From Microbacterium capsulatum (GTDB lineage Bacteria > Actinomycetota > Actinomycetes > Actinomycetales > Microbacteriaceae), in NCBI RefSeq assembly GCF_030865425.1, contig NZ_JAVFCB010000002.1:248001-312000 (forward strand): 64,000 nucleotides of DNA, in the 5' to 3' direction. The notes under the pieces are model-generated. The model did not search any database and was not told the origin of the DNA. It saw only the letters and a program-made list of their open reading frames with translations. Position 1 is the first letter of the stretch; each line of letters begins with the position of its first letter. Shown here piece after piece: positions 1 through 64,000 of the stretch. Both the position numbers and the translations under genes were made by a program.

Positions 1-912
1 CAGGCACGAGAGATGGTCGGAGTTGTCGGCGAGTCCGGAAGCGGCAAGAGCACACTGGCGAAGGTCCTCCTGCGACTCCAGCCCGAGAACGATGTCGACG
101 TCGCAGGAGAGGTGCGACTCAAGGGCGAGGATCTCCTCGCCGCCGCGCCTCAGCGCCTCCGCAAGATCCGCGGCGGCGGCATCGGGATGGTGCTCCAGGA
201 CGCGATGGTGAGCCTCAACCCGACATTGACGATCGGCTTCCAGCTCATCGAAGGGATCCGCGCGCATCGCGACGTCTCCCGAGCGCAGGCCAAGAAGATC
301 GCCATCGAACTGCTCGAACTCGTCGCGCTGCCGGATCCCCCGCGGCACATGAAGCAGTACCCGAGGCAGCTGTCAGGAGGCATGCGACAGCGGGTGGCTC
401 TCGCGATCGGCATCTGCGCCGAGCCGTCCGTCCTCATCGCCGACGAGCCGACCAGCGCTCTTGACGTGACCGTGCAGCGCCAGATCATGGAGCTGCTGCG
501 CTCGTTGCAGCGACGCCTGGGAATGTCGGTGATCTTCATCACCCACGATCTGGATCTCGCGAGCGAGTTCTGCGACCGTGTGGCGGTTCTGTATTCCGGA
601 CGCATCGTCGAGTCCGGCACGGCGCAGGAGATCTTCAACGCTCCGCTCATGCCGTACACCGCGGGGCTCATCAACTGCACCCCGCGCATGGATTCGTCGA
701 AGGAGGCGGATGCGCATCTGCCGTCCGTGAGGGGCAGCATCGCCGACAGCTGGGCGGCGCGCGCAAGCTGTCGCTTCGCTCCGCGATGCGATTTCGCGCG
801 TGAGGTCTGCTTCGGCGGCGAGCCCTTGCTGACCTTGCGAGAGGAAAGCGGCCATGTCGCGCGCTGCTGGGGCACGGAGCCGGAAGGGTGGATCGATGAG
901 GCTCGTCGATGA
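1..912 (+). CDS. Dipeptide/oligopeptide-type ABC transporter ATP-binding protein (DppD/OppD-like), 5' end cut by window
   Basis: Cytoplasmic ATPase that would power a peptide/nickel/opine-type ABC importer. The reading frame is open to the first base, and Walker A (GESGSGKST) begins only about ten residues in, whereas the family has roughly 35 residues before it, so the true start lies upstream. Further along are the signature LSGGMRQRV, Walker B VLIADEPTSALD and the switch histidine in FITHDLDL. The C-terminal extension carries the family's cysteine pattern (CRFAPRC, then a later C and RCW), as in OppD/DppD proteins. It overlaps the next ATPase gene by 17 bases, as expected for a D-F pair. 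The permease and binding-protein genes must lie left of the window. The substrate cannot be read from the ATPase. Confidence 0.93.
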   Translation, partial: QAREMVGVVGESGSGKSTLAKVLLRLQPENDVDVAGEVRLKGEDLLAAAPQRLRKIRGGGIGMVLQDAMVSLNPTLTIGFQLIEGIRAHRDVSRAQAKKIAIELLELVALPDPPRHMKQYPRQLSGGMRQRVALAIGICAEPSVLIADEPTSALDVTVQRQIMELLRSLQRRLGMSVIFITHDLDLASEFCDRVAVLYSGRIVESGTAQEIFNAPLMPYTAGLINCTPRMDSSKEADAHLPSVRGSIADSWAARASCRFAPRCDFAREVCFGGEPLLTLREESGHVARCWGTEPEGWIDEARR

Positions 913-1741
913 CCGGCCCATTCTCGAGGTGCGTGGTGTATCGCTCGCCTACTCGAGCGGCAAGCTCTTCAGCAGGCGGAACGAGCGCGCTCTCGCCGTG
1001 GACGACGTCAGCCTCGTGATCCGCCGCGGCGAGGCGCTCGGCATCGTGGGGGAGTCGGGGAGTGGCAAGAGCTCCCTCGCCAAGATCATCACGGGACTCG
1101 TCCCGCCCGACACGGGGTCGGTGATCTTCGACGGAACGGATCTCCTGCGGACGAAGGGCGCCGCTCGGCGCAAGCTGGGCAGACGACTGCAGATGGTGTT
1201 CCAGGATCCGTACTCGAGCCTCAACCCCACGATGACGCTCCAGCAGCTCGTCACCGAGCCGCTCGTGATCCATGGGCTCGCCCATGGGGCAGAAGAACTC
1301 GAACGGCGATGCGTGGAGATCCTGGAACAGGTCAGCATCGACCCGGGCTGGCGGCGGCGATATCCCGGGGCGCTCTCCGGTGGGCAGCGGCAGCGCATCG
1401 CGATCGCGCGGGCGCTGGCTTCCTCCCCGGACCTCATCGTCTGCGACGAGCCGGTGTCCGCGCTGGACGCCTCGATCCGGGCCCAGGTCCTGAACGTCCT
1501 CGTCGATCTGCAGCGCGACCACGGCGTCGGCACGCTCTTCATCGCACACGATCTCGCGATCGTGCGTCACGTGTGCGACCGGGTCGCGGTCATGCACAAA
1601 GGCCGGATCGTCGAAGTGGTCGCCGCCGCCGACATCCCCGACAAAGTGCAGCATCCGTACACCAAGGCTCTCCTCGCAGCGAACCCATCACCGCTCCGTG
1701 CCGCCGATCCCCCGGGCGGTGAAGGGCGCCGACTATCGTGA
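896..1741 (+). CDS. Dipeptide/oligopeptide-type ABC transporter ATP-binding protein (DppF/OppF-like)
   Basis: Second ATPase of the same importer, 281 residues. ATG at 896 is preferred over an in-frame ATG at 854 because GGAAGGG lies just upstream and the family's usual N-terminus (ILEVRGVSLAY) follows directly. Motifs in order are Walker A GESGSGKSS, the Q-loop FQDPYSSLNP, signature LSGGQRQRI, Walker B LIVCDEPVSALD and the switch histidine IAHDLA. The C-terminal tail is short and lacks the cysteine motif seen in its partner. The following regulator begins 41 bases downstream, so this pair may be transcribed into the regulator and catabolic genes. Confidence 0.93.
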   Translation: MRLVDDRPILEVRGVSLAYSSGKLFSRRNERALAVDDVSLVIRRGEALGIVGESGSGKSSLAKIITGLVPPDTGSVIFDGTDLLRTKGAARRKLGRRLQMVFQDPYSSLNPTMTLQQLVTEPLVIHGLAHGAEELERRCVEILEQVSIDPGWRRRYPGALSGGQRQRIAIARALASSPDLIVCDEPVSALDASIRAQVLNVLVDLQRDHGVGTLFIAHDLAIVRHVCDRVAVMHKGRIVEVVAAADIPDKVQHPYTKALLAANPSPLRAADPPGGEGRRLS

Positions 1742-1782
1742 CGTTCAGACCGACACACATCGATAGACCCGGAGGCACGCCG

Positions 1783-2610
1783 ATGAGCGCGAACACCGAC
1801 CCCGCAGGTGGCGAGGCACACGTCGATGACATCGCGGACTCGATGATCGGGGAGTACCTCTCGCTGCTCTCGGACCGCGACGCCATGGAGATCACGGCGC
1901 TCGACGTGCTCGCGAAGGCAGACGGTCCCGTCGGATCCTCCCGCCTCTGGAAGGCCTGGGCCGAGTACGGCATCGTGCGTGGACAGGCCACGGCCGGGAG
2001 GCTCCTCGACCAGTTCGAGGTGAGTGGATACTCCAAGGGGGCGGGGCCGAATGCCGGCCGAACCATCACGAGCGCAGGTCTGAAACGGCGTGACGAACTC
2101 GTCCGCTTCCTCAGCCGCCGGAGGCTCAGCCGCGAGATCATCGAGGCGGCGGACGCGTCCGTGGTGTCCGAGCTCGTCGACGTGCTGCACGCTCGCCGAG
2201 GTCTCGAGAGCGAAGCGGTCCGCCTCGCGGCCGAGCGCGCGAGCGTCATCGAAGTGACCGAGCTCTTGAACGCCGCCAATGATCACCTTCGCCATGTCGA
2301 AGACGGAGGTGAAGTCGAGACCGACGAGTCGCGCAGCTTCCACATGGCTCTCGTGCGCCTCTCCCACAACGAGGTGATCATCTCGACGCTTCGCCTTCTG
2401 CTGGAAGGAGTGAACCCTGATCTGCAGACGACGCTGCAGGAGGCGACGGAACTCCGCAAGGCGACAGTTCCGCAGGCGATGGATCACCAGGCGATCCTGG
2501 AGGCGATCCTGGCCCGCGACGGGGACCGCGCAGCACGGCTCGTCGAGCAGCACTTCACCGAACTCATCGCGATCAGCGAATCCATCAAGCTTCCGAACCC
2601 GGCCGGGTAA
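1783..2610 (+). CDS. FCD-domain transcriptional regulator with a non-GntR winged-helix N-terminus
   Basis: Probable one-component repressor, 275 residues. Residues about 25-95 look like a winged helix (DGPVGSSRLWKAW, then QATAGRLLDQF and RTITSAGLKRRDEL). This resembles the NrpR/RNase R type more than the classical GntR helix-turn-helix. The rest is an FCD ligand/metal-binding domain with conserved histidines (SFHMALVRLSHNE, MDHQAI, EQHF). ATG at 1783 was chosen because GGAGG sits seven bases upstream. An ATG at 1738 would extend it by 15 residues and overlap the ATPase gene. A paralogue of the same build lies at 10882-11628, so the two bracket the cluster. The ligand is probably a pathway intermediate, but this is inference. 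Confidence 0.85.
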   Translation: MSANTDPAGGEAHVDDIADSMIGEYLSLLSDRDAMEITALDVLAKADGPVGSSRLWKAWAEYGIVRGQATAGRLLDQFEVSGYSKGAGPNAGRTITSAGLKRRDELVRFLSRRRLSREIIEAADASVVSELVDVLHARRGLESEAVRLAAERASVIEVTELLNAANDHLRHVEDGGEVETDESRSFHMALVRLSHNEVIISTLRLLLEGVNPDLQTTLQEATELRKATVPQAMDHQAILEAILARDGDRAARLVEQHFTELIAISESIKLPNPAG

Positions 2611-2652
2611 GGGCGACATCGTCGCTCCGCCCGGACGAGAAAGAGAGACGAC

Positions 2653-3570
2653 ATGACACGCACAGAGATCCGGATCGGGTCGGCACCGAATCTGGCATAC
2701 GCGCCGCAGTACGTCGCCGTGTCACGAGGCTACTTCCGGGATGCCGGCGTGGATGTGCGCATCATCGGCGCTCCGCCGGGCTCGAGCGACATCGTCACGC
2801 AGCTCGTTCGCGGCGAGATCAACGTGGTGCTCGGGAGCCTGCTCTTCGCGCATCGGATGGACGTCGTCACCCGCGGCAACGCCAGGATCGTATCTGGCGC
2901 GAACGCGAACAGTCGGCACGTGCTCATGGCACGCAACGGCGAGTTCGTCGACGGGATCGACTGGGCGGATCTCCGCGGCACGGTCGTGAACATCGCGCCC
3001 ACGTTCGTCCCGACGTCGTGGTTCGCCTTCAGGGAAGGCCTTCGTCGGCACGGGCTCACCCTCGAGGACGTGCCCACGCTCGTCGGGTTCCAGTCGCAGC
3101 ATGTCATCCAGGAGTTTCTCGACGGCGCCGGCGACCTTCTCTTCATCGGGGGAGAGGAAGGACAGCATCCCGATCTGCACCGCGTCGCCACGATGGCCGA
3201 CGGATACGGCCCGGTGCCCTGGAGCGTCTACTGCGCGGCAGCGGACTGGGCTGACTCCCACACGGAGGAACTCGTCGCGTTCCGCCAAGGCATCAACAGG
3301 GGCATGCAGTGGGTGTTCGAAGCAGACATCGACGAGATCGTCGCCCAACTGAGCCCCGACTTCCCCGCGCTGGACGACGGGAAGATCGCGGACACGATAC
3401 GGAGCTACCGTGAGATCCCGTTCTGGGCGCGCACCGCCGAAATCGATCTCGCGGCGCTCGAAGGATGGCAGGACGCGCTGATCCGCTGGGGGATGCTCGC
3501 CGCGGGAACGGACCTGTTGAAGCTGGCCGGTGCATGTCCGTCGGGCGGTCCCGCGAAGCGCCTCGGTTGA
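2653..3570 (+). CDS. NMT1/THI5/SsuA-fold substrate-binding-like protein without signal peptide
   Basis: A 305-residue protein of the NMT1/THI5-like periplasmic-binding-protein fold. It opens directly into the mature fold (IRIGSAPNLAYAPQYVAVSRGYF), followed by typical elements (DIVTQLVRGEINVVLG, then DLRGTVVNIAP and QEFLDGAGDLLFIGGEE). There is no signal peptide or lipobox. Only 42 bases separate it from the preceding stop, so no exported N-terminus is hidden upstream. AAGAGAG precedes the ATG. Some proteins of this fold are cytosolic enzymes (THI5; 4,5-dihydroxyphthalate decarboxylase), so an enzymatic or intracellular binding role is possible. No matching permease lies beside it. Confidence 0.8.
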   Translation: MTRTEIRIGSAPNLAYAPQYVAVSRGYFRDAGVDVRIIGAPPGSSDIVTQLVRGEINVVLGSLLFAHRMDVVTRGNARIVSGANANSRHVLMARNGEFVDGIDWADLRGTVVNIAPTFVPTSWFAFREGLRRHGLTLEDVPTLVGFQSQHVIQEFLDGAGDLLFIGGEEGQHPDLHRVATMADGYGPVPWSVYCAAADWADSHTEELVAFRQGINRGMQWVFEADIDEIVAQLSPDFPALDDGKIADTIRSYREIPFWARTAEIDLAALEGWQDALIRWGMLAAGTDLLKLAGACPSGGPAKRLG

Positions 3571-3584
3571 CAATCCCTCTTTTC

Positions 3585-3608
3585 TGCATCATCATTGATG
3601 ATCAAGAA
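3585..3608. promoter_or_regulatory. Candidate operator: palindrome upstream of the hydrolase operon
   Basis: ATCATCA at 3589-3595 and TGATGAT at 3597-3603 form a perfect 7-base inverted repeat with one base between. The surrounding 22 bases match the element at 9225-9246 at about 19 positions. It lies 11-34 bases before the ATG at 3619, where a repressor would block transcription or initiation. Binding by one of the two local FCD regulators is inference. Confidence 0.5.
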
Positions 3609-3618
3609 GGGTGGGTTC

Positions 3619-4572
3619 ATGGACGAACGCTTCAACGAGGTCGGTCCTCAGCGAGACCTCATCGGTTATGGACGGGTCAAGCCGCGAGTCACGTGGCCGC
3701 AGAACGCGTCGCTCGTCGTGAACTTCTGCATCGCGTACGAAGAGGGCGGTGAGCGCTCGGTACTGTACGGCGACGAACGGGGGGAGAGTCTCGGCCCCGG
3801 ATACCCGATGGATGCCGGTCGACGGGACCTGGCAGTCGAGTCGATCTTCGAGTACGGCAGCCGTGCGGGGATCTGGCGCCTGGCGGACCTGTTCGATGAG
3901 CACGCCGTCCCCGTGACGCTGTTCGCGCCCGCTCTCGCGCTCGAGAAGAACCCCGAGGTGTGCGGCTGGGTCGCCGAGCGCGGTCACGACATCTGCAGCC
4001 ACGGATGGAAGTGGATCGAGCCCTGGTTGCTGTCCGAGGAGGAGGAGCGCCGCCAGATCGCGTGGGCGTACGAGTCGATCGAACGCAGTGTGGGGCGGCC
4101 TCCGTCCGGATGGCGCTCCCGGACGGGGCCCAGCATCCGCACCCGGCGGCTCTTGGCCGAGCACGGCGGCTTCCTCTACGACTCCGACAGCTACAGCGAC
4201 GATCTGCCTTACGTGACCACGGTCGAGGAGAAGGAGCACCTGGTGGTGCCCTACACGCTGACGTACACGGAGGGCCGACTGGTGCAGCCGGTCGGCTTCA
4301 CCAGCCCGGAATCCTTCTGGTCGACCTGCATCGCCGGCATGGAAGAACTCACGCGCGAAGGACGTCAGGGCTTCCCGAAGATGATGTCGATCGGCGTCCA
4401 TCCCCGGCACACAGGCCAAGCAGGGCGCATGACCGGCCTGCGGACCCTGCTGGAGCGGGCCGAGGAGCTCGGCGACGTCGCCTTCGTCACCCGCGAGACG
4501 ATCGCCCGCCATTGGCTGGAGCATCGGCCCGACCTCATTACGAAGACCACCGCGACGGGAGCACGCGCATGA
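3619..4572 (+). CDS. PuuE-type allantoinase family protein (polysaccharide-deacetylase fold)
   Basis: A 317-residue homologue of cofactor-independent allantoinase PuuE, which opens cyclic amides such as allantoin. Family hallmarks recalled from PuuE are present in order: RDLIGYG, NFCIAYEEGGERSVLYGD, EYGSRAGIWRL, the NodB-like GHDICSHGWKW, RTGP, GGFLYDSDSYSDDLPY, VVPYTLTY and IARHWLEH near the C-terminus. ATG at 3619 has AAGAAGG eight bases upstream and is preferred to the ATG at 3595, which lies inside the palindromic operator. It overlaps the next gene by ATGA. No uricase or other urate-pathway gene is visible, so the natural substrate may be a different hydantoin-like or cyclic amide compound. 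Confidence 0.88.
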   Translation: MDERFNEVGPQRDLIGYGRVKPRVTWPQNASLVVNFCIAYEEGGERSVLYGDERGESLGPGYPMDAGRRDLAVESIFEYGSRAGIWRLADLFDEHAVPVTLFAPALALEKNPEVCGWVAERGHDICSHGWKWIEPWLLSEEEERRQIAWAYESIERSVGRPPSGWRSRTGPSIRTRRLLAEHGGFLYDSDSYSDDLPYVTTVEEKEHLVVPYTLTYTEGRLVQPVGFTSPESFWSTCIAGMEELTREGRQGFPKMMSIGVHPRHTGQAGRMTGLRTLLERAEELGDVAFVTRETIARHWLEHRPDLITKTTATGARA

Positions 4573-6026
4573 CCGAAACGACAACGACCAGGGCGCTGCG
4601 TCGCGACGCCTTCATCGGCGGGCGCCATGTCTCCGCCGCCGAGACCTTCCCCGTCTACGATCCGTCCACCGGCGAGCTCCTCGCGGAAGTGGCACGAAGC
4701 ACCACGGCAGAGGTGGACCTCGCTGTCGATGCGGCACGGAAAGCGTTCGACGGCGGATGGAAGCGGACGACCGCGGCCCAACGGGCGAAGATCCTGCGCT
4801 CGGTGGCGGACGCCATCGCAGCGCACGAGGAGGAACTGGCCCTGCTGGAGAGCCGCGACACCGGCAAGCCGTTGCGACAGGCGCGCGTGGATGTGGGCTT
4901 CGCGGTCCGCTTCTTCGAGTACTACGCGAGCATGGTCGAGGCCGTGTTCGGCCATGTCCTCCCTGCGTCGACCGACCGCATCACTCTCGCGATGCGCGAG
5001 CCCTACGGTGTCACGGGCCACATCATCCCGTGGAACTACCCGATCGGGATCGGCACCCGCACCATCGCCCCCTCGCTCGCCGCAGGGAACTGCGTCGTCC
5101 TCAAGCCGGCGGAGGAAGCGCCGCTGTCGTGTCTGCGGCTCGCGGAGATCATCCATGAAGCAGGCGTTCCTGCAGGCGTTCTCAATGTCGTTCCCGGGCT
5201 CGGCTTCGAAGCGGGCGCGGCCCTGTCCGGTCACCCCGGAATCGACCGGATCTCGTTCACCGGCTCAGTGCCCGTCGGCATCGCCGTCGCGCAGGCCGCG
5301 GCGCTGAACCTCGTGCCCGCGGATCTCGAGTTGGGCGGCAAATCTCCGAACCTCGTCTTCGCGGATGCCAACCTCGACCTGGCGGCGGACGTCGTCGCTC
5401 AGTCGATCCTGCAGAACGCGGGACAGACGTGCTCGGCCGGCGCGCGGCTCCTCGTGGAGCGCAAGATCCACGAGGAGTTCGTCGACAAGGTGGCGACGCG
5501 CTTCCGTCGCACAACCCTCGGTCCGGGACCGCAGGACCCCGGGATGGGGCCGGTGATCTCGCGCAAGCAGCAAGGACGCGTGCTCGACTACATCTCGCTC
5601 GGGCGTGAGGAGGGCGACCTCATCGTCGGCGGCGGCGTACCCGACGACGAACGGCTCGCTGCGGGGAACTTCGTGGAGCCGACCCTGTTCGACGGCGTGC
5701 CGGCCGATGCGCGCATCGCACAGGAGGAGATCTTCGGCCCAGTACTGACGGTGACGAGCTTCGACGACACGGACGAGGCGATCCGGCTCGCGAACGGAAC
5801 GGAGTACGGACTGGTCGCGGGAGTCTGGACCTCTCACGTGGGACGTGCGCATCGTCTCATTCGTGACCTCCGCTGCGGGCAGGTCATGGTCAACACGTTC
5901 TCGAACGGCGTCGAGCTTCCGTTCAGCGGGCGCAAGCGCTCGGGATACGGCGTCGAGAAGGGCTGGGAGTCGCTGATCGCGTTCACCCAGGTCAAGGGGG
6001 CCGTCGTGATGATGACCGATGACTGA
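4569..6026 (+). CDS. NAD(P)+-dependent aldehyde dehydrogenase
   Basis: A 485-residue member of the ALDH superfamily that oxidises an aldehyde to a carboxylate. The cofactor-site motif IIPWNYPIGIG, the general-base glutamate in LELGGKSP (about E254) and the nucleophile in NAGQTCSAGARL (about C288) are present, and EEIFGPVLTV and ELPFSGRKRSGYG follow. The start ATG overlaps the previous stop (ATGA). A longer open frame beginning at 3960 is only an out-of-frame extension across the hydrolase gene. Its place between two cyclic-amide hydrolases suggests it oxidises a semialdehyde released during breakdown. The substrate is not readable. Confidence 0.92.
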   Translation: MTETTTTRALRRDAFIGGRHVSAAETFPVYDPSTGELLAEVARSTTAEVDLAVDAARKAFDGGWKRTTAAQRAKILRSVADAIAAHEEELALLESRDTGKPLRQARVDVGFAVRFFEYYASMVEAVFGHVLPASTDRITLAMREPYGVTGHIIPWNYPIGIGTRTIAPSLAAGNCVVLKPAEEAPLSCLRLAEIIHEAGVPAGVLNVVPGLGFEAGAALSGHPGIDRISFTGSVPVGIAVAQAAALNLVPADLELGGKSPNLVFADANLDLAADVVAQSILQNAGQTCSAGARLLVERKIHEEFVDKVATRFRRTTLGPGPQDPGMGPVISRKQQGRVLDYISLGREEGDLIVGGGVPDDERLAAGNFVEPTLFDGVPADARIAQEEIFGPVLTVTSFDDTDEAIRLANGTEYGLVAGVWTSHVGRAHRLIRDLRCGQVMVNTFSNGVELPFSGRKRSGYGVEKGWESLIAFTQVKGAVVMMTDD

Positions 6027-7428
6027 GCGGATGACCGATCCCGGATCCGACACGTTCGTCGTCGGCGGAGGCCGCCTGGTCCTGCCGGAGCGCGTCGTGG
6101 ACGCAGACCTGTGGGTCGAGGACGGTCGGATCGTCGACGTGATCCCGCGCGGCCACCGGCCGGAGCTGCCGCGTGTGCCGGCCGACGGGCTTGTCGTGAT
6201 GGCGGGCATGATCGACACGCATGTGCACCTCCGAGACCCGGGGCATCCCCATCGGGAGACCTTCGCGAGCGGCACGCGCGCCGCCGCACGCGGCGGGGTG
6301 ACCACCGTCCTGGAGATGCCGTCGGGCATTCCCGCCGTGTCCGATGCGGAGAGCTGGCAGGGAAAGAACGAGATCGTCGCGCGCAAGGCGGTCGTGGACT
6401 ATGGGCTGTACGGCGGGGCGGGTCTCAGCAACCTCGACCGGATCGGCGAGCAGGCCGATGCGGGAGCCGTCGCCTTCAAGTCCTTCATGAATGCGCCCGC
6501 ACCCACCGCGGATCCGGGGATGTCGAGTCGGTGCCTGCCCGACGACGCGGTCTTCCTCGAGGCCATGCGGCGCGTCGCTGCGACCGGCCGTGTGGCCGTC
6601 GTGCATGCAGAGAACGACGCGATCTGCACCCACCTCACGCATCGTCTGCGAGCGCAGGGGAGGGACGATCTGCGCGCGCACGCGGAGTCCCGTCCCGTAG
6701 TCGCGGAAGAGGAGGCGGTATCGCGCGCGATCCTGCTCGCCCATCGTGCAGGCGTGCGGCTCTCCATCGCGCATGTCAGCTCCGCTGCCGCAGTGGACGC
6801 CATTCGTCGCGCCAAGAGGAATGGCCATGACGTGACTGCCGAGGTCTGTCCCCACCATCTCCTGCGGAGCCTCGACGACGCCGAGGAGCTCGGCCCGTAC
6901 GCCAAGGTCAACCCGCCTCTGCGCGATGACGAGGATCGTGCCGCTCTGTGGCTGGGGCTCCGCGACGGCACACTGGACTTCATCGGCACCGATCACGCCC
7001 CGTACTCCGAGGCGGAGAAGGATCGCGGATGGGAGAGCATCTGGGATGCTCCGCCGGGCATCCACGGCCTGGAGGCAGTGCTCTCCGTGCTCCTGACGGA
7101 GGCGCACGACGGGAGGTTCACGTTGCCCGAGCTCACAAGGATCGTGTCGCTCAACGCGGCCCGACGATTCGGTCTTGGGGGACGGAAGGGCGAGCTTCGT
7201 GCCGGTGCCGACGCCGACTTCGTGCTCGTCGATCCCGACGCACCCGGTGTGCTCGACCGGCGCAGCATGGAATCGGTCAGTCGCGACGCGGCGCGTTTCT
7301 GGGACGGGCGGAGGACGGTCGGCTGCGTGCTCACGACCTTCGTGCGCGGCACCCGCGTCGCTGATCGCGGCGTCGTGGTCGGAAACGAGGGCTTCGGCCG
7401 ACTCGTGCGTCCCGAGCGAGCGGAGTGA
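6019..7428 (+). CDS. Dihydroorotase/allantoinase (AllB)-like metal-dependent amidohydrolase
   Basis: A 469-residue cyclic amidohydrolase of the dihydroorotase-allantoinase-hydantoinase family. It keeps a complete binuclear site: MIDTHVHLRDPGHP (HxH), the lysine that would be carboxylated in AFKSFMN, histidines in VVHAEND and SIAHVSS, and the aspartate in FIGTDHAPYS. The C-terminus has the usual beta-sandwich residues (GADADFVLVDPD). It overlaps the ALDH gene by eight bases and the next gene by GTGA. It is not likely to be the pyrimidine-pathway PyrC, because the context is catabolic and AllB-like features (CPHHL, YAKVNPPLR) are strong. It is an evolutionarily unrelated second ring-opening hydrolase in an operon that already has a PuuE-type one. 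Confidence 0.9.
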   Translation: MTERMTDPGSDTFVVGGGRLVLPERVVDADLWVEDGRIVDVIPRGHRPELPRVPADGLVVMAGMIDTHVHLRDPGHPHRETFASGTRAAARGGVTTVLEMPSGIPAVSDAESWQGKNEIVARKAVVDYGLYGGAGLSNLDRIGEQADAGAVAFKSFMNAPAPTADPGMSSRCLPDDAVFLEAMRRVAATGRVAVVHAENDAICTHLTHRLRAQGRDDLRAHAESRPVVAEEEAVSRAILLAHRAGVRLSIAHVSSAAAVDAIRRAKRNGHDVTAEVCPHHLLRSLDDAEELGPYAKVNPPLRDDEDRAALWLGLRDGTLDFIGTDHAPYSEAEKDRGWESIWDAPPGIHGLEAVLSVLLTEAHDGRFTLPELTRIVSLNAARRFGLGGRKGELRAGADADFVLVDPDAPGVLDRRSMESVSRDAARFWDGRRTVGCVLTTFVRGTRVADRGVVVGNEGFGRLVRPERAE

Positions 7429-8474
7429 GCGCCACGGCACACGTGGTCATCGTCGGGGGAGGGAGCATCGGCCTGGCGGCGGCCGTGGACCTCACTCGAC
7501 GCGGGTACAGGATCGACGCGATCATCGAAGCGGATCAGCACCGCGCCGCGTCCCTGCGCTGCGCCGGACGGATCCGGCTGACAGGGCTGATCGGCGACGG
7601 CGAGCTGCCGGATCCACCCGTGTCCTCCTCGTGCGACGCCGTTTCCGAGGCGGACACGGTCCTCATCGCGACCACCGCCGACCGCTACGAACACGTCGCT
7701 CAGGGGATGGCGAACCACGTCTTCGCGCGTCAGCTCGTCGTCCTGGCCACCGGGTATGTCGGCGGGGCCGCTCGTTTCGCGGCAGCCCTACGCCGCCACG
7801 GAACAACGATCGCCGACACGCCCGCGATCTTCGCTCTCAATACATCGCCTTATCTGTCCTACGCCGATGGCCAGGGAGCGGTGCACGTCGCCGCGGCCAA
7901 ATCGTGGATGGAGGCTACGGCGGTCAGTCCTGGAATCGCGAAGACGCACGCGGATGCGATCGCTTCGCTGTTCCCGGGATGTGTCGTCGCGGACGAGCAA
8001 ATGGCGTCGTCCCTCAACAATCCCAATCCCATCGCGCACGTGCCGGCCTACGTGCTCAACGCGACGCAGGCGCAGAACGAAGCCGCCGGACGGATCCCTG
8101 CGGGCGGGGCCTTCCACCTCTCGGACGTCACCAGTGTGCAGCTGGAGAATCTCCGCACGCGCCTGGACGACGAACGGCTGGAGGTCATGGCCGCGCTCGG
8201 ATTCGCCTCGCTCGCCTTGTCCCGCGGCGACTTCGGCAACCGCGCCTATGGCCCCGGAGCTCGGGAGGCCTCGCCTCCACGAATCGGCCCGACCTTCCAG
8301 CGACGGTTCCTCGTCGAGGATGTCCCCTTCGGCCTCATCCCTCTTGAAATGCTGGCTCAGCGGACGGGAACCCCCGTGCCGAGCATCACCGGACTCATCG
8401 ACCTCGTCAACGGGATGACCGGTGTCGACTACCGCGCGGCGGCTCCGGCTCTCGCAGATCTGGGGGTCGTATGA
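7425..8474 (+). CDS. Octopine/nopaline dehydrogenase-family NAD(P)-dependent oxidoreductase
   Basis: A 349-residue protein with an N-terminal Rossmann motif (HVVIVGGGSIGLAAAVDL). The second domain is of the octopine/nopaline dehydrogenase type, carrying the NNPNPIAHVPAYVLN segment, whose histidine corresponds to the family's catalytic His. Such enzymes join or split an amino acid and a 2-oxo acid through a secondary amine; many family members have unknown substrates. The start is GTG, overlapping the preceding stop as GTGA. In this operon it could oxidatively cleave an N-substituted amino acid released by the hydrolases. That role is inference. Confidence 0.85.
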   Translation: MSATAHVVIVGGGSIGLAAAVDLTRRGYRIDAIIEADQHRAASLRCAGRIRLTGLIGDGELPDPPVSSSCDAVSEADTVLIATTADRYEHVAQGMANHVFARQLVVLATGYVGGAARFAAALRRHGTTIADTPAIFALNTSPYLSYADGQGAVHVAAAKSWMEATAVSPGIAKTHADAIASLFPGCVVADEQMASSLNNPNPIAHVPAYVLNATQAQNEAAGRIPAGGAFHLSDVTSVQLENLRTRLDDERLEVMAALGFASLALSRGDFGNRAYGPGAREASPPRIGPTFQRRFLVEDVPFGLIPLEMLAQRTGTPVPSITGLIDLVNGMTGVDYRAAAPALADLGVV

Positions 8475-9205
8475 CCGGTCGAACGTTCATGGACGCGCGT
8501 GTGGCGATCACAGGCGGAGCCCGTGGGATCGGGTTGGCGCTCGCGAAGCATTTCGCCGCGCGCGGAGCGGTCGTCACGATCATCGACATCGACGGTGACG
8601 AGGCGCGCCGGCGTGCGGCAGATCTGGATCGTGCGATCGGCATCGAGCTCGACGTGTCGCGCACCGATGCGACCATGCGGTTCTTCCAGGAGACGGCCGA
8701 GCCGTTCGACGTCGTGATCGCGAATGCCGGCGTCTCCCTCCCGCGTACGCCGGCCGTCGACCTGACCGAACCCCAGTGGGACTGGCTGATCGATCACAAC
8801 CTCAAGGGTGTCTTCAACACGATCAGCTCAGCCGCCGTGCGGATGCGGTCGGAGAAGCACGGGGGCCGCATCATCGCGACAGCGTCCGTCGCCTCCGTCG
8901 TCGCAGAGCCGGGCTTCGCCGCCTACGCTGCGGCCAAGTGGGGCGTGCTCGGCTTGGTGAAGGCCATGGCCATGGAACTGGTCGAGGACGGCATCCTCGT
9001 CAACGCGGTCTGTCCGGGTGACGTCCGCACGCGCTTTCTCGACGAGACGGCGCCGCCGTCGGCCAGCAGCGGGCCACTCGGCCGGCCAGCGGATGTCAGC
9101 GAGATCGTCGGCATCTACGACCTTCTCGCCGGCCCCGCCGGCAGCTATCTCGTGGGGGAAGCGATCGTCGTCGACGGTGGTCTTTCGCTGACGGCGCTGG
9201 CATGA
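8471..9205 (+). CDS. Short-chain dehydrogenase/reductase (SDR)
   Basis: A classical SDR of 244 residues. The cofactor motif is TGGARGIG, the fold marker is VIANAG, the active-site region is TASVASVV followed by YAAAKWG (YxxxK), and VCPGDVRT and VVDGG complete the pattern. An aspartate after the second strand (IIDIDGD) favours NAD(H) over NADP(H). The start overlaps the previous stop (ATGA). It is the last gene of the tight hydrolase operon; 120 bases containing a palindrome separate it from the MFS gene. The substrate alcohol or ketone is unknown. Confidence 0.9.
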   Translation: MTGRTFMDARVAITGGARGIGLALAKHFAARGAVVTIIDIDGDEARRRAADLDRAIGIELDVSRTDATMRFFQETAEPFDVVIANAGVSLPRTPAVDLTEPQWDWLIDHNLKGVFNTISSAAVRMRSEKHGGRIIATASVASVVAEPGFAAYAAAKWGVLGLVKAMAMELVEDGILVNAVCPGDVRTRFLDETAPPSASSGPLGRPADVSEIVGIYDLLAGPAGSYLVGEAIVVDGGLSLTALA

Positions 9206-9224
9206 CCAAATCGATCCCACCTAT

Positions 9225-9247
9225 TGCTTCATCACTGATGATGAAGT
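9225..9247. promoter_or_regulatory. Candidate operator: palindrome upstream of MFS gene
   Basis: CTTCATCA (9227-9234) and TGATGAAG (9239-9246) form a perfect 8-base inverted repeat with a 4-base spacer. It closely matches the element at 3585-3608. It lies in the 119-base gap between the SDR and the MFS gene, about 80 bases before the start at 9325, a normal distance for an operator over a promoter. This implies shared control of import and catabolism. Confidence 0.55.
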
Positions 9248-9324
9248 ACATTTCGAGAGTCATCTAGTCGCGAACCGGTCCGGGAACCCGATCCCGGGGT
9301 GGTCCGAGCTCAACGAGGAGAACG

Positions 9325-10758
9325 ATGTCCACGTCCAATATCTCGACGCCGGCGGGGAGCCTGCAGCGTCGGTACCTGAAGCTTGCCGAGTCGATCGATC
9401 GGATTCCCATCGGTCGCACTCACCGGGTGGTGATCCTCCTCGTCGCCGCCGGAATGTTCTTCGACATCCTGGAATCGAACGGGCTCGGCGCATCGGGCCC
9501 GTCCATCATCGCGACGTTCGGCATCACCAAGCCAGAGTTCGCTCTCATCAGCTCGGCAACGTACGTCGGTCTCGCGATCGGCGCCTACTTGGCCGGGTGG
9601 ATCGCCGACCGGCGCGGACGCAAGTTCTCGCTCGTGCTGAATCTGCTGATCTACACGATCGGCGGCGTCGCGTGCGCTCTCGCCCCGAGCTACAGCTTCC
9701 TGATGGGCGCTCGATTCGTCGTCGGACTCGGGCTCGGTGGCGAGCTCGCCGTGGGTATCGCACTGGTCAGCGAGATCATGCCCACGCGGCGTCGCGCCAG
9801 CGCGGTCGCATCGCTGAACGCCTTCGCGGGCGGCCTCGGCAACCTTGTCGCTCCCGCGTACGCGTGGCTCATCCTCGTCGGATTCGGAACGGTGTTCGGT
9901 GGCGTCACCGAGAGCTGGCGCTGGCTCTTCGGCCTGCTGCTGATCCCGGCGTTCCTCGTCGTCTTCATCCGGCGCGGGATGCCCGAGTCCCCGCGCTACC
10001 TCCTGGCGCGCGGAGACGTCAACGGCGCCAACCGCAGCCTGGCCTCTCTCGCCCGGGGCAGTGTCCCGAACGACGAGATCTTCCTGACCGACCTGAACGA
10101 ATCCGTCATCCAGGACGTTCAGGCGGAGCGGTCGCGACTCGTCGAGATCTTCCAGCTCCCGCTTCTCCGCCGCACGCTCACCGCCAGCGGCGCCTACTTC
10201 ATGGTCGTCGGCGCCCAGATGTCGCTCGTGACCCTCATGCCCACCTTCCTCGTGGCGCGCGGGTCTACGCTCGGTCAGAGCCTGGTGTACACCCTGATCA
10301 TGCAGACCGGAAGCTTTGCCGGCGCGCTCGCGGCCATGTACACCCAGCGCTGGCGCCGGCGTCGGGTGCTCGTCGTCGCCGCGATCCTCGGCTGCATCGT
10401 CGGCGTGGGATTCGGCCTCTCGGCCGGCAGCGACACCGCTGTTCTCATCCTGGGTTCGCTCTTCCAGTTCTTCGTGCTGCTCGCCACCACCACGATCTGG
10501 TCCTGGGCACCGGAGCTGTTCCCGACGCGCGTGCGTGGATTCGGTGTCTCGTTCGTCAAGGGAACCGGGGGTGTGGGTATCATCGCCATCCCGCCGCTGA
10601 TCGCGGTCGTCTTCGGCGCAGGCGGGCTCGGAGCCGTGTTCCTCGTCATGGCCGCCATGTTCGCGTGTATCGCCGTGTTCGGCGCTCTCGGTGTCGAGAC
10701 CAAGGGGGCGACTCTCGAGGACGTCAACGAGGCGCGCAGCGAGATCGATGCGATCTGA
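9325..10758 (+). CDS. MFS transporter (sugar-porter/NiaP-like)
   Basis: A 477-residue inner-membrane transporter with about 12 hydrophobic helices. The signature loop GWIADRRGRKFSL lies between helices 2 and 3, RFVVGLGLGGELAVG after it, and the MPESPRYLLARG motif sits after helix 6, as in the sugar-porter and NiaP branches. GAGGAG lies about ten bases before the ATG. It is a separate transcription unit from the hydrolase operon but shares a palindromic element with it, so it probably imports the substrate or a related compound. The substrate cannot be named. Confidence 0.9.
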   Translation: MSTSNISTPAGSLQRRYLKLAESIDRIPIGRTHRVVILLVAAGMFFDILESNGLGASGPSIIATFGITKPEFALISSATYVGLAIGAYLAGWIADRRGRKFSLVLNLLIYTIGGVACALAPSYSFLMGARFVVGLGLGGELAVGIALVSEIMPTRRRASAVASLNAFAGGLGNLVAPAYAWLILVGFGTVFGGVTESWRWLFGLLLIPAFLVVFIRRGMPESPRYLLARGDVNGANRSLASLARGSVPNDEIFLTDLNESVIQDVQAERSRLVEIFQLPLLRRTLTASGAYFMVVGAQMSLVTLMPTFLVARGSTLGQSLVYTLIMQTGSFAGALAAMYTQRWRRRRVLVVAAILGCIVGVGFGLSAGSDTAVLILGSLFQFFVLLATTTIWSWAPELFPTRVRGFGVSFVKGTGGVGIIAIPPLIAVVFGAGGLGAVFLVMAAMFACIAVFGALGVETKGATLEDVNEARSEIDAI

Positions 10759-10799
10759 GTAGAACGCTGCCCGCCGCATTGGCGCGGCGAGCGGCGATG

Positions 10800-10842
10800 A
10801 GGCCTCCGCTTCGATGATGTCCCCACGTCGAAGCGGAGGCCT
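10800..10842. terminator. Convergent terminator hairpin
   Basis: A 15-base perfect stem (AGGCCTCCGCTTCGA at 10800-10814, complement at 10828-10842) with a 13-base loop and a short T run (CTTTC) on the + side. It lies between the MFS gene (+) and the FCD regulator (-), so it probably serves both. Confidence 0.8.
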
Positions 10843-10881
10843 TTCGCTTACCCGCGGACTGATCCTCCGTCGGATGGCGAC

Positions 10882-11628
10882 CTATGCATCGTGGTCGAGA
10901 GCCTGGTAGTCGGTCGCCGATTGGAGGAAGTGCGAGAGGTGCTCACCGGTCAGGCGTGACGCGCGCTCGGCGTCCCGAGCCGCCATGGCCTTCGCTATCT
11001 CGATGTGCTCTTCCGCCTGCCGCCGGATGGAATCCGAGCGAAGGGAGACTTCTTCGCCGCTACGCAGTCGCTGCGCGTTCGTGGGATCGAGCAGCATCGC
11101 GGCAACCGACACGAGCACAGGATTGTGTGAGGCCGTCGCGATCGACATGTGGAACTGGCTCGAGCCGAGGGCTGTCGGAACCTCGCCGCGGTCAACGGTT
11201 CGCAGATCTTCGATCGCGCCCGCGAGAATCGTCGCGAGCTCCTCGTCGGTCGCCGCGACGGCGGCAAGCCCCGCGGCTTCGGCTTCCAGCCCGCGCCGCA
11301 CTTGAAGCACTGCGATGAGGTCTTCCAATTCGGCGGCGCGAATCGCTTCTGCGACATTGGCGCCGTGTTCGTGCAGCGACATCGACCGCTGCAGTTCGTC
11401 CAGGCGCTGGCGGCCTTGAGAGGTGATCGTCCGACCCTGTTTCGTCCCGGCTGTCGCGATGAGTCCGGCGGCCTGCAACGCGTGAAGGTATCGACCAGCG
11501 GTAGCCTCCGCGACCGGAATCTCCTGGGCGCGCAAGGCATTGGCCAGCCTCTGCGACCCGACAGGGCCTTCGGCCTCGGACAGGAAGGAGAGCACCGCCA
11601 GTTCGACGTTGCCCGGCGGTGTACTCAT
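10882..11628 (-). CDS. FCD-domain transcriptional regulator, paralogue of the one at 1783
   Basis: A 248-residue regulator with the same architecture as the 1783-2610 product: a non-GntR winged helix (EGPVGSQRLANALRAQ, ATAGRYLHALQ, GRTITSQGRQRLDEL), then an FCD domain (VRRGLEAEAAGLAA, SSQFHMSIATASHNP, EEHIEIAKAM, GEHLSHF). The start ATG at 11628 has no ribosome-binding site, but TATCCT ends six bases upstream, fitting a leaderless transcript. An ATG at 11667 would add 13 residues across that promoter. It probably controls the neighbouring MFS and hydrolase genes. Confidence 0.85.
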   Translation of the reverse strand: MSTPPGNVELAVLSFLSEAEGPVGSQRLANALRAQEIPVAEATAGRYLHALQAAGLIATAGTKQGRTITSQGRQRLDELQRSMSLHEHGANVAEAIRAAELEDLIAVLQVRRGLEAEAAGLAAVAATDEELATILAGAIEDLRTVDRGEVPTALGSSQFHMSIATASHNPVLVSVAAMLLDPTNAQRLRSGEEVSLRSDSIRRQAEEHIEIAKAMAARDAERASRLTGEHLSHFLQSATDYQALDHDA

Positions 11629-11640
11629 GGGACCAGGATA
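11629..11640 (-). promoter_or_regulatory. Leaderless-type promoter of the FCD regulator
   Basis: On the minus strand TATCCT (11640-11635) is followed by six bases and then the ATG at 11628. The same arrangement recurs at least seven more times in the window. No Shine-Dalgarno sequence is present. Confidence 0.55.
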
Positions 11641-11656
11641 GTTGGATGACTCCGGC

Positions 11657-11683
11657 CGACCTTGCATCCGTCAGCCAAGGTCG
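11657..11683. repeat. Inverted repeat between the two regulator genes
   Basis: CGACCTTG and CAAGGTCG form an 8-base inverted repeat with an 11-base loop. It lies in the 217-base gap between the end of the nan-type operon and the start of the FCD regulator. It could be a weak terminator for the operon ending at 11846 or an operator just upstream of the regulator's -10. Nothing else was recognised in this gap. Confidence 0.4.
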
Positions 11684-11845
11684 AACGCGCTCATCACGTG
11701 CGGAGATCGACCAGCAGGTCGGCCGGGCGACGTCCCAGCAGCCACGGACAACCCGAGCGGGTATCCCCAGCTCGCCGGGCCTCCAGAATCGCGGCGCCGC
11801 GGGCCGCACGGGACTGGCGCCGGCTTCGACTCCTGTGGAGCAGCG

Positions 11846-12574
11846 CTATCGTCCCAGCGCGGCCAGGTGCTCCCGGATTCCGCGGAAGTGCTCGTTGAGG
11901 CGTTCTGCGGCCAGGCGCTTGTCGCCGACTCTGAGCGCGTCGAGAATGAGGCGGTGCGCGTGAGCGTTCTCCGTCAGGCTGTGCGATTCGATGCCGGCGT
12001 CTTCGTGAATCTGCCGGTAGACGTTCCAGAACACCTCGAGGAGGCTCGAGAGAAGATCGTTGTGCAGCGGCACGTAGAGCAGATGGTGGAAGTTCTGATC
12101 TTCGTCGATGAAGTGCTTTCCCTGAGCGGCGAGCTCTTCCATGGCGACGACCTGTCGTTCCAGGGCCTCGAGGTTGTGCGTGGTGATGGCATCGATCGCC
12201 TGTCCGATCAACCCCGACTCGAGCGCTTGGCGCACATCGACCAGTTCGAGTGCTTCCGCGCCGCCGTGCCGAAGAGAGAGGCGTCCGCGGAAGGCGAGGC
12301 TTGCTCCGAGCGCGGCGAAGCTTGTCTCGGCGACGAAGGTCCCGAGTCCATGCCGGATCTCGACGACACCGAGGGCCTGAAGCACCTTGAGCGCCTCTCG
12401 CACCGTATTGCGCCCCACGCCGAGCGCCGCGCACAGCTCGTTCTCCGTCGGCATCGGATCGCCCACGTCGAGATTGCGCTCCAGGATCAGATCCATGATG
12501 TCGTTCTGCAAGGTGCGCAGGCGCTCCTGCGCACCGTATCGGGCCGCCCTCGGCGTCATCAGGTCATTGCTCAC
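11846..12574 (-). CDS. GntR-family (FadR/FCD) transcriptional regulator, NanR-like
   Basis: A 242-residue FadR-type regulator. The GntR winged helix is clear (PMPTENELCAALGVGRNTVREALKVLQ, then VEIRHGLGTFV) and the FCD domain follows (VRQALESGLIG, NFHHLLYVPLHND, HAHRLILDAL, NEHFRGIREH). The likely start is GTG at 12574, which overlaps the previous stop by 11 bases and has purine-rich sequence upstream. An ATG at 12559 is the alternative. It is the last gene of the leftward transporter/oxidoreductase operon, so it probably senses sialic acid or a derivative and binds the TAGGAC palindromes near 21.3-21.5 kb. That role is inferred from context. Confidence 0.85.
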   Translation of the reverse strand: MSNDLMTPRAARYGAQERLRTLQNDIMDLILERNLDVGDPMPTENELCAALGVGRNTVREALKVLQALGVVEIRHGLGTFVAETSFAALGASLAFRGRLSLRHGGAEALELVDVRQALESGLIGQAIDAITTHNLEALERQVVAMEELAAQGKHFIDEDQNFHHLLYVPLHNDLLSSLLEVFWNVYRQIHEDAGIESHSLTENAHAHRLILDALRVGDKRLAAERLNEHFRGIREHLAALGR

Positions 12575-13634
12575 TTCGTCGCCCCCGTGCTCCTTCTTCG
12601 CCCAATGTAATAGGTCGTGCGTCGCGAATCGCGCAATAGCACGCCTCGGTGACGGCAAGGCTCGCTCGTGCATCCTTCAGGGTGTATTTCGGCGCACCCC
12701 CGGCGGACAGAGCGCCGATCAGCTCGTCCAGGTAGCGGGTGACGGCGACGACCGAGCTCGCCCCGCTCACCGGTCGGGCCGTCTGCAGCCCGTCTGTTCG
12801 ATACACCGCGATCGCGGGCTTGTCGTCGTCCGCCACGGCATGGCCGTGCGAGCCGAGCACCCGCACGGACGAGGAGACCGGTCCGTGCCCGGGCGCCGCG
12901 GCGGCGCGGGCCAGGGTGACCGTCGCCGTGACGCCGTTCTCCAGCAGCAGCGAAACGACAGCGGAGTCCTCCACGCCCGCGTCCCGGTGCGGCTGCTGGA
13001 ACAGCGTCGCCGCCTCGGCATACACCTCCACCACCTCGAGACCGGTGAGGAATCGGATGTAGTCGACCGGGTAGAGGAGGAAGTTCAGCAGCTCGCCGCC
13101 GCCGGACAGCTCCGGATCCGTGACCAGCTCCGGCCGCTCCACGGACGTGGAGAAGTGCGCGCCGGACGCGAACCACTCCACGTCGACGTGCAGCGGCAGG
13201 CCGAGGTGCCCCGCGTCGATCCAGCCGCGCAGCCGCTCGACGGCAGGGGAGCGGAGCCGATTGACGACGCACGCGACGGCACCGGAGCGCTCCTGAGCGG
13301 CCAGGATCCGGTCCGCCTCGGCCACGTTCACCGCGACCGGCTTGTCGATCAGCACGTCGATGCCGGCGTCCAGCGCCGTGATCGCGAGTGCGGCGTGCCG
13401 AGTCGGCTCGCTGCACGCGACCACGAGGTCGCACACGCCGGGGGCGAGCAGCTCGGCGACGGACATCAGCGGCAGCCCGTGCTGTCCGGCGAACCGACGC
13501 GAGTCCGACTGGATCCACTCCGCGGCGTCGGATTCTTCGGCGACGCCGACGACGGTCGTCCGAGGGTCGGCCAGGAAGGTCGGAAAGTACGACTCGGCAT
13601 GGCGCACCGCCGAGAGAAAGCCCACCCGGATCAT
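12564..13634 (-). CDS. Gfo/Idh/MocA-family oxidoreductase, atypical cofactor motifs
   Basis: A 356-residue sugar-type dehydrogenase relative. The Rossmann start MIRVGFLSAVRHAESY lacks the GxGxxG of its three paralogues here, and the usual EKP is DKP (VLIDKPVAV). The C-terminal alpha/beta domain looks intact (GGGELLNFLLYPVDYIRFLTG, where histidine often replaces L/Y in relatives). Subfamilies with a GxxxxxxHA-type N-terminus exist, so it may still bind NAD(P). It overlaps both neighbours by ATGA-type junctions in the leftward operon. Probable role: redox modification of a sialic-acid-type sugar; the exact reaction is unknown. Confidence 0.85.
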   Translation of the reverse strand: MIRVGFLSAVRHAESYFPTFLADPRTTVVGVAEESDAAEWIQSDSRRFAGQHGLPLMSVAELLAPGVCDLVVACSEPTRHAALAITALDAGIDVLIDKPVAVNVAEADRILAAQERSGAVACVVNRLRSPAVERLRGWIDAGHLGLPLHVDVEWFASGAHFSTSVERPELVTDPELSGGGELLNFLLYPVDYIRFLTGLEVVEVYAEAATLFQQPHRDAGVEDSAVVSLLLENGVTATVTLARAAAAPGHGPVSSSVRVLGSHGHAVADDDKPAIAVYRTDGLQTARPVSGASSVVAVTRYLDELIGALSAGGAPKYTLKDARASLAVTEACYCAIRDARPITLGEEGARGRRSEQ

Positions 13635-14629
13635 GCGATCTCCTCCTCGCGCAGATCGACCGGCCGCCCGGTGTCCAATGAGCGCTGCGCGGCGATCGCC
13701 GCCGCCAGCGCGGAGCGCACCTGGTCGGTCCGCACGATGGGCTCGGCCCGGCCCTCCACCACGTCGATCCAGTGCGCGAGCTGACGGCCCATCGCGTTCT
13801 CCACGGAGGGCAGCGGGACCCCGGCCCCGGCCGAGTGCAGCACGGGGTCGTCATCGGTCGAGTGCGATACGGTGCCCTCGGTGCCGGCGACCACGATCCG
13901 ACGGAACATGTCGCGCGGCTGGGCCAGAGAGTACGAGATCTCCAGCGTCGCCAGGGAGTCGTCGTCGAAGCGCACGATGAGCTGGAACGAGTCGTGCACG
14001 GGCATCCCCGCCGCGAAGCTGGGGAACGACCGCGCGAACACCCGCACCGGCGTGCGGCCCAGCAGCCACGACGCGACGTCGAGCAGGTGGGTGCCGTTGT
14101 GCACCGGGTGCCCTCCGGAGCGATCCCGGTCCAGCTGCCAGCCGCGCCAGCCGCCCGGCCACACGTAGCCGGTGTACCAGCTGACGTGAGCGAGCCGGGG
14201 GCGGCCGATCGCACCGTCCGCGATCGCAGCGGCGAGCGCGGCGACGGCGGGCTGGAAACGCACGGTCTGACCCACCATGAGCGTGCGCCCCGAGCCCTCG
14301 GTCGCCGCGATCATGCGGTCCAGGTCGGCCAGCGACAGCGCGGCCGGCTTCTCCACGTGCACGTGTTTGCCCGCAGTGCCGGCGGCGACCGTGAACGCGG
14401 CGTGCGCCGGGGTGGCGTTGCACACGTCCACCGCGACGACGCTCGGATCGGCCAGGATCCGCTCGTAGTCGACGGTCGCGACGGCCCCAGGGGCGAGGGC
14501 GGCTAGGCGCTCCGCCCGCGCCAGGTCGGAGCCGTGCACATACGCGATCTCCACGCCGGGCAGGGCGGCGAGCGCGCGCACGTGGTCTCCGGCGATCACC
14601 CCGGATCCGGCGATGGCGACGCGGGTCAC
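13631..14629 (-). CDS. Gfo/Idh/MocA-family oxidoreductase
   Basis: A 332-residue NAD(P)-dependent oxidoreductase. It has the N-terminal dinucleotide fold (VAIAGSGVIAGDHVRAL), EKP at about residue 95 (HVHVEKPAALS), and the substrate-domain segment SGGHPVHNGTHLLDVASWLLG with the histidines expected near the active site. It starts with GTG at 14629, overlapping the preceding stop as GTGA; the longer open frame upstream runs through the next gene out of frame. It is one of three adjacent Gfo/Idh/MocA genes in the operon. Family members in sialic-acid loci include 2,7-anhydro-Neu5Ac oxidoreductase (NanOx/YjhC), a candidate role here. Confidence 0.9.
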   Translation of the reverse strand: MTRVAIAGSGVIAGDHVRALAALPGVEIAYVHGSDLARAERLAALAPGAVATVDYERILADPSVVAVDVCNATPAHAAFTVAAGTAGKHVHVEKPAALSLADLDRMIAATEGSGRTLMVGQTVRFQPAVAALAAAIADGAIGRPRLAHVSWYTGYVWPGGWRGWQLDRDRSGGHPVHNGTHLLDVASWLLGRTPVRVFARSFPSFAAGMPVHDSFQLIVRFDDDSLATLEISYSLAQPRDMFRRIVVAGTEGTVSHSTDDDPVLHSAGAGVPLPSVENAMGRQLAHWIDVVEGRAEPIVRTDQVRSALAAAIAAQRSLDTGRPVDLREEEIA

Positions 14630-15690
14630 TGTCGCCCCTCCGCCGCGACCGCGTTCGCGCGCAAGGCGGTGCGGGCAGCGGTGGCCGGATGTTCGGTGAG
14701 GACGGTCGACGATCCCTGCACGGCCGCAGCGATCTCGTCGAGCTCGCAGGTCACGGCGGTGCGCATCCACAACGGGCCGGGTCCGCCCGTGTTGTACGCC
14801 TGCGCGGCCTGCGCGGCCTCGCGCAGCGAATCGTTCGATGCGTCGTCGTCGAACACGCCGGTCACGTCGACGACCGCGCCGTCGACGAAGCGGGTGACGG
14901 TGCCGGCGCGGAAGTCGGCCTCGACGCTCGCGTCGGTGCCGGAGATCCGGAACCACCACTCGGCCCGATGTGCGGACGTCGAGATGCTGTGACGGCCGAG
15001 CGCGCCGTCCGCGGTCCGCAGCACCGTCTCGGTGACGCTGTCCACGATGTGCGCGCCGTGCGCCAACGGCGCCCCGGACACGCCGACCACGCCGACCACG
15101 CTCGCGGGCTCGCCCAGCGCCCACACGACGAGGTCGAGCTCGTGGATCTCGTGCAGCAGCTCGCCGCCGCTGCGACTCCGATCCAGCTTCCACCAGTCGC
15201 CCGGGTCGGCCGGGACGTGCACGAGCCTGCGGCGGGCACCGGCGGCCTCGATCAGGGTGCCGAGCGCGCCGCCGCGCGCCTGCGCGACCATGCGTCGCAC
15301 CCCGGGGAACGCGCGCATCACGTGTCCGACGACGAGCCGGCCGGGGGCGTCCTCGGCGGCGGCGAGGATCGCGTCGATCGAGTCGGCGTCGATGCCGAGC
15401 GGCTTCTCCACGAACACGTGCTTCCCGGCCCGAAGACCCGCGATCGCGGGGTCGGCGTGCAGATGGTTCGGCGTGGCGACGACGACGAGATCCACGTCAT
15501 CGGCCGCGGCCAGCGCCTCGGCACCGCCGTGCACCCGGGCGCCGAGAGCGGTGGCGAGGCGTTCGGCCGCCTCGGGTACGGCGTCGGCGACCGCGGTCAC
15601 CGAGAACGCGCCGTGCTCGTCGCAGGCACGGGCGATCATCGCTCCGAAGAAGCCGGCGCCCACCACGCCGACGCGGATCGATCCGTTCAT
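14626..15690 (-). CDS. Gfo/Idh/MocA-family oxidoreductase
   Basis: A 354-residue paralogue with a standard cofactor motif (VGVVGAGFFGAMIARA), ATPNHLH, EKP (HVFVEKPLGID) and a substrate domain containing SGGELLHEIHELDLVVWALG, whose histidine-rich HEIHELD segment is also seen in the 22438-23562 product. It starts with ATG at 15690, overlapping the stop of the upstream ATPase (ATGA). The shared segment suggests that this protein and the one at 22438 act on related substrates from opposite arms of the locus. The reaction is not established. Confidence 0.9.
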   Translation of the reverse strand: MNGSIRVGVVGAGFFGAMIARACDEHGAFSVTAVADAVPEAAERLATALGARVHGGAEALAAADDVDLVVVATPNHLHADPAIAGLRAGKHVFVEKPLGIDADSIDAILAAAEDAPGRLVVGHVMRAFPGVRRMVAQARGGALGTLIEAAGARRRLVHVPADPGDWWKLDRSRSGGELLHEIHELDLVVWALGEPASVVGVVGVSGAPLAHGAHIVDSVTETVLRTADGALGRHSISTSAHRAEWWFRISGTDASVEADFRAGTVTRFVDGAVVDVTGVFDDDASNDSLREAAQAAQAYNTGGPGPLWMRTAVTCELDEIAAAVQGSSTVLTEHPATAARTALRANAVAAEGRQ

Positions 15691-16691
15691 GCGGCACCCC
15701 CGACCACGACAGGGCGGCCGGCGTCCAGCGGGTGATAGCACCGTGCCGTGTGCAGCGGCAGCTCGCCGAACCGGGTCACCGGCGGCATCTCGGTCGCGCA
15801 CTGCTCGGTCGCCTTCCAGCACCGGGTGCGGAACGGGCAGCCGGACGGCGGACGCACCGCCGACGGTACGGGACCCTCGAGGGTGATCGGCTCGATCTGC
15901 TCGACCAGGCTCGGCGTCGCCGACAGGAGCGCCTCGGTGTACGGGTGGCGCACCTGGGCGGGGACCGCCGTCGCGGGCGACTCCTCGACGATGCGGCCGA
16001 GATACATCGTGACGATGCGGTCGCTCATCCGGCGCACGGTCTGGATGTCGTGCGAGATGAACACCATGGCCAGATCGAACTCGGCCTTCAGCTCCAGCAG
16101 CAGGTTCAGGATCTGGGCGCGCACCGACACGTCGAGCGCGCTCGTCGGCTCGTCGGCGATCAGCACCGAGGGACGCAGCGCGAGCGCGCGCGCGATCGCG
16201 ACGCGCTGACGCTGACCGCCGGACAGCTGCGCGGGCAGGGCGTCGGCGGCGCTGGAAGGCAGGCCGACGAGATCCATGAGCTCGGCGACACGCGCCGTGC
16301 GCGCCCTCGCGTCGCCGACGCCGTGCACGGTAAGCGGGTCGCGAAGGATGTTCTTCACCGGCATGCGGCGGTTCAGAGCCGTGGAGGGATCCTGGAACAC
16401 CATGCCGACGTTGCGGCCGAACTGCGTGCGTCGGTCGCGAGTCGACATCGCCCACAGTGAGGAGCCGTGGAACAGCACCTCCCCGGAGGTGGGGCGCTGC
16501 AGCCCGACGATCGTCTTCGCGAGCGTGGACTTCCCGCAGCCCGACTCGCCGACCACGCCGACGGTCTCGCCGGCGCTCAGGACGAGGTCGGCGCCCGTGA
16601 GCGCGTACACGGTGTCCTTCGTGAACAGCTGGGCTCCGTTGATCCGATGCTGCACGTGCACGTCGCGCAGCTCGAGGATGGGCGAGGTCAT
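15687..16691 (-). CDS. Dipeptide-type ABC transporter ATP-binding protein (DppF/OppF-like)
   Basis: A 334-residue ATPase with Walker A GESGCGKST, the Q-loop FQDPSTALNRRM, signature LSGGQRQRV, Walker B VLIADEPTSALD and switch FISHDIQT. The C-terminal extension has the cysteine pattern CPFRTRCWKATEQC and a later CY, as in OppF/DppF. It pairs with the ATPase half of the fused gene just upstream, and both junctions are ATGA overlaps. In this context it would power uptake of sialic acid or a related sugar acid. Family-5-type importers for sialic acid are known from Haemophilus ducreyi and bifidobacteria. Confidence 0.92.
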   Translation of the reverse strand: MTSPILELRDVHVQHRINGAQLFTKDTVYALTGADLVLSAGETVGVVGESGCGKSTLAKTIVGLQRPTSGEVLFHGSSLWAMSTRDRRTQFGRNVGMVFQDPSTALNRRMPVKNILRDPLTVHGVGDARARTARVAELMDLVGLPSSAADALPAQLSGGQRQRVAIARALALRPSVLIADEPTSALDVSVRAQILNLLLELKAEFDLAMVFISHDIQTVRRMSDRIVTMYLGRIVEESPATAVPAQVRHPYTEALLSATPSLVEQIEPITLEGPVPSAVRPPSGCPFRTRCWKATEQCATEMPPVTRFGELPLHTARCYHPLDAGRPVVVGGAA

Positions 16692-18649
16692 GCCGGTACC
16701 TCCATTCCTTGCCGCGCGACGTCGCGCGCGGGGTGATGACAGGCGACCTCGTGCACGAGCGGCGTGCCGAGCAGAACCGGATCCTGCTGCCGGCAGAGGG
16801 CGGTGGCCGCGGGGCAGCGGTCCGAGAACCGGCAGCCGACCGGGAAGGCCGCCGGGGACGGCACGACGCCCTTGATCTGGGTGAGCTGGGCGTCACCCGA
16901 CTCGAGCGAGAGCACCGCGGAGAGGAGTCCCCGCGTGTAGTGGTGGGCGGGGGCTCCGACGACATCGGCGATTCCGCCGGTCTCGGCGACCTCGCCGCCG
17001 TACATCACGACGACGCGATCGACGATGTCCGACACCAGGGCCAGGTCGTGCGAGACGAGGATGAGGGCGAAGCCCAGCTCCTCCTTGAGGCTCAGCAGGA
17101 GCTTCATCACCTGGGCCTGCACGGTGACGTCCAGCGCCGTCGTCGGCTCGTCGGCCACGATCAGCTTCGGGTCCCGGGAGAGGGCCATCGCGATGAGCAC
17201 GCGCTGGCGCTGACCGCCGGAGAGCTCGTGCGGATAGGCGTTCAGCGTGCGACCGGGGTCGAGGTTCACGAGCTCGAGCAGTTCGGCGGGCGTGCGCCGG
17301 CCGCCGCGACGGGTGAGCTGGGTGAGCTGCTGCTTGATCGTCATGGCCGGGTTCAGCGAGCTGAGCGCGTCCTGGTAGATCATCGACATCCCGCGGCCCA
17401 TCAGCGCACGGCGATCCTTCGATCGCATTCCGACCAGCTCGGCGCCGTCGAACACCATGCTGCCGCCGATCTGCGCGCCGCGCGGCTCCAGGCCCATCAC
17501 GGCGAGACTCGTGAGCGACTTGCCGCACCCGGACTCGCCGATCAGCCCGAGCACCTCGCCGGGGCGCACCTCGAACGAGACGCCGTTGACGACGTTGACG
17601 CCGTTGTGCCGATCGGGGAAGGAGATCGTGAGGTCGGCCAGGGTCAGCACCGGTTCGACATCCGCGATCGGGCGGATACGGCGCCGGATGCGCGCCCCCG
17701 CCTCGCGAAGCCCGGCGATCGCGGGCACGGCGTCGGTGCCGCGGTCGATGTCCTCCGCCTCGGCGGTGACGGCCTGGGATGCGGCCTTCGACGCCTTCGC
17801 GGACGGCGCGGCGATCGCGTCGGTGAGGCCCTCGGCCAGCACGTTCAGGCAGAGCACGGTGGCGAAGATCACCAGGCCGGGGAACAGGGTGGCCCACCAG
17901 CCTCCGGTGAGCAGCAGGTTCTTCCCGTCGGAGATCACGCTTCCCCAGGACGGGTTCGGCGGCTGCACGCCGGCGCCGATGAAGGACAGTGACGCCTCGA
18001 ACACGATCGCGTCGGCGACCATGACCGTGCAGAACACCAGTACCGGCGCCGCGATGTTCACGGCGACGTGGCGCGTGACGATGAAGAACCGCTTCGCCCC
18101 GATGATGTGCTCGGCGGCGATGTAGTCCTCGCCGTACTGCGCCTGCACGTTGGCGCGCACGATCCGGGCGATCGAGGGCATGTACAGGAAGGCGATCGCG
18201 AGGATCAGCACCTGAACGTCCCGGCCGAACACCGCGACCAGCACGGCTGCGAGGGCGATACCGGGGAAGGCCATGATGACGTCGAGGACCCGCATGACGG
18301 TCTCGTCGATGACACGGCGGCTGGTCGCGGCGAACGCGCCGACCACCGCTCCGGAGAGGAGGGCGAGCGCCGTGGCACCGAGGCCGATCGCCAGGGACCA
18401 CCGACCGCCGTAGAGCAGACGGGCGAGGATGTCGCGACCTTGGCTGTCCAGACCGAGCAGGTGCGCGGCGGTCGGGGCCTTGTCCGCGGCGACCGTCTGC
18501 ATGTTCGGGTCGTAGGCGGACAGCAGCGGCGCGAGGATCACGGCGAGGACGATGACGGCCAGCGCGGCGACCGCGATCCAGGCGCCGAGGGTGAGCCGGC
18601 CGAAGCGGAGGCCGGGCCGGGAGAGCTTCTGGGAGAGGTTCTTTCGCAT
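16688..18649 (-). CDS. Fused ABC transporter permease (DppC-like) and ATP-binding protein (DppD-like)
   Basis: A 653-residue fusion. Residues about 1-285 are a DppC-type permease: a first membrane helix at about 21-45, GLDSQGRDILARLLYGGRWSL, several further helices and the EAA-type loop (AAEHIIGAKRFFIVTRHVAVN). A roughly 60-residue Ala-rich linker follows. Residues about 345-653 are the ATPase, with Walker A GESGCGKSL, Q-loop YQDALSSLNP, signature LSGGQRQRV, Walker B LIVADEPTTALD and a cysteine tail (CRFSDRCPAATALC). It starts with ATG at 18649, one base overlapping the DppB stop (TGATG). The frame is open throughout, so this is a genuine fusion, a form known in Actinobacteria, not a missed stop codon. 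Confidence 0.93.
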   Translation of the reverse strand: MRKNLSQKLSRPGLRFGRLTLGAWIAVAALAVIVLAVILAPLLSAYDPNMQTVAADKAPTAAHLLGLDSQGRDILARLLYGGRWSLAIGLGATALALLSGAVVGAFAATSRRVIDETVMRVLDVIMAFPGIALAAVLVAVFGRDVQVLILAIAFLYMPSIARIVRANVQAQYGEDYIAAEHIIGAKRFFIVTRHVAVNIAAPVLVFCTVMVADAIVFEASLSFIGAGVQPPNPSWGSVISDGKNLLLTGGWWATLFPGLVIFATVLCLNVLAEGLTDAIAAPSAKASKAASQAVTAEAEDIDRGTDAVPAIAGLREAGARIRRRIRPIADVEPVLTLADLTISFPDRHNGVNVVNGVSFEVRPGEVLGLIGESGCGKSLTSLAVMGLEPRGAQIGGSMVFDGAELVGMRSKDRRALMGRGMSMIYQDALSSLNPAMTIKQQLTQLTRRGGRRTPAELLELVNLDPGRTLNAYPHELSGGQRQRVLIAMALSRDPKLIVADEPTTALDVTVQAQVMKLLLSLKEELGFALILVSHDLALVSDIVDRVVVMYGGEVAETGGIADVVGAPAHHYTRGLLSAVLSLESGDAQLTQIKGVVPSPAAFPVGCRFSDRCPAATALCRQQDPVLLGTPLVHEVACHHPARDVARQGMEVPA

Positions 18650-19608
18650 CAGTGGTTCGTTCGCAGTCTCGGGTTGGCGAGCAGGGAGAGGATGTCGACG
18701 ATCAGGTTGATCACGACGAATCCGAGGGCGATGGTGAGCACCGCGCCCTGCACGATCGCCGGCTCGTTGTTCTTGACGGCCTCGATCATGAGCTGTCCCA
18801 TACCGGGGAGGTTGAACATCTGCTCGATGACGACGGCGCCTCCGAGGAGGTAGCCGATCCGCAAGCCGAGCACGTTCAGCGGGTTGATCAGCGCGTTGCG
18901 CATCACGTTGCGTCCGACGACCACGATCGGCGGCAGGCCGCCGCCGCGGGCGGTGCGCACGTAGTCGCGGTCGAGCTCCTCCACCATCGAGGTGCGCACG
19001 ATGCGGGTCATCTGCGCCGCCAGCGGCAGGGCGAGGGCGAGGGCGGGCAGGGTCATCGTCAGCAGCCAGCCGTACACGGAGTCGGCGGGGTTGACGTACC
19101 GGGAGGAGGGGAAGATCGGGACGGTGATGGAGAACCACTGCACGAGCAGCAGGGCCACCCAGAACGACGGGGCCGCAACGCCGCCGAGGGTCAGGATCCG
19201 GATGGTCTGGTCGGGCCAGCGGTCACGGAAGACGGCGGAGATCGTGCCGAGGGTGAACGCGATGATCACGGCGATGATGAGGCCGAGGAAGGTCAGCTGG
19301 AGCGTCAGCGGCAACGCCGTCGAGATCAGGGTCGTGACGTCCTGCCCGGTCGCCAGGCTCTTGCCGAGGTGGCCGGTGACGATCTGGCCGAGAAAGGCGA
19401 AGTACTTGACGATGAAGGGCTGGTTCAGGCCGTGCTCCTCGCGGAACCGCGCGAGCTGGTCGGGGCTCAGCGGGGCGTCCGCGAAGACGGCGACGGCGGG
19501 GTCCGTGGAGGAGAACTGCATCACGGTGAAGACGAACAGCACGATCCCGAGCAGAAGAGGGATCAGCGTCAGCAGTCGCCTGCCGATCATTCTGAGAACG
19601 ACGGTCAC
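18649..19608 (-). CDS. Dipeptide-type ABC transporter permease (DppB-like)
   Basis: A 319-residue inner-membrane permease. It has the family's N-terminal helix (RLLTLIPLLLGIVLFVFTVMQ), a large external loop with REEHGLNQPFIVKYFAFL, and the EAA loop RTARGGGLPPIVVVGRNVMRNALI near residue 220. It starts with GTG at 19608, with AGGAA about eight bases upstream. It follows the binding-protein gene after a 63-base gap containing a strong hairpin, and it is joined to the fused permease-ATPase gene. Confidence 0.93.
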   Translation of the reverse strand: MTVVLRMIGRRLLTLIPLLLGIVLFVFTVMQFSSTDPAVAVFADAPLSPDQLARFREEHGLNQPFIVKYFAFLGQIVTGHLGKSLATGQDVTTLISTALPLTLQLTFLGLIIAVIIAFTLGTISAVFRDRWPDQTIRILTLGGVAAPSFWVALLLVQWFSITVPIFPSSRYVNPADSVYGWLLTMTLPALALALPLAAQMTRIVRTSMVEELDRDYVRTARGGGLPPIVVVGRNVMRNALINPLNVLGLRIGYLLGGAVVIEQMFNLPGMGQLMIEAVKNNEPAIVQGAVLTIALGFVVINLIVDILSLLANPRLRTNH

Positions 19609-19633
19609 GGGGGATTCCTATCAGATCGTGTGT

Positions 19634-19663
19634 GGCCGGGGCGCCGGGCGGGACGCCCCGGCC
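19634..19663 (-). terminator. Intercistronic hairpin between binding-protein and permease genes
   Basis: GGCCGGGGCG (19634-19643) pairs perfectly with CGCCCCGGCC (19654-19663) around a 10-base loop. It has no T run. It lies just after the lipoprotein gene and before DppB, where such hairpins commonly reduce read-through or protect the upstream transcript so that the binding protein is made in excess. Confidence 0.6.
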
Positions 19664-19671
19664 GGAGACGC

Positions 19672-21288
19672 TCAGCCCTTGAGCTTGGCGTCCATCATGT
19701 AGACGCCGGGGATGTTGAGCGGCTTGATCCCGTTCAGCTTCTTGCCGTCCCATGCGGTGAACAGCTGCATGTGCATGACGGGGTAGATGACGCCCTGATC
19801 CGCGATCGCGTTCAGCGCGTTCTTCATGTCGGCGTCGGTCGTCTTCTGCGAGTCCGACTGCTCGGCGGCGGTGAGCTGGGCGTCGAGCGCGGCGTATTCG
19901 GGGCTCTGACCCCACTTGTTCCACTTCATGAACGTGTTCGCGTTGGAATAGAACCAGCGCACGTTCAGGTCGGCGTCGGTCCCGAACTGGTTCGGGTTGC
20001 CGGAGAACGTCAGCACGTCGGCGGGGTCGCCCTGCGCGACCTTCGTGTTGAAGGTGGCCGTCTCGACGACGTCGAGGTTGGCGGTCACGCCGATCGCCGC
20101 CCAGTCCTGCTTGATCGCGTTGACGGCGATCGTGGTCCAGGAGATGTTAGTCGACAGCAGCGTCAGGTTGAGGTTGGAGACGCCGGCCTCCTGCAGGAGC
20201 TTCTTGGCCTGGGTCGGGTTGTAGTCGTATTGCGTGCTCGCCTTGGAGTAGTACGGGCTCGACTCCTGGAGGAAGCTCGAAGCGGGAGAACCCTTGCCGG
20301 CGATCGCCACCGAGATGAGCTTCTTCGAGTCGATGGCCATGCGCAGCGCCTGGCGGACGCGCTTGTCGTTGAACGGCGCCTTGCTGGTGTTGAACGCGAG
20401 GCCCAGCATGTTCATGCTGTCCGCACCCTGGACCGTGAGCCCCTTGCCCTGCAGTGCGGAGACGGTGTCCTGCGGGATGTTGTCCGAGATCTGGACACCG
20501 GAGACTCCCGAGGTGAGCAGGCTGGTGCGGGCCGCCGCGTCCACGGACACGTTCCACTGCATCGAGTCGACCTTCGGGTGCAGCGGGCCGTTGTAGTCCT
20601 TGTTCAGGACGAACGAGGTGAACGAGGTGGGCTCGGTCGCCTTGATCTCGAACGGACCGGATCCGAGCTGGTTCTTCGCGTCGGCGTAGAAGTCGTCGGC
20701 CTTGCCGTCGAAGACGTGCTGCGGCATGATCTTCAGGATCGAGAAGCGGTCCAGCGCGTACGGGAACGCGTTCTTGAGGTCGATCTTGACCGTGTTGGCG
20801 TCCACTTTGACGGCGTCCTTGAGCCAGCTCGAGAAGAAAGCCGTGGTGATGACGGGCTTCTGCGGGTTGAGCACGCGGTTCACGGAGAACACGACGTCGT
20901 CGGCGGTGACGGGCTTGCCGTCGCTCCACTTCGCGCCGGAGCGGAGCTTGACCGTCCACGTCAGCGCCTTCGTGTCCTTCGGCATCTCGGCGGCGAGGGC
21001 CGCATAGGGCTTGCGGTCGACGGGGGAGGAATCCCACAGCGCCTCGTAGATGTGGTTCTCCGCGGACATCGCGAAGGCGGAACCCGTGTTCAGCGGATCC
21101 CAGGAGCTGTTGTTGTTGTAACCGATCGCGACGTCGACGTGGCCCTTCGCCACATCCTGACCGACGGACGTGCTGGACTGCGGGCCGGAGCACGCCGTCA
21201 CCAGGCCGACGGTGACGACCGCTGCCACGAGGCCGGTGAAGCGGGTGAGCGTGCGCGCTCGGGAATGGAGCAACTTCGTTGTTTCCAC
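19672..21288 (-). CDS. Dipeptide-type ABC transporter substrate-binding lipoprotein (SBP family 5)
   Basis: A 538-residue extracellular solute receptor. The signal peptide ends in a lipobox (GLVTAC, Cys about 33), so the mature protein would be lipid-anchored. Family-5 features follow: a WDPLNTG-like N-terminal strand, KPYAALAAEMP, LRSGAKWSDGKPVTADDVVFS and RVRQALRMAIDSKKL. The start is GTG at 21288 with AAAGGA eight bases upstream. An in-frame ATG at 21366 would add 26 residues that do not look like part of a signal peptide and would run into the operator region. As first gene of the leftward operon, it probably binds sialic acid or a related acidic sugar. Confidence 0.92.
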   Translation of the reverse strand: METTKLLHSRARTLTRFTGLVAAVVTVGLVTACSGPQSSTSVGQDVAKGHVDVAIGYNNNSSWDPLNTGSAFAMSAENHIYEALWDSSPVDRKPYAALAAEMPKDTKALTWTVKLRSGAKWSDGKPVTADDVVFSVNRVLNPQKPVITTAFFSSWLKDAVKVDANTVKIDLKNAFPYALDRFSILKIMPQHVFDGKADDFYADAKNQLGSGPFEIKATEPTSFTSFVLNKDYNGPLHPKVDSMQWNVSVDAAARTSLLTSGVSGVQISDNIPQDTVSALQGKGLTVQGADSMNMLGLAFNTSKAPFNDKRVRQALRMAIDSKKLISVAIAGKGSPASSFLQESSPYYSKASTQYDYNPTQAKKLLQEAGVSNLNLTLLSTNISWTTIAVNAIKQDWAAIGVTANLDVVETATFNTKVAQGDPADVLTFSGNPNQFGTDADLNVRWFYSNANTFMKWNKWGQSPEYAALDAQLTAAEQSDSQKTTDADMKNALNAIADQGVIYPVMHMQLFTAWDGKKLNGIKPLNIPGVYMMDAKLKG

Positions 21289-21338
21289 TGCTGTTCCTTT
21301 CGGGAAAGGGTGCCGGAGGGACGGAGGCGAATGCCCAA

Positions 21339-21353
21339 CATAGGACGTCCCAC
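21339..21353. promoter_or_regulatory. Candidate NanR-type operator, proximal to the leftward operon
   Basis: TAGGACGTCCCA at 21341-21352 contains the self-complementary core GGACGTCC. It lies about 55 bases before the GTG of the lipoprotein gene and matches TAGGACATCCCA at 21468 in 11 of 12 positions. Confidence 0.5.
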
Positions 21354-21467
21354 CTCTCGAAAACAAGAACGTAGATCACCGGGACCGATCCGTCAATAGT
21401 GATCGGGGCGGCCTCCGAAAAGCCTCATTGACGCACTCTCCAGGTTTTGCCATACTGCTCAAGTCGG

Positions 21468-21486
21468 TAGGACATCCCACGTCCTA
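21468..21486. promoter_or_regulatory. Candidate NanR-type operator, proximal to the rightward operon
   Basis: TAGGACATCCCACGTCCTA is an inverted repeat of TAGGAC/GTCCTA around seven bases. It is 26 bases before the GTG at 21512. Its left half repeats the site at 21341. Two copies flanking a divergent promoter suit the FadR-type regulator at 11846-12574; binding is inferred. Confidence 0.55.
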
Positions 21487-21511
21487 TAACCCGGGATTCC
21501 GAAGGAGAATC

Positions 21512-22438
21512 GTGACGAACGCCAGCATCGACCGCTACCAGGGCATCATTCCGCCCGTGCTCACCCCGCGGACCGCCGATGGGCGGATCGACGTCGAATC
21601 GCTGCGCCGCGTCACCGCCCATCTCGTCGACGGCGGTGTCGACGGGCTCTTCGTGCTGGGATCCTCCGGCGAGGTCCCGTACCTGACCACCGGGGAGCGC
21701 GACCTCGTCGTCACGACGGTCATCGACGAGGCCGCAGGGCGGGTTCCCGTGCTCGCCGGCGCCAACGAGCAGACCACCGCGCGCGTCGTCGCCGAGGCGG
21801 AACGGCTGCACGGCCTCGGCATCGACGCCCTCGTCGTGACGACGCCGTACTACGCGTTGTCCAATCAGGCCGAGGTCGCCGAGCACTTCCGCACCGTGCG
21901 GTCGCGCGTCGACCTGCCGCTGTTCGCATACGACGTGCCGGTGCGCACGCACCTGAAGCTGAGCTCCGCCGTGATCCGCGAGCTCGCCGAGGACGGCGTC
22001 ATCGCAGGCCTCAAGGACTCCTCCGGTGATGATGTCGCGTTCCGTCTGACCACCCTGGCCACCGCCGACCTGCCCGAGTTCCGCGTCTTCACCGGGCACG
22101 AGGTCGTCGTCGACGGCGCCCTGCTCGGGGGTGCCGATGGCGCCGTCCCTGGCCTGGCCAACGTCGATCCCGCGGGCTACGCCCGGCTGTTCGCCGCCGC
22201 CGTCGCCGGCGATTGGGAGGCGGCCCGGCGCGAGCAGGATCGCCTCGCGCGCCTGTTCCGGATCGTCGAGGTCGTCGATCCGCAGGTTTCGGCCGGCGCG
22301 GCGGGTCTCGGCGCGTTCAAGACCGCGCTGCAGCTGCTCGGCGTGATCGAGAGCAACCGCATGAGCGCGCCCATGCGATCTCTCGGCGGGGTCGACGCCG
22401 ACCGCATCCGCGGGATCCTCGACGAAGCCGGCCTGTGA
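21512..22438 (+). CDS. nanA: DapA/NanA-family aldolase, probable N-acetylneuraminate lyase
   Basis: A 308-residue class I aldolase of the dihydrodipicolinate synthase/N-acetylneuraminate lyase family, which would split sialic acid into pyruvate and N-acetylmannosamine. The pyruvate-binding site appears as GSSGEVPYL, the catalytic tyrosine in FAYDVPV (about Y140) and the Schiff-base lysine in GLKDSSGD (about K168). The start is GTG at 21512 with GAAGGAG five bases upstream. The sequence alone does not separate lyase from DHDPS or related aldolases. The kinase and epimerase three genes downstream favour the lyase role. It overlaps the next gene by one base. Confidence 0.8.
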   Translation: MTNASIDRYQGIIPPVLTPRTADGRIDVESLRRVTAHLVDGGVDGLFVLGSSGEVPYLTTGERDLVVTTVIDEAAGRVPVLAGANEQTTARVVAEAERLHGLGIDALVVTTPYYALSNQAEVAEHFRTVRSRVDLPLFAYDVPVRTHLKLSSAVIRELAEDGVIAGLKDSSGDDVAFRLTTLATADLPEFRVFTGHEVVVDGALLGGADGAVPGLANVDPAGYARLFAAAVAGDWEAARREQDRLARLFRIVEVVDPQVSAGAAGLGAFKTALQLLGVIESNRMSAPMRSLGGVDADRIRGILDEAGL

Positions 22439-23562
22439 TGGTGGCGCCCGTCGGCTACGGCATCGTCGGCGCCGGCTACCTCGGAAAGGCGCTGGCACGC
22501 GGCCTCGCCGCGCAGCCCGGGGCGCGGATCTCGGCGGTCTTCGACCCGGCGAACGCGCAGACCGTCGCCCTCGAGTTCGGCGCCCGTATCGAGCCGACGC
22601 TCGAAGCGCTGCTCGCCGCGGATGATGTCGACGCCGTCGTCGTCGCGTCGCCGAACGGACTGCACCACGCCCAGGTGGTCGCCGCCGCCCAGGCCGGCAA
22701 GCACGTGTTCTGCGAGAAGCCGGTCGCGCTGTCGTATCGCGACGCGGACGAGATGATCCGCGTCTGCGAGGCGGCCGGCGCAGTCTTCTTCGCAGGCCAT
22801 GTCACCACCTACATGGCGGGGGTGCGGCGCGCGAAGGAGGCGATCGCGGAGGGTCTGCTCGGCGAACTCACCTTCGTCCGCGCCGTCCGCACCACCTGGG
22901 AGGGACACGGCGGCGGGTACAGCTGGAAGAAGCAGACGGCGATGTCCGGCGGCCACCTCTACCACCACATCCACGAGCTGGATCTGGTGCAGTCGCTGCT
23001 GGGTCCCGCGACCCGCGCCACGATGGTCGGCGGCAACGTCGCCCACCATCGTGCGGGCGACGGCGACGAGGCCGACATGATGGCCATGCTTCTCGAGTTC
23101 GACGGCGCGCGGTTCGCCGCCCTCGAGTACGGATCCGCGTTCCACTGGCCGGAGCATCACGTCCTGATCCAGGGCACCGAGGGCGCCATCCGCCTGGGTT
23201 TCCAGGGGGACGGTTGCACGCTGCGGACGCAGGGTCGCGTCGAGCAGTTCCTGCTGCACCGCTCCGTCGAGGAGGAGGAGAGCCGCGCGGCGTTCTACCG
23301 GGCCGGCGACGAGGACGCGTCGAGCCTGTTCGGCACACCGGACACCGATGTGCCGCTGTGGCTGGCCGGCATCCTCGACGAGGAGACCGAGAGCTTCCAC
23401 CGGCTCATCGTGACCGGACAGCTCGACGACGAGTTCGCGGCACTCGCCGACGGCAGCGCGGCCCGCTCCGCGCTCGCCACCGCCGACGCGCTCACGCTGT
23501 CGATGCGCGAGCACCGCACCGTCGATGTCGCGGAGGTGTCCGGCGGCCATGTCGTCCGCTGA
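22438..23562 (+). CDS. Gfo/Idh/MocA-family oxidoreductase (fourth of the locus)
   Basis: A 374-residue NAD(P)-dependent oxidoreductase with GIVGAGYLGKALARGL, ASPNGLHH, EKP (HVFCEKPVAL) and the substrate segment SGGHLYHHIHELDLVQSLLG. Its length is close to that of NanOx/YjhC (about 370 residues), which converts 2,7-anhydro-Neu5Ac to Neu5Ac. It sits directly between the lyase and the kinase, so a role in presenting free sialic acid to the lyase is plausible, but this is inference. ATG at 22438 overlaps the lyase stop (TGATG); a GTG one codon earlier is also possible. Confidence 0.9.
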   Translation: MVAPVGYGIVGAGYLGKALARGLAAQPGARISAVFDPANAQTVALEFGARIEPTLEALLAADDVDAVVVASPNGLHHAQVVAAAQAGKHVFCEKPVALSYRDADEMIRVCEAAGAVFFAGHVTTYMAGVRRAKEAIAEGLLGELTFVRAVRTTWEGHGGGYSWKKQTAMSGGHLYHHIHELDLVQSLLGPATRATMVGGNVAHHRAGDGDEADMMAMLLEFDGARFAALEYGSAFHWPEHHVLIQGTEGAIRLGFQGDGCTLRTQGRVEQFLLHRSVEEEESRAAFYRAGDEDASSLFGTPDTDVPLWLAGILDEETESFHRLIVTGQLDDEFAALADGSAARSALATADALTLSMREHRTVDVAEVSGGHVVR

Positions 23563-24577
23563 CGAGCGGCCGCTCGCGGTCGGCATCGACATCGGCGGCA
23601 CCAAGACCGCCGCCGGCCTCGTCACGATGCGCGGCGAGGTGCGCCGCCGCGCCGAGGTCCCGACGCCGGCGGCGGACGGCGCCGAGGCCGTGCTGGCGAC
23701 GGCGGCCCGCCTCGCCGCGGAGCTCGTCGACGGCTCCGCGGATCCCGTCTCCGCGATCGGGATCGGCGCCGCGGGCGTGATCGATCCGCGGCGGCGGCTC
23801 GTGCTGTCGGCCACCGATACGCTCCCCGGCTGGTCCGGGATGCGCGTCGGGGATCGCGTTGAGACTGCCCTCGGCCTGCCCGTCGCCGTCGACAACGACG
23901 TGCGCGCGCACGCTGTCGGCGAGGCGCGGTTCGGCGCCGGACGCGGCCTCTCCTCGGCGCTCGTGATCGCGGCCGGCACCGGTGTCGGCGGGGCGCTGGT
24001 GCTCGACGGGCATCCGCAGCAGGGCGCCACGGGCATCGCCGGGCACTTCGGCCACATCCCCAGCGTCGAGGCGCAGGGGCTGCCCTGCACCTGCGGGCGC
24101 AGCGGCCATCTCGAGGTCATCGCCTCGGGTCCTGCCGTGCTCGCCGCCTACCGGCGAGCCGGGGGCGGGGGAGAGGCTGGCGACACCCGAGCCGTGTTCG
24201 AACTCGCCGAGGGCGGCGACCCCGCCGCACTCGCCGCCATCCGCACCGCCGGCCGCGCGCTCGGCGGCGCGATCGGCGGGCTCGTGAACGCCTTGGACCC
24301 GGAGGTGGTCATCGTCACGGGCGGTCTGTCGCACACATCCGCCCTGTGGTGGGGCCCGCTGCGGGACGGATTCGGCGAAGAGGCGATCGATCTCGTCCGA
24401 TCCTGTCCGCTCACCCCGGCCGCCCTCGGCGCCGATGCCGCGATCATCGGAGCCGCCGCCCTCGCGTTCGACCTCGTTGCGGAGCGCATGCGGTCCGGGA
24501 TCCCCTCGTCGGCAGGATCCGCGGATCGGGGGATCCTGCCCGACCCGCGTTCGCGCAACCTTGGAGGTTCTGCATGA
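23549..24577 (+). CDS. nanK: ROK-family sugar kinase, probable N-acetylmannosamine kinase
   Basis: A 342-residue ROK kinase. The phosphate-binding motif is GIDIGGTKTAAGL, the catalytic aspartate is in VAVDNDVRAHA, and GTGVGGALV follows. The zinc motif reads CTCGRSGHLE, where the usual third cysteine is histidine. It would phosphorylate the N-acetylmannosamine made by the lyase, feeding NanE. ATG at 23549 is preferred (GGAGG upstream) over an in-frame ATG at 23525. It overlaps the upstream gene by 14 bases and NanE by ATGA. Glucokinase activity cannot be excluded from sequence alone. Confidence 0.85.
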   Translation: MSSADERPLAVGIDIGGTKTAAGLVTMRGEVRRRAEVPTPAADGAEAVLATAARLAAELVDGSADPVSAIGIGAAGVIDPRRRLVLSATDTLPGWSGMRVGDRVETALGLPVAVDNDVRAHAVGEARFGAGRGLSSALVIAAGTGVGGALVLDGHPQQGATGIAGHFGHIPSVEAQGLPCTCGRSGHLEVIASGPAVLAAYRRAGGGGEAGDTRAVFELAEGGDPAALAAIRTAGRALGGAIGGLVNALDPEVVIVTGGLSHTSALWWGPLRDGFGEEAIDLVRSCPLTPAALGADAAIIGAAALAFDLVAERMRSGIPSSAGSADRGILPDPRSRNLGGSA

Positions 24578-25254
24578 CACTGCCCTCGCCACTCGACGCA
24601 CTCGCCGGGGGGCTTGTCGTCTCCTGCCAGGCCTACCCCGGCGAGCCGATGCGCAACCCTGAGACCATGGCGCAGGTCGCGCAGTCGGCGCGGATCGGGG
24701 GCGCCGTCGGGATTCGGGCCCAGGGTCTCGCGGATATCGCCCTCATCCGCGAACGCGTCGACCTGCCGTTGATCGGGCTCTGGAAGGCCGGCGACGCCGA
24801 CGTGTTCATCACGCCGACCCTGCGCCACGCGATGAGTGTGCACGCGGCGGGTGCGGACATTGTCGCACTCGATGGAACACGCCGAGCGCGCCCCGACGGG
24901 CTGAGCCTCGCCGAGACGATCAGACGGCTCAAAGCCGAGACCGGGGCGATCGTCATGGCCGACGCGGGATCGCTCGACGATGCACTCGCCGCGATCGATG
25001 CCGGCGCCGACTGCGTCGGCACCACGCTGGCCGGATACACGCCGGATCGGCCGAGATCGCCGGGGCCCGATCTCGAACTGATCGGGTGGATGGCCGATGC
25101 GCTCGAGATTCCCGTGATCGCCGAAGGCCGAATCCATACCCCGGCGCACGCAGCAGAAGCCATTGCCGCAGGCGCGTTCGCGGTCGTGGTCGGCACCGCG
25201 ATCACGCACCCCGCGTCCGTCACCCGGTGGTTCGTCGATGCGGTGCACGGATGA
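24574..25254 (+). CDS. nanE: N-acetylmannosamine-6-phosphate 2-epimerase
   Basis: A 226-residue TIM-barrel epimerase that converts ManNAc-6-phosphate to GlcNAc-6-phosphate. NanE hallmarks are visible: the N-terminal GGLVVSCQAYPGEPM, GAVGIRAQG, LPLIGLWK, ADIVALDGTRRARP, VMADAGSLDDAL, CVGTTLAGYT and IAEGRIHTP. It starts with ATG at 24574, overlapping the kinase stop, with TTGGAGG seven bases upstream. NagA and NagB, needed to complete the pathway, are not in the window. Confidence 0.93.
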   Translation: MTLPSPLDALAGGLVVSCQAYPGEPMRNPETMAQVAQSARIGGAVGIRAQGLADIALIRERVDLPLIGLWKAGDADVFITPTLRHAMSVHAAGADIVALDGTRRARPDGLSLAETIRRLKAETGAIVMADAGSLDDALAAIDAGADCVGTTLAGYTPDRPRSPGPDLELIGWMADALEIPVIAEGRIHTPAHAAEAIAAGAFAVVVGTAITHPASVTRWFVDAVHG

Positions 25255-26237
25255 GCCTGATCGTCGGCGCCTACGCAGCATCGGCCGCTCACGCGCGCTG
25301 GAATCCGGCCGCCGAGCAGGAGTTCTTCGAAGGGCTCGAGACGCTCCCCGATGTACGCGGTCTGGAGCTTCCGTGGATCGGCTCTGCGCATCCGCACGAC
25401 GACGACTGGCTGTACTCGCACTTCCCTCGCAGGTTCGATGCCGTGCTGACGAGTGTTCCGGGCGTCATGGTCCGCCTGCGCGATGAACCGCGATTCGGAC
25501 TCGCGTCGACGGATCACGGGGGTCGGGCCGCAGCGGTTCGCGAGGCGCTCGCGATGCGCGACGCGGTTCACCGGCTCAACGATGCATGCGGGCGCGCCGC
25601 CGTGATCGGAATCGAATTGGTGAGCGCACCCACCGCAGGCCCCTCGGCAATCGGCTCTGCAGACGCGCTTCGCTCGTCCCTTCTCGAACTCGTCGAAGCG
25701 GGAGGATGGGACGAAGCCCTGCTCCTGATCGAGCACTGTGACGCCGCCGTAGCCGATCACCCCGCCGAGAAGGGCTTCCTGTCGGTCGAGGACGAACTCA
25801 CCGCCCTCGCGGACCTGCCGATGAGCGTCGGCATGTCCGTCAACTGGGGCCGTTCAGCGATCGAACTGAGGGATCCCGATTCGGTCGCCGCCCAGATCGC
25901 CCGTGTCGCCGCGAGCGACAGGCTCTGCTCCCTGATGCTGTCAGGCACGTCCGCCGAGGTCACAGCTTTCGGATCGGACTGGGCGGACGCGCATCACCCG
26001 TTCGCGCCGATCGCCGGGTCGTCGGACGCGAAAGCATTTCCCCTGGGCGAGCCGACATCGCTGTTGACGCTCGATCGACTACGGGCGGCGCTGACAGCGG
26101 CCGGACCGACACGCTGGAAGGGATTCAAGTTCGGGTGGGCCGATTCCGTGGCGCCCGTCGCCCGGCGAATCGACATGATCTCCGCTGCTGCGGAACTCAT
26201 CGCCGCAGAAATGGCCTTGTCGGTTCACCGGGCCTAG
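25251..26237 (+). CDS. DUF4862 family protein
   Basis: A 328-residue soluble protein that I recognise as DUF4862; no activity is known to me. It has no signal peptide or membrane segment. Alternating hydrophobic strands and acidic or aromatic loop ends (VRGLELPW, LLLIEHCDAA, SVGMSVNWGRSAIE, RWKGFKFGWAD) suggest a TIM-barrel-like fold, possibly of the sugar-isomerase type. The start overlaps the nanE stop (ATGA), making it the last gene of the rightward sialic-acid operon, so it probably acts on a related sugar. That is inferred from linkage only. Confidence 0.75.
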   Translation: MSLIVGAYAASAAHARWNPAAEQEFFEGLETLPDVRGLELPWIGSAHPHDDDWLYSHFPRRFDAVLTSVPGVMVRLRDEPRFGLASTDHGGRAAAVREALAMRDAVHRLNDACGRAAVIGIELVSAPTAGPSAIGSADALRSSLLELVEAGGWDEALLLIEHCDAAVADHPAEKGFLSVEDELTALADLPMSVGMSVNWGRSAIELRDPDSVAAQIARVAASDRLCSLMLSGTSAEVTAFGSDWADAHHPFAPIAGSSDAKAFPLGEPTSLLTLDRLRAALTAAGPTRWKGFKFGWADSVAPVARRIDMISAAAELIAAEMALSVHRA

Positions 26238-26298
26238 ACCGGTTCTGGACGACATCTCGGGTCCCTCGACGAGGGCGGCGCAGTGAAGTCCTGGGCTG

Positions 26299-26318
26299 GA
26301 GGCGCGTCAGAGCGCCTC
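26299..26318. terminator. Convergent terminator hairpin
   Basis: GAGGCGC and GCGCCTC form a 7-base stem with a 6-base loop, followed on the + strand by TTTCG. It ends the rightward operon and overlaps the stop codon region of the leftward ureohydrolase gene. Confidence 0.6.
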
Positions 26319-27266
26319 TTTCGCCTCGTGCCGCAGTGCGAGCAGGGAGATCAGGTCGTATCCGACGTGGGAGGCGGCGACGCCGGTGATCTCGGCGTGG
26401 TCGTACGGCGGGGCGACTTCGACGACGTCCGCGCCGATGAGGTTGAGGCCGCGGAACCCGCGGAGGATCTCGAGCAGTTCCCGGCTGGTCATGCCGCCGG
26501 CCTCTGGCGTGCCGGTGCCAGGCGCGTGGGCGGGGTCGAGGACGTCGATGTCGATGGAGATGTAGAGCGGCCGATCGCCGATGCGATCGCGCAGCCTGTG
26601 GACCACCTCGTTCACGCCCTGGTGGTACACGTCCGCGCTGGTGACGATGCCGAAGCCGAACCGGCGGTCGTCCTCGAGATCGCGCTTGCCGTACAGCGGC
26701 CCGCGGGTGCCGACGTGGCTGAGCGCCTCGGTGTCGATGATCCCTTCCTCGAACGCGCGACGGAACGGGGTGCCGTGCGTGTACTCCGCGCCGAAGTACG
26801 TGTCCCAGGTGTCCAGGTGCGCGTCGAAATGCAGGAGCGCGACCGGCCCGTGCCTCTTCGCCGCGGCGCGCAGCAGGGGGAGGGCGATGGTGTGGTCGCC
26901 GCCGAGGGTGACCAGACGCGCTCCGTCGGCGGTCAGGTCGAGCGCGGCCTGCTCGATCGTCTCGATCGCCTCTCGGATGTCGAACGGGTTCACGGCGATG
27001 TCCCCGGCATCCGCGACCTGCGCGACGGCGAAGGGCGACACGTCGAGAGCAGGGTTGTAGGGGCGCAGAAGCCGCGAAGCCTCCCGGACGTGGTTGGGCC
27101 CGAACCGCGCCCCCGAGCGATAGGACACGCCGCTGTCGAAGGGCACACCGGCCACGACGATGTCGGCGTGTCCCACCTGCTCGAGCAGCGGCAGGCGGGC
27201 GAAGCCGTCACGCCCGGCGAACCGGGGCGTGCGCGAACTGTCGACGGGTCCGATCGGTCCAGTCAT
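26307..27266 (-). CDS. Ureohydrolase (agmatinase/guanidinobutyrase-like)
   Basis: A 319-residue manganese-dependent amidinohydrolase that releases urea from a guanidino compound. The metal ligands are all visible: [18 protein letters not shown], and [19 protein letters not shown], the last being the agmatinase-family signature. [18 protein letters not shown] near the N-terminus is typical of SpeB and guanidinobutyrase. Substrate (agmatine, 4-guanidinobutyrate, other) is not decided by these motifs. The small PpnP gene lies just upstream on the same strand and a PucR-type regulator is divergent. A putrescine oxidase gene 6 kb away would fit agmatine as substrate. Confidence 0.9.
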
Positions 27267-27326
27267 GGGATGCTCCTCACTTCGGCGGCGGCCGCCGAAT
27301 CGTCCACCTGCGGGTACTCTGCGCGA

Positions 27327-27638
27327 TCACATGTCGAGATGACCGAGGAACTCGCCGGTGTAGGGGCAGAGGTAGGCGACCGTGTCGGTGATGCGGACGG
27401 TGAAGTCGGTGCCGCCGGGGACCTCGAACTGCTCGCCTTCGCCATACGTGGTCCATTCGCCCTGACCGGCGGGCTGCTGCACGTCCCAGCTGCCGCGAAC
27501 GAGCAGCATCCACTCCTTCACCGGGGCCTCGAACGTCCACTCGCCGGGCTCCATGACCCCGACCGTGAAGTTGCCCTGCTCGTTCGTGAACTCGAGGCTG
27601 CGCACCTGGCCCTCGAAGTATTCGTTCTGTCCGATCAT
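27327..27638 (-). CDS. ppnP: Pyrimidine/purine nucleoside phosphorylase PpnP (cupin, formerly DUF1255/YaiE)
   Basis: A 103-residue single-domain cupin closely resembling E. coli PpnP: NEYFEGQVRSLEF, VGVMEPGEWTF, a central GSWDV strand, EGEQFEVPGGTDFTVRI and the C-terminal YLCPY. PpnP splits nucleosides with phosphate. The length matches the family (about 95-105). It lies 60 bases upstream of the ureohydrolase on the same strand, probably cotranscribed; the link between nucleoside phosphorolysis and a guanidino hydrolase is not obvious. Confidence 0.88.
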   Translation of the reverse strand: MIGQNEYFEGQVRSLEFTNEQGNFTVGVMEPGEWTFEAPVKEWMLLVRGSWDVQQPAGQGEWTTYGEGEQFEVPGGTDFTVRITDTVAYLCPYTGEFLGHLDM

Positions 27639-27807
27639 CGGATAAGCCCTTTCGGTCTGTTGATTCCGCCATGGGCGGCAGTGGTGAGCCTAGGGAGGCG
27701 AGCGCAGACAGTGAATCTCCGGCAGGGACACTTCTGATCGATGATTTTCGCCCTGGCGGAGATATCCGACTGCCGTTCCTGGCCTGCTCGTTGGTACGCT
27801 CGCCGGC

Positions 27808-28932
27808 ATGACCACGGACTCGCCGCCCGACGACGGCACCTCGACACTCGTGCAATCACTGGAACTCCAGGTCGCCCTCACCTCGATCGTGGCGCGCGGC
27901 GGCGGGATCGATCAGCTGCTGCACGGCTGGCAGGCCCGCACCGGGGAGGCCATCGCCGCTTTCCACCGCCTCGGGAGGCCCGTCGGCCGCAGCGACGGCT
28001 TCTCGGTGGAACTGCTCGACCGGGTCGCCGCCGTGCTCGCCACCGCGAGAGCACCGCGGATCGGCGAGGTGCTGACTCTGAGCGATCCGAGCCTGGAGAT
28101 CACCCCGTTCGCCGGCAACGATGTCATCCGCGGCTTCCTCGCCCGGGTGCCGACCGGCGGGCGCTCCTCGGAGCTCGCCGCCCCGACGATGAGCTCGATG
28201 CTCGCGCTCGAGTACGAGCGCTACTGGTATCTGGACGAACCGGCCCGGCGGCTGCGCGCCACGCATCTGAGCCGCGTGCTCTCGTCGAGCGACGGCGGCG
28301 GCACCCGCGCCCTTCTGCGGAGCATCGGCGTCGACTTCACCGAACTGCGCGGGCTCGTCATCGAAGCCCGGAACGAGACGCACGCAGAGGTGCTCATCGA
28401 CGATCTCGTGGCGATGCTCGGCACGCCGCTCATCCGCCAGCACGAGCGCATGGTGGAGTGCCTCGTCGGCTCCGACCCGCGCAGCGTCCTCGCGGACTAC
28501 GGGTTGACCGTCCCCCTCGGCCTCGGCACCGCGTACGCGCCGCAACATGCTGCGCGGAGCATGCGGCAGGCGCACCTCGCCCTGGATACCAGCCGTAGGC
28601 TCGGCACTCCGATCGAGTACCTCGACGGCGCAGCTCACGAGTTCTTGATCCGCGTCGCACCGCCCGAGTATCTCGAGGCGTTCGCCGATGCGACACTCTC
28701 GTCGATCGAGTCCGTCCGCGGCGGCGAGACGCTCCTGCGCACCCTCAGCACCTGGTTCGTCGAACGACGCTCGGTCGACGCGGCGGCGGAGCGGATGGGC
28801 GTGCACCGGCACACCGTCCGCAACCGTCTGCAACGGATCGTGCAGCTGACGGGCCATGACCTCGACGGCATCGACGCGCAGACCGAGCTCTGGCTCGCCC
28901 TCAAGGCGCGCGGCGTCCAAGAGCGCGACTGA
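27808..28932 (+). CDS. PucR/CdaR-type transcriptional regulator
   Basis: A 374-residue regulator with a C-terminal PucR-type helix-turn-helix at about 310-370 (AAAERMGVHRHTVRNRLQRIVQ) and a long N-terminal region without a recognisable sensor. It would normally activate divergent or adjacent catabolic genes for purines, amino acids or amines. The ATG at 27808 has no ribosome-binding site; TACGCT ends seven bases before it, fitting a leaderless transcript. It is divergent from ppnP-ureohydrolase and followed by an MHS transporter, and probably controls both. Confidence 0.88.
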   Translation: MTTDSPPDDGTSTLVQSLELQVALTSIVARGGGIDQLLHGWQARTGEAIAAFHRLGRPVGRSDGFSVELLDRVAAVLATARAPRIGEVLTLSDPSLEITPFAGNDVIRGFLARVPTGGRSSELAAPTMSSMLALEYERYWYLDEPARRLRATHLSRVLSSSDGGGTRALLRSIGVDFTELRGLVIEARNETHAEVLIDDLVAMLGTPLIRQHERMVECLVGSDPRSVLADYGLTVPLGLGTAYAPQHAARSMRQAHLALDTSRRLGTPIEYLDGAAHEFLIRVAPPEYLEAFADATLSSIESVRGGETLLRTLSTWFVERRSVDAAAERMGVHRHTVRNRLQRIVQLTGHDLDGIDAQTELWLALKARGVQERD

Positions 28933-29066
28933 ATGGACGCTACGTATAACTTGGGTTGCTGACTTTGGACTCTGTGGCCATTCTTGATCGGGAGCCTTGT
29001 TGGGAGCATGTGCATCGAACCCTTCAGCGTCCCGACTGAAGAGGCACACTCGATGAGGAGCACCCG

Positions 29067-30449
29067 ATGTCCACAACCGCACCCCCCTTCTCCACCGAGC
29101 AGCAGAATCGGGCGGTGCTGCGCCGGGTCCTGATCGCCGGTGGGCTCGGAACGCTGCTCGAGTACTTCGACTACGCGAGCTACAGCTACTTCGCCACCAC
29201 CATCGCCATGGTGTTCTTCCCCAGCGAGGACCGCACCGTCGCCCTGCTCAGCACCTTCGCCGTCTTCGCGCTCTCCTTCCTCGTGCGCCCGATCGGCGCC
29301 CTCGTCTGGGGGTCGCTCGGAGACCGGGTGGGACGGAAGGCGATCCTCGCGACGACGATCATCATCATGTCCGGATCCACGTTCCTCATCGGCTTCATCC
29401 CCGCCTACACGGTCATCGGGGTCGCGGCGCCCATCCTGCTGCTCCTGCTGCGGATGACGCAGAGCTTCTCCGCCTCCGGCGAGTACGCGGGAGCGGGGAC
29501 CTTCATCGCGGAGTACGCGCCCGCGCGGCGGCGCGGTCTGCTGACGAGCGTCGTCACGGTCGCATCCGCGGCGGGGTTCCTCGTCGCGTCCCTGATGGCC
29601 ACGGTCTTCTATGCCACGATGTCGACGGCGTTCATCCAGTCGTGGGGCTGGCGGATCCCGTTCCTCATCGCCGGTCCGATCGGCCTTCTCGGGCTGTGGC
29701 TGCGGAACCGGCTCGAGGACACCCCGCAGTTCCGGCACGTGCAGGAGCTCGAGAAGGAGCGGCGCGACCTCGATGCCCGCGCTCGCGCCGCGATGTCGCG
29801 CCACACCCGCCGGGCCGAGGCCATCCGCAGCATCCCCGCGATGATCAGGATGCTGCTCGTCATGGCCCTGAACGCCGGCGCCTACTACCTGCTGCTCAGC
29901 TACACGCCGACGTTCCTCATCGAGCAGGCGCACATGAGCGAAGCCGACTCGAACCTCGTGGTCACGATCGCGCTCGTCGTCTACCTCGCCCTGATCCCGA
30001 TCGCCGCGATCTTCTCCGATCGGATCGGCCGCAAGCGGACGCTGCTGATCTCGAGCATCGCGTTCATCGTCCTGTCCTACCCGATCATGTCGCTGTTCGC
30101 CGCCGGCGGCGTCGTACTCGCCACCGCCGTGCTCATCGTCTCGCTCATCTTCTTCGCCATGAACGACGCCGTCTTCCCCTCCTTCTTCACTGAGATGTTC
30201 GGCACCCGATCGCGCTACCTCGGATTCGCCCTGCCGTTCAACGTCGGCGCCCTCCTGTTCGGCGGTGTCGCCCCCTACATCGGCACCTGGCTCATCTCCA
30301 AGACCGGCAACCCGAGCTCGCCGGCGTTCTTCCTGATCCTCGTCGCAGTCCTCTCGCTCATCGGACTGCTCATGAGCAAGGAGACCGCCCGCACCGAACT
30401 CGTCGATGTGCAGAGCGAGGTCGGAACCCGGCCGATCCCCACTCTGTGA
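29067..30449 (+). CDS. MFS metabolite/H+ symporter (MHS family)
   Basis: A 460-residue membrane protein with about 12 helices. MHS-family hallmarks are GTLLEYFDYASYSYFAT at the first helix, LVRPIGALVWGSLGDRVGRKAIL, SASGEYAGAGTFIAEYAP and WGWRIPFLIAGPIGLLGLWLRNRLEDTP. Relatives carry carboxylates, betaines or amino acids with protons. GAGGAG precedes the ATG. It lies 134 bases after the PucR-type regulator, in which I see no clear promoter, and probably imports the substrate handled by the divergent ureohydrolase. Confidence 0.92.
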   Translation: MSTTAPPFSTEQQNRAVLRRVLIAGGLGTLLEYFDYASYSYFATTIAMVFFPSEDRTVALLSTFAVFALSFLVRPIGALVWGSLGDRVGRKAILATTIIIMSGSTFLIGFIPAYTVIGVAAPILLLLLRMTQSFSASGEYAGAGTFIAEYAPARRRGLLTSVVTVASAAGFLVASLMATVFYATMSTAFIQSWGWRIPFLIAGPIGLLGLWLRNRLEDTPQFRHVQELEKERRDLDARARAAMSRHTRRAEAIRSIPAMIRMLLVMALNAGAYYLLLSYTPTFLIEQAHMSEADSNLVVTIALVVYLALIPIAAIFSDRIGRKRTLLISSIAFIVLSYPIMSLFAAGGVVLATAVLIVSLIFFAMNDAVFPSFFTEMFGTRSRYLGFALPFNVGALLFGGVAPYIGTWLISKTGNPSSPAFFLILVAVLSLIGLLMSKETARTELVDVQSEVGTRPIPTL

Positions 30450-30455
30450 CAAACC

Positions 30456-30491
30456 CTCCCGTCCGGCCCCGCTCCCGGAGCCGGACGGGAG
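30456..30491 (+). terminator. Terminator-like hairpin after the MHS transporter gene
   Basis: CTCCCGTCCGGC (30456-30467) and its complement (30480-30491) form a perfect 12-base stem with a 12-base loop, seven bases after the transporter stop. There is no T run. It falls inside the open frame that begins at 30446, which supports a later start (30560) for the next gene. Confidence 0.65.
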
Positions 30492-30559
30492 TCGACGCCG
30501 TCTGCGCGACGTCAGGACTCGAGAACTGCCGCGACGTCGGCGAGTTCTATCCTGGTCAC

Positions 30560-31261
30560 ATGGGCACTCCACGGGAGTGGGCACGGCTGCGGGAGTCCGA
30601 ACCCGAGCAGCGTGACGACGAAGACCTCTGGGCCACCGGGTACGGAGTCATGGGCGTGCCGTTCGGCAGCGGGCACGTGCTTGCGCTGCGCCGTTGGACG
30701 GCGTCGTCCGCAGGGATCCCGTTCACATCGATCTGGCATCGCACTCCCGACGGTCGTTGGCGCTTCTACGAATCCACGGACAGTACTGTGGCCTGCTCGC
30801 GCTGGTTCGCGACGAGCAGTGACACTCCGATCCCTGCGCAGATCGACATCGCGTGGCTCGATGACTGGACCCTGCAGGTGCGCAGCGTGGAGGTCGACTG
30901 GACGGTGCGCCTCGCCGCCACCCCTGTCACCCGGGCGATGAGCGTCGTCGCCGGGAATCTGCCGGACCGGATGTGGCACTCGCGGGCGACGCTCACCGCC
31001 ATGCAGACGATGGCGACCGCAGCCATGGGCGTCGGCACGGTGGGCCTCCTGGGACGCACGCCGAGCGGGGGCGAGTTCGATGCGAGTCCGCAAAGGGTGT
31101 GGCGCGTCGCGGACTCTCATGCGCTGATCGACGGCGCGGATGCGGGCGTCCCGCATCCGCTGCCTGTTCAGGCCGCCGTCGGCGACTTCGCCATCCCGCA
31201 GCGCGGCATCTTCGCGATCGGCGGGATCGCGCTACGCCCAGCGGAGCGGAGAGGCGACTGA
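30560..31261 (+). CDS. Conserved hypothetical protein
   Basis: A 233-residue protein whose family I cannot name. It has no signal peptide; a short hydrophobic stretch (TMATAAMGVGTVGLLG) near residue 150 may be buried or a single membrane segment. Tryptophan-rich beta-strand-like stretches (SIWHRTPDGRWRFYESTDS, WLDDWTLQVRSVEVDWTVRL) suggest a lipocalin- or beta-barrel-like fold. ATG at 30560 was chosen because TATCCT ends six bases before it, the leaderless layout seen elsewhere, and because a terminator hairpin lies within the longer frame from 30446. It converges on the Pr6Pr gene. Confidence 0.7.
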   Translation: MGTPREWARLRESEPEQRDDEDLWATGYGVMGVPFGSGHVLALRRWTASSAGIPFTSIWHRTPDGRWRFYESTDSTVACSRWFATSSDTPIPAQIDIAWLDDWTLQVRSVEVDWTVRLAATPVTRAMSVVAGNLPDRMWHSRATLTAMQTMATAAMGVGTVGLLGRTPSGGEFDASPQRVWRVADSHALIDGADAGVPHPLPVQAAVGDFAIPQRGIFAIGGIALRPAERRGD

Positions 31262-31291
31262 ATCGGATTCCTGCGCCACCGGCGGTGCCGG

Positions 31292-32047
31292 TCAGGCCCG
31301 GGGTTGCGGCGTCGTGTCGGCCGACGGCGCCGCCGGCGCTGCGCGCCGTACCCACCCGCGACGGTGCGTGAGCAGGATCATCACGCCGCCGAGGATGAGG
31401 AACGCCGCCGCGATCGCGCCGATGTACATCATCGGCGTCGCGTAGCCGCCCGGCCCGTTCGGGTCGAGGAAGAAGTAGGGGTACCAGTAGGGCGTTGACG
31501 CGTCCGGCGCGGGAACGAGCGGCCCGCGGATCATCGTGTAGGCGGCCCAGAGCAGCGGGATGCCGACGATCGCCACCAGGGAGAGCCAGCCCAGCCGGCG
31601 CCTCCGCGGCGCGAACAGCACGTCGACGACGACGTAGGCGAGCAGTGCGACGTGCAGCACCTCGAGGGACCAGCGGTCGAGGAAGGTGACCCACCACGGG
31701 TCGGGCGTGGCGAGATCGAGCGGGAGGCTGCGCAGCAGCGCGTTGTAGACGACGCCGAGGATGATCATCGCCGTGCTCGTGGTGGCGAGCGCGATCGCCA
31801 GCGGCGCGGACTCGACGCCGTCCGCTGTCGCGAGGGGCCCGTTCCGCCGTGCGGCGATCAGGAAGGTGACGATCGTCGCGATCGTGCTCACGATCGTGAA
31901 GAAGCTGAAGTAGTTCTCCACGACGAGCACCATGTCCTGCGACATCCGAACCCCTCGCGCGATGTTCACGACCCCGCCCGTGATGACGCCGGTGATGGCG
32001 AGGCAGGACGCGATGATCCGCAGAATCCTCCACGACGACTGATTCAT
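31292..32047 (-). CDS. Pr6Pr family membrane protein
   Basis: A 251-residue integral membrane protein with six predicted helices, including RIIASCLAITGVITGGVV, YFSFFTIVSTIATIVTFLIA and MMYIGAIAAAFLILGGVMI. The conserved YWYPYFFLDPNGPGGY segment between the last helices is characteristic of this bacterial family (related to FAR-17a/AIG1-like proteins). ATG at 32047 has GAAGGA at a good distance; an ATG at 32119 would add 24 charged residues. Function is unknown. It stands alone between a hypothetical gene and a TetR regulator; the 144 bases upstream show nothing further. Confidence 0.85.
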   Translation of the reverse strand: MNQSSWRILRIIASCLAITGVITGGVVNIARGVRMSQDMVLVVENYFSFFTIVSTIATIVTFLIAARRNGPLATADGVESAPLAIALATTSTAMIILGVVYNALLRSLPLDLATPDPWWVTFLDRWSLEVLHVALLAYVVVDVLFAPRRRRLGWLSLVAIVGIPLLWAAYTMIRGPLVPAPDASTPYWYPYFFLDPNGPGGYATPMMYIGAIAAAFLILGGVMILLTHRRGWVRRAAPAAPSADTTPQPRA

Positions 32048-32191
32048 GGCAGGTTCCTTCTTCCGCCCGGATGGCCGTCGATCCGCTCGACCTCGGCTAC
32101 ACACACTCTCGTGCATCACCCGCGCGAAAGCAGGGACTTCGTGCGACCGATCCTCGGATCAGGTGCGGGATCCGCCCTCCTTCCGCATCGC

Positions 32192-32899
32192 TCACGCCCG
32201 TGTGCGCCCGCTCGATCCCCAACGGTGGTGCATCCCGGTGAGGAGCGCCTCCAGGCCGATCTCGAACAGCAGGTCGCGCGGACGCCGGCCCCTCTCCGCC
32301 ACCGTCGCGGCGAACGCGGCGGTCGTGCGGGCGAGCAGAGGGGAGCGCTCCGGATCCTTCGGGCGGTACACGTCGTCGGGGGACTCCGAGTCGGCCACGG
32401 CGCCGAAGATGTACGTCTCCAGGACGCTCATCGCGGCGATGATGCTCTCGTCGGGCCACCCCGCCGCGGAGAAACCCGTCACGACACGCTGATACATCAG
32501 CGTCGTATACGGCGTGTGCGCCAGGGGGACCGCGACGATCAGCGGGACGAGCTCGGGCCGTTCGCGGAGACGCTCCAGGTAGCTCCACGCCCACTTCGAG
32601 AGCGCGTCGCGCAGCGGCAGGATCCCGAAGCCCGTCGTGTCGAGCGTGGCCGCGAACCGTTCCTGCAGCAGGGCGAGGACCGCGTCCCGCGAGGCGACGT
32701 GGTTGTACAGCGCGCTCGGCGTGACGGCCAGGCGGCGCGCGAGTGCGCGCATCGTGAGTCCGCGCAGACCCGACGTGCGGATCTGGGCGAACGCCGCATC
32801 GGCGATCAGGTCACGGTTCAGGATCTGCTCCCGGGGACGTCCCGGTGCGCGGCGGACGGGCGGCGGGACGCCCAGTGCGGATGCGCGTGGTGGGGGCAC
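32192..32899 (-). CDS. TetR-family transcriptional regulator
   Basis: A 235-residue repressor. The N-terminal helix-turn-helix is clear: LIADAAFAQIRTSGLRGLTMRALARRLAVTPSALYNHVASRDAVL, with the typical TetR spacing, followed by an all-helical ligand domain resembling TetR_C. The start is GTG at 32899, six bases after GAAGG. It is divergent from putrescine oxidase across a 210-base gap, so it probably controls that gene; the ligand may be an amine or aldehyde. A much longer open frame reaching 34477 on this strand is the shadow of the oxidase. Confidence 0.88.
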   Translation of the reverse strand: MPPPRASALGVPPPVRRAPGRPREQILNRDLIADAAFAQIRTSGLRGLTMRALARRLAVTPSALYNHVASRDAVLALLQERFAATLDTTGFGILPLRDALSKWAWSYLERLRERPELVPLIVAVPLAHTPYTTLMYQRVVTGFSAAGWPDESIIAAMSVLETYIFGAVADSESPDDVYRPKDPERSPLLARTTAAFAATVAERGRRPRDLLFEIGLEALLTGMHHRWGSSGRTRA

Positions 32900-32914
32900 G
32901 GAGAGCCTTCTCGA

Positions 32915-32977
32915 AAATGTACGGATGATGGGAGGCGACGATCGTTTCAACACGATATTCCGGGTGGTAAATGTACG
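32915..32977. promoter_or_regulatory. Direct repeat AAATGTACG in the TetR/oxidase divergent promoter
   Basis: AAATGTACG occurs at 32915-32923 and again at 32969-32977. Between them ATCGT and ACGAT form a short inverted repeat (about 32940-32955). These are candidate TetR operator elements in the 210-base gap; a TAGCAT hexamer at 33016 could be the oxidase -10. Evidence is pattern only. Confidence 0.35.
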
Positions 32978-33109
32978 CAAGCGGCAAATCCATGGTTCGG
33001 GCGCCGCGCTCTGCCTAGCATCCAGGGAGCCATCAGCGTCGATTCGGTCCGGTCCTCCGGCCACCTGGTGTGCGCAGTCGCGCCCGCGACTCGGAGTGAG
33101 AGGAAGACC

Positions 33110-34549
33110 ATGACCGCGATTCAGCCTGCCCCCGGTGCCGTCGAGCAGACACCGGCCGGACCCGGGGTCGAGACGCTCGAGCGGGACGTCGTCGTGATCG
33201 GCGCCGGGATCTCGGGTCTCGTCGCGGCGCGTCGTCTGGTCCAGGCCAGGCACTCCGTGGCGGTGCTCGAGGCCAGGGACCGGGTCGGCGGGCGCACCTG
33301 GTCGCAGACGATCGACGGCTCGTTCTTCGAGATCGGCGGCCAGTGGATCTCGGCGGAGCAGTCGGCGCTCAAGGCGCTGCTCGCCGAGCTCGGCAAGGAG
33401 ACCTTCTCCCGCTACCGCGAGGGGAACTCCGTCTACGTCACGCCGGACGGGGAGCGGCACGAGTTCGTCGGCGACTTCCCGGTGGCCCCGGCCACGCTCG
33501 CCGAGATCGGGCGCCTCGTCGACGAGCTCGACGAGCTCGCCGCCCAGATGGACGTGGACGCGCCGTGGGAGCACCCCGACGCCGCGGAGCTCGACCGGAT
33601 CGCGTTCGACGGCTGGCTCGCCGCGCACTCGGACGACGACCAGGCGCGGCGCATCGTCGAGCACTACATCGCCGCGGGCATGCTCACCAAGCCCGCTCAC
33701 GCGTTCTCGGTGCTGCAGGCGCTGCTGATGATCGCGTCGGCGGAGAACTTCGAGAACCTCATCGACGAGGGCCTGCTGCTCGACGAGCGGGTCGTGGGAG
33801 GCATGCAGTCGGTCTCCGAGCAGATCGCCGCCGAGCTCGGCGCGCACGTCGTGCGCCTGAATGCTCCGGTGCGCTCGCTGCATCGGAGCGCGACGGACGA
33901 CGGGGCCCCGGGGGAGGTGCTCGCCGTGAGCGACACCGTGCAGGTGCGGGCGCGGTACGCGGTGGTGGCGGTTCCGCCGAACCTGTACGCGCGGATCGAC
34001 CACGTCCCCGAGCTGCCGCGGGAGAAGCAGGTGGCGCATCAGCACGTGTCGATGGGGCTCGTGATCAAGGCGCAGGCGGCCTACGAGCGCCCGTTCTGGC
34101 GCGACCACGGCCTCAGCGGGACGGGGTTCGCCTCGCACGAGCTCGTCTGCGAGGTCTACGACAACAGCTCCCCGCACGAGAGCCGCGGCACGATCGTCGG
34201 CTTCATCGCCGGTGAGGCCGCCGACCGCGCCTGGGCCCTGGAGGAGGAGGACCGTCGCGCCGCCGTCCTGGACTCGTTCGCCGCCTACTTCGGCGCGGAG
34301 GCGACCGAGCCCGTCGCCTTCTACCTGTCCGACTGGGGCAGCGAGCAGTGGACCCGCGGCGCCTACGGCGCGAGCTACGACCTCGGCGGGCTCAGCCGGT
34401 GGGGGCACCAGCAGAACCAGCCGACCGGCCCGGTGTTCTTCGCGAGCAGCGACATCCAGGGCGCCGGGTACATGCACGTCGACGGCGGTGTGCGGATCGG
34501 CACCGACACGGCGGCACGGATCGCGGACGGGCTCGCCGGCGAGGGGTGA
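33110..34549 (+). CDS. puo: Flavin-dependent amine oxidase, putrescine oxidase-like
   Basis: A 479-residue FAD enzyme of the monoamine oxidase family, very like Rhodococcus putrescine oxidase along its length: VIGAGISGLVAA for FAD, EARDRVGGRTW, GGQWIS, FSRYREGNSVYV, IAAGMLTKPAHAFS, PPNLYARI, LSGTGF, EVYDN, SDWGSEQWTRGAY and YMHVDGGVRIG. It would oxidise putrescine or a similar diamine to the aminoaldehyde with peroxide release. ATG at 33110 follows AGAGGAAG. The long frame starting at 31652 is not coding before this point. It converges on an aldehyde dehydrogenase 18 bases downstream. Confidence 0.88.
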   Translation: MTAIQPAPGAVEQTPAGPGVETLERDVVVIGAGISGLVAARRLVQARHSVAVLEARDRVGGRTWSQTIDGSFFEIGGQWISAEQSALKALLAELGKETFSRYREGNSVYVTPDGERHEFVGDFPVAPATLAEIGRLVDELDELAAQMDVDAPWEHPDAAELDRIAFDGWLAAHSDDDQARRIVEHYIAAGMLTKPAHAFSVLQALLMIASAENFENLIDEGLLLDERVVGGMQSVSEQIAAELGAHVVRLNAPVRSLHRSATDDGAPGEVLAVSDTVQVRARYAVVAVPPNLYARIDHVPELPREKQVAHQHVSMGLVIKAQAAYERPFWRDHGLSGTGFASHELVCEVYDNSSPHESRGTIVGFIAGEAADRAWALEEEDRRAAVLDSFAAYFGAEATEPVAFYLSDWGSEQWTRGAYGASYDLGGLSRWGHQQNQPTGPVFFASSDIQGAGYMHVDGGVRIGTDTAARIADGLAGEG

Positions 34550-34567
34550 ACCCTTCGGCGGGCCCCG

Positions 34568-36046
34568 TCAACCGCCGACCTGCTCTCCGTCCTCGCGCCG
34601 AGGCACGGAGAGCGGGTTTCCGTCGCGCAGTTCTGCAGGCAGGACGCTCTGCGGCGCGTCCTGGAAGGTCAGCGGAGTCAGGAAGCGCCGGATCGCGGTC
34701 GCGCCGACGGACGTGTGCACCGACGCCGTGGACGCCGGCCACGGCCCGCCGTGATGCTGCCCCCACGCGATCGCGACGCCGGTCGGCCAGCCGTTGAACA
34801 GCACGCGTCCGGCGATCCGGGACAGCGCTGCCGTCGATGCGGCGACGAACGCGTCGTCGTCGTCCGGGGCATGCCAGACGGTACCGGTCAGGCTTCCCTC
34901 GAGGACGGCGAGAGCGGCCTCGAGGCGCTCCGGGTCGTCGTACCGCACGAGCAGGGTGAGCGGGCCGAAGTGCTCCTCCTGGAAGCGCACGGGATCGGCG
35001 AGGAAGACGTCGACGCCGATCGTGGCGACCACGGGCGCGGCCTCCCCGTCGAGCGCGCCGGCCCGCGCGAGGACCTGCACCCCCTCCCGGGTGCCCAGCT
35101 CGTCCGCTCCGGCGTCGAACGCGGCGGAGATCCCGCCCGTCAGCAGCCGCTGTCCCGTGGACCCGGCGGTCGCATCCTCGAGCGCCTCATCGAAGGCGGC
35201 GCTCGGCGGCACGAACACCAGCCCGGGCTTCGTGCAGTACTGGCCGCCGTCGCGCGTGAAGGAGCCGGCCAGACCCTGCGCGATCTCGGCGCCGGAGGCC
35301 TCGACGGCGCTCGGCGTGATCACGACCGGGTTCACCGAGCCGAGCTCACCGTAGAAGGGGATCGGCGCCGGCCGCGCGGAGGCGAGGTCGAACAGCGCGC
35401 GCCCGCCCCGGGTCGATCCGGTGAACCCGACGGCGGAGACGAGAGGGTGCTGCACGAGCGCGGCGCCCGCGGCGAGTCCCTCCACGAGCACGAGGGCGTC
35501 GGCGGGACCGCCGGCTGCGGGGAGCGCCTCGCGGGCGAGCTCGGCGACCCGGCGGGACAGGGCGGGGTGGCCGGGGTGCGCCTTGACCACGACCGGGCAT
35601 CCGGCGGCCAGAGCCGACGCGGTGTCGTTGCCGAGCACCGAGAACGCGAACGGGAAGTTCGAGGCGGCGAAGACCGCGACCACCCCGAGCGGACGCAGCA
35701 TGCGCCGAAGGTCCGGTCGCGGCGGGATCAGCGCCGGATCAGGGCTGTCCAGCGTCGCCTCGAGGTACGAGCCCTCCGTGATCACGTCGGCGAAGAAGCG
35801 CAGCTGGGTGGCGGTGCGCACGACCTCCCCGCCGAGGCGCGCGGTGCTCAGGTGCGTCTCGGCATGGGCCAGCGCCACCAGCTCGTCGGCGTGCCGGGCG
35901 AGGACGTCGGCCAGTGCCCGGAGCCAGGCGGCCCGATCCGCGCGCGAGGACCCGTCGAGACCGGAGGCCGCGGCGGCCCGGACGGCCAGGTCCACGGCGT
36001 CGAGCTCGGCCCGGTCGGTCGGGGCGACGGCGGTCGGCGCGCCCAT
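34568..36046 (-). CDS. Aldehyde dehydrogenase (NADP+), alpha-ketoglutarate-semialdehyde dehydrogenase-like
   Basis: A 492-residue ALDH of the NADP-dependent KGSADH type. Characteristic segments are FAASNFPFAFSVLGNDTASALAAGCPVVVKAHPGHP, FTGSTRGGRALFDLA, YGELGSVNPVV (general base) and GGQYCTKPGLVF (nucleophile, about C271), with FNGWPTGVAI near the end. Enzymes of this type also take glutaric or succinic semialdehydes. It is the third gene of an operon with a class III CoA-transferase and glutaryl-CoA dehydrogenase, so oxidation of glutarate semialdehyde to glutarate is the likeliest role, by inference. It overlaps the upstream stop by one base. Confidence 0.88.
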   Translation of the reverse strand: MGAPTAVAPTDRAELDAVDLAVRAAAASGLDGSSRADRAAWLRALADVLARHADELVALAHAETHLSTARLGGEVVRTATQLRFFADVITEGSYLEATLDSPDPALIPPRPDLRRMLRPLGVVAVFAASNFPFAFSVLGNDTASALAAGCPVVVKAHPGHPALSRRVAELAREALPAAGGPADALVLVEGLAAGAALVQHPLVSAVGFTGSTRGGRALFDLASARPAPIPFYGELGSVNPVVITPSAVEASGAEIAQGLAGSFTRDGGQYCTKPGLVFVPPSAAFDEALEDATAGSTGQRLLTGGISAAFDAGADELGTREGVQVLARAGALDGEAAPVVATIGVDVFLADPVRFQEEHFGPLTLLVRYDDPERLEAALAVLEGSLTGTVWHAPDDDDAFVAASTAALSRIAGRVLFNGWPTGVAIAWGQHHGGPWPASTASVHTSVGATAIRRFLTPLTFQDAPQSVLPAELRDGNPLSVPRREDGEQVGG

Positions 36047-37236
36047 CAGAACGCGCTCAGCCCGGTCAGCGCGCGACCGATGACGAGCTGGTGGATCTCG
36101 TCGGTGCCCTCGTAGGTGCGCACGGACTCGAGGTTGGCGGCGTGCCGCATCACCGGGAACGCGTTCGTGATGCCGTCCCCGGCGAGGATCGAGCGGGCCT
36201 GGTGGGCGATCTCCAGCGCCTCGCGGACGCTGTTCAGCTTGCCGACGGAGATCTGCGCCGCCGTGAGCGCGCCGCGCTCCTTCAGCCGACCGAGGTGCAG
36301 CGCGAGGAGCATGCCCTTCTCGACCTCGAGCAGCATGTCGGCCAGCTTCGCCTGGGTGAGCTGGTTCGCCCCGATCGGCTTGCCGAACACCTCGCGCGAG
36401 GTCGAGCGCTCCAGCGCCGCCTCCAGGCAGCTGCGGGCGGCGCCCATCGCGCCCCAGATGATCCCGTACCGCGCCTCGTTCAGGCAGCCGAACGGACCGG
36501 AGAGTCCTTCGGCACCGGGAAGGATCGCGTCGGCCGGCAGCCGCACGCCCTCCAGTGCGATGTCGCACTGGACCGACGCGCGCATCGAGAGCTTGCCGGC
36601 GATCGGCGTGGCCGTGAAGCCGGGGGTGCCGGTCGGCACGAGGAATCCGCGGACCGCCCGCCCGCCCTCGCCGTACGCGGGGTCGTCGACGCGCGCCCAG
36701 ACGACGGCGACGTCGGCGAGCGACGCCAGCCCGATCCAGCGTTTGGCCCCGTCGATGACCCAGCCGTCCCCGTCGCGCCGGGCGGTGGTGGTCATCGCGG
36801 CAGGGTCGCTCCCGCCCTGGGGCTCGGTGAGCGCGAAGCAGCCGACGGCCTCGCCCGCGGCCATGGGCGGCAGCCACCGCTGCTTCTGCTCCTCGGAGCC
36901 GTACTTCGCGATCGCACTCATCGCGAGCGAGCCCTGCACCGACACGAAGGTGCGCCAGCCGCTGTCCGCCGCCTCCAGCTCCAGGCAGGCCAGCCCGTAG
37001 GAGACGGCGCCCGCGCCCGCGCAGCCGTATCCGCTGAGGTGCATGCCGAGGAAGCCCTGCGCCCCGAGCTCGGGGATGAGTTCGCGGCGGAAATGCGCGT
37101 CCTCGAAGTCCTGCTCGATGACCGGGACGATGCGCTCCTGGGCGAACCTCCGTGCGCGCTGCTGCCAGTCGCGCTCCTCGTCGCTGAGCAGTGCGTCGAA
37201 GTCGAACACGGTGTCGATGCGGGGGGCGTGCGTCAT
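36046..37236 (-). CDS. gcdH: Acyl-CoA dehydrogenase, probable glutaryl-CoA dehydrogenase
   Basis: A 396-residue flavoprotein whose length and motifs match glutaryl-CoA dehydrogenase: CFALTEPQGGSDPAAM (FAD/substrate loop), WIGLASLADVAVVWAR, RYGIIWGAMGAARSC, REVFGKPIGANQLTQAKLADM and the catalytic glutamate in YEGTDEIHQLVIG (about E376). It would oxidise and decarboxylate glutaryl-CoA to crotonyl-CoA in the cytoplasm. The start overlaps the CoA-transferase stop (ATGA). Other short- or branched-chain acyl-CoA dehydrogenases are less likely given the arginine-rich GCDH-like core. Confidence 0.87.
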   Translation of the reverse strand: MTHAPRIDTVFDFDALLSDEERDWQQRARRFAQERIVPVIEQDFEDAHFRRELIPELGAQGFLGMHLSGYGCAGAGAVSYGLACLELEAADSGWRTFVSVQGSLAMSAIAKYGSEEQKQRWLPPMAAGEAVGCFALTEPQGGSDPAAMTTTARRDGDGWVIDGAKRWIGLASLADVAVVWARVDDPAYGEGGRAVRGFLVPTGTPGFTATPIAGKLSMRASVQCDIALEGVRLPADAILPGAEGLSGPFGCLNEARYGIIWGAMGAARSCLEAALERSTSREVFGKPIGANQLTQAKLADMLLEVEKGMLLALHLGRLKERGALTAAQISVGKLNSVREALEIAHQARSILAGDGITNAFPVMRHAANLESVRTYEGTDEIHQLVIGRALTGLSAF

Positions 37237-38390
37237 GGGAGTTCCTCTCCGGTGAGCCAGGCGGCGGGATGCGCGTCGTTCAGGTCTGGGGGTGCGGTGC
37301 GGTAGACGGCAGGGGTGACGCCGAGGCCGATCGGGTTCGCGATCGTGCGCGACGCGCCGAGCGTGACGACCGGGTCCAGTCCGAGCCGCTCGGCGAACGC
37401 GATGGCCTCGGCGATGTCGTTCACGAGACCTGCGGGGATGCCGGCGGCGCTGAGCCGCGCGATCCAATCGGCCGCGGGGGCCGCGGCGAGCCGGCTCTCG
37501 AGCAGCGCCGTGAGCTCGTCGCGGTGGGCGACCCGGTCGGCGTTCGTCGCGAAGCGCGGATCGGTCGCGAGCTCGGGCCGGTCGAGCGCCGTGGCCAGGG
37601 CGCGGAACTGCTTGTCGTTGCCGACCGCGATGACGAGGTCGCGGTCGGCGGCGCGGAACAGTGCGTACGGGGCGATGGACGGATGCTCGTTGCCGAGGCG
37701 CCGCGGGGCCGTGCCGGTGGCGAGCGTGGAGGCGGCCTGGTTGGTCAGCGCCGACAGCAGGCTGTGCAGCAGGTCGACCTCGATGCGCTGCCCGAGGCCG
37801 GTGCGGTCGCGCTCCCGCAGGGCGAGCAGGATCCCGGCCACGGCGTTCTGCCCGCAGAGCACGTCGACGAGGGCGACGCCCGCCTTGGCCGCGGGGCCGT
37901 CCGGGGCTCCGGTGATCGACATCAGACCGCCGGCGGCCTGCACGAGCAGGTCGTAGCCGGCGAGGGTCGCTCCGGCACCGCTGCCGAAGCCGGTGATCGA
38001 GCAGTACACGACGGCCGGGTTGCCCGCCCGAATGGTCTCGTAGTCCAGCCCGAAGCGCGCCATCACCCCCGGGCGGAAGTTCTCGACGACGACGTCGGCG
38101 GATGCGGCGAGCCGCTGCGCCCGCTCCCGGTCGGCGGCATCGGTGAGATCGAGGACGATGGAGCGCTTGTTGCGGTTCACGCTGCCGAAGTACGTCGCCA
38201 TCCCTCGCGCGTCGACCGGGGGGAGCCAGTGCCGCGTGTCGTCGCCGAGCGGCGGCTCGATCTTCAGGACGTCCGCGCCGAAGTCGGCCAGCGTCATCGT
38301 GGCGTAGGGGCCGGCCAGCACGCGGGAGAAGTCCGCGACGCGCACGCCGTCGAGGACTCCCTGTCGTCCGGAGTGCGCCGAATCCGTCAT
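37233..38390 (-). CDS. CaiB/BaiF class III CoA-transferase, probable glutarate CoA-transferase
   Basis: A 385-residue family III CoA-transferase. It has VADFSRVLAGPYATMTLADFGADVLKIEPP, NRNKRSIVLDL, ENFRPG and the catalytic aspartate in GFGSGAGATLAGYDLLVQAAGG. With glutaryl-CoA dehydrogenase immediately downstream, it resembles the SUGCT-GCDH pair that activates glutarate from succinyl-CoA. ATG at 38390 has GAAGG nine bases upstream; ATGs at 38396 and 38408 are less well placed. It is the first gene of the leftward operon and divergent from an FCD regulator. Confidence 0.87.
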   Translation of the reverse strand: MTDSAHSGRQGVLDGVRVADFSRVLAGPYATMTLADFGADVLKIEPPLGDDTRHWLPPVDARGMATYFGSVNRNKRSIVLDLTDAADRERAQRLAASADVVVENFRPGVMARFGLDYETIRAGNPAVVYCSITGFGSGAGATLAGYDLLVQAAGGLMSITGAPDGPAAKAGVALVDVLCGQNAVAGILLALRERDRTGLGQRIEVDLLHSLLSALTNQAASTLATGTAPRRLGNEHPSIAPYALFRAADRDLVIAVGNDKQFRALATALDRPELATDPRFATNADRVAHRDELTALLESRLAAAPAADWIARLSAAGIPAGLVNDIAEAIAFAERLGLDPVVTLGASRTIANPIGLGVTPAVYRTAPPDLNDAHPAAWLTGEELP

Positions 38391-38490
38391 CCTCATCCGC
38401 CTTCGCATGTCGGGTGCCGCGCGTGCAGCAAATTGATCCTATATCGAATCTTTCTTGCCTCTCAAACGCAGGGCCGCCCTTCCGCTCGGC

Positions 38491-38503
38491 TATCGTGAGG
38501 GCA
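38491..38503 (+). promoter_or_regulatory. Leaderless-type promoter of the FCD regulator at 38503
   Basis: TATCGT at 38491-38496 is followed by six bases and the ATG at 38503. The 112-base gap to the CoA-transferase start holds no other clear element. Confidence 0.5.
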
Positions 38504-39315
38504 TGGCCTCGAACCTCGGACCGGGAGTGCGCGCGGCGGTGTTCGCCCAGCTCGCCGATGCCGGCCGCGCCGAGCAGGTGGCGCAGCGCCTCGCCGACGG
38601 CATCGCCCTCGGCGTGCTGGAGGCGGGGGAGCGGCTGCCGAGCGAGCCCGAGCTCGTGCGCCGGTTCGGGGTGGCGCTGATCACGGTCCGCGAGGCGCTC
38701 GGCATCCTCCGTGCCGCCGGCGTGCTGGAGACCCGCCGCGGGCGCGGGGGCGGAAGCTTCGTCGTCGGCCCGGGGCTCGACCAGGACGACCTGCTCGCCG
38801 CACGGGTGCGCCGGCTGAGCCCGATGGAGCTCGCGGACCTGGCGCTCTTCTTCGAGGCTCTCGCGTCGGCCGCGGCCGTGGCCGCCGCCGAGCGCGCCAC
38901 CGAGGATGAAGTAGCCCGGGTGGCGCGCTGGCTGGACGCCGCCGACTACTCGACGGCCACGACCGCGCGCATGAACCAGGGCGGCTTCCACCTGGAGCTG
39001 GCCGTGCTCAGCCAGTCGCCGCGGCTCGTGCGCGAGCAGATCCGGCTCCAGGCGGAGTCGGGCTCGGTGCTGCTGGCCGGGCTGGAGGATCAGGCCACGC
39101 GCGCCGAGGTCGGCGCGGCCGACCGGCGGATCCTGCGCGCCCTGCAGCGACGCCATCCGCGCGCCGCCCGTGCGGCGGTGGGGGCGCTGGCGGACGTCCT
39201 GCTGCAGCGCGTGCTGGCGCAGCGCATCGCGGTCGCGCGCGACGGCCTGGCCGATGCGATCGCATCCGTGCCGGCGACGATCCCGGGGAGGGTGGCCGAT
39301 GGATCCGCGCGCTGA
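38503..39315 (+). CDS. GntR-family (FadR/FCD) transcriptional regulator
   Basis: A 270-residue regulator with a standard GntR helix-turn-helix (RLPSEPELVRRFGVALITVREALGILRAAGVLETRRGRGGGSFV) and an FCD-like helical domain (FHLELAVLSQSPRLV, RRILRALQRRHPRAARAAV). The FCD histidines are fewer than usual. ATG at 38503 is placed by the leaderless -10; the in-frame ATG at 38455 would lie upstream of that promoter. It overlaps the Cache-like protein gene by 17 bases, so the two are cotranscribed, and it is divergent from the glutarate operon it probably controls. Confidence 0.87.
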   Translation: MASNLGPGVRAAVFAQLADAGRAEQVAQRLADGIALGVLEAGERLPSEPELVRRFGVALITVREALGILRAAGVLETRRGRGGGSFVVGPGLDQDDLLAARVRRLSPMELADLALFFEALASAAAVAAAERATEDEVARVARWLDAADYSTATTARMNQGGFHLELAVLSQSPRLVREQIRLQAESGSVLLAGLEDQATRAEVGAADRRILRALQRRHPRAARAAVGALADVLLQRVLAQRIAVARDGLADAIASVPATIPGRVADGSAR

Positions 39316-40033
39316 GGCGGCGGTGCTTGTCGACGACCTCTTCGGCGGCGTCGTCCGGACCCTGCAGGACTGGCGGGCGTCCGCCGAACCGGTGCTGGCG
39401 GCCGGCGGGGATCGCCGGTCCGAGCTCGACGCGTGCATCGAGTCCCTGGTGGTGCCGGAGCTGGCCCGCGCGGATCCGCTCCTGATCGGCGCGGGAGCGA
39501 TCGCCGACGACGCCTCCGAGAGCGGGGGCGGGATGCACTTCGCCTGGTGGCTGGGCGCGCTGAGCACGAATCCCGCGCTCCGTGCCACGACGGAGCCCGC
39601 GCCGCTGGACCTGTCCGCCCGCGGGTACGTCGAGTACCTGCGCGACTTCCGTGACCGGGAGTGGTATCGGGTGCCCGTGACCACGCGGCGCGCCCATGTC
39701 ACAGGCCCGTACGTGGACCACCTCTGCACCTGCGACTGCATCGTCACCGTGACCATGCCGCTCTCCGCGGGCGGGACGGACGGCGGAGACGTCGCCGGCG
39801 TCGTCGGGGCCGACATCGCCGTGACCACGCTCGAGCGCGAGTTGCTGCCGGGGTTCGCGGCGTCCGCGACTCCGCTGGCGCTGGTCGGCGCCGGAGGGCG
39901 CGTCGTGCTCTCCACGGCATCGGATGTCGTGCCGGGGTCGCGTGCGCAGTGGGATCCGGCATCCGCTCGGGAATGCCGGAACACGCCGTTCCTCGTCGTC
40001 GCGGATCCGAGGCCGGCGTCCGCGCGTTCCTGA
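39299..40033 (+). CDS. Stand-alone Cache (PDC)-like domain protein
   Basis: A 244-residue soluble protein with no signal peptide or membrane helix. The middle and C-terminal part resembles a Cache/PDC sensor fold: YVEYLRDFRDREWYRVPV, HVTGPYVDHLCTCDCIVTVTMPL and GVVGADIAVTTLERELL. Cache domains normally sit outside the cell on receptors, so a cytosolic free one is unusual; the ligand is often an amino acid, amine or carboxylate. It carries three closely spaced cysteines (CTCDC). It overlaps the FCD regulator gene and precedes a semialdehyde dehydrogenase, so it may sense a diamine or dicarboxylate with the regulator. Inference only. Confidence 0.75.
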   Translation: MDPRAEAAVLVDDLFGGVVRTLQDWRASAEPVLAAGGDRRSELDACIESLVVPELARADPLLIGAGAIADDASESGGGMHFAWWLGALSTNPALRATTEPAPLDLSARGYVEYLRDFRDREWYRVPVTTRRAHVTGPYVDHLCTCDCIVTVTMPLSAGGTDGGDVAGVVGADIAVTTLERELLPGFAASATPLALVGAGGRVVLSTASDVVPGSRAQWDPASARECRNTPFLVVADPRPASARS

Positions 40034-40137
40034 CGCCCGCGTCGTCGCCTTAATCATCCGGTGTAGATTCTTTTCTCGGGCGGGTGCGCGGATCGAGCGC
40101 ATCGCGTCGAGAACCCCGCATGGATCAAAGGAGCACC

Positions 40138-41502
40138 ATGACGTATGCAGTGACCAACCCGACGACCGGCGTGATCGAGCGGACGTACGAGACCATCGGC
40201 GACGACGCCCTGCGACAGGCGATCGCCGACGGGGAGAACGCGCATCGCACGTGGAGCAGGTCGTCCACGGTGGCCGAGCGTGCCGCGCTGATGCGGCGCG
40301 TCGCCGAGCTGCACGCGGAGCGGGCGCAGGAGCTGGGCGAGATCATCGTCCGGGAGATGGGCAAGCCGATCGAGCAGGCCGTGGGCGAGGTCGAGTTCGC
40401 CAGCGCGATCTACGCGTACTACGCCGACAACGCCGAGACGCTCCTGGCCGACGAGACGATCGATCTGCTGGCCGGGGAAGGGACCGCGTTCGTGCGGCGC
40501 TCGTCGCTCGGGGTGCTGCTGGGCATCATGCCGTGGAACTTCCCGTACTACCAGGTCGCGCGGTTCGCCGGCCCCAACCTCGTGATCGGCAACCCGATCC
40601 TGCTCAAGCACGCCGAGCAGTGCCCCGAGTCGGCCGCCGCGATCGAGACGATCTTCCGGGACGCCGGGTTCCCGCAGGGCGCTTACGTCAACGTCTACGC
40701 CTCGCACGAGCAGATCGAGACCGTGATCGCCGACCCGCGCGTGCAGGGAGTCTCGCTCACCGGCTCCGAGCGCGCCGGTGCGAAGGTCGCGGAGATCGCG
40801 GGACGCCACCTGAAGAAGGTCGTCCTCGAGCTCGGCGGATCCGACCCGTTCATCCTGCTCTCCACCGACGACCTGGACGCCACGGTCGACGCGGCCGTGC
40901 TCGCCCGCGTCGACAACAACGGGCAGGCGTGCAACGCCGCCAAGCGCTTCATCGTGGTGGAGGAGCTCTACCAGCCGTTCCTGGATCGGTTCACGGCGGC
41001 GATGGACGCCGTCGCCGAGGGCGATCCGGCTCAGGAGGGCACCGCGCTCGGTCCGCTCTCGTCGGCTCGCGCTGCGGAGATCCTCGCCGAGCAGGTCGAT
41101 CGCGCGGTGGCGCAGGGGGCGACCCTGCACTCCGGCGGCGCGCGGCGCGGCAACTACTACCCGGCGACGATCCTGACGGACGTGGTCCCCGGCAGTGACG
41201 CCTTCCACGAGGAGTTCTTCGGGCCGGTCGCCCAGGTGTTCCGGGTGGCCGACGAGGACGCCGCCGTCGCTCTCGCCAACGACACGCCCTTCGGGCTGGG
41301 ATCGTACGTGTTCACCACCGACCCCGAGCAGGCGCTGCGCGTCGCGGACGGGATCGATGCCGGCATGGTCTTCGTCAACGTCGTCGCGGCCGACGGCGCC
41401 GAGCTGCCGTTCGGCGGGATCAAGCGCAGCGGCTCCGGCCGCGAGCTCGGCCGGTTCGGCGCCGACGAGTTCGTGAACAAGAAGATGATCCGCATCGGCT
41501 GA
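40138..41502 (+). CDS. Succinate-semialdehyde dehydrogenase-type aldehyde dehydrogenase
   Basis: A 454-residue ALDH of the short GabD1/Sad type. It starts directly at YAVTNPTTGVIERTY, with IMPWNFPYYQV, the base in VLELGGSDPF (about E231), the nucleophile in NNGQACNAAKRF (about C265) and ELPFGGIKRSGSGRELG. The length (about 455) is typical of SSADH. AAAGGAG lies five bases before the ATG. Near putrescine oxidase it could oxidise succinic semialdehyde from 4-aminobutyrate, or glutarate semialdehyde from cadaverine. The 104 bases upstream hold no clear operator. Confidence 0.9.
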   Translation: MTYAVTNPTTGVIERTYETIGDDALRQAIADGENAHRTWSRSSTVAERAALMRRVAELHAERAQELGEIIVREMGKPIEQAVGEVEFASAIYAYYADNAETLLADETIDLLAGEGTAFVRRSSLGVLLGIMPWNFPYYQVARFAGPNLVIGNPILLKHAEQCPESAAAIETIFRDAGFPQGAYVNVYASHEQIETVIADPRVQGVSLTGSERAGAKVAEIAGRHLKKVVLELGGSDPFILLSTDDLDATVDAAVLARVDNNGQACNAAKRFIVVEELYQPFLDRFTAAMDAVAEGDPAQEGTALGPLSSARAAEILAEQVDRAVAQGATLHSGGARRGNYYPATILTDVVPGSDAFHEEFFGPVAQVFRVADEDAAVALANDTPFGLGSYVFTTDPEQALRVADGIDAGMVFVNVVAADGAELPFGGIKRSGSGRELGRFGADEFVNKKMIRIG

Positions 41503-41514
41503 CGGGCGGGGGAG

Positions 41515-41536
41515 CGCCCGGGGATCCGCCCGGGCG
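41515..41536. terminator. Convergent terminator hairpin
   Basis: CGCCCGGG and CCCGGGCG form an 8-base stem with a 6-base loop, 13 bases after the ALDH stop. A second GC hairpin (GGGCG/CGCCC) follows at about 41560-41576, toward the convergent FCD regulator. No T run is present. Confidence 0.55.
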
Positions 41537-41581
41537 TCTCACCGTCCTGTGCGTGATGCGGGCGCCCGGAGGACGCCCGGT

Positions 41582-42259
41582 TCAGGCCTTCATCAGCCTC
41601 TCCGAGAGCTCCACGACACCCAGCGCCGCCGCCTGCGCGACATCGGCCCTCTGGTCGCGGATCGCCGCGAACAGCTCCTCGTGCCGGTCGGCGCTCGTGC
41701 CGACGGCCGTCATCGAGCCCTGAGCGTTGCCGGAGACGGCGTTGTGCAGCGAGGAGTCGAAGCTCGCGTAGATGCCCGCGAGCAGGCTGTTGTGGGATGC
41801 CGCCACCACGCCGAGGTGGAAGGCGACGTCGTGATCCGTGAACGCCGCGGCATCGTTCCGGCCGGCCGCTTCACGGCGGGCGCGCAAGGCGGCCTCGATG
41901 GCTCGCAGATCCGCGGCCGTGCGGTTCTCCGCGGCCTCGCCCGCCGCCAGCGCGTCGAGCGCACGCCGCACCCGCATGACCTCTCGCGCATCCGCGTCCC
42001 GCAGCGTGCGGCGCAGGGCGACCTCGGTCGGATCGCTCGCGATGACGTAGGTGCCGTCCCCGGGGCGGGTCTCCAGCAGGCCGAGCTGCACGAGCGCACG
42101 CACGCCCTCGCGGACCGAGGGTCGGCTGACGCCGAGCTGGGCGACGAGGGCCGCTTCCGCGGGGATGCGGCTCCCGACGTCCCAGATCCCCGAGACGATC
42201 TCGGACTGCAGGCGGTCGACGACGGTGTCGACCAGGGAGCGGCGTCGAATTGGTTCCAT
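41582..42259 (-). CDS. GntR-family (FadR/FCD) transcriptional regulator
   Basis: A 225-residue regulator with a GntR winged helix (RIPAEAALVAQLGVSRPSVREGVRALVQLGLLETRPGDGTYV) and an FCD domain with its conserved ligands (FTDHDVAFHLGVVAASHNSLL, DRHEELFAAI). The ATG at 42259 lacks a good ribosome-binding site. It is divergent from the amidohydrolase-transporter operon at 42372, with a 9-base inverted repeat in between, and probably represses that operon until the imported substrate appears. Confidence 0.88.
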   Translation of the reverse strand: MEPIRRRSLVDTVVDRLQSEIVSGIWDVGSRIPAEAALVAQLGVSRPSVREGVRALVQLGLLETRPGDGTYVIASDPTEVALRRTLRDADAREVMRVRRALDALAAGEAAENRTAADLRAIEAALRARREAAGRNDAAAFTDHDVAFHLGVVAASHNSLLAGIYASFDSSLHNAVSGNAQGSMTAVGTSADRHEELFAAIRDQRADVAQAAALGVVELSERLMKA

Positions 42260-42268
42260 GGTTCCATT

Positions 42269-42325
42269 TTCGGTCAGGTTATGAGTAGGGTGATCAAACG
42301 TCATACCATCTGATGTCTGACCGAA
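42269..42325. promoter_or_regulatory. Inverted repeat in the regulator/amidohydrolase divergent promoter
   Basis: TTCGGTCAG (42269-42277) and CTGACCGAA (42317-42325) are perfect inverted copies 39 bases apart, one near each gene start. GGTC/GACC half-sites are common in FCD-regulator operators, so these are candidate binding sites of the 41582-42259 regulator. Confidence 0.45.
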
Positions 42326-42371
42326 GATCAACCCCGCAGGCGAAGAAGCCGGACGAGGAGCAGGACCCGAC

Positions 42372-43448
42372 ATGACCGATGTGCACCCGCGCACCGCTCG
42401 CCCCGCGACCGCCGAAGGCATGCTCGCCGCCGCAGGGCTCGTCGACGCCCACATCCACCCCGACAAGACGAGCTGGGGCGACCGCTGGATGGTGCGCCGT
42501 CCGGCGGTGACGCTCGACGACCTGATCCGGAACAACATCCTGGCGCTCGACGAGTACGGGGCGAGCGTCGAGGACCGCGCCTTCGCGCTGATGTCGAACG
42601 CCCTGCGCAACGGCACGCTCGGCATGCGCGCGCACGTCGACGTCAGCACCGAGATCGGCCTGGCCCACGTCGAGGGGGTGCGCGCCGCCGCCGAGCGCAT
42701 CGGCCCCGGCCTCACCGTGCAGATCGTGTGCTTCCCGCAGTTCGGCCTGCTCACGAACCCCGGCACGCTGGACCTGATGGCGGCGTCCCTGCAGAACGGC
42801 GCCGACATCGTCGGCGGCATCGACCCGCTCGGCGTCGAGAGCGACGTCGCCGGGCACCTCGACGCCGTCTTCGGCCTCTCCGAGCGATCCGGCCGCGACC
42901 TCGACATCCACCTGCACGACGGCGGGGAGGACGGGCTGGCGCAGATCCGTGAGATCGCCGCCCGCACCCGCGCCGCCGGCATGCAGGGGCGGGTCACCGT
43001 CAGCCACGCCTTCGCCCTCTGCGACGGATCCCTGCCCTCGCTGCGCGCGACCCTCGACGAGGTCGCCGCCGCCGGACTGTGGATCACCACCTGCGCCCTC
43101 GGGCCCGACCCCGTCCCCGACCTCGACCTGTTCGCCTCGCACGGCGTGCAGCTCGCCGCCGGCTCCGACGGCGTCCGTGACAGCTGGAGCCCGTTCGGCA
43201 CCGGCAGCATGGTCGACCGCGCGCACCTCCTCGGCTACCGCACCGGCGCCATCACCGACGCGGACCTCGACCGCTGCTACCGGATCGCCTCCACCGAAGG
43301 CGGCCGCATGCTCGGCATCCCGGATCTGACCCTCGAGGTGGACGCCACGAGCGCCACCCGCCTCGAGTTCGACAGCCCGACCATCGCACAGCTCGTGGTC
43401 GACCGTCCCTCGCCCGTCCGTGTCCTCAGGCACGGACAGGTGCTCTGA
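42372..43448 (+). CDS. Amidohydrolase, cytosine-deaminase (CodA)-like
   Basis: A 358-residue metal-dependent hydrolase. Metal and catalytic residues appear as DAHIHPDK, DIHLHDGG, VSHAFAL and GSDGVRDSWSPFGTG, the last matching the CodA-branch pattern around the conserved aspartate. The usual N-terminal beta-sandwich strand is nearly absent (the HxH begins at residue 27), so it is shorter than CodA (about 425). It probably deaminates a nitrogen heterocycle or cyclic urea; the true substrate is unknown. It heads an operon with a complete ABC importer, which suggests that importer brings in the substrate or a conjugate. Confidence 0.82.
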   Translation: MTDVHPRTARPATAEGMLAAAGLVDAHIHPDKTSWGDRWMVRRPAVTLDDLIRNNILALDEYGASVEDRAFALMSNALRNGTLGMRAHVDVSTEIGLAHVEGVRAAAERIGPGLTVQIVCFPQFGLLTNPGTLDLMAASLQNGADIVGGIDPLGVESDVAGHLDAVFGLSERSGRDLDIHLHDGGEDGLAQIREIAARTRAAGMQGRVTVSHAFALCDGSLPSLRATLDEVAAAGLWITTCALGPDPVPDLDLFASHGVQLAAGSDGVRDSWSPFGTGSMVDRAHLLGYRTGAITDADLDRCYRIASTEGGRMLGIPDLTLEVDATSATRLEFDSPTIAQLVVDRPSPVRVLRHGQVL

Positions 43449-43559
43449 GCATCCCCCACCTCCCATCACGCAGCCGTGCCACCCGGGTACGGCCATGAGC
43501 GATGACGCATCCCCCAGCACTCATCACCCGCTCACAACCCGAAAACACAGGAGTTTCTC

Positions 43560-45203
43560 GTGGTACTTCGCAAGACAGCACTCGGTGCCGCCGCCCTCGT
43601 GACGGTCGCCGCACTGGCTCTGGCCGGATGCAGTGGTTCGACCAAGGGGCAGACATCCGGCCCTTCCGCACTCTCGCTCGACCTCAACAAGCTCGCCACC
43701 ACCACGACGGCGGGCACCGCGCCCGTGGACCTGGTGAAGTGGAACCTGCCGTACGAGCCGTCCTCGATCGATCCGATCTTCACCTGGAACTACGCGGAGA
43801 ACACGGTCGACGCCAACCTCTGCGAGAGCCTGGTGAAGATGAAGCCGGACCTCTCGACCGAGCAGGGGCTGGCCACCAAGGTCGACCAGCCGAACGACAC
43901 GACGGTGGTCTACACCATCCGCGACGGCGTGAAGTTCTGGGACGGCAAGCCGCTCACCGCTGACGACGTCGCCTACTCGCTGCAGCGCCAGATCGGCGCC
44001 GACACCAAGAGCTACTGGTCCGACTACTTCAAGAACGTCGCCTCGGCCGAGGTCACCGGACCCCTGCAGGTCACCGTGAAGCTCTCGCAGCCGGACGTGC
44101 TGTTCACGCAGGCGATGGGCTCGGCCGCCGGCGCGATCGTCGAGAAGGCGGCTGCGGTGGCCGGAGGACAGGCGTTCGGCACGCCGAAGGGCGACCTCCA
44201 GTGCACCGGCCCCTACAAGCTCGACAAGTGGGACTCGGGCAAGAGCCTCACGATCTCGCGCAACGACGCGTACTGGGACTCGAAGGTCAAGCCGATGGTG
44301 AAGCAGATCAGCTTCAGCTTCATCGCGGACGAGTCGACCGCCGTCAACGCCCTGCGCACCGGTGACGTCGACGGTCAGTTCTTCTACCTGCCGCCCGCGG
44401 GCCTGTCCCAGCTGCAGAAGAGCAGCAGCGTCACGACCACGTTCGGGAAGTCCTTCGTGTTCTGGACGCTGGCCGCGATCAACAAGGGCGGCGCGCTCGG
44501 CGACGAGAAGATCCGTCAGGCGCTCTCGCTCGCGATCGACCGCACGGCTCTCACCAAGGTCGTCTTCCAGGGTGCCGCCATCCCGGCCCCGACGCTCGCC
44601 AACCCTGCGATGTGGGGTTACGGGAAGGACGTCTTCGCGAAGGCCTACAAGAACTACGGCGTCTCGGCCGACCTCGCGAAGGCGAAGAAGCTCGTCGAGG
44701 AGGCGGGTTCGCCCAAGACCCCGATCGTCCTCGCGGTCCAGGGCAGCTCCGCGGTCCACGAGCAGACGGCCAGCGTCATCCAGGCCGCAGGCCAGGCGAT
44801 CGGCCTGAACGTGCAGACCAAGGTCATCCCGGTCGAGCAGTTCGGCAACCTGTACTTCGACAAGACGGCGCGCGTCGGCCTGGACGGGTTCTTCACCACG
44901 AACTACTCGGACTTCGCCGACCCGCTGAACGTGTACAGCTTCTTCCAGACCGGCAACTCCCACGACTACATCGACTGGAACGGTGCGGACAGCGAGATCG
45001 CCAAGGCGCTGCAGACGACCGACGAGGCGAAGCGCGCTCCGATCGTCACGGACATCGAGCAGAAGGTCACCAAGGGCCTGCCGTGGATCCCGCTGGCCTA
45101 CGAGCCGACCACGCTGATCCAGAACAAGCGGATCTCCGGCGCCGTGCCGTCGTTCGCCTACCTGTACGCACCGTGGGCGGTCACGATCGGCGGGACGAAG
45201 TAG
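43560..45203 (+). CDS. Dipeptide-type ABC transporter substrate-binding lipoprotein (SBP family 5)
   Basis: A 547-residue lipoprotein receptor. The signal peptide ends in LALAGC (Cys about 23). Family-5 features follow: NLPYEPSSIDPIF, RDGVKFWDGKPLTADDVAYSL, GTPKGDLQCTGPYKLDKWDSGKSL and IRQALSLAIDRTAL. The start is GTG at 43560 with AGGAG about seven bases upstream. The 111 bases between the amidohydrolase and this gene hold only a weak GCCGT/ACGGC hairpin. Ligand unknown; the amidohydrolase upstream is the best hint. Confidence 0.93.
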   Translation: MVLRKTALGAAALVTVAALALAGCSGSTKGQTSGPSALSLDLNKLATTTTAGTAPVDLVKWNLPYEPSSIDPIFTWNYAENTVDANLCESLVKMKPDLSTEQGLATKVDQPNDTTVVYTIRDGVKFWDGKPLTADDVAYSLQRQIGADTKSYWSDYFKNVASAEVTGPLQVTVKLSQPDVLFTQAMGSAAGAIVEKAAAVAGGQAFGTPKGDLQCTGPYKLDKWDSGKSLTISRNDAYWDSKVKPMVKQISFSFIADESTAVNALRTGDVDGQFFYLPPAGLSQLQKSSSVTTTFGKSFVFWTLAAINKGGALGDEKIRQALSLAIDRTALTKVVFQGAAIPAPTLANPAMWGYGKDVFAKAYKNYGVSADLAKAKKLVEEAGSPKTPIVLAVQGSSAVHEQTASVIQAAGQAIGLNVQTKVIPVEQFGNLYFDKTARVGLDGFFTTNYSDFADPLNVYSFFQTGNSHDYIDWNGADSEIAKALQTTDEAKRAPIVTDIEQKVTKGLPWIPLAYEPTTLIQNKRISGAVPSFAYLYAPWAVTIGGTK

Positions 45204-45207
45204 TCGA

Positions 45208-46158
45208 ATGTCCTTCGCGTCCTATCTTCTGAGGCGCATCGGGGGGCTGCTCCTGGTACTGCTCGTGACCTCGTTCCTCGTGTTCGGGTTGCTGTACCTG
45301 GCTCCGGGCAGCCCCCTCGCCTTCATCCTCGGTCCGCGCGGCGGCAGCGCCGCGCAGATCGCGGCCGTCACTGCGCAGTACCACCTGAACGACCCGTTCG
45401 TCGTGCGCTACATCGCCTGGCTGGGCGATGTGCTGCACGGCGACCTCGGTCGCTCGATCGTGTACCGCCAGCCCGTGGCGGATCTGCTGGCATCGCGTGC
45501 GGGGACGACGACTGCGCTCGTCGCCCTCGCCGCGGTCATCATCGCGGTCGTCGGCATCATCGCCGGCACCATCGCCGCCCTGCGCGGCGGCTGGGTGGAT
45601 CAGGTCGTCTCGACCCTGTCCGCGATCGGCCTGTCCACCCCGGTGTTCGTGATCGGCGTCGCGCTGATCAGCCTGTTCGCGGTCGGCCTCGGCTGGTTCC
45701 CCACCTTCGGCGTGGGCTCCGGCGGGCTCGACACGCTCTGGCACCTGTTCCTGCCCGCGGTCGCGCTGAGCGTCGCGAGCGCGGCCTACCTCGCCCGCAT
45801 CACGCGCGCAGCGGTGAACGAGGAGAGCGTGCGCGAGCACGTGCAGACGGCCACCGTCCGCGGCCTCGCCAAGGGCGTCATCGTCCGCCGGCACGTGCTG
45901 CGCAACGCGCTCATCCCGATCACGACCGTGCTCGGGCTCACGATCGCGACCCTCATCGCGGGCGCCGTGGTCGTGGAGAACGTGTTCGCCCTGGACGGGC
46001 TGGGATCGCTGCTGGTCAAGGCGATCCTGCAGCGCGACTTCGCGGTCGTGCAGGCCGTCGTCCTGGTACTGGTCGTGGCTTTCGTGGTCGTCAACGCGAT
46101 CGTCGACGTGCTGTACACGTTCATCGATCCGCGCATCACCCTGGGGAGCAAGCGATGA
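45208..46158 (+). CDS. Dipeptide-type ABC transporter permease (DppB-like)
   Basis: A 316-residue permease with the family's first helix (GGLLLVLLVTSFLVFGLLYLAPG), the YHLNDPFVVRYIAWLGDVLHGDLG segment and the EAA loop TATVRGLAKGVIVRRHVLRNALIP. It begins four bases after the lipoprotein stop and overlaps the next permease by ATGA, so both are translated together. It forms half of the membrane channel. Confidence 0.93.
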   Translation: MSFASYLLRRIGGLLLVLLVTSFLVFGLLYLAPGSPLAFILGPRGGSAAQIAAVTAQYHLNDPFVVRYIAWLGDVLHGDLGRSIVYRQPVADLLASRAGTTTALVALAAVIIAVVGIIAGTIAALRGGWVDQVVSTLSAIGLSTPVFVIGVALISLFAVGLGWFPTFGVGSGGLDTLWHLFLPAVALSVASAAYLARITRAAVNEESVREHVQTATVRGLAKGVIVRRHVLRNALIPITTVLGLTIATLIAGAVVVENVFALDGLGSLLVKAILQRDFAVVQAVVLVLVVAFVVVNAIVDVLYTFIDPRITLGSKR

Positions 46159-47042
46159 GTGCCGGAACGACGACGACCATCGCGGTCGCGAAGGACGCCT
46201 CGCTGCGCCGGGGGGACACCCTGCTGCGCCGGGCCTGGGACCGCCTCGGCGTGATCGGCTCGATCGCGGTCGTGGTGCTGACGATCATCGTGCTCGCCGC
46301 CGTGCTCGCCCCGTGGCTGGCACCCGCGGACCCGAACGCACCGGATCTGCTCTCCGCGCTCGCCGGCCCCGGCGTCGACCACCTGCTCGGCGCAGACGCG
46401 CTCGGCCGCGACATCCTGTCCCGGCTGATGTTCGGCGCTCAGGTGACGCTGGCCGGTCCGGGACTCGTGATCCTGCTCTCCACGATCGTCGGCACCGTGC
46501 TGGCGCTCGTGGCCGCATGGAGCGGCGGCCGCGTGGACGCGGTGATCGTGTGGGTGCTGGACATCCTGTTCGCCGTGCCCGGGATCGTGTTCGGCCTCAT
46601 CGCCGTCGCGATCTGGGGTCCGAGCCTGTTCACCGTGGTCTGCGGCCTCGCGGTCGCGTACGTGCCGTACGTGGCGCGCGTGGTGCGCGGCGCGGCCCTG
46701 CGCGAGCGGAACCTGCCGTACGTGTCCGCAGCCTGGCTGCAGGGGCACTCCGGGTTCGGGATCACGACCACGCAGATCCTGCGCAACGTGCAGCCGATCG
46801 TGATCGCCCAGGCGGTCTCGTCCCTCGGCTTCGCGGTGATCGATCTGGCTGCGGTCTCCTTCCTCGGACTCGGCGTGCAGCCGCCGACCGCGGACCTCGG
46901 TCTGATGGTCAAGAGCGGCTTCGACTCGACGCTGCGCGGGTACCCGGGCGAGGCGATCGCCGCGGGCGCGCTCATCGTCCTGATCGTCTGGTGCGTCACC
47001 GTGATCGGCGACCGCCTCATCTCGAACGCAAGGAGCATGTGA
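46155..47042 (+). CDS. Dipeptide-type ABC transporter permease (DppC-like)
   Basis: A 295-residue permease with a first helix at about 35-58 (IGSIAVVVLTIIVLAAVLAP), the DppC signature LLGADALGRDILSRLMFGAQVTL and an EAA-like loop SAAWLQGHSGFGITTTQILRNVQP. It overlaps DppB (ATGA) and the first ATPase gene (one base). It completes the membrane channel with DppB. Confidence 0.93.
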   Translation: MSAGTTTTIAVAKDASLRRGDTLLRRAWDRLGVIGSIAVVVLTIIVLAAVLAPWLAPADPNAPDLLSALAGPGVDHLLGADALGRDILSRLMFGAQVTLAGPGLVILLSTIVGTVLALVAAWSGGRVDAVIVWVLDILFAVPGIVFGLIAVAIWGPSLFTVVCGLAVAYVPYVARVVRGAALRERNLPYVSAAWLQGHSGFGITTTQILRNVQPIVIAQAVSSLGFAVIDLAAVSFLGLGVQPPTADLGLMVKSGFDSTLRGYPGEAIAAGALIVLIVWCVTVIGDRLISNARSM

Positions 47043-47893
47043 TGGCGAAACCGCTTCTTCGGCTCGACGACGTCAAGGCCACGCTGCAGCTGCGCCGCAG
47101 CCGGCAGACCCTGCTCAACGGCGTCTCCTTCGAGATCGGCGAGGGCGAGGCCCTCGGCCTCGTCGGCGAATCCGGATCGGGCAAGTCGCTCACCACGCGC
47201 GCGGTGACCCGCATGCTGGATCCCGCGTTCCGGGTCTCCGGGACGATCGAGTTCGACGGGACGTCGGTGCTGGACATGTCCTCCGCCGCGCTCCGCCGCT
47301 ACCGGCAGACGGACGTCGGGATGATCTTCCAGGATCCCCGTGCGCACGTGAACCCGGTGCACACGGTCGGCGACTTCCTCACGGAGGCCCTCGTGCGCGA
47401 CAGGGGCGTGGACCGCAAGGACGCCGAGCGTCGCGCGGTCGTGCTGTTGGACGAGGTCGGCGTGCGCAACGCCGAGGCTCGTCTGCGGCAGTACCCGCAC
47501 GAGCTGTCCGGCGGCCTGCTGCAGCGCGTCATGATCGCGAGCGTTCTGCTCGCCGAGCCGCGGCTCATCCTCGCGGACGAGCCGACCACGGCCCTGGACG
47601 TCACGGCGCAGTCGGACGTGATGGCGATCCTGGAGGAGCAGCGCAAGGCGCGCGGCCTCGCCCTGCTGTTCATCACGCACGACCTGGAGCTCGCCGCAGC
47701 CTGCTGCGACCGACTCGCCGTGATGTACGCCGGTGAGATCGTGGAGCAGGGGCCGGATGTCTACGACCATCCGCAGCACCCGTACACGATCGAGCTGCTG
47801 GGCGCCCGCCCGAGCATCGAGGAGCGGGTGGACCGGCTCCCCGTCCTCGCCTACAACCGAGAGATCCACGAGCAGCTGAAGGCACACGCATGA
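47042..47893 (+). CDS. Dipeptide-type ABC transporter ATP-binding protein (DppD-like)
   Basis: A 283-residue ATPase: Walker A GESGSGKSL, Q-loop FQDPRAHVNPVH, signature LSGGLLQRVMIA (an LSGGLLQR variant), Walker B LILADEPTTALD and switch FITHDLEL. The cysteine-rich C-terminal extension of classical DppD is missing, making it about 40 residues shorter than usual. The start overlaps the permease stop by one base and its end overlaps the next ATPase (ATGA). Confidence 0.92.
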   Translation: MAKPLLRLDDVKATLQLRRSRQTLLNGVSFEIGEGEALGLVGESGSGKSLTTRAVTRMLDPAFRVSGTIEFDGTSVLDMSSAALRRYRQTDVGMIFQDPRAHVNPVHTVGDFLTEALVRDRGVDRKDAERRAVVLLDEVGVRNAEARLRQYPHELSGGLLQRVMIASVLLAEPRLILADEPTTALDVTAQSDVMAILEEQRKARGLALLFITHDLELAAACCDRLAVMYAGEIVEQGPDVYDHPQHPYTIELLGARPSIEERVDRLPVLAYNREIHEQLKAHA

Positions 47894-48720
47894 GCGCCGT
47901 CGCAGAACCGATCATCGTCGCGCAGAACCTCCGCAAGGTCTTCCCGGCTCCGCGCGGCTCGAAGGGCGGGCCGATCGTCGCCGTCGACGACGTCTCGTTC
48001 GAGCTGTACCCGGACGAGTGCCTGGCGATCGTGGGGGAGTCCGGGTCCGGCAAGACCACGGTCGCCCGCATGCTCGTGGGGCTGGAGTCCGTCACCGGAG
48101 GCGAGCTCGCGGTGCGCGGGGAGCCCCGCACCAAGGGCGTGCGACGCCTCGCCGATCGCCGGCGCTGGGCCAGGGAGGTGCAGTACGTGTTCCAGGACCC
48201 GTACTCGTCGCTCAACGGCCGCCAGCGGATCGTCGAGATCATCGCCTCCTCGGTGGCGCTGCACGGAACGGCCAAGGCGGGCACGCCGCGGTCCGCCGCG
48301 CAGGACATCCTCTCGAGCGTCGGGCTGGGGGAGTCCTTCTGGACGAAGTTCCCCCACCAGCTCTCCGGCGGGCAGCGGCAGCGCGTCGCCATCGCGCGGG
48401 CGCTCGCCGCGGATCCGGGCGTGATCGTGCTCGACGAGGCGGTCGCCGCGCTCGACGTCTCGATCCAGGCGCAGATCCTGAACCTGCTCGCCGACATCAA
48501 GGCGGAGCGGAAGGTCAGCTACCTGTTCATCTCGCACGACCTGGCCGTGGTCAACCAGATCTCCGACCGCATGATCGTGATGGAGCAGGGCGTCGTCGTC
48601 GACCAGGGCGTCACGGCGGAGATCCTCGCCGACCCGGTGCAGCCGTACACGCGCGCACTGCGCGCAGCGGTGCCCCGCCCGGGGTGGAAGCCGATGCGCC
48701 GGGAGCGGCTCGCGTCGTGA
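47890..48720 (+). CDS. Dipeptide-type ABC transporter ATP-binding protein (DppF-like)
   Basis: A 276-residue ATPase with Walker A GESGSGKTT, Q-loop FQDPYSSLNGRQ, signature LSGGQRQRV, Walker B VIVLDEAVAALD (an alanine-rich variant of DEPTSALD) and switch FISHDLAV. Like its partner it lacks the cysteine tail. It is the last gene of the five-gene importer and is followed by a hairpin. Confidence 0.92.
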   Translation: MSAVAEPIIVAQNLRKVFPAPRGSKGGPIVAVDDVSFELYPDECLAIVGESGSGKTTVARMLVGLESVTGGELAVRGEPRTKGVRRLADRRRWAREVQYVFQDPYSSLNGRQRIVEIIASSVALHGTAKAGTPRSAAQDILSSVGLGESFWTKFPHQLSGGQRQRVAIARALAADPGVIVLDEAVAALDVSIQAQILNLLADIKAERKVSYLFISHDLAVVNQISDRMIVMEQGVVVDQGVTAEILADPVQPYTRALRAAVPRPGWKPMRRERLAS

Positions 48721-48730
48721 CCGGGCGTGC

Positions 48731-48765
48731 TCATGGGCGCGGCTCTGCCGGGGTCGCGCCCATGA
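48731..48765 (+). terminator. Hairpin after the ABC transporter operon
   Basis: TCATGGGCGCG (48731-48741) and CGCGCCCATGA (48755-48765) form an 11-base perfect stem with a 13-base loop, ten bases after the last ATPase. No T run follows. Likely terminator. Confidence 0.6.
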
Positions 48766-48808
48766 GGACGCTGCTCACCGTCGGCTTCGAGCCGTCCGGA
48801 TCGGCGCC

Positions 48809-49933
48809 GTGAAGGCCCCCCCTCGGGGAACAGCCGGGGCCGCGCGGACGTTGCATCCGGGCGTGGACATCCTCGACAGCATCGTGATCGGCGCCGGCCA
48901 GGCCGGCCTCTCGGCGTCGTACCACCTGCGCCGCCTGGGCGTGCGGCACGTCGTGCTGGACGGGGACGACGCGCCGGGCGGGGCCTGGCAGCACCGCTGG
49001 GACGCGCTGACCATGCGGGACGTGCACCGGGTCGCCGAGCTCCCGGGCGACGAGCCTCCCGCGCACACCACCGAGCGCGCCAACCAGGTCATCCCGGCCT
49101 ACTTCGCCGCGTACGAGCGCGAGCACGACCTTCCGGTGATCCGTCCCGTGCGCGTCGACCGGGTGACGGAGGAGGACGGGATCCTCGCCGTGCACGCCGG
49201 CGACCGGGTCTGGCGGAGCAGGACGCTGGTCAACGCGACCGGCACCTGGACGCAGCCGTTCATCCCGCACTACCCCGGCATGGAGACCTTCGTCGGCGAG
49301 CAGCTCCACACCGTCGACTACCCGGGCCCGGAGCACTTCCGCGGCCAGCGCGTGCTCGTCGTCGGCGGGGGAGCGTCGGCCGTGCAGTTCCTCGGCGCGC
49401 TCGCGCCGATCACGGACACCCTGTGGGTCACCCGCCGGGAGCCCGTGTGGCGCACGGACGACTTCACACCCGAGGCCGGCGCCGCGGCGGTCGCACTCGT
49501 CGAGCAGCGCGTCGCGCGGGGGCTCGCGCCGCAGAGCGTGGTCAGCGTGACCGGGCTCGCATTGCGCGCGCAGGAGCAGGAGGCGGCTCGGCTCGGGGCG
49601 TACGACGCCCGCCGGGAGATGTTCCAGCGGATCGAGCCCGACGGCGTGCGCTGGGCGGACGGCTCCTCCGAACCCGTCGACGCGATCCTCTGGGCCACCG
49701 GGTTCCGGCCCGCGATCGGACACCTCGCCCCGCTGCACCTGCGCAGCGAGCTCGGCGGGATCCAGCTGGACCGGAACGGCCGGGGGACGACGGCGGTGAA
49801 GGATCCGCGGATCCAGCTCGTCGGATACGGTCCCTCGGCGAGCACGATCGGCGCCAACCGCGCCGGCCGCACCGCGGCGCGCGGTGTCCGCCAGTACCTC
49901 GTGCAGCATCCCGCGCCGGTGACGGTGGGCTGA
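48809..49933 (+). CDS. FAD/NAD(P)-binding oxidoreductase (flavoprotein monooxygenase-like)
   Basis: A protein of up to 374 residues with two dinucleotide motifs: SIVIGAGQAGLSASYHL for FAD and VLVVGGGASAVQFLG for NAD(P), plus the ATGTWTQP and LWATGFRP segments typical of flavin monooxygenase and CzcO-like proteins. The Baeyer-Villiger fingerprint is not complete. The given start is a GTG at 48809 without a clear ribosome-binding site; GTG at 48863 (VDILDSIVIG) would give a more usual N-terminus. Substrate unknown. It stands alone, followed by a repeat element. Confidence 0.82.
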   Translation: MKAPPRGTAGAARTLHPGVDILDSIVIGAGQAGLSASYHLRRLGVRHVVLDGDDAPGGAWQHRWDALTMRDVHRVAELPGDEPPAHTTERANQVIPAYFAAYEREHDLPVIRPVRVDRVTEEDGILAVHAGDRVWRSRTLVNATGTWTQPFIPHYPGMETFVGEQLHTVDYPGPEHFRGQRVLVVGGGASAVQFLGALAPITDTLWVTRREPVWRTDDFTPEAGAAAVALVEQRVARGLAPQSVVSVTGLALRAQEQEAARLGAYDARREMFQRIEPDGVRWADGSSEPVDAILWATGFRPAIGHLAPLHLRSELGGIQLDRNGRGTTAVKDPRIQLVGYGPSASTIGANRAGRTAARGVRQYLVQHPAPVTVG

Positions 49934-49968
49934 GGCCGGCGTCGAGCGGCCCGGTCGGTCCTCGGACG

Positions 49969-50035
49969 TTTTGGGGCGCGTGCGGCCGTTTCGGGGCGCG
50001 TCACGCACGGTCGACGTGCGGTAACGCGCCCCAAA
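49969..50035. repeat. Intergenic GGGGCGCG repeat element, copy 1
   Basis: TTTTGGGGCGCG and TTTCGGGGCGCG on the left face ACGCGCCCCAAA on the right, so the element can fold back on itself. It shares the 17-base string CGTTTCGGGGCGCGTCA (49987-50003) with the copy at 63560-63645. It fills the gap between the flavoprotein and the ThrE-like gene. Confidence 0.75.
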
Positions 50036-50079
50036 GGGAGGGGCAGGCCGCCGAGTGACCCGCCGCGGCCGGTCCCGGG

Positions 50080-51369
50080 TCAGCGGATGATCCGGATCGA
50101 TCCCGTCGGCGTCGTGAGAGCGATCGGGCGGGTGATCCGCAGTGCGTCGGCGAGCAGCGCGCCGACCTTCGTGCCGATGCACAGGCTCACGAACACCAGG
50201 GGAGCGGCGGCCAGCGCCTGGGCGTCGAACGACGCGAGGGCGACGAGCCCGACAGTGCCGGGGACGAGCAGCAGGAACGCCGGCTGGAACGACACCGTGG
50301 CCGGCACCGCGAGGGTGACCCTCTCCAGGACGCGCGCGGCGAGGAACAGCAGCCCCGCCGTGATCCCGGTCGCCGCCGTGCTGCCCGTGAACGGGCTCAG
50401 CAGCAGGAGCGCCCCGTAGGTGCACATCATCACGATCACGGTCGCGATGGTGAGCCGGAATCCGGATCCGAAGCTCAGCCCGATCCCGATCGCGAGCACG
50501 ACGACCCCGACCCAGGACAGCCACAGCGGCGGCACCGCCTCCCACCCCGAGTGCCCGATGACGAGAGAGGTCTCGCCGACGAGCGCTGCGGAGTGCGGAT
50601 CGACGCGGAGGCCGGTCACCGCGGCGCCGGTGAAGATCCCCGCGGCCATGAAGCCGAGCATGATCAGGCCGTAGATGAGCCGGGAGGCGCCGGTGACGAT
50701 GTCGGCCGCGGTGAGCTCGAGCAGCGCGTTCGTGATCAGCGCCCCCGGCACGAGGAGCGCGACCGGCGCGCACACCGCGAACAGCGGGACCGCGCCGAAG
50801 TCCAGCCGGTCCGCGACGACCCCGACGATGAGCGTCGAGACGAACGAGGCGACGAACGGGATCACGGCCGCCGCGGCGCGGACCCGGTCGGTCACGACGA
50901 CGATCGCGGCCACGAGCGCGCCCACGAACAGGGCGAGGACGACCGCCCACCACGGGCAGCGGAACAGCAGTGCGAGGCCGGACGCGAGCAGCGCCCCGCC
51001 GAGGGCGCGCTGCAGCGCCGGGCGGCGGCGGGTCAGCCCACGGATGTGCGCGATGTGCCCGGGGGTCTGATCGAGCGGCACCCGGCCGGCCTCGAGGCGG
51101 CGGGCCAGCTGGGACGCATGCGCGGTCTGGCGGAATGTCAGGTCGGATCCGTCGCCGGAGGCGATCGTCGTCGCGCCGGGCACCCCGGGACGGCTGACCA
51201 GCACGTGCTCGGGGAGCACCGCGAACGCCAGATCCTCGCCCGGGGTCGCGGCGTCGCGGACGCGCTCGAGGGTTCCGCGCACGTCGGTGACGGACACGCC
51301 CGCGTCGAGCAGCAGGGCGCCGAGATCGCCGAGGGCGACGTCGGGGCTGACGGGTTCGGTGGGGGACAT
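50080..51369 (-). CDS. Threonine/serine exporter family protein (ThrE-like)
   Basis: A 429-residue protein. Residues about 1-125 are a soluble N-terminal domain (LGDLGALLLDAGVSVTDVRGTLERV), and about ten membrane helices follow, combining both halves of ThrE-type exporters (DUF1212 and DUF3815) in one chain, the usual actinobacterial form. It probably exports threonine, serine or small peptides. The start is ATG at 51369 or GTG at 51372; TACGCT on the minus strand ends 8 or 5 bases before these, so the transcript is probably leaderless. Only 75 bases separate it from the divergent lipoprotein gene. Confidence 0.87.
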   Translation of the reverse strand: MSPTEPVSPDVALGDLGALLLDAGVSVTDVRGTLERVRDAATPGEDLAFAVLPEHVLVSRPGVPGATTIASGDGSDLTFRQTAHASQLARRLEAGRVPLDQTPGHIAHIRGLTRRRPALQRALGGALLASGLALLFRCPWWAVVLALFVGALVAAIVVVTDRVRAAAAVIPFVASFVSTLIVGVVADRLDFGAVPLFAVCAPVALLVPGALITNALLELTAADIVTGASRLIYGLIMLGFMAAGIFTGAAVTGLRVDPHSAALVGETSLVIGHSGWEAVPPLWLSWVGVVVLAIGIGLSFGSGFRLTIATVIVMMCTYGALLLLSPFTGSTAATGITAGLLFLAARVLERVTLAVPATVSFQPAFLLLVPGTVGLVALASFDAQALAAAPLVFVSLCIGTKVGALLADALRITRPIALTTPTGSIRIIR

Positions 51370-51432
51370 CACCTGAAAGCGTAGGACCTGGGCGGTCCCG
51401 TCCGCGCACCGGACCCGTCCAGGTCGCGAACC

Positions 51433-51445
51433 TACCCTGGAGGCA
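51433..51445 (+). promoter_or_regulatory. Leaderless-type promoter of the GH3 lipoprotein gene
   Basis: TACCCT at 51433-51438 is followed by GGAGGC and the ATG at 51445. GGAGG is too close to the ATG to serve as a normal ribosome-binding site. On the opposite strand TACGCT (51383-51378) sits before the ThrE-like gene, making this a compact divergent promoter. Confidence 0.5.
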
Positions 51446-52635
51446 TGCGGATCGGACGGAACGGAAAGACCACCCCGAAGCGCCGGATCCTCCTCCCGAC
51501 GGCCGTCGCCGCGCTGGGGTGCGTCCTCGCGCTCGCGGCCTGCGGGCCGGTTCCGACGGGCGGATCCGCGTCCTCGCCGCACCCGTCGCCCTCCCCGTCC
51601 CGGCAGCGGGAGTCACAGGAGCAGGTCGTGCAGCGGATCGTCGGGCGTATGGACCTGCACCGGCAGGCGGCCGCCGTGGTCATGGGGAACACACCCGGCA
51701 CCGATCCCGCGGCGCTGAAGCAGTACATGAGCGGCGGGTACGGCGGGTTCATCCTGATGGGCTCGAACGTGCCGGACACCGAGGTGGGCCTGCGCACGGT
51801 CACGAGCGCGCTCGTCGCGGACCCGGCGCTGCCGCCGCTGCTCGCGACCGACGAGGAGGGCGGCGACGTCGCCCGGCTGTCGTGGGACGACCTGCCCGCC
51901 GCGGACTCGCTCAAGTCCCGGCCCGCGTCTGAGGCGCAGGCCGCCTTCTCCGCGCGAGGGCAGATGCTGCAGCGCGGCGGCGTCACGGTCAACTTCGGCG
52001 TCATCGCCGACGTCGCATCGGGCCCGGGCTCGTTCATCTACGAGCGCTCGTTCGGCACGGATCAGGCGGCGGCGTCCGAGCGGGTGGCCGCCGCCGTGCG
52101 CGGCGAGGCGCCGTACGTGCGGAGCACCCTCAAGCACTTCCCGGGGCACGGCGCCGCCGAGGGCGACTCGCACCACACGATCCCGGCCACCGGGATGGAT
52201 CTCGCGACCTGGCGCGCGCAGGTCGCTCCGCCTTTCGCCGCGGGGATCAGGGCCGGGGCGCCGGTCGTGATGATGGGGCACCTCGCGTATACCTCGGTGG
52301 ATCCGGAGCCGGCCTCGCTCTCGCCGCGCTGGCACCAGATCCTCCGTCAGGACCTCGGCTTCCGCGGCGTCATCGTGACGGACGACCTGAACATGCTCAC
52401 CGACTCCGGCGTGCCCGCCTACGCCGACGTCGTGGCCGACGCGGTGCGCTCCGTGGCCGCGGGCAGCGACCTGGTGCTCGCGATCGGCGGCGCCGGCCCC
52501 GACACCGCGCAGAAGATCGCCGACGGCCTCGTCGCCGCCGTGCAGCACGGCGACCTCCCCGCAGCGCGGCTGTCCGACGCCGTGTCGCGGGTGGTCGCGC
52601 TGCGGCTGCAGATCGCTGCGGACCAGGGACGCTGA
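51445..52635 (+). CDS. Glycoside hydrolase family 3 lipoprotein (beta-N-acetylhexosaminidase-like)
   Basis: A 396-residue exported hydrolase. The signal peptide ends in LALAAC (Cys about 33), and a Ser/Pro-rich linker of about 25 residues follows. The GH3 domain has ATDEEGGDVARL, the NagZ-type motif KHFPGHGAAEGDSHHTIP (with the acid/base histidine) and the nucleophile aspartate in VTDDLNML. It would trim N-acetylglucosamine from peptidoglycan fragments or other glycans at the cell surface. It stands alone and is divergent from the ThrE-like gene. Confidence 0.9.
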   Translation: MRIGRNGKTTPKRRILLPTAVAALGCVLALAACGPVPTGGSASSPHPSPSPSRQRESQEQVVQRIVGRMDLHRQAAAVVMGNTPGTDPAALKQYMSGGYGGFILMGSNVPDTEVGLRTVTSALVADPALPPLLATDEEGGDVARLSWDDLPAADSLKSRPASEAQAAFSARGQMLQRGGVTVNFGVIADVASGPGSFIYERSFGTDQAAASERVAAAVRGEAPYVRSTLKHFPGHGAAEGDSHHTIPATGMDLATWRAQVAPPFAAGIRAGAPVVMMGHLAYTSVDPEPASLSPRWHQILRQDLGFRGVIVTDDLNMLTDSGVPAYADVVADAVRSVAAGSDLVLAIGGAGPDTAQKIADGLVAAVQHGDLPAARLSDAVSRVVALRLQIAADQGR

Positions 52636-52717
52636 GTCGGCGCCGGCTCCAGGGTCCCGGTTTCGAGGCTCCGGTCGTCGAGCATCCCTCCCCAGTCGCT
52701 GTACGAGCCTTCCCCCG

Positions 52718-52834
52718 GGTCGTTGAGCGTGCCCTGTCCTCGGTCGTTGACCGAGTCCTTCCCGCGGTCGTTGAGCGAGCCCTTCCCGCGGTCGTTGAGC
52801 GAGCACCGAGCGCAGCGAGGAGCGAGACGAAACG
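52718..52834 (+). repeat. Tandem 24-base repeats ending in a 45-base GGTCGTTGA...GACGAAACG element
   Basis: GGTCGTTGA recurs at 52718, 52742, 52766 and 52790, an exact 24-base period with minor changes. The last unit extends into CGAGCGCAGCGAGG and ends in GACGAAACG (52834). The 45-base form recurs at 54275 and, inverted, at 54342. It lies between the GH3 gene and the DUF222/HNH gene. Confidence 0.85.
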
Positions 52835-52884
52835 TGGCGTCCGCTCACGAGGGCCGATTCGGTCGGAAAGTTCTGGGAAAACAC

Positions 52885-52900
52885 TAGAACAAATCTTCGA
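52885..52900. promoter_or_regulatory. Candidate LexA (SOS) box upstream of the DUF222/HNH gene
   Basis: TAGAACAAATCTTCGA matches the actinobacterial LexA consensus TCGAACnnnnGTTCGA at 10 of 12 fixed positions. It is 20-35 bases before the ATG, just upstream of TAGGAT (52908-52913), which ends six bases before the start. Several mycobacterial 13E12-family genes are LexA-controlled, which supports the reading. Confidence 0.6.
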
Positions 52901-52919
52901 TTGTTGGTAGGATCGGAGC

Positions 52920-54263
52920 ATGTCCAGCAGCCTCGCCCCACTCCTCGAAGCGGTCGCGCTTGTGCAGGATTCGTGGGCGGACGCACAGGGCGGGGGCGAC
53001 CTCTCCCGGGCTCAGTTGATCGCGGTGAACGACGCGATCGGCCTGCTGCGCCGGACCACGGACGCGGTGCACGCCGAGGTGGCCGCGGGCCTCGCGCACG
53101 AGTCGCGGCGAGAGCTGGGGCCGGAGAGCCTGGCCAAGCAGCAGGGGTTCCGCAGCTCGGCGCAGCTGATCGCGACGACGACAGGCACGTCGACGGGGGA
53201 TGCGGCGCGGCTGGTGAAGCTCGGCGAGGCGACCGCGCCGCGCACGAACCTGCTCGGCGAGGTGCTGCCGGCGAAGTTCCCCGTCGTGCGGGACGCGATG
53301 TGCCGGGGGCGGATCGCGGCGGCAGCGGCCGACGCGATCGTGACGTTCCTGGACCGGATGATCCTGAAGGTCGGCCGTGTCGTGGCGGCCCAGGCCGAGG
53401 GACTCCTGGTGGAGAAGGCGGCCGGCTTGTCGCTGGACGAGGTGCGGAAGCTGATCACCCGCACCGAGGCGCACCTGGATCCCGACGGCGTCGCGCCACG
53501 CGAGGAGGAGCTGCGCGCGAGGACGTCGCTGACGATGTTCCTGCGGGACGGCATGCTCCACCTGAACGGCGCCTTCGCGCCGGACAAGGCCGCGCCGCTC
53601 CTCGCTGCTGTGCACGGGTACGTCTCGGCGGAGTTCGCTGCGAAGCGTGAGGGCCGCGACCCGGCCGCCCCCGATGCCGACCGGCGCACGGTCGCGCGGA
53701 TCCAGGCGGATGCCCTGGTGCATCTCGCGGAGCATGCGCTCGGTTGCGAGAGCACGGAGTCGCTGAACGGCGCGACGGTGGTCGTGCGAGTCGATCTGGC
53801 AGATCTCGTGGACGGTACGGGATATGGACTCATTGACGGGATCGAGCAGCCCGTCAGCATCGGCACCGTCCGGCGGATGGCCGCCGACGGCGGGGTCATT
53901 CCGTGGGTGTGCCGAGACGGCAGCGAGATCCTCGACTGGGGGCGAGAGAAGCGGTTGTTCACTCCGGCCCAGCGTCTCGCGTTGCGGGAGCGGGACGGCG
54001 GGTGCGCGTTCTGCGGGCTGCCGCCGGAGATGACGAAGGCGCACCACATCCGCTGGTGGGCGAGGGATGCGGGCCCGACGGATCTCAGCAACGGCGTCCT
54101 GCTCTGCGAGACCTGCCACCATCTCGTGCATGACAACGGGTGGGACATCCGCATCGAGGGGATCGGAGTCAGAGCGAAGGTCTGGATCCTGCCACCCCCG
54201 CACGTCGACCCGAAACGCACCCCGAGGCTGGGCGGCCGCGCCCGCACCGAGCTCGTCGCGTGA
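52920..54263 (+). CDS. DUF222/HNH endonuclease-type protein (13E12 family)
   Basis: A 447-residue protein. Residues about 20-330 are the DUF222 domain (LLRRTTDAVHAEVAAGLAHE, GTSTGDAARLVKLGEA, DRRTVARIQADALVHLAEHALG). The C-terminal HNH domain has ALRERDGGCAFCGLP, KAHHIRWWARDAGPTDLSNGVLLCETCHHLVHDNGW, with zinc-binding cysteines and the HH of the active site. Nuclease activity is likely but unproved for the family. ATG at 52920 follows a leaderless TAGGAT. Related repeat clusters flank both sides, which raises the possibility of repeat-associated spread. Confidence 0.92.
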   Translation: MSSSLAPLLEAVALVQDSWADAQGGGDLSRAQLIAVNDAIGLLRRTTDAVHAEVAAGLAHESRRELGPESLAKQQGFRSSAQLIATTTGTSTGDAARLVKLGEATAPRTNLLGEVLPAKFPVVRDAMCRGRIAAAAADAIVTFLDRMILKVGRVVAAQAEGLLVEKAAGLSLDEVRKLITRTEAHLDPDGVAPREEELRARTSLTMFLRDGMLHLNGAFAPDKAAPLLAAVHGYVSAEFAAKREGRDPAAPDADRRTVARIQADALVHLAEHALGCESTESLNGATVVVRVDLADLVDGTGYGLIDGIEQPVSIGTVRRMAADGGVIPWVCRDGSEILDWGREKRLFTPAQRLALRERDGGCAFCGLPPEMTKAHHIRWWARDAGPTDLSNGVLLCETCHHLVHDNGWDIRIEGIGVRAKVWILPPPHVDPKRTPRLGGRARTELVA

Positions 54264-54274
54264 TGCGTACTTCT

Positions 54275-54388
54275 GGTCGTTGAACGAGCCCCGAGCTCAG
54301 CGAGGGGGAGCGACGAAACGGCGCGATCCCGCGAGGAACCGCGTTTCGTCTCGGTCGTCCGCTGCGCGGCCGTCCTCGCTCAACGACC
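54275..54388. repeat. Inverted pair of GGTCGTTGA...GACGAAACG elements
   Basis: A forward copy (54275-54320) and a reverse copy (54342-54388) face each other across 21 bases, so the transcript could fold into a long hairpin. Each resembles the 45-base element at 52790-52834 on the other side of the HNH gene. Confidence 0.85.
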
Positions 54389-54475
54389 GGACCCAAGAGC
54401 CGGAGTCCGCGGCCGTCCTCGCTCAACGACCGGACCCAAGAGCCGGAGTCCGCGGCCGCGCTCGCTCAGCAACCG
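54367..54475. repeat. 43-base tandem repeat, two full copies and one partial
   Basis: CGGCCGTCCTCGCTCAACGA begins identical 43-base units at 54367 and 54410; a shortened, diverged unit begins at 54453. Each contains a reverse copy of the GGTCGTTGAGCGAG core. It ends 17 bases before the stop of the leftward gene. Confidence 0.85.
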
Positions 54476-54491
54476 AGGTGCGGAACGCGCG

Positions 54492-55367
54492 TCAGCCCGC
54501 GTCCTCGCCCAGCCACGCCTCGAGGATCCGCGCCCGCAGCGCGTTGCCGCGGTCGGCGAAGCCGCGCTGGCGGCGCACGTACTCGGCCTTGCCATCGGCA
54601 GTCTCGATCGGCACCGGCACGACGCCCCAGTCGGACAGGTCGTAGGGCGCCGCCTCCATGTCGAGGATCCGGATGTCGCGGGCCAGCTCGAAGGCGTCCA
54701 GCAGGATCTCGCCCGGCACGAGCGGGCCGAGCTTCATCGCCCACTTGTACACGTCCATGCCGGCGTGCAGGCAGCCCGGCTGCTCCAGCGCGGGCTGCGT
54801 CTCCCGGGTCGGGGTGAGCCGATTGCGCGGCACGGCGTCGGGGGTGAAGAACCGGAAGGCGTCGATGTGCGTGCAGCGCAGCTCATGCCCCTCGACCACG
54901 GCGTCGGTGCCGGCCTGGCCGAGCCGCAGCGGCACCGCGTGCCGGTGCTCCGGAGTGCGATAGACCATCGCCCACTCGTGCAGCCCGAAGCAGCCGAACT
55001 GGCCCGGCCGCGCGGCGGTGCGCCGCAGCATCGCCCGCACGAGCGTCGCGAGCTCGGGCTTCTCCGCGGCGAACGCGGCGCCGTCCGGCATGACCGAGCC
55101 CTCGACCGGTCCGGCCGAGTACCAGCGCCACGCCGCGCGCTCGGGCGCGTCCTCGAGCACGACGTCCGCGCCGGGGTGCCAGCGGCGCAGCTGTCCGGGC
55201 TTGTAGCCGTAATAGGTGAAGAGGAAGTCGTGTACCGGGTGCTTCTCGCGACGGGCCTGCCGCTCCCGGTGCTCGGCGGTGAGGGCGTCCGTGCGCGCCT
55301 CGTGCGCGGCGGCACGCGCCGTCCAGGTCGCACGGTCGAGACGCGCCGGCCCCGCGAGGACGGTCAT
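54492..55367 (-). CDS. Putative 3-methyladenine DNA glycosylase (actinobacterial family)
   Basis: A 291-residue soluble protein that resembles a family commonly labelled 3-methyladenine DNA glycosylase in Actinobacteria. Recognisable segments are HDFLFTYYGYKPGQLRRWHPG, FGCFGLHEWAMVYR, PLRLG, THIDAFRFFTP and QPGCLHAGMDVYKWA. I do not see a classical helix-hairpin-helix glycosylase motif or the AAG fold, so the name is a carried-over label with weak support. It starts four bases after the App1-like gene stops, so the two are cotranscribed. Confidence 0.7.
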   Translation of the reverse strand: MTVLAGPARLDRATWTARAAAHEARTDALTAEHRERQARREKHPVHDFLFTYYGYKPGQLRRWHPGADVVLEDAPERAAWRWYSAGPVEGSVMPDGAAFAAEKPELATLVRAMLRRTAARPGQFGCFGLHEWAMVYRTPEHRHAVPLRLGQAGTDAVVEGHELRCTHIDAFRFFTPDAVPRNRLTPTRETQPALEQPGCLHAGMDVYKWAMKLGPLVPGEILLDAFELARDIRILDMEAAPYDLSDWGVVPVPIETADGKAEYVRRQRGFADRGNALRARILEAWLGEDAG

Positions 55368-55371
55368 GGCC

Positions 55372-56412
55372 TCAGCGGACGACGCCGGCGGCGATGAGCG
55401 TGTCGAGGATCCCGGCGCCGTCCTCGGCGCTGACCCACGGCACGGTCGCCACGGCGTCGCTCTCGCTGCGGGATCCGGCGCGGCTGCCGGCGAGGACCGC
55501 CTCCGCGGGCAGCAGCCGGCGGATCGCGACGGCCGCCACGGACTCCGGGTGCTCGGTGAGGAACTGCCCGTAGATGGCCTCGTCGTGCTGCCCGTCGTCG
55601 CCGATGAGCAGCCAGCGCACGTGCGGGAACTCCGCGGAGAGCCGGTCGAGGTTGGTCAGCTTGTGCTCCCGGCCGCTGCGGAACCAGCGGTCGTGCGTCG
55701 GACCCCAATCCGTGAGCAGCATGGATCCGGCCGGGAACAGATGCCGGGAGAGGAACCGGTTCAAAGTCGGCGCGACGTTCCACGCCCCGGTGGAGAGGTA
55801 GATCATCGGCGAGCCCGGGTTGTCCCGCATGAGCCGCTCGAGCAGCACCGCCATGCCGGGGACCGGGGTGCGGGCGTGCTCGTCCACGACGAACGAGTTC
55901 CACGCCGCGATGAGCGGGCGGGGGAGAGCGGTCACCATGACCGTGTCGTCGACGTCCGACACGACCCCGAAGCGCACGTCGTCGGCGACCACGAAGATCC
56001 GCGCCGGGATCGGATCCTGATCCTCCACCGACATCGTCACCTGCTGCCAGCCCGACGGCAGATCCGCCTCGATCCGGCTGTCGATGACGCCGCCGCGGTC
56101 CGCGGTCACCTCGTGCGTGCGCCCGCCGACGGTGATCGTCACGGTCGAGAAGCTCACCGGGATCCCCACGAAACTGCGCCAGCCGCGCACGCTCGCGTCC
56201 TTGCCGCGGCCGCGGGTCTTCGGCAGGATCAGGACCCGGCCGACCACGCGGATCCAGCCCGGGCCTCCGTAGCCGGGGAAGGGCACGATCGTCGCGCTGC
56301 GCCCGCGCCGGCGGGCTCGCCGCTCCCGCCACGCGTGGAATCGGTGCTCCAGACGGGCGAACCAGTGGATCCGTTCCGGACGGCGGGGGGACGGCTGCTG
56401 AGCGGAGGGCAT
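55372..56412 (-). CDS. App1-like phosphatidate phosphatase family protein (DUF2183)
   Basis: A 346-residue protein. A basic N-terminus (RRARRRGRSA) precedes a beta-rich region, and the C-terminal half is a HAD-like phosphatase domain: SDVDDTVMVT holds the DxDxT nucleophile motif, with YLSTGAWNVAP and LLIGDDGQHDEAIY as motifs 2 and 4. Fungal App1 acts on phosphatidate; the bacterial substrate is unknown. The start is ATG at 56412; a much longer open frame on this strand is the shadow of leuS. Confidence 0.87.
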   Translation of the reverse strand: MPSAQQPSPRRPERIHWFARLEHRFHAWRERRARRRGRSATIVPFPGYGGPGWIRVVGRVLILPKTRGRGKDASVRGWRSFVGIPVSFSTVTITVGGRTHEVTADRGGVIDSRIEADLPSGWQQVTMSVEDQDPIPARIFVVADDVRFGVVSDVDDTVMVTALPRPLIAAWNSFVVDEHARTPVPGMAVLLERLMRDNPGSPMIYLSTGAWNVAPTLNRFLSRHLFPAGSMLLTDWGPTHDRWFRSGREHKLTNLDRLSAEFPHVRWLLIGDDGQHDEAIYGQFLTEHPESVAAVAIRRLLPAEAVLAGSRAGSRSESDAVATVPWVSAEDGAGILDTLIAAGVVR

Positions 56413-56480
56413 ATCGCGTCTAGTCTCCCATGCCTTCCGCGTGTCGTGCGGCCGGACCGTCGCGGATGAGGATCCGGACA

Positions 56481-56499
56481 CCCAGGCGCCTGGGATAAT
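56481..56499 (+). promoter_or_regulatory. leuS promoter with an overlapping palindrome
   Basis: CCCAGGCGCCTGGG (56481-56494) is a perfect 14-base palindrome. Its last base begins GATAAT (56494-56499), a good -10 hexamer. A site here could be an operator. The leader to the leuS start is too short for a T-box. Confidence 0.5.
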
Positions 56500-56559
56500 C
56501 TGGGACTTCCCCTGTTCGGGGGATGTTCCTTCTGCTTGCCGCAAGAGAGTGGTCGCCTG

Positions 56560-59172
56560 TTGTCTGAGAACCCGTCGCACACCGCATCCCCGACGCCCGT
56601 CGTCGACGAGTCGCTGTCGGTGCACGAGCTTCAGGCCCACCAGATCCAGCGGCTTCAGGCGAAGTGGCAGAAGTACTGGGCCGAGAACGACACGTTCCGC
56701 GCCGGTGGCGCCGAGGACGTGCGCCCGCGCAAGTACGTGCTGGCGATGTTCCCGTACCCCTCCGGCGACCTGCACATGGGTCACGCCGAGAACTACCTCT
56801 ACTCCGACATCGTCGCGCGCTTCTGGCGGCACCGCGGGCACAACGTGCTGAACCCGATCGGCTGGGACTCGTTCGGCCTGCCCGCCGAGAACGCCGCGAT
56901 CCGCCGCGGCGCGGATCCGCGCGAGTGGACCTACCAGAACATCGACCAGCAGAAGGCCAGCTTCCAGACCTACGGGGTCTCCTTCGACTGGAGCCGCGAG
57001 CTGCACACCTCCGACGAGGAGTACTACCGCTGGAACCAGTGGCTGTTCCTGAAGCTGTACGAGCGGGGCCTGGCGTACCGCAAGAAGAGCCCGGTGAACT
57101 GGTGCCCGAACGACCAGACCGTGCTGGCGAACGAGCAGGTCGTCGACGGGCGCTGCGAGCGCTGCGGCGCCGAGGTCGTGAAGAAGAACCTCACCCAGTG
57201 GTACTTCCGGATCACCGACTACGCCGACCGCCTGCTGGACGACCTGAACCAGCTCGAGGGCTTCTGGCCGCACAAGGTGCTGCAGATGCAGCGCAACTGG
57301 ATCGGCCGCTCGGTCGGCGCCGACGTGGACTTCGTGATCGAGGGCCGTGAGGGCGCCGTGACCGTGTTCTCCACGCGTCCGGACACCCTGCACGGCGCGA
57401 CCTTCATGGTCGTCGCCCCCGACTCCGACCTGGCCGCCGAGCTCGCCGCCGGATCGTCCGAGGACGTGCGGATCCGCTTCGAGGACTACCTGACGCAGGT
57501 GCAGAAGACGAGCGAGATCGACCGGCAGTCCGCCGACCGCCCGAAGACCGGCGTGTTCCTGGACCGCTTCGCGATCAACCCGGTCAACGGCGAGCGGCTG
57601 CCGATCTGGGCCGCCGACTACGTGCTGGCCGACTACGGCCACGGTGCGGTCATGGCCGTGCCCGCGCACGACCAGCGCGACCTCGACTTCGCCCGCGCCT
57701 TCGACCTGCCCGTCCGGGTCGTCGTCGACACCACCGCCCCGATCACCGGCGCCCTGCCCGTCATCGAGCTCGATGAGGACGGCGTTCCGATCGAGCCGGT
57801 CGAGGGCCTGGACGACCTGCATCCCGCGAAGACGGGGATCGCGCTGACCGGCGACGGCCGGATGATCAACTCCGGCGAGCTGAACGGCCTGTCCAAGCGC
57901 AACGCGATCGCCCGCGCGATCGAGCAGCTGGAGGCGGCCGGCACCGGCCGCGCCGCGAAGAACTACCGCCTGCGCGACTGGCTGATCTCCCGTCAGCGGT
58001 TCTGGGGCACCCCGATCCCGATGCTGCGCACGCAGGACGGCGACATCGTGCCGGTCCCCGAGGACCAGCTGCCCGTGCGCCTGCCGAGCATCGAGGGCCT
58101 GGACCTCTCGCCGAAGGGCTCCAGCCCGCTGGGCGCCGCCGAGTCGTGGGTGCGCACGGTCGACCCCGCGACCGGGGAGCCGGCGCTGCGCGACCCGGAC
58201 ACCATGGACACGTTCGTGGACAGCTCTTGGTACTTCCTGCGCTTCCTGTCGCCGAACAGCTCCGAGGTCGCGTTCGACCTCGACGAGGCGCGTCGCTGGG
58301 CGCCGATCGACTCGTACATCGGCGGTGTCGAACACGCGATCCTGCACCTGCTGTACGCGCGGTTCATCACCAAGGTCCTCTTCGACATGGGCCTGATCGA
58401 CTTCACGGAGCCGTTCTCCAGCCTGATCAACCAGGGCATGGTGATCCTCGACGGCGCAAAGATGTCCAAGAGCAAGGGCAACCTGGTGCTGTTCCAGGAG
58501 GAGCTGGACGCGTACGGCGCGGACGCCCTGCGCGTGGGCCTCGCCTTCGCCGGGCCGGTCGAGGACGACAAGGACTGGAAGGACGTCTCGACCACCGGGG
58601 CGCAGAAGTTCCTGGCCCGTGCGCTGCGCGTCGCGCACGAGGTGGACAGCCCCGTCGACGTCGTGTTCGACGGCGGAGACGCCGCGCTGCGCCGCGCCAC
58701 GCACCGCCTGCTGGCCGACGCGCCCGCGCTCGTCGAGCAGACCAAGTTCAACGTGCTGGTCGCGCGTCTGATGGAGCTCGTCAACGCGATCCGCAAGACG
58801 ATCGACACCGGCGCCGGCGGATCCGACCCGGCCGTCCGCGAGGCCGCCGAGACGCTCGCCGTGATGCTCGACCTCGTCGCCCCGCACACCGCGGAGGAGA
58901 TCTGGGAGCTCCTCGGTCACGAGCCGTCCGTCGGACTCGTGACCTGGCGGCAGGCCGACCCGGTGCTGCTCGTCGAGGACACGATCACGTGCGCCGTGCA
59001 GGTCAACGGCAAGGTCCGCGCGACGCTCGAGGTGCCCGCGAAGATCGGCGACGCCGCCCTCGAGGCGCTCGTCCGCTCCGACGAGAAGGTGCAGCGCGCG
59101 CTCGAAGGCAAGGAGATCGTGCGGGTCATCGTGCGCGCTCCGAAGATCGTCAACTTCGCCGTCAAGGGCTGA
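56560..59172 (+). CDS. leuS: Leucyl-tRNA synthetase
   Basis: An 870-residue class I synthetase that charges tRNA-Leu. The ATP motif HMGH lies in [13 protein letters not shown] near residue 68, the zinc-type cysteines in [15 protein letters not shown] and RCERCGAEV, the editing domain in the middle ([16 protein letters not shown]), and KMSKS at about 634-638. The likely start is TTG at 56560 with AAGAGAG ten bases upstream, giving SENPSH; TTG at 56536 is an alternative. It stands at the left of the comEA-comEC-holA block, as in related genomes. Confidence 0.95.
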
Positions 59173-59308
59173 CCGACCCGGCGGTCGCCCCCGGGGGGAG
59201 CGGCGCGCTTTCCCGGGCCTGCGCTCCGCCTGATCCTGCACAGCCGACGGATCGCGCGGGTTCCGCACGGGTTGCGGTATGCGGCCTTCCCGGGCGGCAC
59301 CCGCCGCC

Positions 59309-59321
59309 TAGCGTCGGGGCG
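59309..59321 (+). promoter_or_regulatory. Leaderless-type promoter of comEA
   Basis: TAGCGT at 59309-59314 is followed by six bases and the GTG at 59321. No ribosome-binding site is visible in the 148-base gap after leuS. Confidence 0.5.
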
Positions 59322-59998
59322 TGGGCGAGGACGCGGACTCCGAGGAACGGGCACCGGTGCGGATGCCGCGCGCGCCGAGACGGATCCGTCTCGGCCTCGG
59401 CGCGGCCGTCGTGGTGGCGCTCGTGGCCGTCTCCGTGACCGTCGGGGTCGGGCTGCTCGTGCGGTCTCCGACGGCGCCGGAGAGCGTCCCCGTGAGCCCG
59501 AGGGCGACCGCGGGGCGATCCGGGATCAGCGCGGGATCGCTGTATGTGCACGTGCTCGGCCAGGTCGCGCGCCCCGGGCTGTACGTGCTCGACGACGGAG
59601 CCAGGGTCGCCGAGGCGCTGGCCGCGGCGGGAGGCACGCTTCCCGCGGCCGACATGGGTGCCGTGAACCTCGCCCGACCGCTCGTCGACGGCGAGCAGAT
59701 CCTCGTTCCCGCGGCGGGGGAGACCGCTCCGGGCGCGGCGGCCGGCGGGGCGTCGGGAGCGGGCGGCGGGGCATCGGGAGCGGGCGGCGGATCAGGGAAG
59801 GCCGGCGGACTCATCGACCTGAACACCGCCGACCTCGCGACCCTCGACGAGCTGCCGCGGATCGGTCCCGCCCTCGCTCAGCGCATCATCGACTGGCGCA
59901 CCGCGAACGGGCGGTTCACGAGCGTGGACGATCTGCTCGGCGTGCCGGGGATCGGCGACAAGATGCTCGCCTCGATCCGGGATCTGGTGCGGGTGTGA
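59321..59998 (+). CDS. comEA: ComEA family DNA-binding protein
   Basis: A 225-residue membrane-anchored DNA receptor for DNA uptake. One helix at about 21-46 (GLGAAVVVALVAVSVTVGV) is followed by an SLBB domain (VHVLGQVARPGLYVLDDG, AGGTLPAADMGAVNLARPL), a Gly/Ala-rich linker encoded by two near-identical 21-base units, and a helix-hairpin-helix domain (LIDLNTADLATLDELPRIG, GVPGIGDKMLASI). It starts with GTG at 59321 and overlaps comEC by GTGA. Confidence 0.94.
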   Translation: MGEDADSEERAPVRMPRAPRRIRLGLGAAVVVALVAVSVTVGVGLLVRSPTAPESVPVSPRATAGRSGISAGSLYVHVLGQVARPGLYVLDDGARVAEALAAAGGTLPAADMGAVNLARPLVDGEQILVPAAGETAPGAAAGGASGAGGGASGAGGGSGKAGGLIDLNTADLATLDELPRIGPALAQRIIDWRTANGRFTSVDDLLGVPGIGDKMLASIRDLVRV

Positions 59999-62442
59999 GC
60001 ACGCCGTCGGGTCCGGTGCGGCGGGCGGAGGAGGCAGAGGACCCGCCGCGGCAGCGTCTCCGCGATGTGCGGATGGTGCCGGTGGCGATCACGGCGTGGT
60101 CGGTGGCGCTGCTGGTGTCGTTCGTCCCGGGGGTCGCCGGTGCCGTGCCGGTCGTCTCCGTGGTCGTCGTGGTCGGGCTGGTGCTGCTGCGGATCGCGGT
60201 CACCCGCCGGGGTCCGCGGGATCCGGATCCGCCGGGCCGGGTTCTGCGCGTGCTCGCGGGTGCGGCCCCGCTCGCCGTGGTCTGCCTCGCCGTCGCTGCG
60301 GCGATCGGGGCGACCGCGGGACTGTCGGCCGGAGCCCGTGACGAGGCCGCCGCGCTGCAGGGCCACGCGGTGACGGCCGAGGTGAGCGTGCGCTCCCTGC
60401 CGTCCGTCGGGGCCGACGGCCGGCTCTGGGCCGATGCCGACACGCTCCGCCTCGGGCCGGGGAAGGAGCCGCGGCGGCTGCGGGTGCCCGTGCGGATCGG
60501 CGTCCCGGCGGATGCGCGTTCCACGACTCTCGGGCCGGGGACCGTGCTGCGCCTCACCGCGCAGACGAAGGGGACCGATCCCGGCGAGCGGGCCGCGCTC
60601 GTGCTCTTCGCCCAGGGCGAGGTCGAGCACCTGTCCCGCGGCGGGCCGATCGAGGTGCTGGCCGGAGACGTGCGCGCGGCGTTCATCGCCCGGTCCCAGC
60701 GGCTCCCCGAGCCCGGGTCCGAGCTCCTCCCGGGTCTGGCGGTCGGCGATGTCCGGGCCGTGAGCCCCGACCTCGACACGGCGATGAAGGCGAGCGGGCT
60801 CAGCCACCTCACGGCGGTGTCCGGCAGCAACCTCGCGCTCGTCGCGGGCGCGGGCTTCGGCGTGGTGGCGCTGCTCGGCGGAGGGCGCCGAATCCGGGTC
60901 TTGGTCGCCGCGACGGCCCTCGCGGGCTTCGTCGTGCTGGTCACACCGCAGCCCAGCGTGGTGCGGGCGGCGGCGATGGCCGGGGTCGCGATGCTCGCCC
61001 TGCTGCTCGGCCGGCCCCGCGCCGGGCTCTCCGTGCTGCTGCTCGCGGTGACCGTGCTGCTCCTCGCCGACCCGCGGCTCGCCGCTGCACCGGGGTTCGC
61101 GCTGTCCGCGGCGGCGACGGCCGGGCTCATCGTGCTCGCCCCGCCGCTCGCCCGGGGGCTGGCCCGATGGGTGCCGCAGCCGGTCGCCCTCGCGATCGCG
61201 GTGCCGCTGTCCGCGCAGCTGGCCTGCGGCCCGATCATCGCGCTGTTCGCCGCGCAGCAGTCCGTCGTCGCCGTGCTCGCGAACCTCCTCGCCGAGCCGG
61301 CGTCTCCGATCGCGACCGTGCTCGGGCTGTTCGCCTGCCTGGCGATGCCGATCCCGCCGCTCGCCGACCTGTTCGCCGCGGCGGCCTGGCTGCCGTCCGC
61401 CTGGATCGCGCAGACCGCGACCACGACGGCCGCGCTGCCGCTCGCCACGATCGAGGCGCCCGCAGGGATCGGCACGGCCCTGGTCGTCACCGCGGTGAGC
61501 GCCGCCGTGTTCTGGCTGATCGTGCCGCATCCGCCGCTCCGCCCCTGGCTGCGGGTGCCGGCCGGCGGGCTGATCGCGGTCGCGGTCGGCGCGGCCGGGG
61601 GATGGGCGGTGCTCGCGGGGCCGGTGACGCTGCTGCAGAGGCCGTCGGACTGGTCGATCGCGGCGTGCGACGTGGGGCAGGGGGATGCGGTCCTCGTGCG
61701 CAGCGCCGGGCGGACGATGCTCATCGACACCGGGCCGGATCCGGATCCGCTCCGCCGATGCCTGGACGGTCTCGGCATCGCGCGGCTCGACGTGCTGCTG
61801 CTCACCCACTTCGACAAGGACCACGCCGGTGCGGCGGACGCGCTGATCGGCGGCGCGGACGTCGTGCTGCACGGTCCGCCGGGCACCGCGTCACACGAGC
61901 GTCTGCTCGGCCGACTCCGCGCCGGCGGATCCCGGGTCGTCGATGCCGCCGCGGGCATGACGGGCCGGCTCGGCGGCGCGGACTGGCGGGTGCTCTGGCC
62001 CCGCCGCGACGAGCGGGTGTTCCCGCCGGGAAACGACGTCGGGGTGATCGTCGAGGTCGAAGGCGGCGGCGTGCCCCGGTCGGTGTTCCTCGCCGATCTC
62101 TCCGCCGCGTCTCAAGGCATGCTGCGGCGGATCGCGCATCCGCATGCGTACGCCGTCGTCAAGGTCGCGCATCACGGCAGCGCCGACCAGGATCCGCAGC
62201 TCTACGCCGATCTGCGGCCGGCGCTCGCGCTCATCTCCGTCGGGGCCGGCAACGACTACGGCCATCCGCGGCAGAAGACGCTCGATCTGCTCCGCTCCCT
62301 CCGTACCCCGATCCTGCGCACCGACCGGCGCGGCACGATCCTCGTCGGCCAGCACGACGGATCCCTGCGGATCTGGACCGAGCGCCCCGATCCGGGACCC
62401 GATCGGTCACCGAGACCGTCGGCGTCGGCCCGTGCTCCCTGA
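59995..62442 (+). CDS. comEC: ComEC/Rec2 DNA-uptake channel with metallo-beta-lactamase domain
   Basis: An 815-residue inner-membrane protein. It has N-terminal helices, a short extracellular part, the competence domain (GLSHLTAVSGSNLALVAGAGF, a run of helices, PAATVRAAA-like PQPSVVRAAAMAG) and a C-terminal metallo-beta-lactamase-like domain with LTHFDKDHAG and VAHHGS. It would carry single-stranded DNA into the cell. It starts with GTG at 59995, overlapping comEA. The much longer upstream frame is comEA in another frame. Confidence 0.94.
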   Translation: MSTPSGPVRRAEEAEDPPRQRLRDVRMVPVAITAWSVALLVSFVPGVAGAVPVVSVVVVVGLVLLRIAVTRRGPRDPDPPGRVLRVLAGAAPLAVVCLAVAAAIGATAGLSAGARDEAAALQGHAVTAEVSVRSLPSVGADGRLWADADTLRLGPGKEPRRLRVPVRIGVPADARSTTLGPGTVLRLTAQTKGTDPGERAALVLFAQGEVEHLSRGGPIEVLAGDVRAAFIARSQRLPEPGSELLPGLAVGDVRAVSPDLDTAMKASGLSHLTAVSGSNLALVAGAGFGVVALLGGGRRIRVLVAATALAGFVVLVTPQPSVVRAAAMAGVAMLALLLGRPRAGLSVLLLAVTVLLLADPRLAAAPGFALSAAATAGLIVLAPPLARGLARWVPQPVALAIAVPLSAQLACGPIIALFAAQQSVVAVLANLLAEPASPIATVLGLFACLAMPIPPLADLFAAAAWLPSAWIAQTATTTAALPLATIEAPAGIGTALVVTAVSAAVFWLIVPHPPLRPWLRVPAGGLIAVAVGAAGGWAVLAGPVTLLQRPSDWSIAACDVGQGDAVLVRSAGRTMLIDTGPDPDPLRRCLDGLGIARLDVLLLTHFDKDHAGAADALIGGADVVLHGPPGTASHERLLGRLRAGGSRVVDAAAGMTGRLGGADWRVLWPRRDERVFPPGNDVGVIVEVEGGGVPRSVFLADLSAASQGMLRRIAHPHAYAVVKVAHHGSADQDPQLYADLRPALALISVGAGNDYGHPRQKTLDLLRSLRTPILRTDRRGTILVGQHDGSLRIWTERPDPGPDRSPRPSASARAP

Positions 62443-62478
62443 TGCCGGCGGGCGCCCGTGAACGTCCCCGGCCGCCGG

Positions 62479-62491
62479 TACGCTGGATCCA
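62479..62491 (+). promoter_or_regulatory. Leaderless-type promoter of holA
   Basis: TACGCT at 62479-62484 is followed by GGATCC and the ATG at 62491. It sits in the 48-base gap after comEC, so holA may have its own start of transcription. Confidence 0.5.
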
Positions 62492-63543
62492 TGCCCGCAC
62501 CGCGCTCGTCCTCCGCCGCACGACGCGGGGGGAAGGCGTCGAACATCCCGCAGGTGCCGTGGCGCGAGCCCCGGCCGGCGCCGATCGTGCTGGTCTCCGG
62601 GCCCGAGGAGATCTGCGCCGAGCGGGCGATCGCCGGCATCCGCACGTACCTGCGCGCGGAGGATCCGGCCGTCGAGGTCAGCGACCTGCGCGCCGACGAC
62701 TACGAGTCCGGGAGCCTGCTCGCGCTCGCCTCGCCCTCGCTGTTCGGCGAACCGAGGATGCTGCGCATCGCCGGCGTGGAGCGCTGCACCGACGCGTTCC
62801 TCGCCGAGGCGGTCGCCTACCTCGAGCACCCGCAGGACGGCGCGACGGTCGTGCTCCGGCACACCGGGGCGAGCGTGCGCGGCAAGAAGCTGCTCGACGC
62901 GATCCGCGCGGGCACCGGGGGCGGGATCGAGATCGCCTGCCCCGCGATCAAGCGCGACGACGAGAAGGCCGACTTCGCGGCGGGGGAGTTCCGCGCCGCC
63001 GGGCGGCGGATCGTCCCGCAGGCGCTGCGGGCCCTGGTCTCGGCGTTCTCCGACGACATCACCGAGCTCGCCGCCGCCTGTCAGCAGCTCATCAACGACG
63101 TCGAGGGCGATGTCACTCCCGAGATCGTCGAGCGCTACTACGGCGGCCGGGTCGAGGTCTCGGCCTTCGTCGTCGCCGACACCGCGATCGCCGGGCGGCT
63201 GGGCGAGGCGCTCGTCGCGCTCCGGCACGCGCTGGCCTCCGGGGCGGATCCGGTGCCGATGGTGGCCGCGTTCGCGATGAAGCTGCGGTCGATGGCGCGG
63301 GTCGCCGGATCCCGCGAGTCGAACGCGGCCCTCGCCGCGCGCCTCGGCATGAAGGACTGGCAGGTGGACCGCGCCCGGCGCGACCTGGCCGGCTGGAACG
63401 AGCGCAGCCTCGGCCTGGCGATCCAGGCGACCGCGCGGGCCGATGCGGACGTCAAGGGCGCCGCGCGCGACCCGATCTTCGCCCTCGAGCGGATGATCAC
63501 CGTCATCGCCACGCGCGCCCCCTACGGCGAAGCCGGGCGCTGA
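62491..63543 (+). CDS. holA: DNA polymerase III subunit delta
   Basis: A 350-residue clamp-loader subunit. It shows the delta fold: VLVSGPEEICAERAI (the P-loop position without a functional Walker A), ALASPSLFGEPRMLRIAGVER, IAAGTGG..., IACPAIKRDDEKADF, QALRALVSAFSDDITELAAACQQLINDV and a C-terminal helical collar (VDRARRDLAGWNERSLGLAIQ, DVKGAARDPIFALERMI). ATG at 62491 is preferred over 62458 because of the leaderless promoter and the basic N-terminus. It converges with rpsT. Confidence 0.92.
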   Translation: MPAPRSSSAARRGGKASNIPQVPWREPRPAPIVLVSGPEEICAERAIAGIRTYLRAEDPAVEVSDLRADDYESGSLLALASPSLFGEPRMLRIAGVERCTDAFLAEAVAYLEHPQDGATVVLRHTGASVRGKKLLDAIRAGTGGGIEIACPAIKRDDEKADFAAGEFRAAGRRIVPQALRALVSAFSDDITELAAACQQLINDVEGDVTPEIVERYYGGRVEVSAFVVADTAIAGRLGEALVALRHALASGADPVPMVAAFAMKLRSMARVAGSRESNAALAARLGMKDWQVDRARRDLAGWNERSLGLAIQATARADADVKGAARDPIFALERMITVIATRAPYGEAGR

Positions 63544-63559
63544 GGCCAGCACCCCCGGG

Positions 63560-63645
63560 TTCGGGGCGCATCCGCGCGTTTCGGGGCGCGTCAGGTCGTC
63601 GGATCACGGCGTGGCGCGCCCCAAACGGGAAATGGCGCCCCAAAA
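63560..63645. repeat. Intergenic GGGGCGCG repeat element, copy 2
   Basis: TTCGGGGCGC and TTTCGGGGCGCG (left) face GGCGCGCCCCAAA and GGCGCCCCAAAA (right), an extended inverted repeat. It shares CGTTTCGGGGCGCGTCA (63577-63593) exactly with the copy at 49969-50035. It lies between convergent holA and rpsT. Confidence 0.75.
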
Positions 63646-63690
63646 CGATCGCGGTCCACGAGGAGTGACCAGGGCGGCCCCGGGGGACGA

Positions 63691-63721
63691 CGAAGGCCCG
63701 CCCCAGCGGGACGGGCCTTCG
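63691..63721. terminator. Terminator hairpin of rpsT (and holA)
   Basis: CGAAGGCCCG (63691-63700) and CGGGCCTTCG (63712-63721) form a 10-base perfect stem with an 11-base loop. It lies 20 bases past the rpsT stop on the minus strand. There is no long T run. Confidence 0.75.
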
Positions 63722-63741
63722 ACAGGTGAGGCTCAGCGAGC

Positions 63742-64000
63742 TCAGAGAGCGGAGACCTGCTTCGCGATCGACGACTTGCGGTTCGCGGCCTGGTTGGAGT
63801 GGATGACGCCCTTGCTGACGGCCTTGTCGAGCTTCTTCGTCGCCGTCTTCAGCGCGGTCTCGGCAGCGGCCTTGTCGCCGGCGGCGATCGCCTTGCGGGT
63901 GTTGCGGACGGCGGTCTTCAGCTCGCTCTTGACGGCCTTGTTGCGCTCGTGCGCCTTCTCATTGGTCTTGTTGCGCTTGATCTGCGACTTGATGTTCGCC
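63742..64000 (-). CDS. rpsT: 30S ribosomal protein S20, start codon cut by window edge
   Basis: The 85 visible residues begin [20 protein letters not shown] and end [13 protein letters not shown], the full S20 protein after its methionine. S20 binds 16S rRNA early in 30S assembly. The last base of the window is the G of the start ATG, so only two bases are missing. Its upstream region lies outside the window. Conserved S20 segments ([19 protein letters not shown]) leave no doubt. Confidence 0.97.

Follow-up and report, generated by a model that had tools for sequence, protein, structure and literature searches.

Urate and allantoin catabolism relies on uricase, HIUase, OHCU decarboxylase, AllB or PuuE, and allantoicase or AllC. 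We know of no counterpart in this pathway for aldehyde dehydrogenase (ALDH), octopine-dehydrogenase-family (ODH), M19 or NMT1 proteins. In opine metallophore systems, an opine dehydrogenase is paired with a Dpp-like importer. The opine catabolism regions of the Ti plasmid pTiEU6 and of nopaline Ti plasmids hold odh together with hydantoinase/oxoprolinase A/B genes; in the passages devoted to these regions, the authors propose that the latter open the rings of lactam opines and consider the role of odh not settled (PMC6733357). Passages on the nicotinate pathway of Aspergillus describe a proposed cyclic imidase, HxnM, which is a distant PuuE relative with 3qbu as its closest structural homologue, along with the dehydrogenase HxnW and the amide hydrolase HxnN (PMC9304392).

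We analysed a stretch of 64,000 nucleotides of the Microbacterium capsulatum genome (the window), carried by a contig labelled C10 in gene coordinates. At 3619-9205, it holds the run PuuE-ALDH-AllB-ODH-SDR, intact, uninterrupted and entirely on the + strand, with overlaps of 4, 8, 4 and 4 bases between successive genes. A sequence-only reading had placed the five genes at these positions with overlapping stops and starts, and the families it had assigned were borne out by Pfam and NCBI profiles (PuuE-like, PF01522 and TIGR03212; ALDH, PF00171; AllB-like, PF01979 and TIGR03178; ODH, PF02317; SDR, PF13561/PF00106). The run is part of a larger set, which continues downstream with an MFS gene and comprises, on the upstream side, the genes of a Dpp-type importer, a pair of M19 dipeptidase-like genes, and genes for an FCD regulator and an NMT1-like protein. 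That reading, confined to the sequence, had not mentioned an operator in connection with the five genes, nor the neighbouring genes for M19 proteins (which lie beyond the window), importer, NMT1 protein, regulator and MFS transporter. The features of the window are as follows.

13-912, + strand: Dpp/Opp-type ABC ATPase 1, 3' part; start upstream of the window, near C10:247875; 76.5% identical to the orthologue of a congener, G120
896-1741, + strand: Dpp/Opp-type ABC ATPase 2; PF00005 (on 854-1738); longest ORF from 854, start 896 adopted; 77.5% identical to the G120 orthologue
1738-2610, + strand: FCD-domain regulator, candidate repressor of the regulon; PF07729, 72.1 bits; homologues in G120 and in the Paenarthrobacter histidinolovorans locus L074
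2653-3570, + strand: NMT1/THI5-like protein; PF09084; identity 73% (G120) and 40% (L074)
3589-3604, no strand: operator palindrome TCATCATTGATGATCA; one mismatch to TCATCA-N4-TGATGA; its end lies 15 bp before the start codon of the PuuE-like gene
3619-4572, + strand: PuuE-like NodB-fold cyclic amidohydrolase, accessory; TIGR03212 289.2 bits, cut-off 424.6; 67% to L074
4569-6026, + strand: aldehyde dehydrogenase; PF00171, 537.8 bits; 61% (G120) and 69% (L074)
6019-7428, + strand: AllB/dihydroorotase/hydantoinase-type binuclear-metal cyclic amidohydrolase; TIGR03178 364.1, TIGR00857 286.8
7425-8474, + strand: octopine/nopaline-dehydrogenase-family NAD(P) enzyme, GTG start; PF02317, 64.7 bits; 1bg6, E=3.7e-21
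8471-9205, + strand: short-chain dehydrogenase/reductase (SDR); PF13561/PF00106; 58% (G120) and 57% (L074)
9229-9244, no strand: operator palindrome TCATCACTGATGATGA, exact; in front of the MFS gene
9325-10758, + strand: MFS transporter, aromatic-acid/H+ symporter-like; PF07690; TIGR00895 160.6 bits, below the cut-off of 418.55; 64% identical to the collinear MFS of L074
10882-11667, - strand: second regulator, of the type encoded at 1738-2610 according to BLAST; 41% to L074 5232-6176 and the closest counterpart of the L074 regulator adjoining PuuE

Like the Ti opine regions, the locus brings together an octopine/nopaline-type dehydrogenase and putative ring-opening hydrolases, but the Ti ring-openers are of the hydantoinase/oxoprolinase A/B family and not of AllB or PuuE type, and the passages on these regions make no mention of ALDH, SDR, M19 or NMT1 proteins (PMC6733357). 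ODH relatives on plasmids, including those of Agrobacterium, are 24-27% identical to the window enzyme among the 40 of 124 matches listed. The earlier statement that no described pathway has this combination stands insofar as none with these families was found in our literature searches, but the Ti plasmids, with a different hydantoinase family, are the nearest precedent and one in kind (PMC6733357). The locus also resembles the Aspergillus nicotinate pathway, where a hydrolase that opens cyclic imides and has the broader deacetylase fold accompanies dehydrogenases, but AllB and octopine dehydrogenase go unmentioned in the passages on that pathway (PMC9304392), and the window protein is much nearer PuuE than 3qbu (241.9 vs 46.8 bits). 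Arthrobacter hydantoin utilisation provides the closest solved relative of AllB, the L-hydantoinase 1gkr (293.8 bits), whose metal motif reads HVHIIDMD against HVHLRDPG in AllB; hydantoin utilisation also involves an N-carbamoylase, and neither a carbamoylase nor a racemase gene was seen in the cluster. The profile of ErtD, an enzyme of the ergothioneine/hydantoin-5-propionate route whose hydantoin carries a carboxylate side chain, matches AllB at 295.8 bits, but this is far under its cut-off of 650, and other ergothioneine genes were not noticed.

With urate and allantoin catabolism, the locus shares the AllB-type and PuuE-type families of ring-opening hydrolases, but the remaining urate genes were not noticed in the regulon and lie on contig C11. 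There, uricase and OHCU decarboxylase accompany a canonical allantoinase that reaches 558.8 bits against TIGR03178, compared with 364.1 for the window AllB, which is not within such a cluster. A genome-wide profile search found uricase on C11 and OHCU decarboxylase on C11, C14 and at C10:58 kb, with no match to either inside the window. Inspection by eye of ORF translations over a size limit, covering the window and L008 6000-20000 (part of the upstream stretch), brought to notice no gene for uricase, HIU hydrolase or OHCU decarboxylase and none of ureidoglycolate metabolism. The absence of urate genes claimed from the sequence thus holds for these stretches but not for the genome. Because C11 holds urate/allantoin genes with their own canonical allantoinase, neither window hydrolase is needed for urate, in agreement with the earlier view that this is not the standard urate route. 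As the main reading, the urate route was rejected because these genes are on C11 together with an allantoinase of their own. Uricase, HIUase and OHCU decarboxylase are absent from the cluster, which is very likely not for urate.

The two hydrolases differ in how closely they approach described enzymes. AllB is just over the TIGR03178 allantoinase equivalog cut-off (364.1 vs 357.85) and also over that of TIGR00857 for dihydroorotase (286.8 vs 279.05); allantoin would be compatible with the former score, which formally exceeds the threshold. The motifs HVH, FKSFM, VVHAEN, IAHVSS and GTDHAP are kept in alignments, with the HxH, Lys, His, His and Asp that we take to be the metal ligands, and the protein carries the dihydroorotase-like segments HVHLRDPG...ET and NPPLR. 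Among three positions that we assume to bind carboxylate in dihydroorotase (Arg, Asn, His), only the Arg is matched, the others being Ser and Tyr. The nearest paralogue in the genome (52%, contig C1) neighbours an allantoicase-family gene (257.6 bits, cut-off 277.9), an NMT1 homologue and an amidase, so that AllB and NMT1 recur in a ureide-like context. The PuuE-like protein is below the TIGR03212 equivalog cut-off. Its closest solved relatives are 1z7a and 3cl6, and it agrees with the latter in its N-terminal half, but SHGYRWIDY becomes SHGWKWIEP and HCRLIGRPAR becomes HPRHTGQAGR, and the motifs of characterised PuuE are not conserved throughout.

ODH scores well over the Pfam gathering cut-off (64.7 vs 30 bits). 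His205 and Asp299, presumably the catalytic residues of the octopine/nopaline dehydrogenase family, are present in the window protein and in L074, and the His position is Asn in G120; the chances that this family member performs an oxidative C-N cleavage are about even. The upstream M19 proteins belong to their Pfam family (PF01244, 230.8 and 210.7 bits, cut-off 26), with three canonical metal ligands missing and the later His, His and Asp kept. We take the N-terminal HxD and the bridging Glu to be metal ligands of classical dipeptidases. HxD was absent from the N-terminal 280 residues of all five M19 proteins of the three clusters compared below, a stretch outside the aligned range with renal dipeptidase where the place of HxD (DTCG) was set by eye. 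In the alignment with renal dipeptidase, M19b has Gln in place of the bridging Glu, and this Gln is found in 5/5. The NMT1-like protein has no visible signal sequence (N-terminus MTRTEIRIG...) and is presumably cytosolic. AlphaFold models of this protein and of ODH from two-row alignments had pLDDT values of 40.4 and 41.4 and were discarded. The pathway roles of M19 and NMT1 proteins given below are guesses.

Three clusters could be compared: that of the window and those of G120 (L043/L044) and P. histidinolovorans (L074). Both further genomes have the order ALDH-AllB-ODH-SDR, but PuuE had no match anywhere in the G120 genome at E<=0.001. M19, NMT1, ALDH, AllB, ODH and SDR form the core set (3/3 clusters), and PuuE and MFS each occur in two; no MFS homologue was found in L043/L044 at 1e-15. 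PuuE, absent from the congener, is accessory to the cluster, and the obligatory pair of ring-openers assumed in the sequence-only reading is not supported by the otherwise collinear G120 cluster. The scan of genome contigs used two short peptide patterns, which diverged orthologues could escape. An NMT1 profile search (E<=1e-35) of 347 genomes drawn from the order and 346 drawn from the phylum matched only the own genome in each; G120 is not among the matches, so sampling is sparse and the result indicates rarity, not absence. Plasmids yielded 1042 records with AllB relatives. The set was absent from the records opened with NMT1 (3/36), PuuE (3/459), M19 (4/317) and ODH (3/124) relatives, whose neighbourhoods were mixed, with amidases, hydantoinase/oxoprolinase genes, Asp/Glu racemase and aspartase, and transporters.

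The palindrome TCATCA-N4-TGATGA stands in exact form before each of the two M19 units and before the MFS gene, and with one mismatch before PuuE. Exact copies number four in the 3,988,377 bases of the genome, three of them in the cluster (M19a, M19b-Dpp, MFS) and the last on contig C15 near an amidohydrolase-like ORF; the reversed pattern, used as a control, gave no site. In P. histidinolovorans, exact palindromes lie before PuuE/FCD and before MFS, and in G120 one-mismatch copies lie before M19a and M19b, the latter with an assumed start, as the longest ORF would take in the palindrome. None was found before NMT1-M19 in L074 or before ALDH in G120. The copy near M19b sits between this gene and a divergent MFS gene (L008 11923-13152, other strand) and may serve either. 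Proximity links the FCD regulator, of which Pfam recognises only the FCD half, to the palindrome and makes it a candidate repressor. Genes for a ureohydrolase, PpnP, PucR and an MFS protein at 26.3-30.4 kb, three of which adjoin the module in L074, were left out of the regulon because no operator site is present there.

The association of the five genes exceeds chance, since two other genomes repeat the order ALDH-AllB-ODH-SDR and the operator is shared with the neighbours. What the sequence offers is a gene run with overlapping ends, operator-like sites on four units (the five-gene run, M19a, M19b-DppABCDF-FCD-NMT1 and MFS) and conservation in two further genomes; together these look like a single regulon that is rare yet conserved. 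It is very likely catabolic, in line with the first impression of a catabolic operon. Our preferred explanation, to which we give a probability of about 45%, is that the five genes supply the enzymes of an inducible regulon for the breakdown of a small cyclic amide, other than urate or allantoin itself. A cyclic amide is the probable substrate class, be it a cyclic ureide, an imide or an opine lactam (of hydantoin, dihydropyrimidine, imide or pyrrolidone type), and it probably bears a carboxylate or peptide-like group. The FCD regulator would silence the units as long as neither the substrate nor an intermediate is bound. Import would be through the Dpp-type ABC importer, the MFS transporter or both, any amide-linked part being split off by the M19-like proteins, and AllB would hydrolyse the C(O)-N bond of the ring. 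Where present, PuuE would open another ring form or widen the substrate range. SDR and ALDH could convert an alcohol or aldehyde side group to the acid, and the octopine-dehydrogenase-type enzyme, with NAD(P)+, could oxidise a secondary amine (or alcohol), giving an amine together with an oxo-acid that feeds central metabolism. The NMT1 protein would have an intracellular role, either in binding or as an enzyme not recognised as such. We suggest, a little more tentatively, that this is a new pathway apart from all described ureide, hydantoin, imide and opine routes, in which an FCD-type repressor binds the palindrome, a dihydroorotase-like hydrolase and two M19 proteins with reduced metal sites dismantle a carboxylated N-heterocycle, a cytosolic THI5-like protein is catalytic or delivers a ligand, and ODH performs the final oxidative C-N cleavage.

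A narrower form of this explanation, judged apart and rather unlikely, makes the substrate an opine of lactam type or a glycation adduct derived from arginine: AllB would open the lactam or hydroimidazolone ring, ODH would oxidatively split the resulting carboxyalkyl-amine into an amino acid and a 2-oxo acid, and Dpp and M19 would serve peptide-linked forms. It accommodates the Dpp importer, M19 genes, octopine dehydrogenase family and ring-opener together, a carboxylate-binding Arg in AllB would suit a carboxylated lactam, and two MAG loci (L075, L076) have ODH genes next to those of a Dpp-type importer. The passages on Ti opine regions add odh beside proposed lactam-opine openers, but these are of another family and the role of odh is unsettled (PMC6733357). 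Moreover, the proposal follows gene logic, leaves ALDH, SDR and PuuE without a step and must accept a G120 ODH without the catalytic His; no bacterial glycation-adduct route was found in the literature among the matches listed. That the octopine dehydrogenase works reductively, the locus making and re-importing an opine-type metallophore, is highly improbable. ATPase 2 does match the CntF and CntD profiles, but at 174.6 and 170.9 against cut-offs of 385 and 380, on which the metallophore was rejected; by eye rather than by profile, no nicotianamine-synthase-like gene was noticed, and two ring hydrolases, ALDH and the M19 proteins would have no place.

The hydrolases could instead form a second, divergent allantoin route, opening both allantoin enantiomers, or methylated allantoins, while the oxidoreductases handle ureidoglycolate-like products. 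We consider this unlikely: the TIGR03178 score of AllB, the allantoicase-family gene beside its C1 paralogue and a PucR-type regulator near the P. histidinolovorans module speak for it, but C11 already has a higher-scoring allantoinase, PuuE falls short of its cut-off and differs from PuuE in its C-terminal motif, and no OHCU, allantoicase or ureidoglycolate genes were noticed in the regulon, with PuuE unmatched in G120. Less probable still is the original proposal, in which the two hydrolases successively open the rings of a two-ring or N-substituted hydantoin before an opine-like product is cleaved. Both hydrolases do share one operon in two genomes, and ODH retains His and Asp in the window and L074, but G120 keeps ALDH-AllB-ODH-SDR with PuuE unmatched genome-wide, and two ring openings by these enzymes are therefore not obligatory there.

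The cluster provides a defined and testable unit, with clear gene content, a probable regulator and an operator sequence, and should make it possible to identify the nutrient and the way in which it is degraded. Knowing the substrate would assign a function to M19 proteins without the classical metal site, to a signal-less THI5-like protein and to AllB and PuuE relatives that profiles in databases put near 'allantoinase'. It would also put to the test whether hydrolases of other families were combined with an opine dehydrogenase in an independent event, such a pairing of dehydrogenase and ring-opener having been proposed to date for Ti plasmids.

The five genes at 3619-9205 on the forward strand, coding for a PuuE-like protein, an aldehyde dehydrogenase (ALDH), an AllB-like protein, an octopine-dehydrogenase-family enzyme (ODH) and an SDR, are all intact and tightly overlapping in the ORF reading of the window, and Pfam and NCBIfam profiles bear out the families given to them by the sequence-only reading. 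AllB scores above the cut-off of both TIGR03178, for allantoinase (364.1 bits, cut-off 357.85), and TIGR00857, for dihydroorotase (286.8 bits, cut-off 279.05), PuuE remains below threshold (289.2 bits, cut-off 424.6), and ODH reaches 64.7 bits against PF02317 (cut-off 30). Layout, conservation, operator-like sites, families and motifs are observed features of a cluster that is larger than this run.

Genes of the wider set and sites of the palindrome TCATCA-N4-TGATGA (operator), on contigs C10 and C15 of the source genome (3.99 Mb, 17 contigs); the window spans C10:248001-312000, and bare coordinates are window positions
C10:240614, exact operator, upstream of M19a
C10:240752-241873 (10752-11873 of L008, the stretch upstream of the window), M19-type gene M19a
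between M19a and M19b, opposite strand, MFS gene
C10:243228, exact operator, in the gap separating the divergent M19b and MFS genes
C10:243416-244519 (L008 13416-14519), upstream of the window, M19-type gene M19b
C10:244516-246063, DppA-like binding protein, N-terminus lipobox-like by eye
3589-3604, operator with one mismatch, before PuuE; another overlaps it at 3586
9229-9244 (C10:257229), exact operator, upstream of the window's MFS gene
9325-10758, MFS transporter, downstream of SDR
C15:248569-248584, exact operator, within or near an amidohydrolase-like ORF

The DppA-like gene is followed by two permeases and two ATPases, then by an FCD-domain regulator and by an NMT1/THI5-like protein (NMT1) that begins MTRTEIRIG and has no signal sequence. 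Beyond the MFS gene at 9325-10758, a second regulator of the FCD type lies on the other strand.

The exact palindrome occurs four times in the source genome, against none for a control pattern, and four other one-mismatch sites lie elsewhere in it; shuffling predicts 0.01-0.04 sites per stretch. The C15 copy may mark another member of the regulon, or may be there by chance. The Paenarthrobacter histidinolovorans JCM 2520 locus (L074) carries exact operators before PuuE/FCD (6100) and before MFS (11893), and none was found there before NMT1-M19. The congener G120 has one-mismatch sites before M19a (11516) and M19b (10142), the latter falling inside the longest M19b ORF; none was found before ALDH in its stretch L044 or anywhere in its stretch L043, hence none before the 3' part of AllB, ODH or SDR. 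Eight sites were compiled. Through the common operator, the five genes likely form one regulon together with the M19 genes, the MFS gene and the importer; its regulator is presumed to be an FCD protein, from proximity in all three genomes.

The gene order of G120, M19-M19-DppABCDF-FCD-NMT1-ALDH-AllB-ODH-SDR, is collinear with the source genome, and PuuE is absent between NMT1 and ALDH, with no match in the whole G120 genome at E<=0.001. The Paenarthrobacter order is FCD (reverse strand), then PuuE-ALDH-AllB-ODH-SDR-MFS-NMT1-M19-class V aminotransferase. Identities to G120 are 81% for M19a, 84% for M19b, 71-78% for the Dpp genes, 61% for FCD and 73% for NMT1, then 61, 62, 42 and 58% for ALDH, AllB, ODH and SDR; to Paenarthrobacter they are 67% for PuuE, 69, 64.5, 47 and 57% for the same four enzymes, 40% for NMT1, 50-54% for M19 and 64% for MFS. 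Because the left part is most similar to G120, and ALDH, AllB and ODH lean slightly towards Paenarthrobacter (SDR being about equal), these identities hint at a mosaic.

Among 198 genomes of the genus, two, one of them the source genome, carry an orthologous ODH (E below 1e-70), and the remaining 41 of the 43 genus genomes with a match have weak, mostly N-terminal partial ones. At E<=1e-15, matches occur in 8/396 genomes of the order and 23/396 of the phylum, all of them, except the own genome, at most 31% identical; the ODH profile matches one of 150 genomes in the genus of G966 at E<=1e-40, namely G966 itself. A pattern scan of genome contigs gave three ODH relatives among 152 matches: the Paenarthrobacter locus (48%) and two MAG loci (28-30%). 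In these MAG loci (L075, L076) the more distant octopine-dehydrogenase genes, two copies in L076, adjoin DppA/DppC importer genes (also DppB in L076); they are possible opine-uptake operons.

AllB keeps its metal-site motifs, with HVHLRDPG...ET against HVHLREPG...ET in dihydroorotase 3mpg and HTHISEPG...EG in allantoinase 8hfd, and KVNPPLR against KMNPPLR and KCSPPIR; the segments that vary between families thus look dihydroorotase-like. In dihydroorotases an Arg that AllB shares binds the substrate carboxylate. Since the partner Asn and His are replaced by Ser and Tyr in AllB, a carboxylated substrate would be a lead only. Both His205 and Asp299 are present in ODH, the His being Asn in G120. 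The M19 proteins have Gln at the Glu ligand position of renal dipeptidase, as in 2i5g, a residue common to five aligned plasmid homologues (Alphaproteobacteria, a haloarchaeon), and none of the five M19 proteins of the three clusters has an HxD within its first 280 residues. One plasmid homologue, from Salipiger abyssi, lies near hydantoinase/oxoprolinase genes. How the substrate enters, in what order the steps follow, which way the ODH reaction runs and what the substrate is like are what we infer.

The proposal of the sequence-only reading that this is not the standard urate route holds: the urate/allantoin genes sit on contig C11, where profile searches place uricase (144.2-145.0 kb) and OHCU decarboxylase (145.4-145.9 kb), with an HIU-hydrolase-like gene between them by eye. 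About 20 kb away are a canonical allantoinase (558.8 bits; 32.5% to the window's AllB) and, by eye, genes for allantoin racemase, NCS1 permease, glyoxylate carboligase and glycerate kinase, among others. Three further OHCU-family matches lie on C14, C10 (58 kb) and C11 (254 kb). C14 also bears two more PuuE-family genes (36 and 43% to the window's PuuE), at 178-190 kb (L095), where genes read by eye as amidase, amidohydrolase and isochorismatase-like accompany them.

Within the window, 26307-30449 holds genes named by eye as ureohydrolase-type and PpnP-like (both reverse), PucR-type regulator and MFS transporter (both forward). Close homologues of the last three (92, 59 and 76%) directly adjoin the PuuE module in Paenarthrobacter; here they lie some 17 kb from it, without an operator. 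A second Dpp-type importer, Gfo/Idh dehydrogenases, a NanA/DapA-like lyase, a ROK kinase and a NanE-like gene (15687-26237) resemble, by eye from translations, a cluster for the catabolism of amino sugars or sialic acid.

The nearest AllB paralogue of the genome (52%), on C1 at ~270 kb, has an NMT1 homologue (33%) and an amidase after it; before it come an allantoicase-family gene (257.6 bits, cut-off 277.9), RidA and a serine hydrolase. The AllB-NMT1 pairing thus recurs, in a ureide-like setting. This set (10038-17750 of stretch L106, C1 ~266-274 kb) also has an amino-acid ABC importer and GntR, and is possibly a second undescribed ureide route. Among the matches listed, the nearest plasmid NMT1 relative (33.6%; L077, Ensifer adhaerens plasmid pCTYH.Ch1_2) lies 5' of amidase and serine hydrolase genes; upstream of it are amino-acid importers and the genes for Asp/Glu racemase, asparaginase and aspartase. 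The succinamopine region of the Ti plasmid likewise contains asparaginase, according to extracts of PMC6733357.

Judged from listings, the open-licence PMC literature gave no description of this family combination, and no paper there was found pairing 'octopine dehydrogenase' with 'allantoinase'; the enzymes belong to known families and fit no described pathway found in the literature. PMC9304392 deals with HxnM, a proposed cyclic imidase. The opine region of pTiEU6, in the same extracts of PMC6733357, holds an NAD-dependent opine dehydrogenase gene, whose role the authors left unclarified there, and hydantoinase/oxoprolinase A and B genes, suggested openers of lactam opines. Among the systems found, that Ti-plasmid pairing is the nearest precedent in kind for the cluster. 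The gene set is real, rare and conserved, and probably constitutes one regulon.
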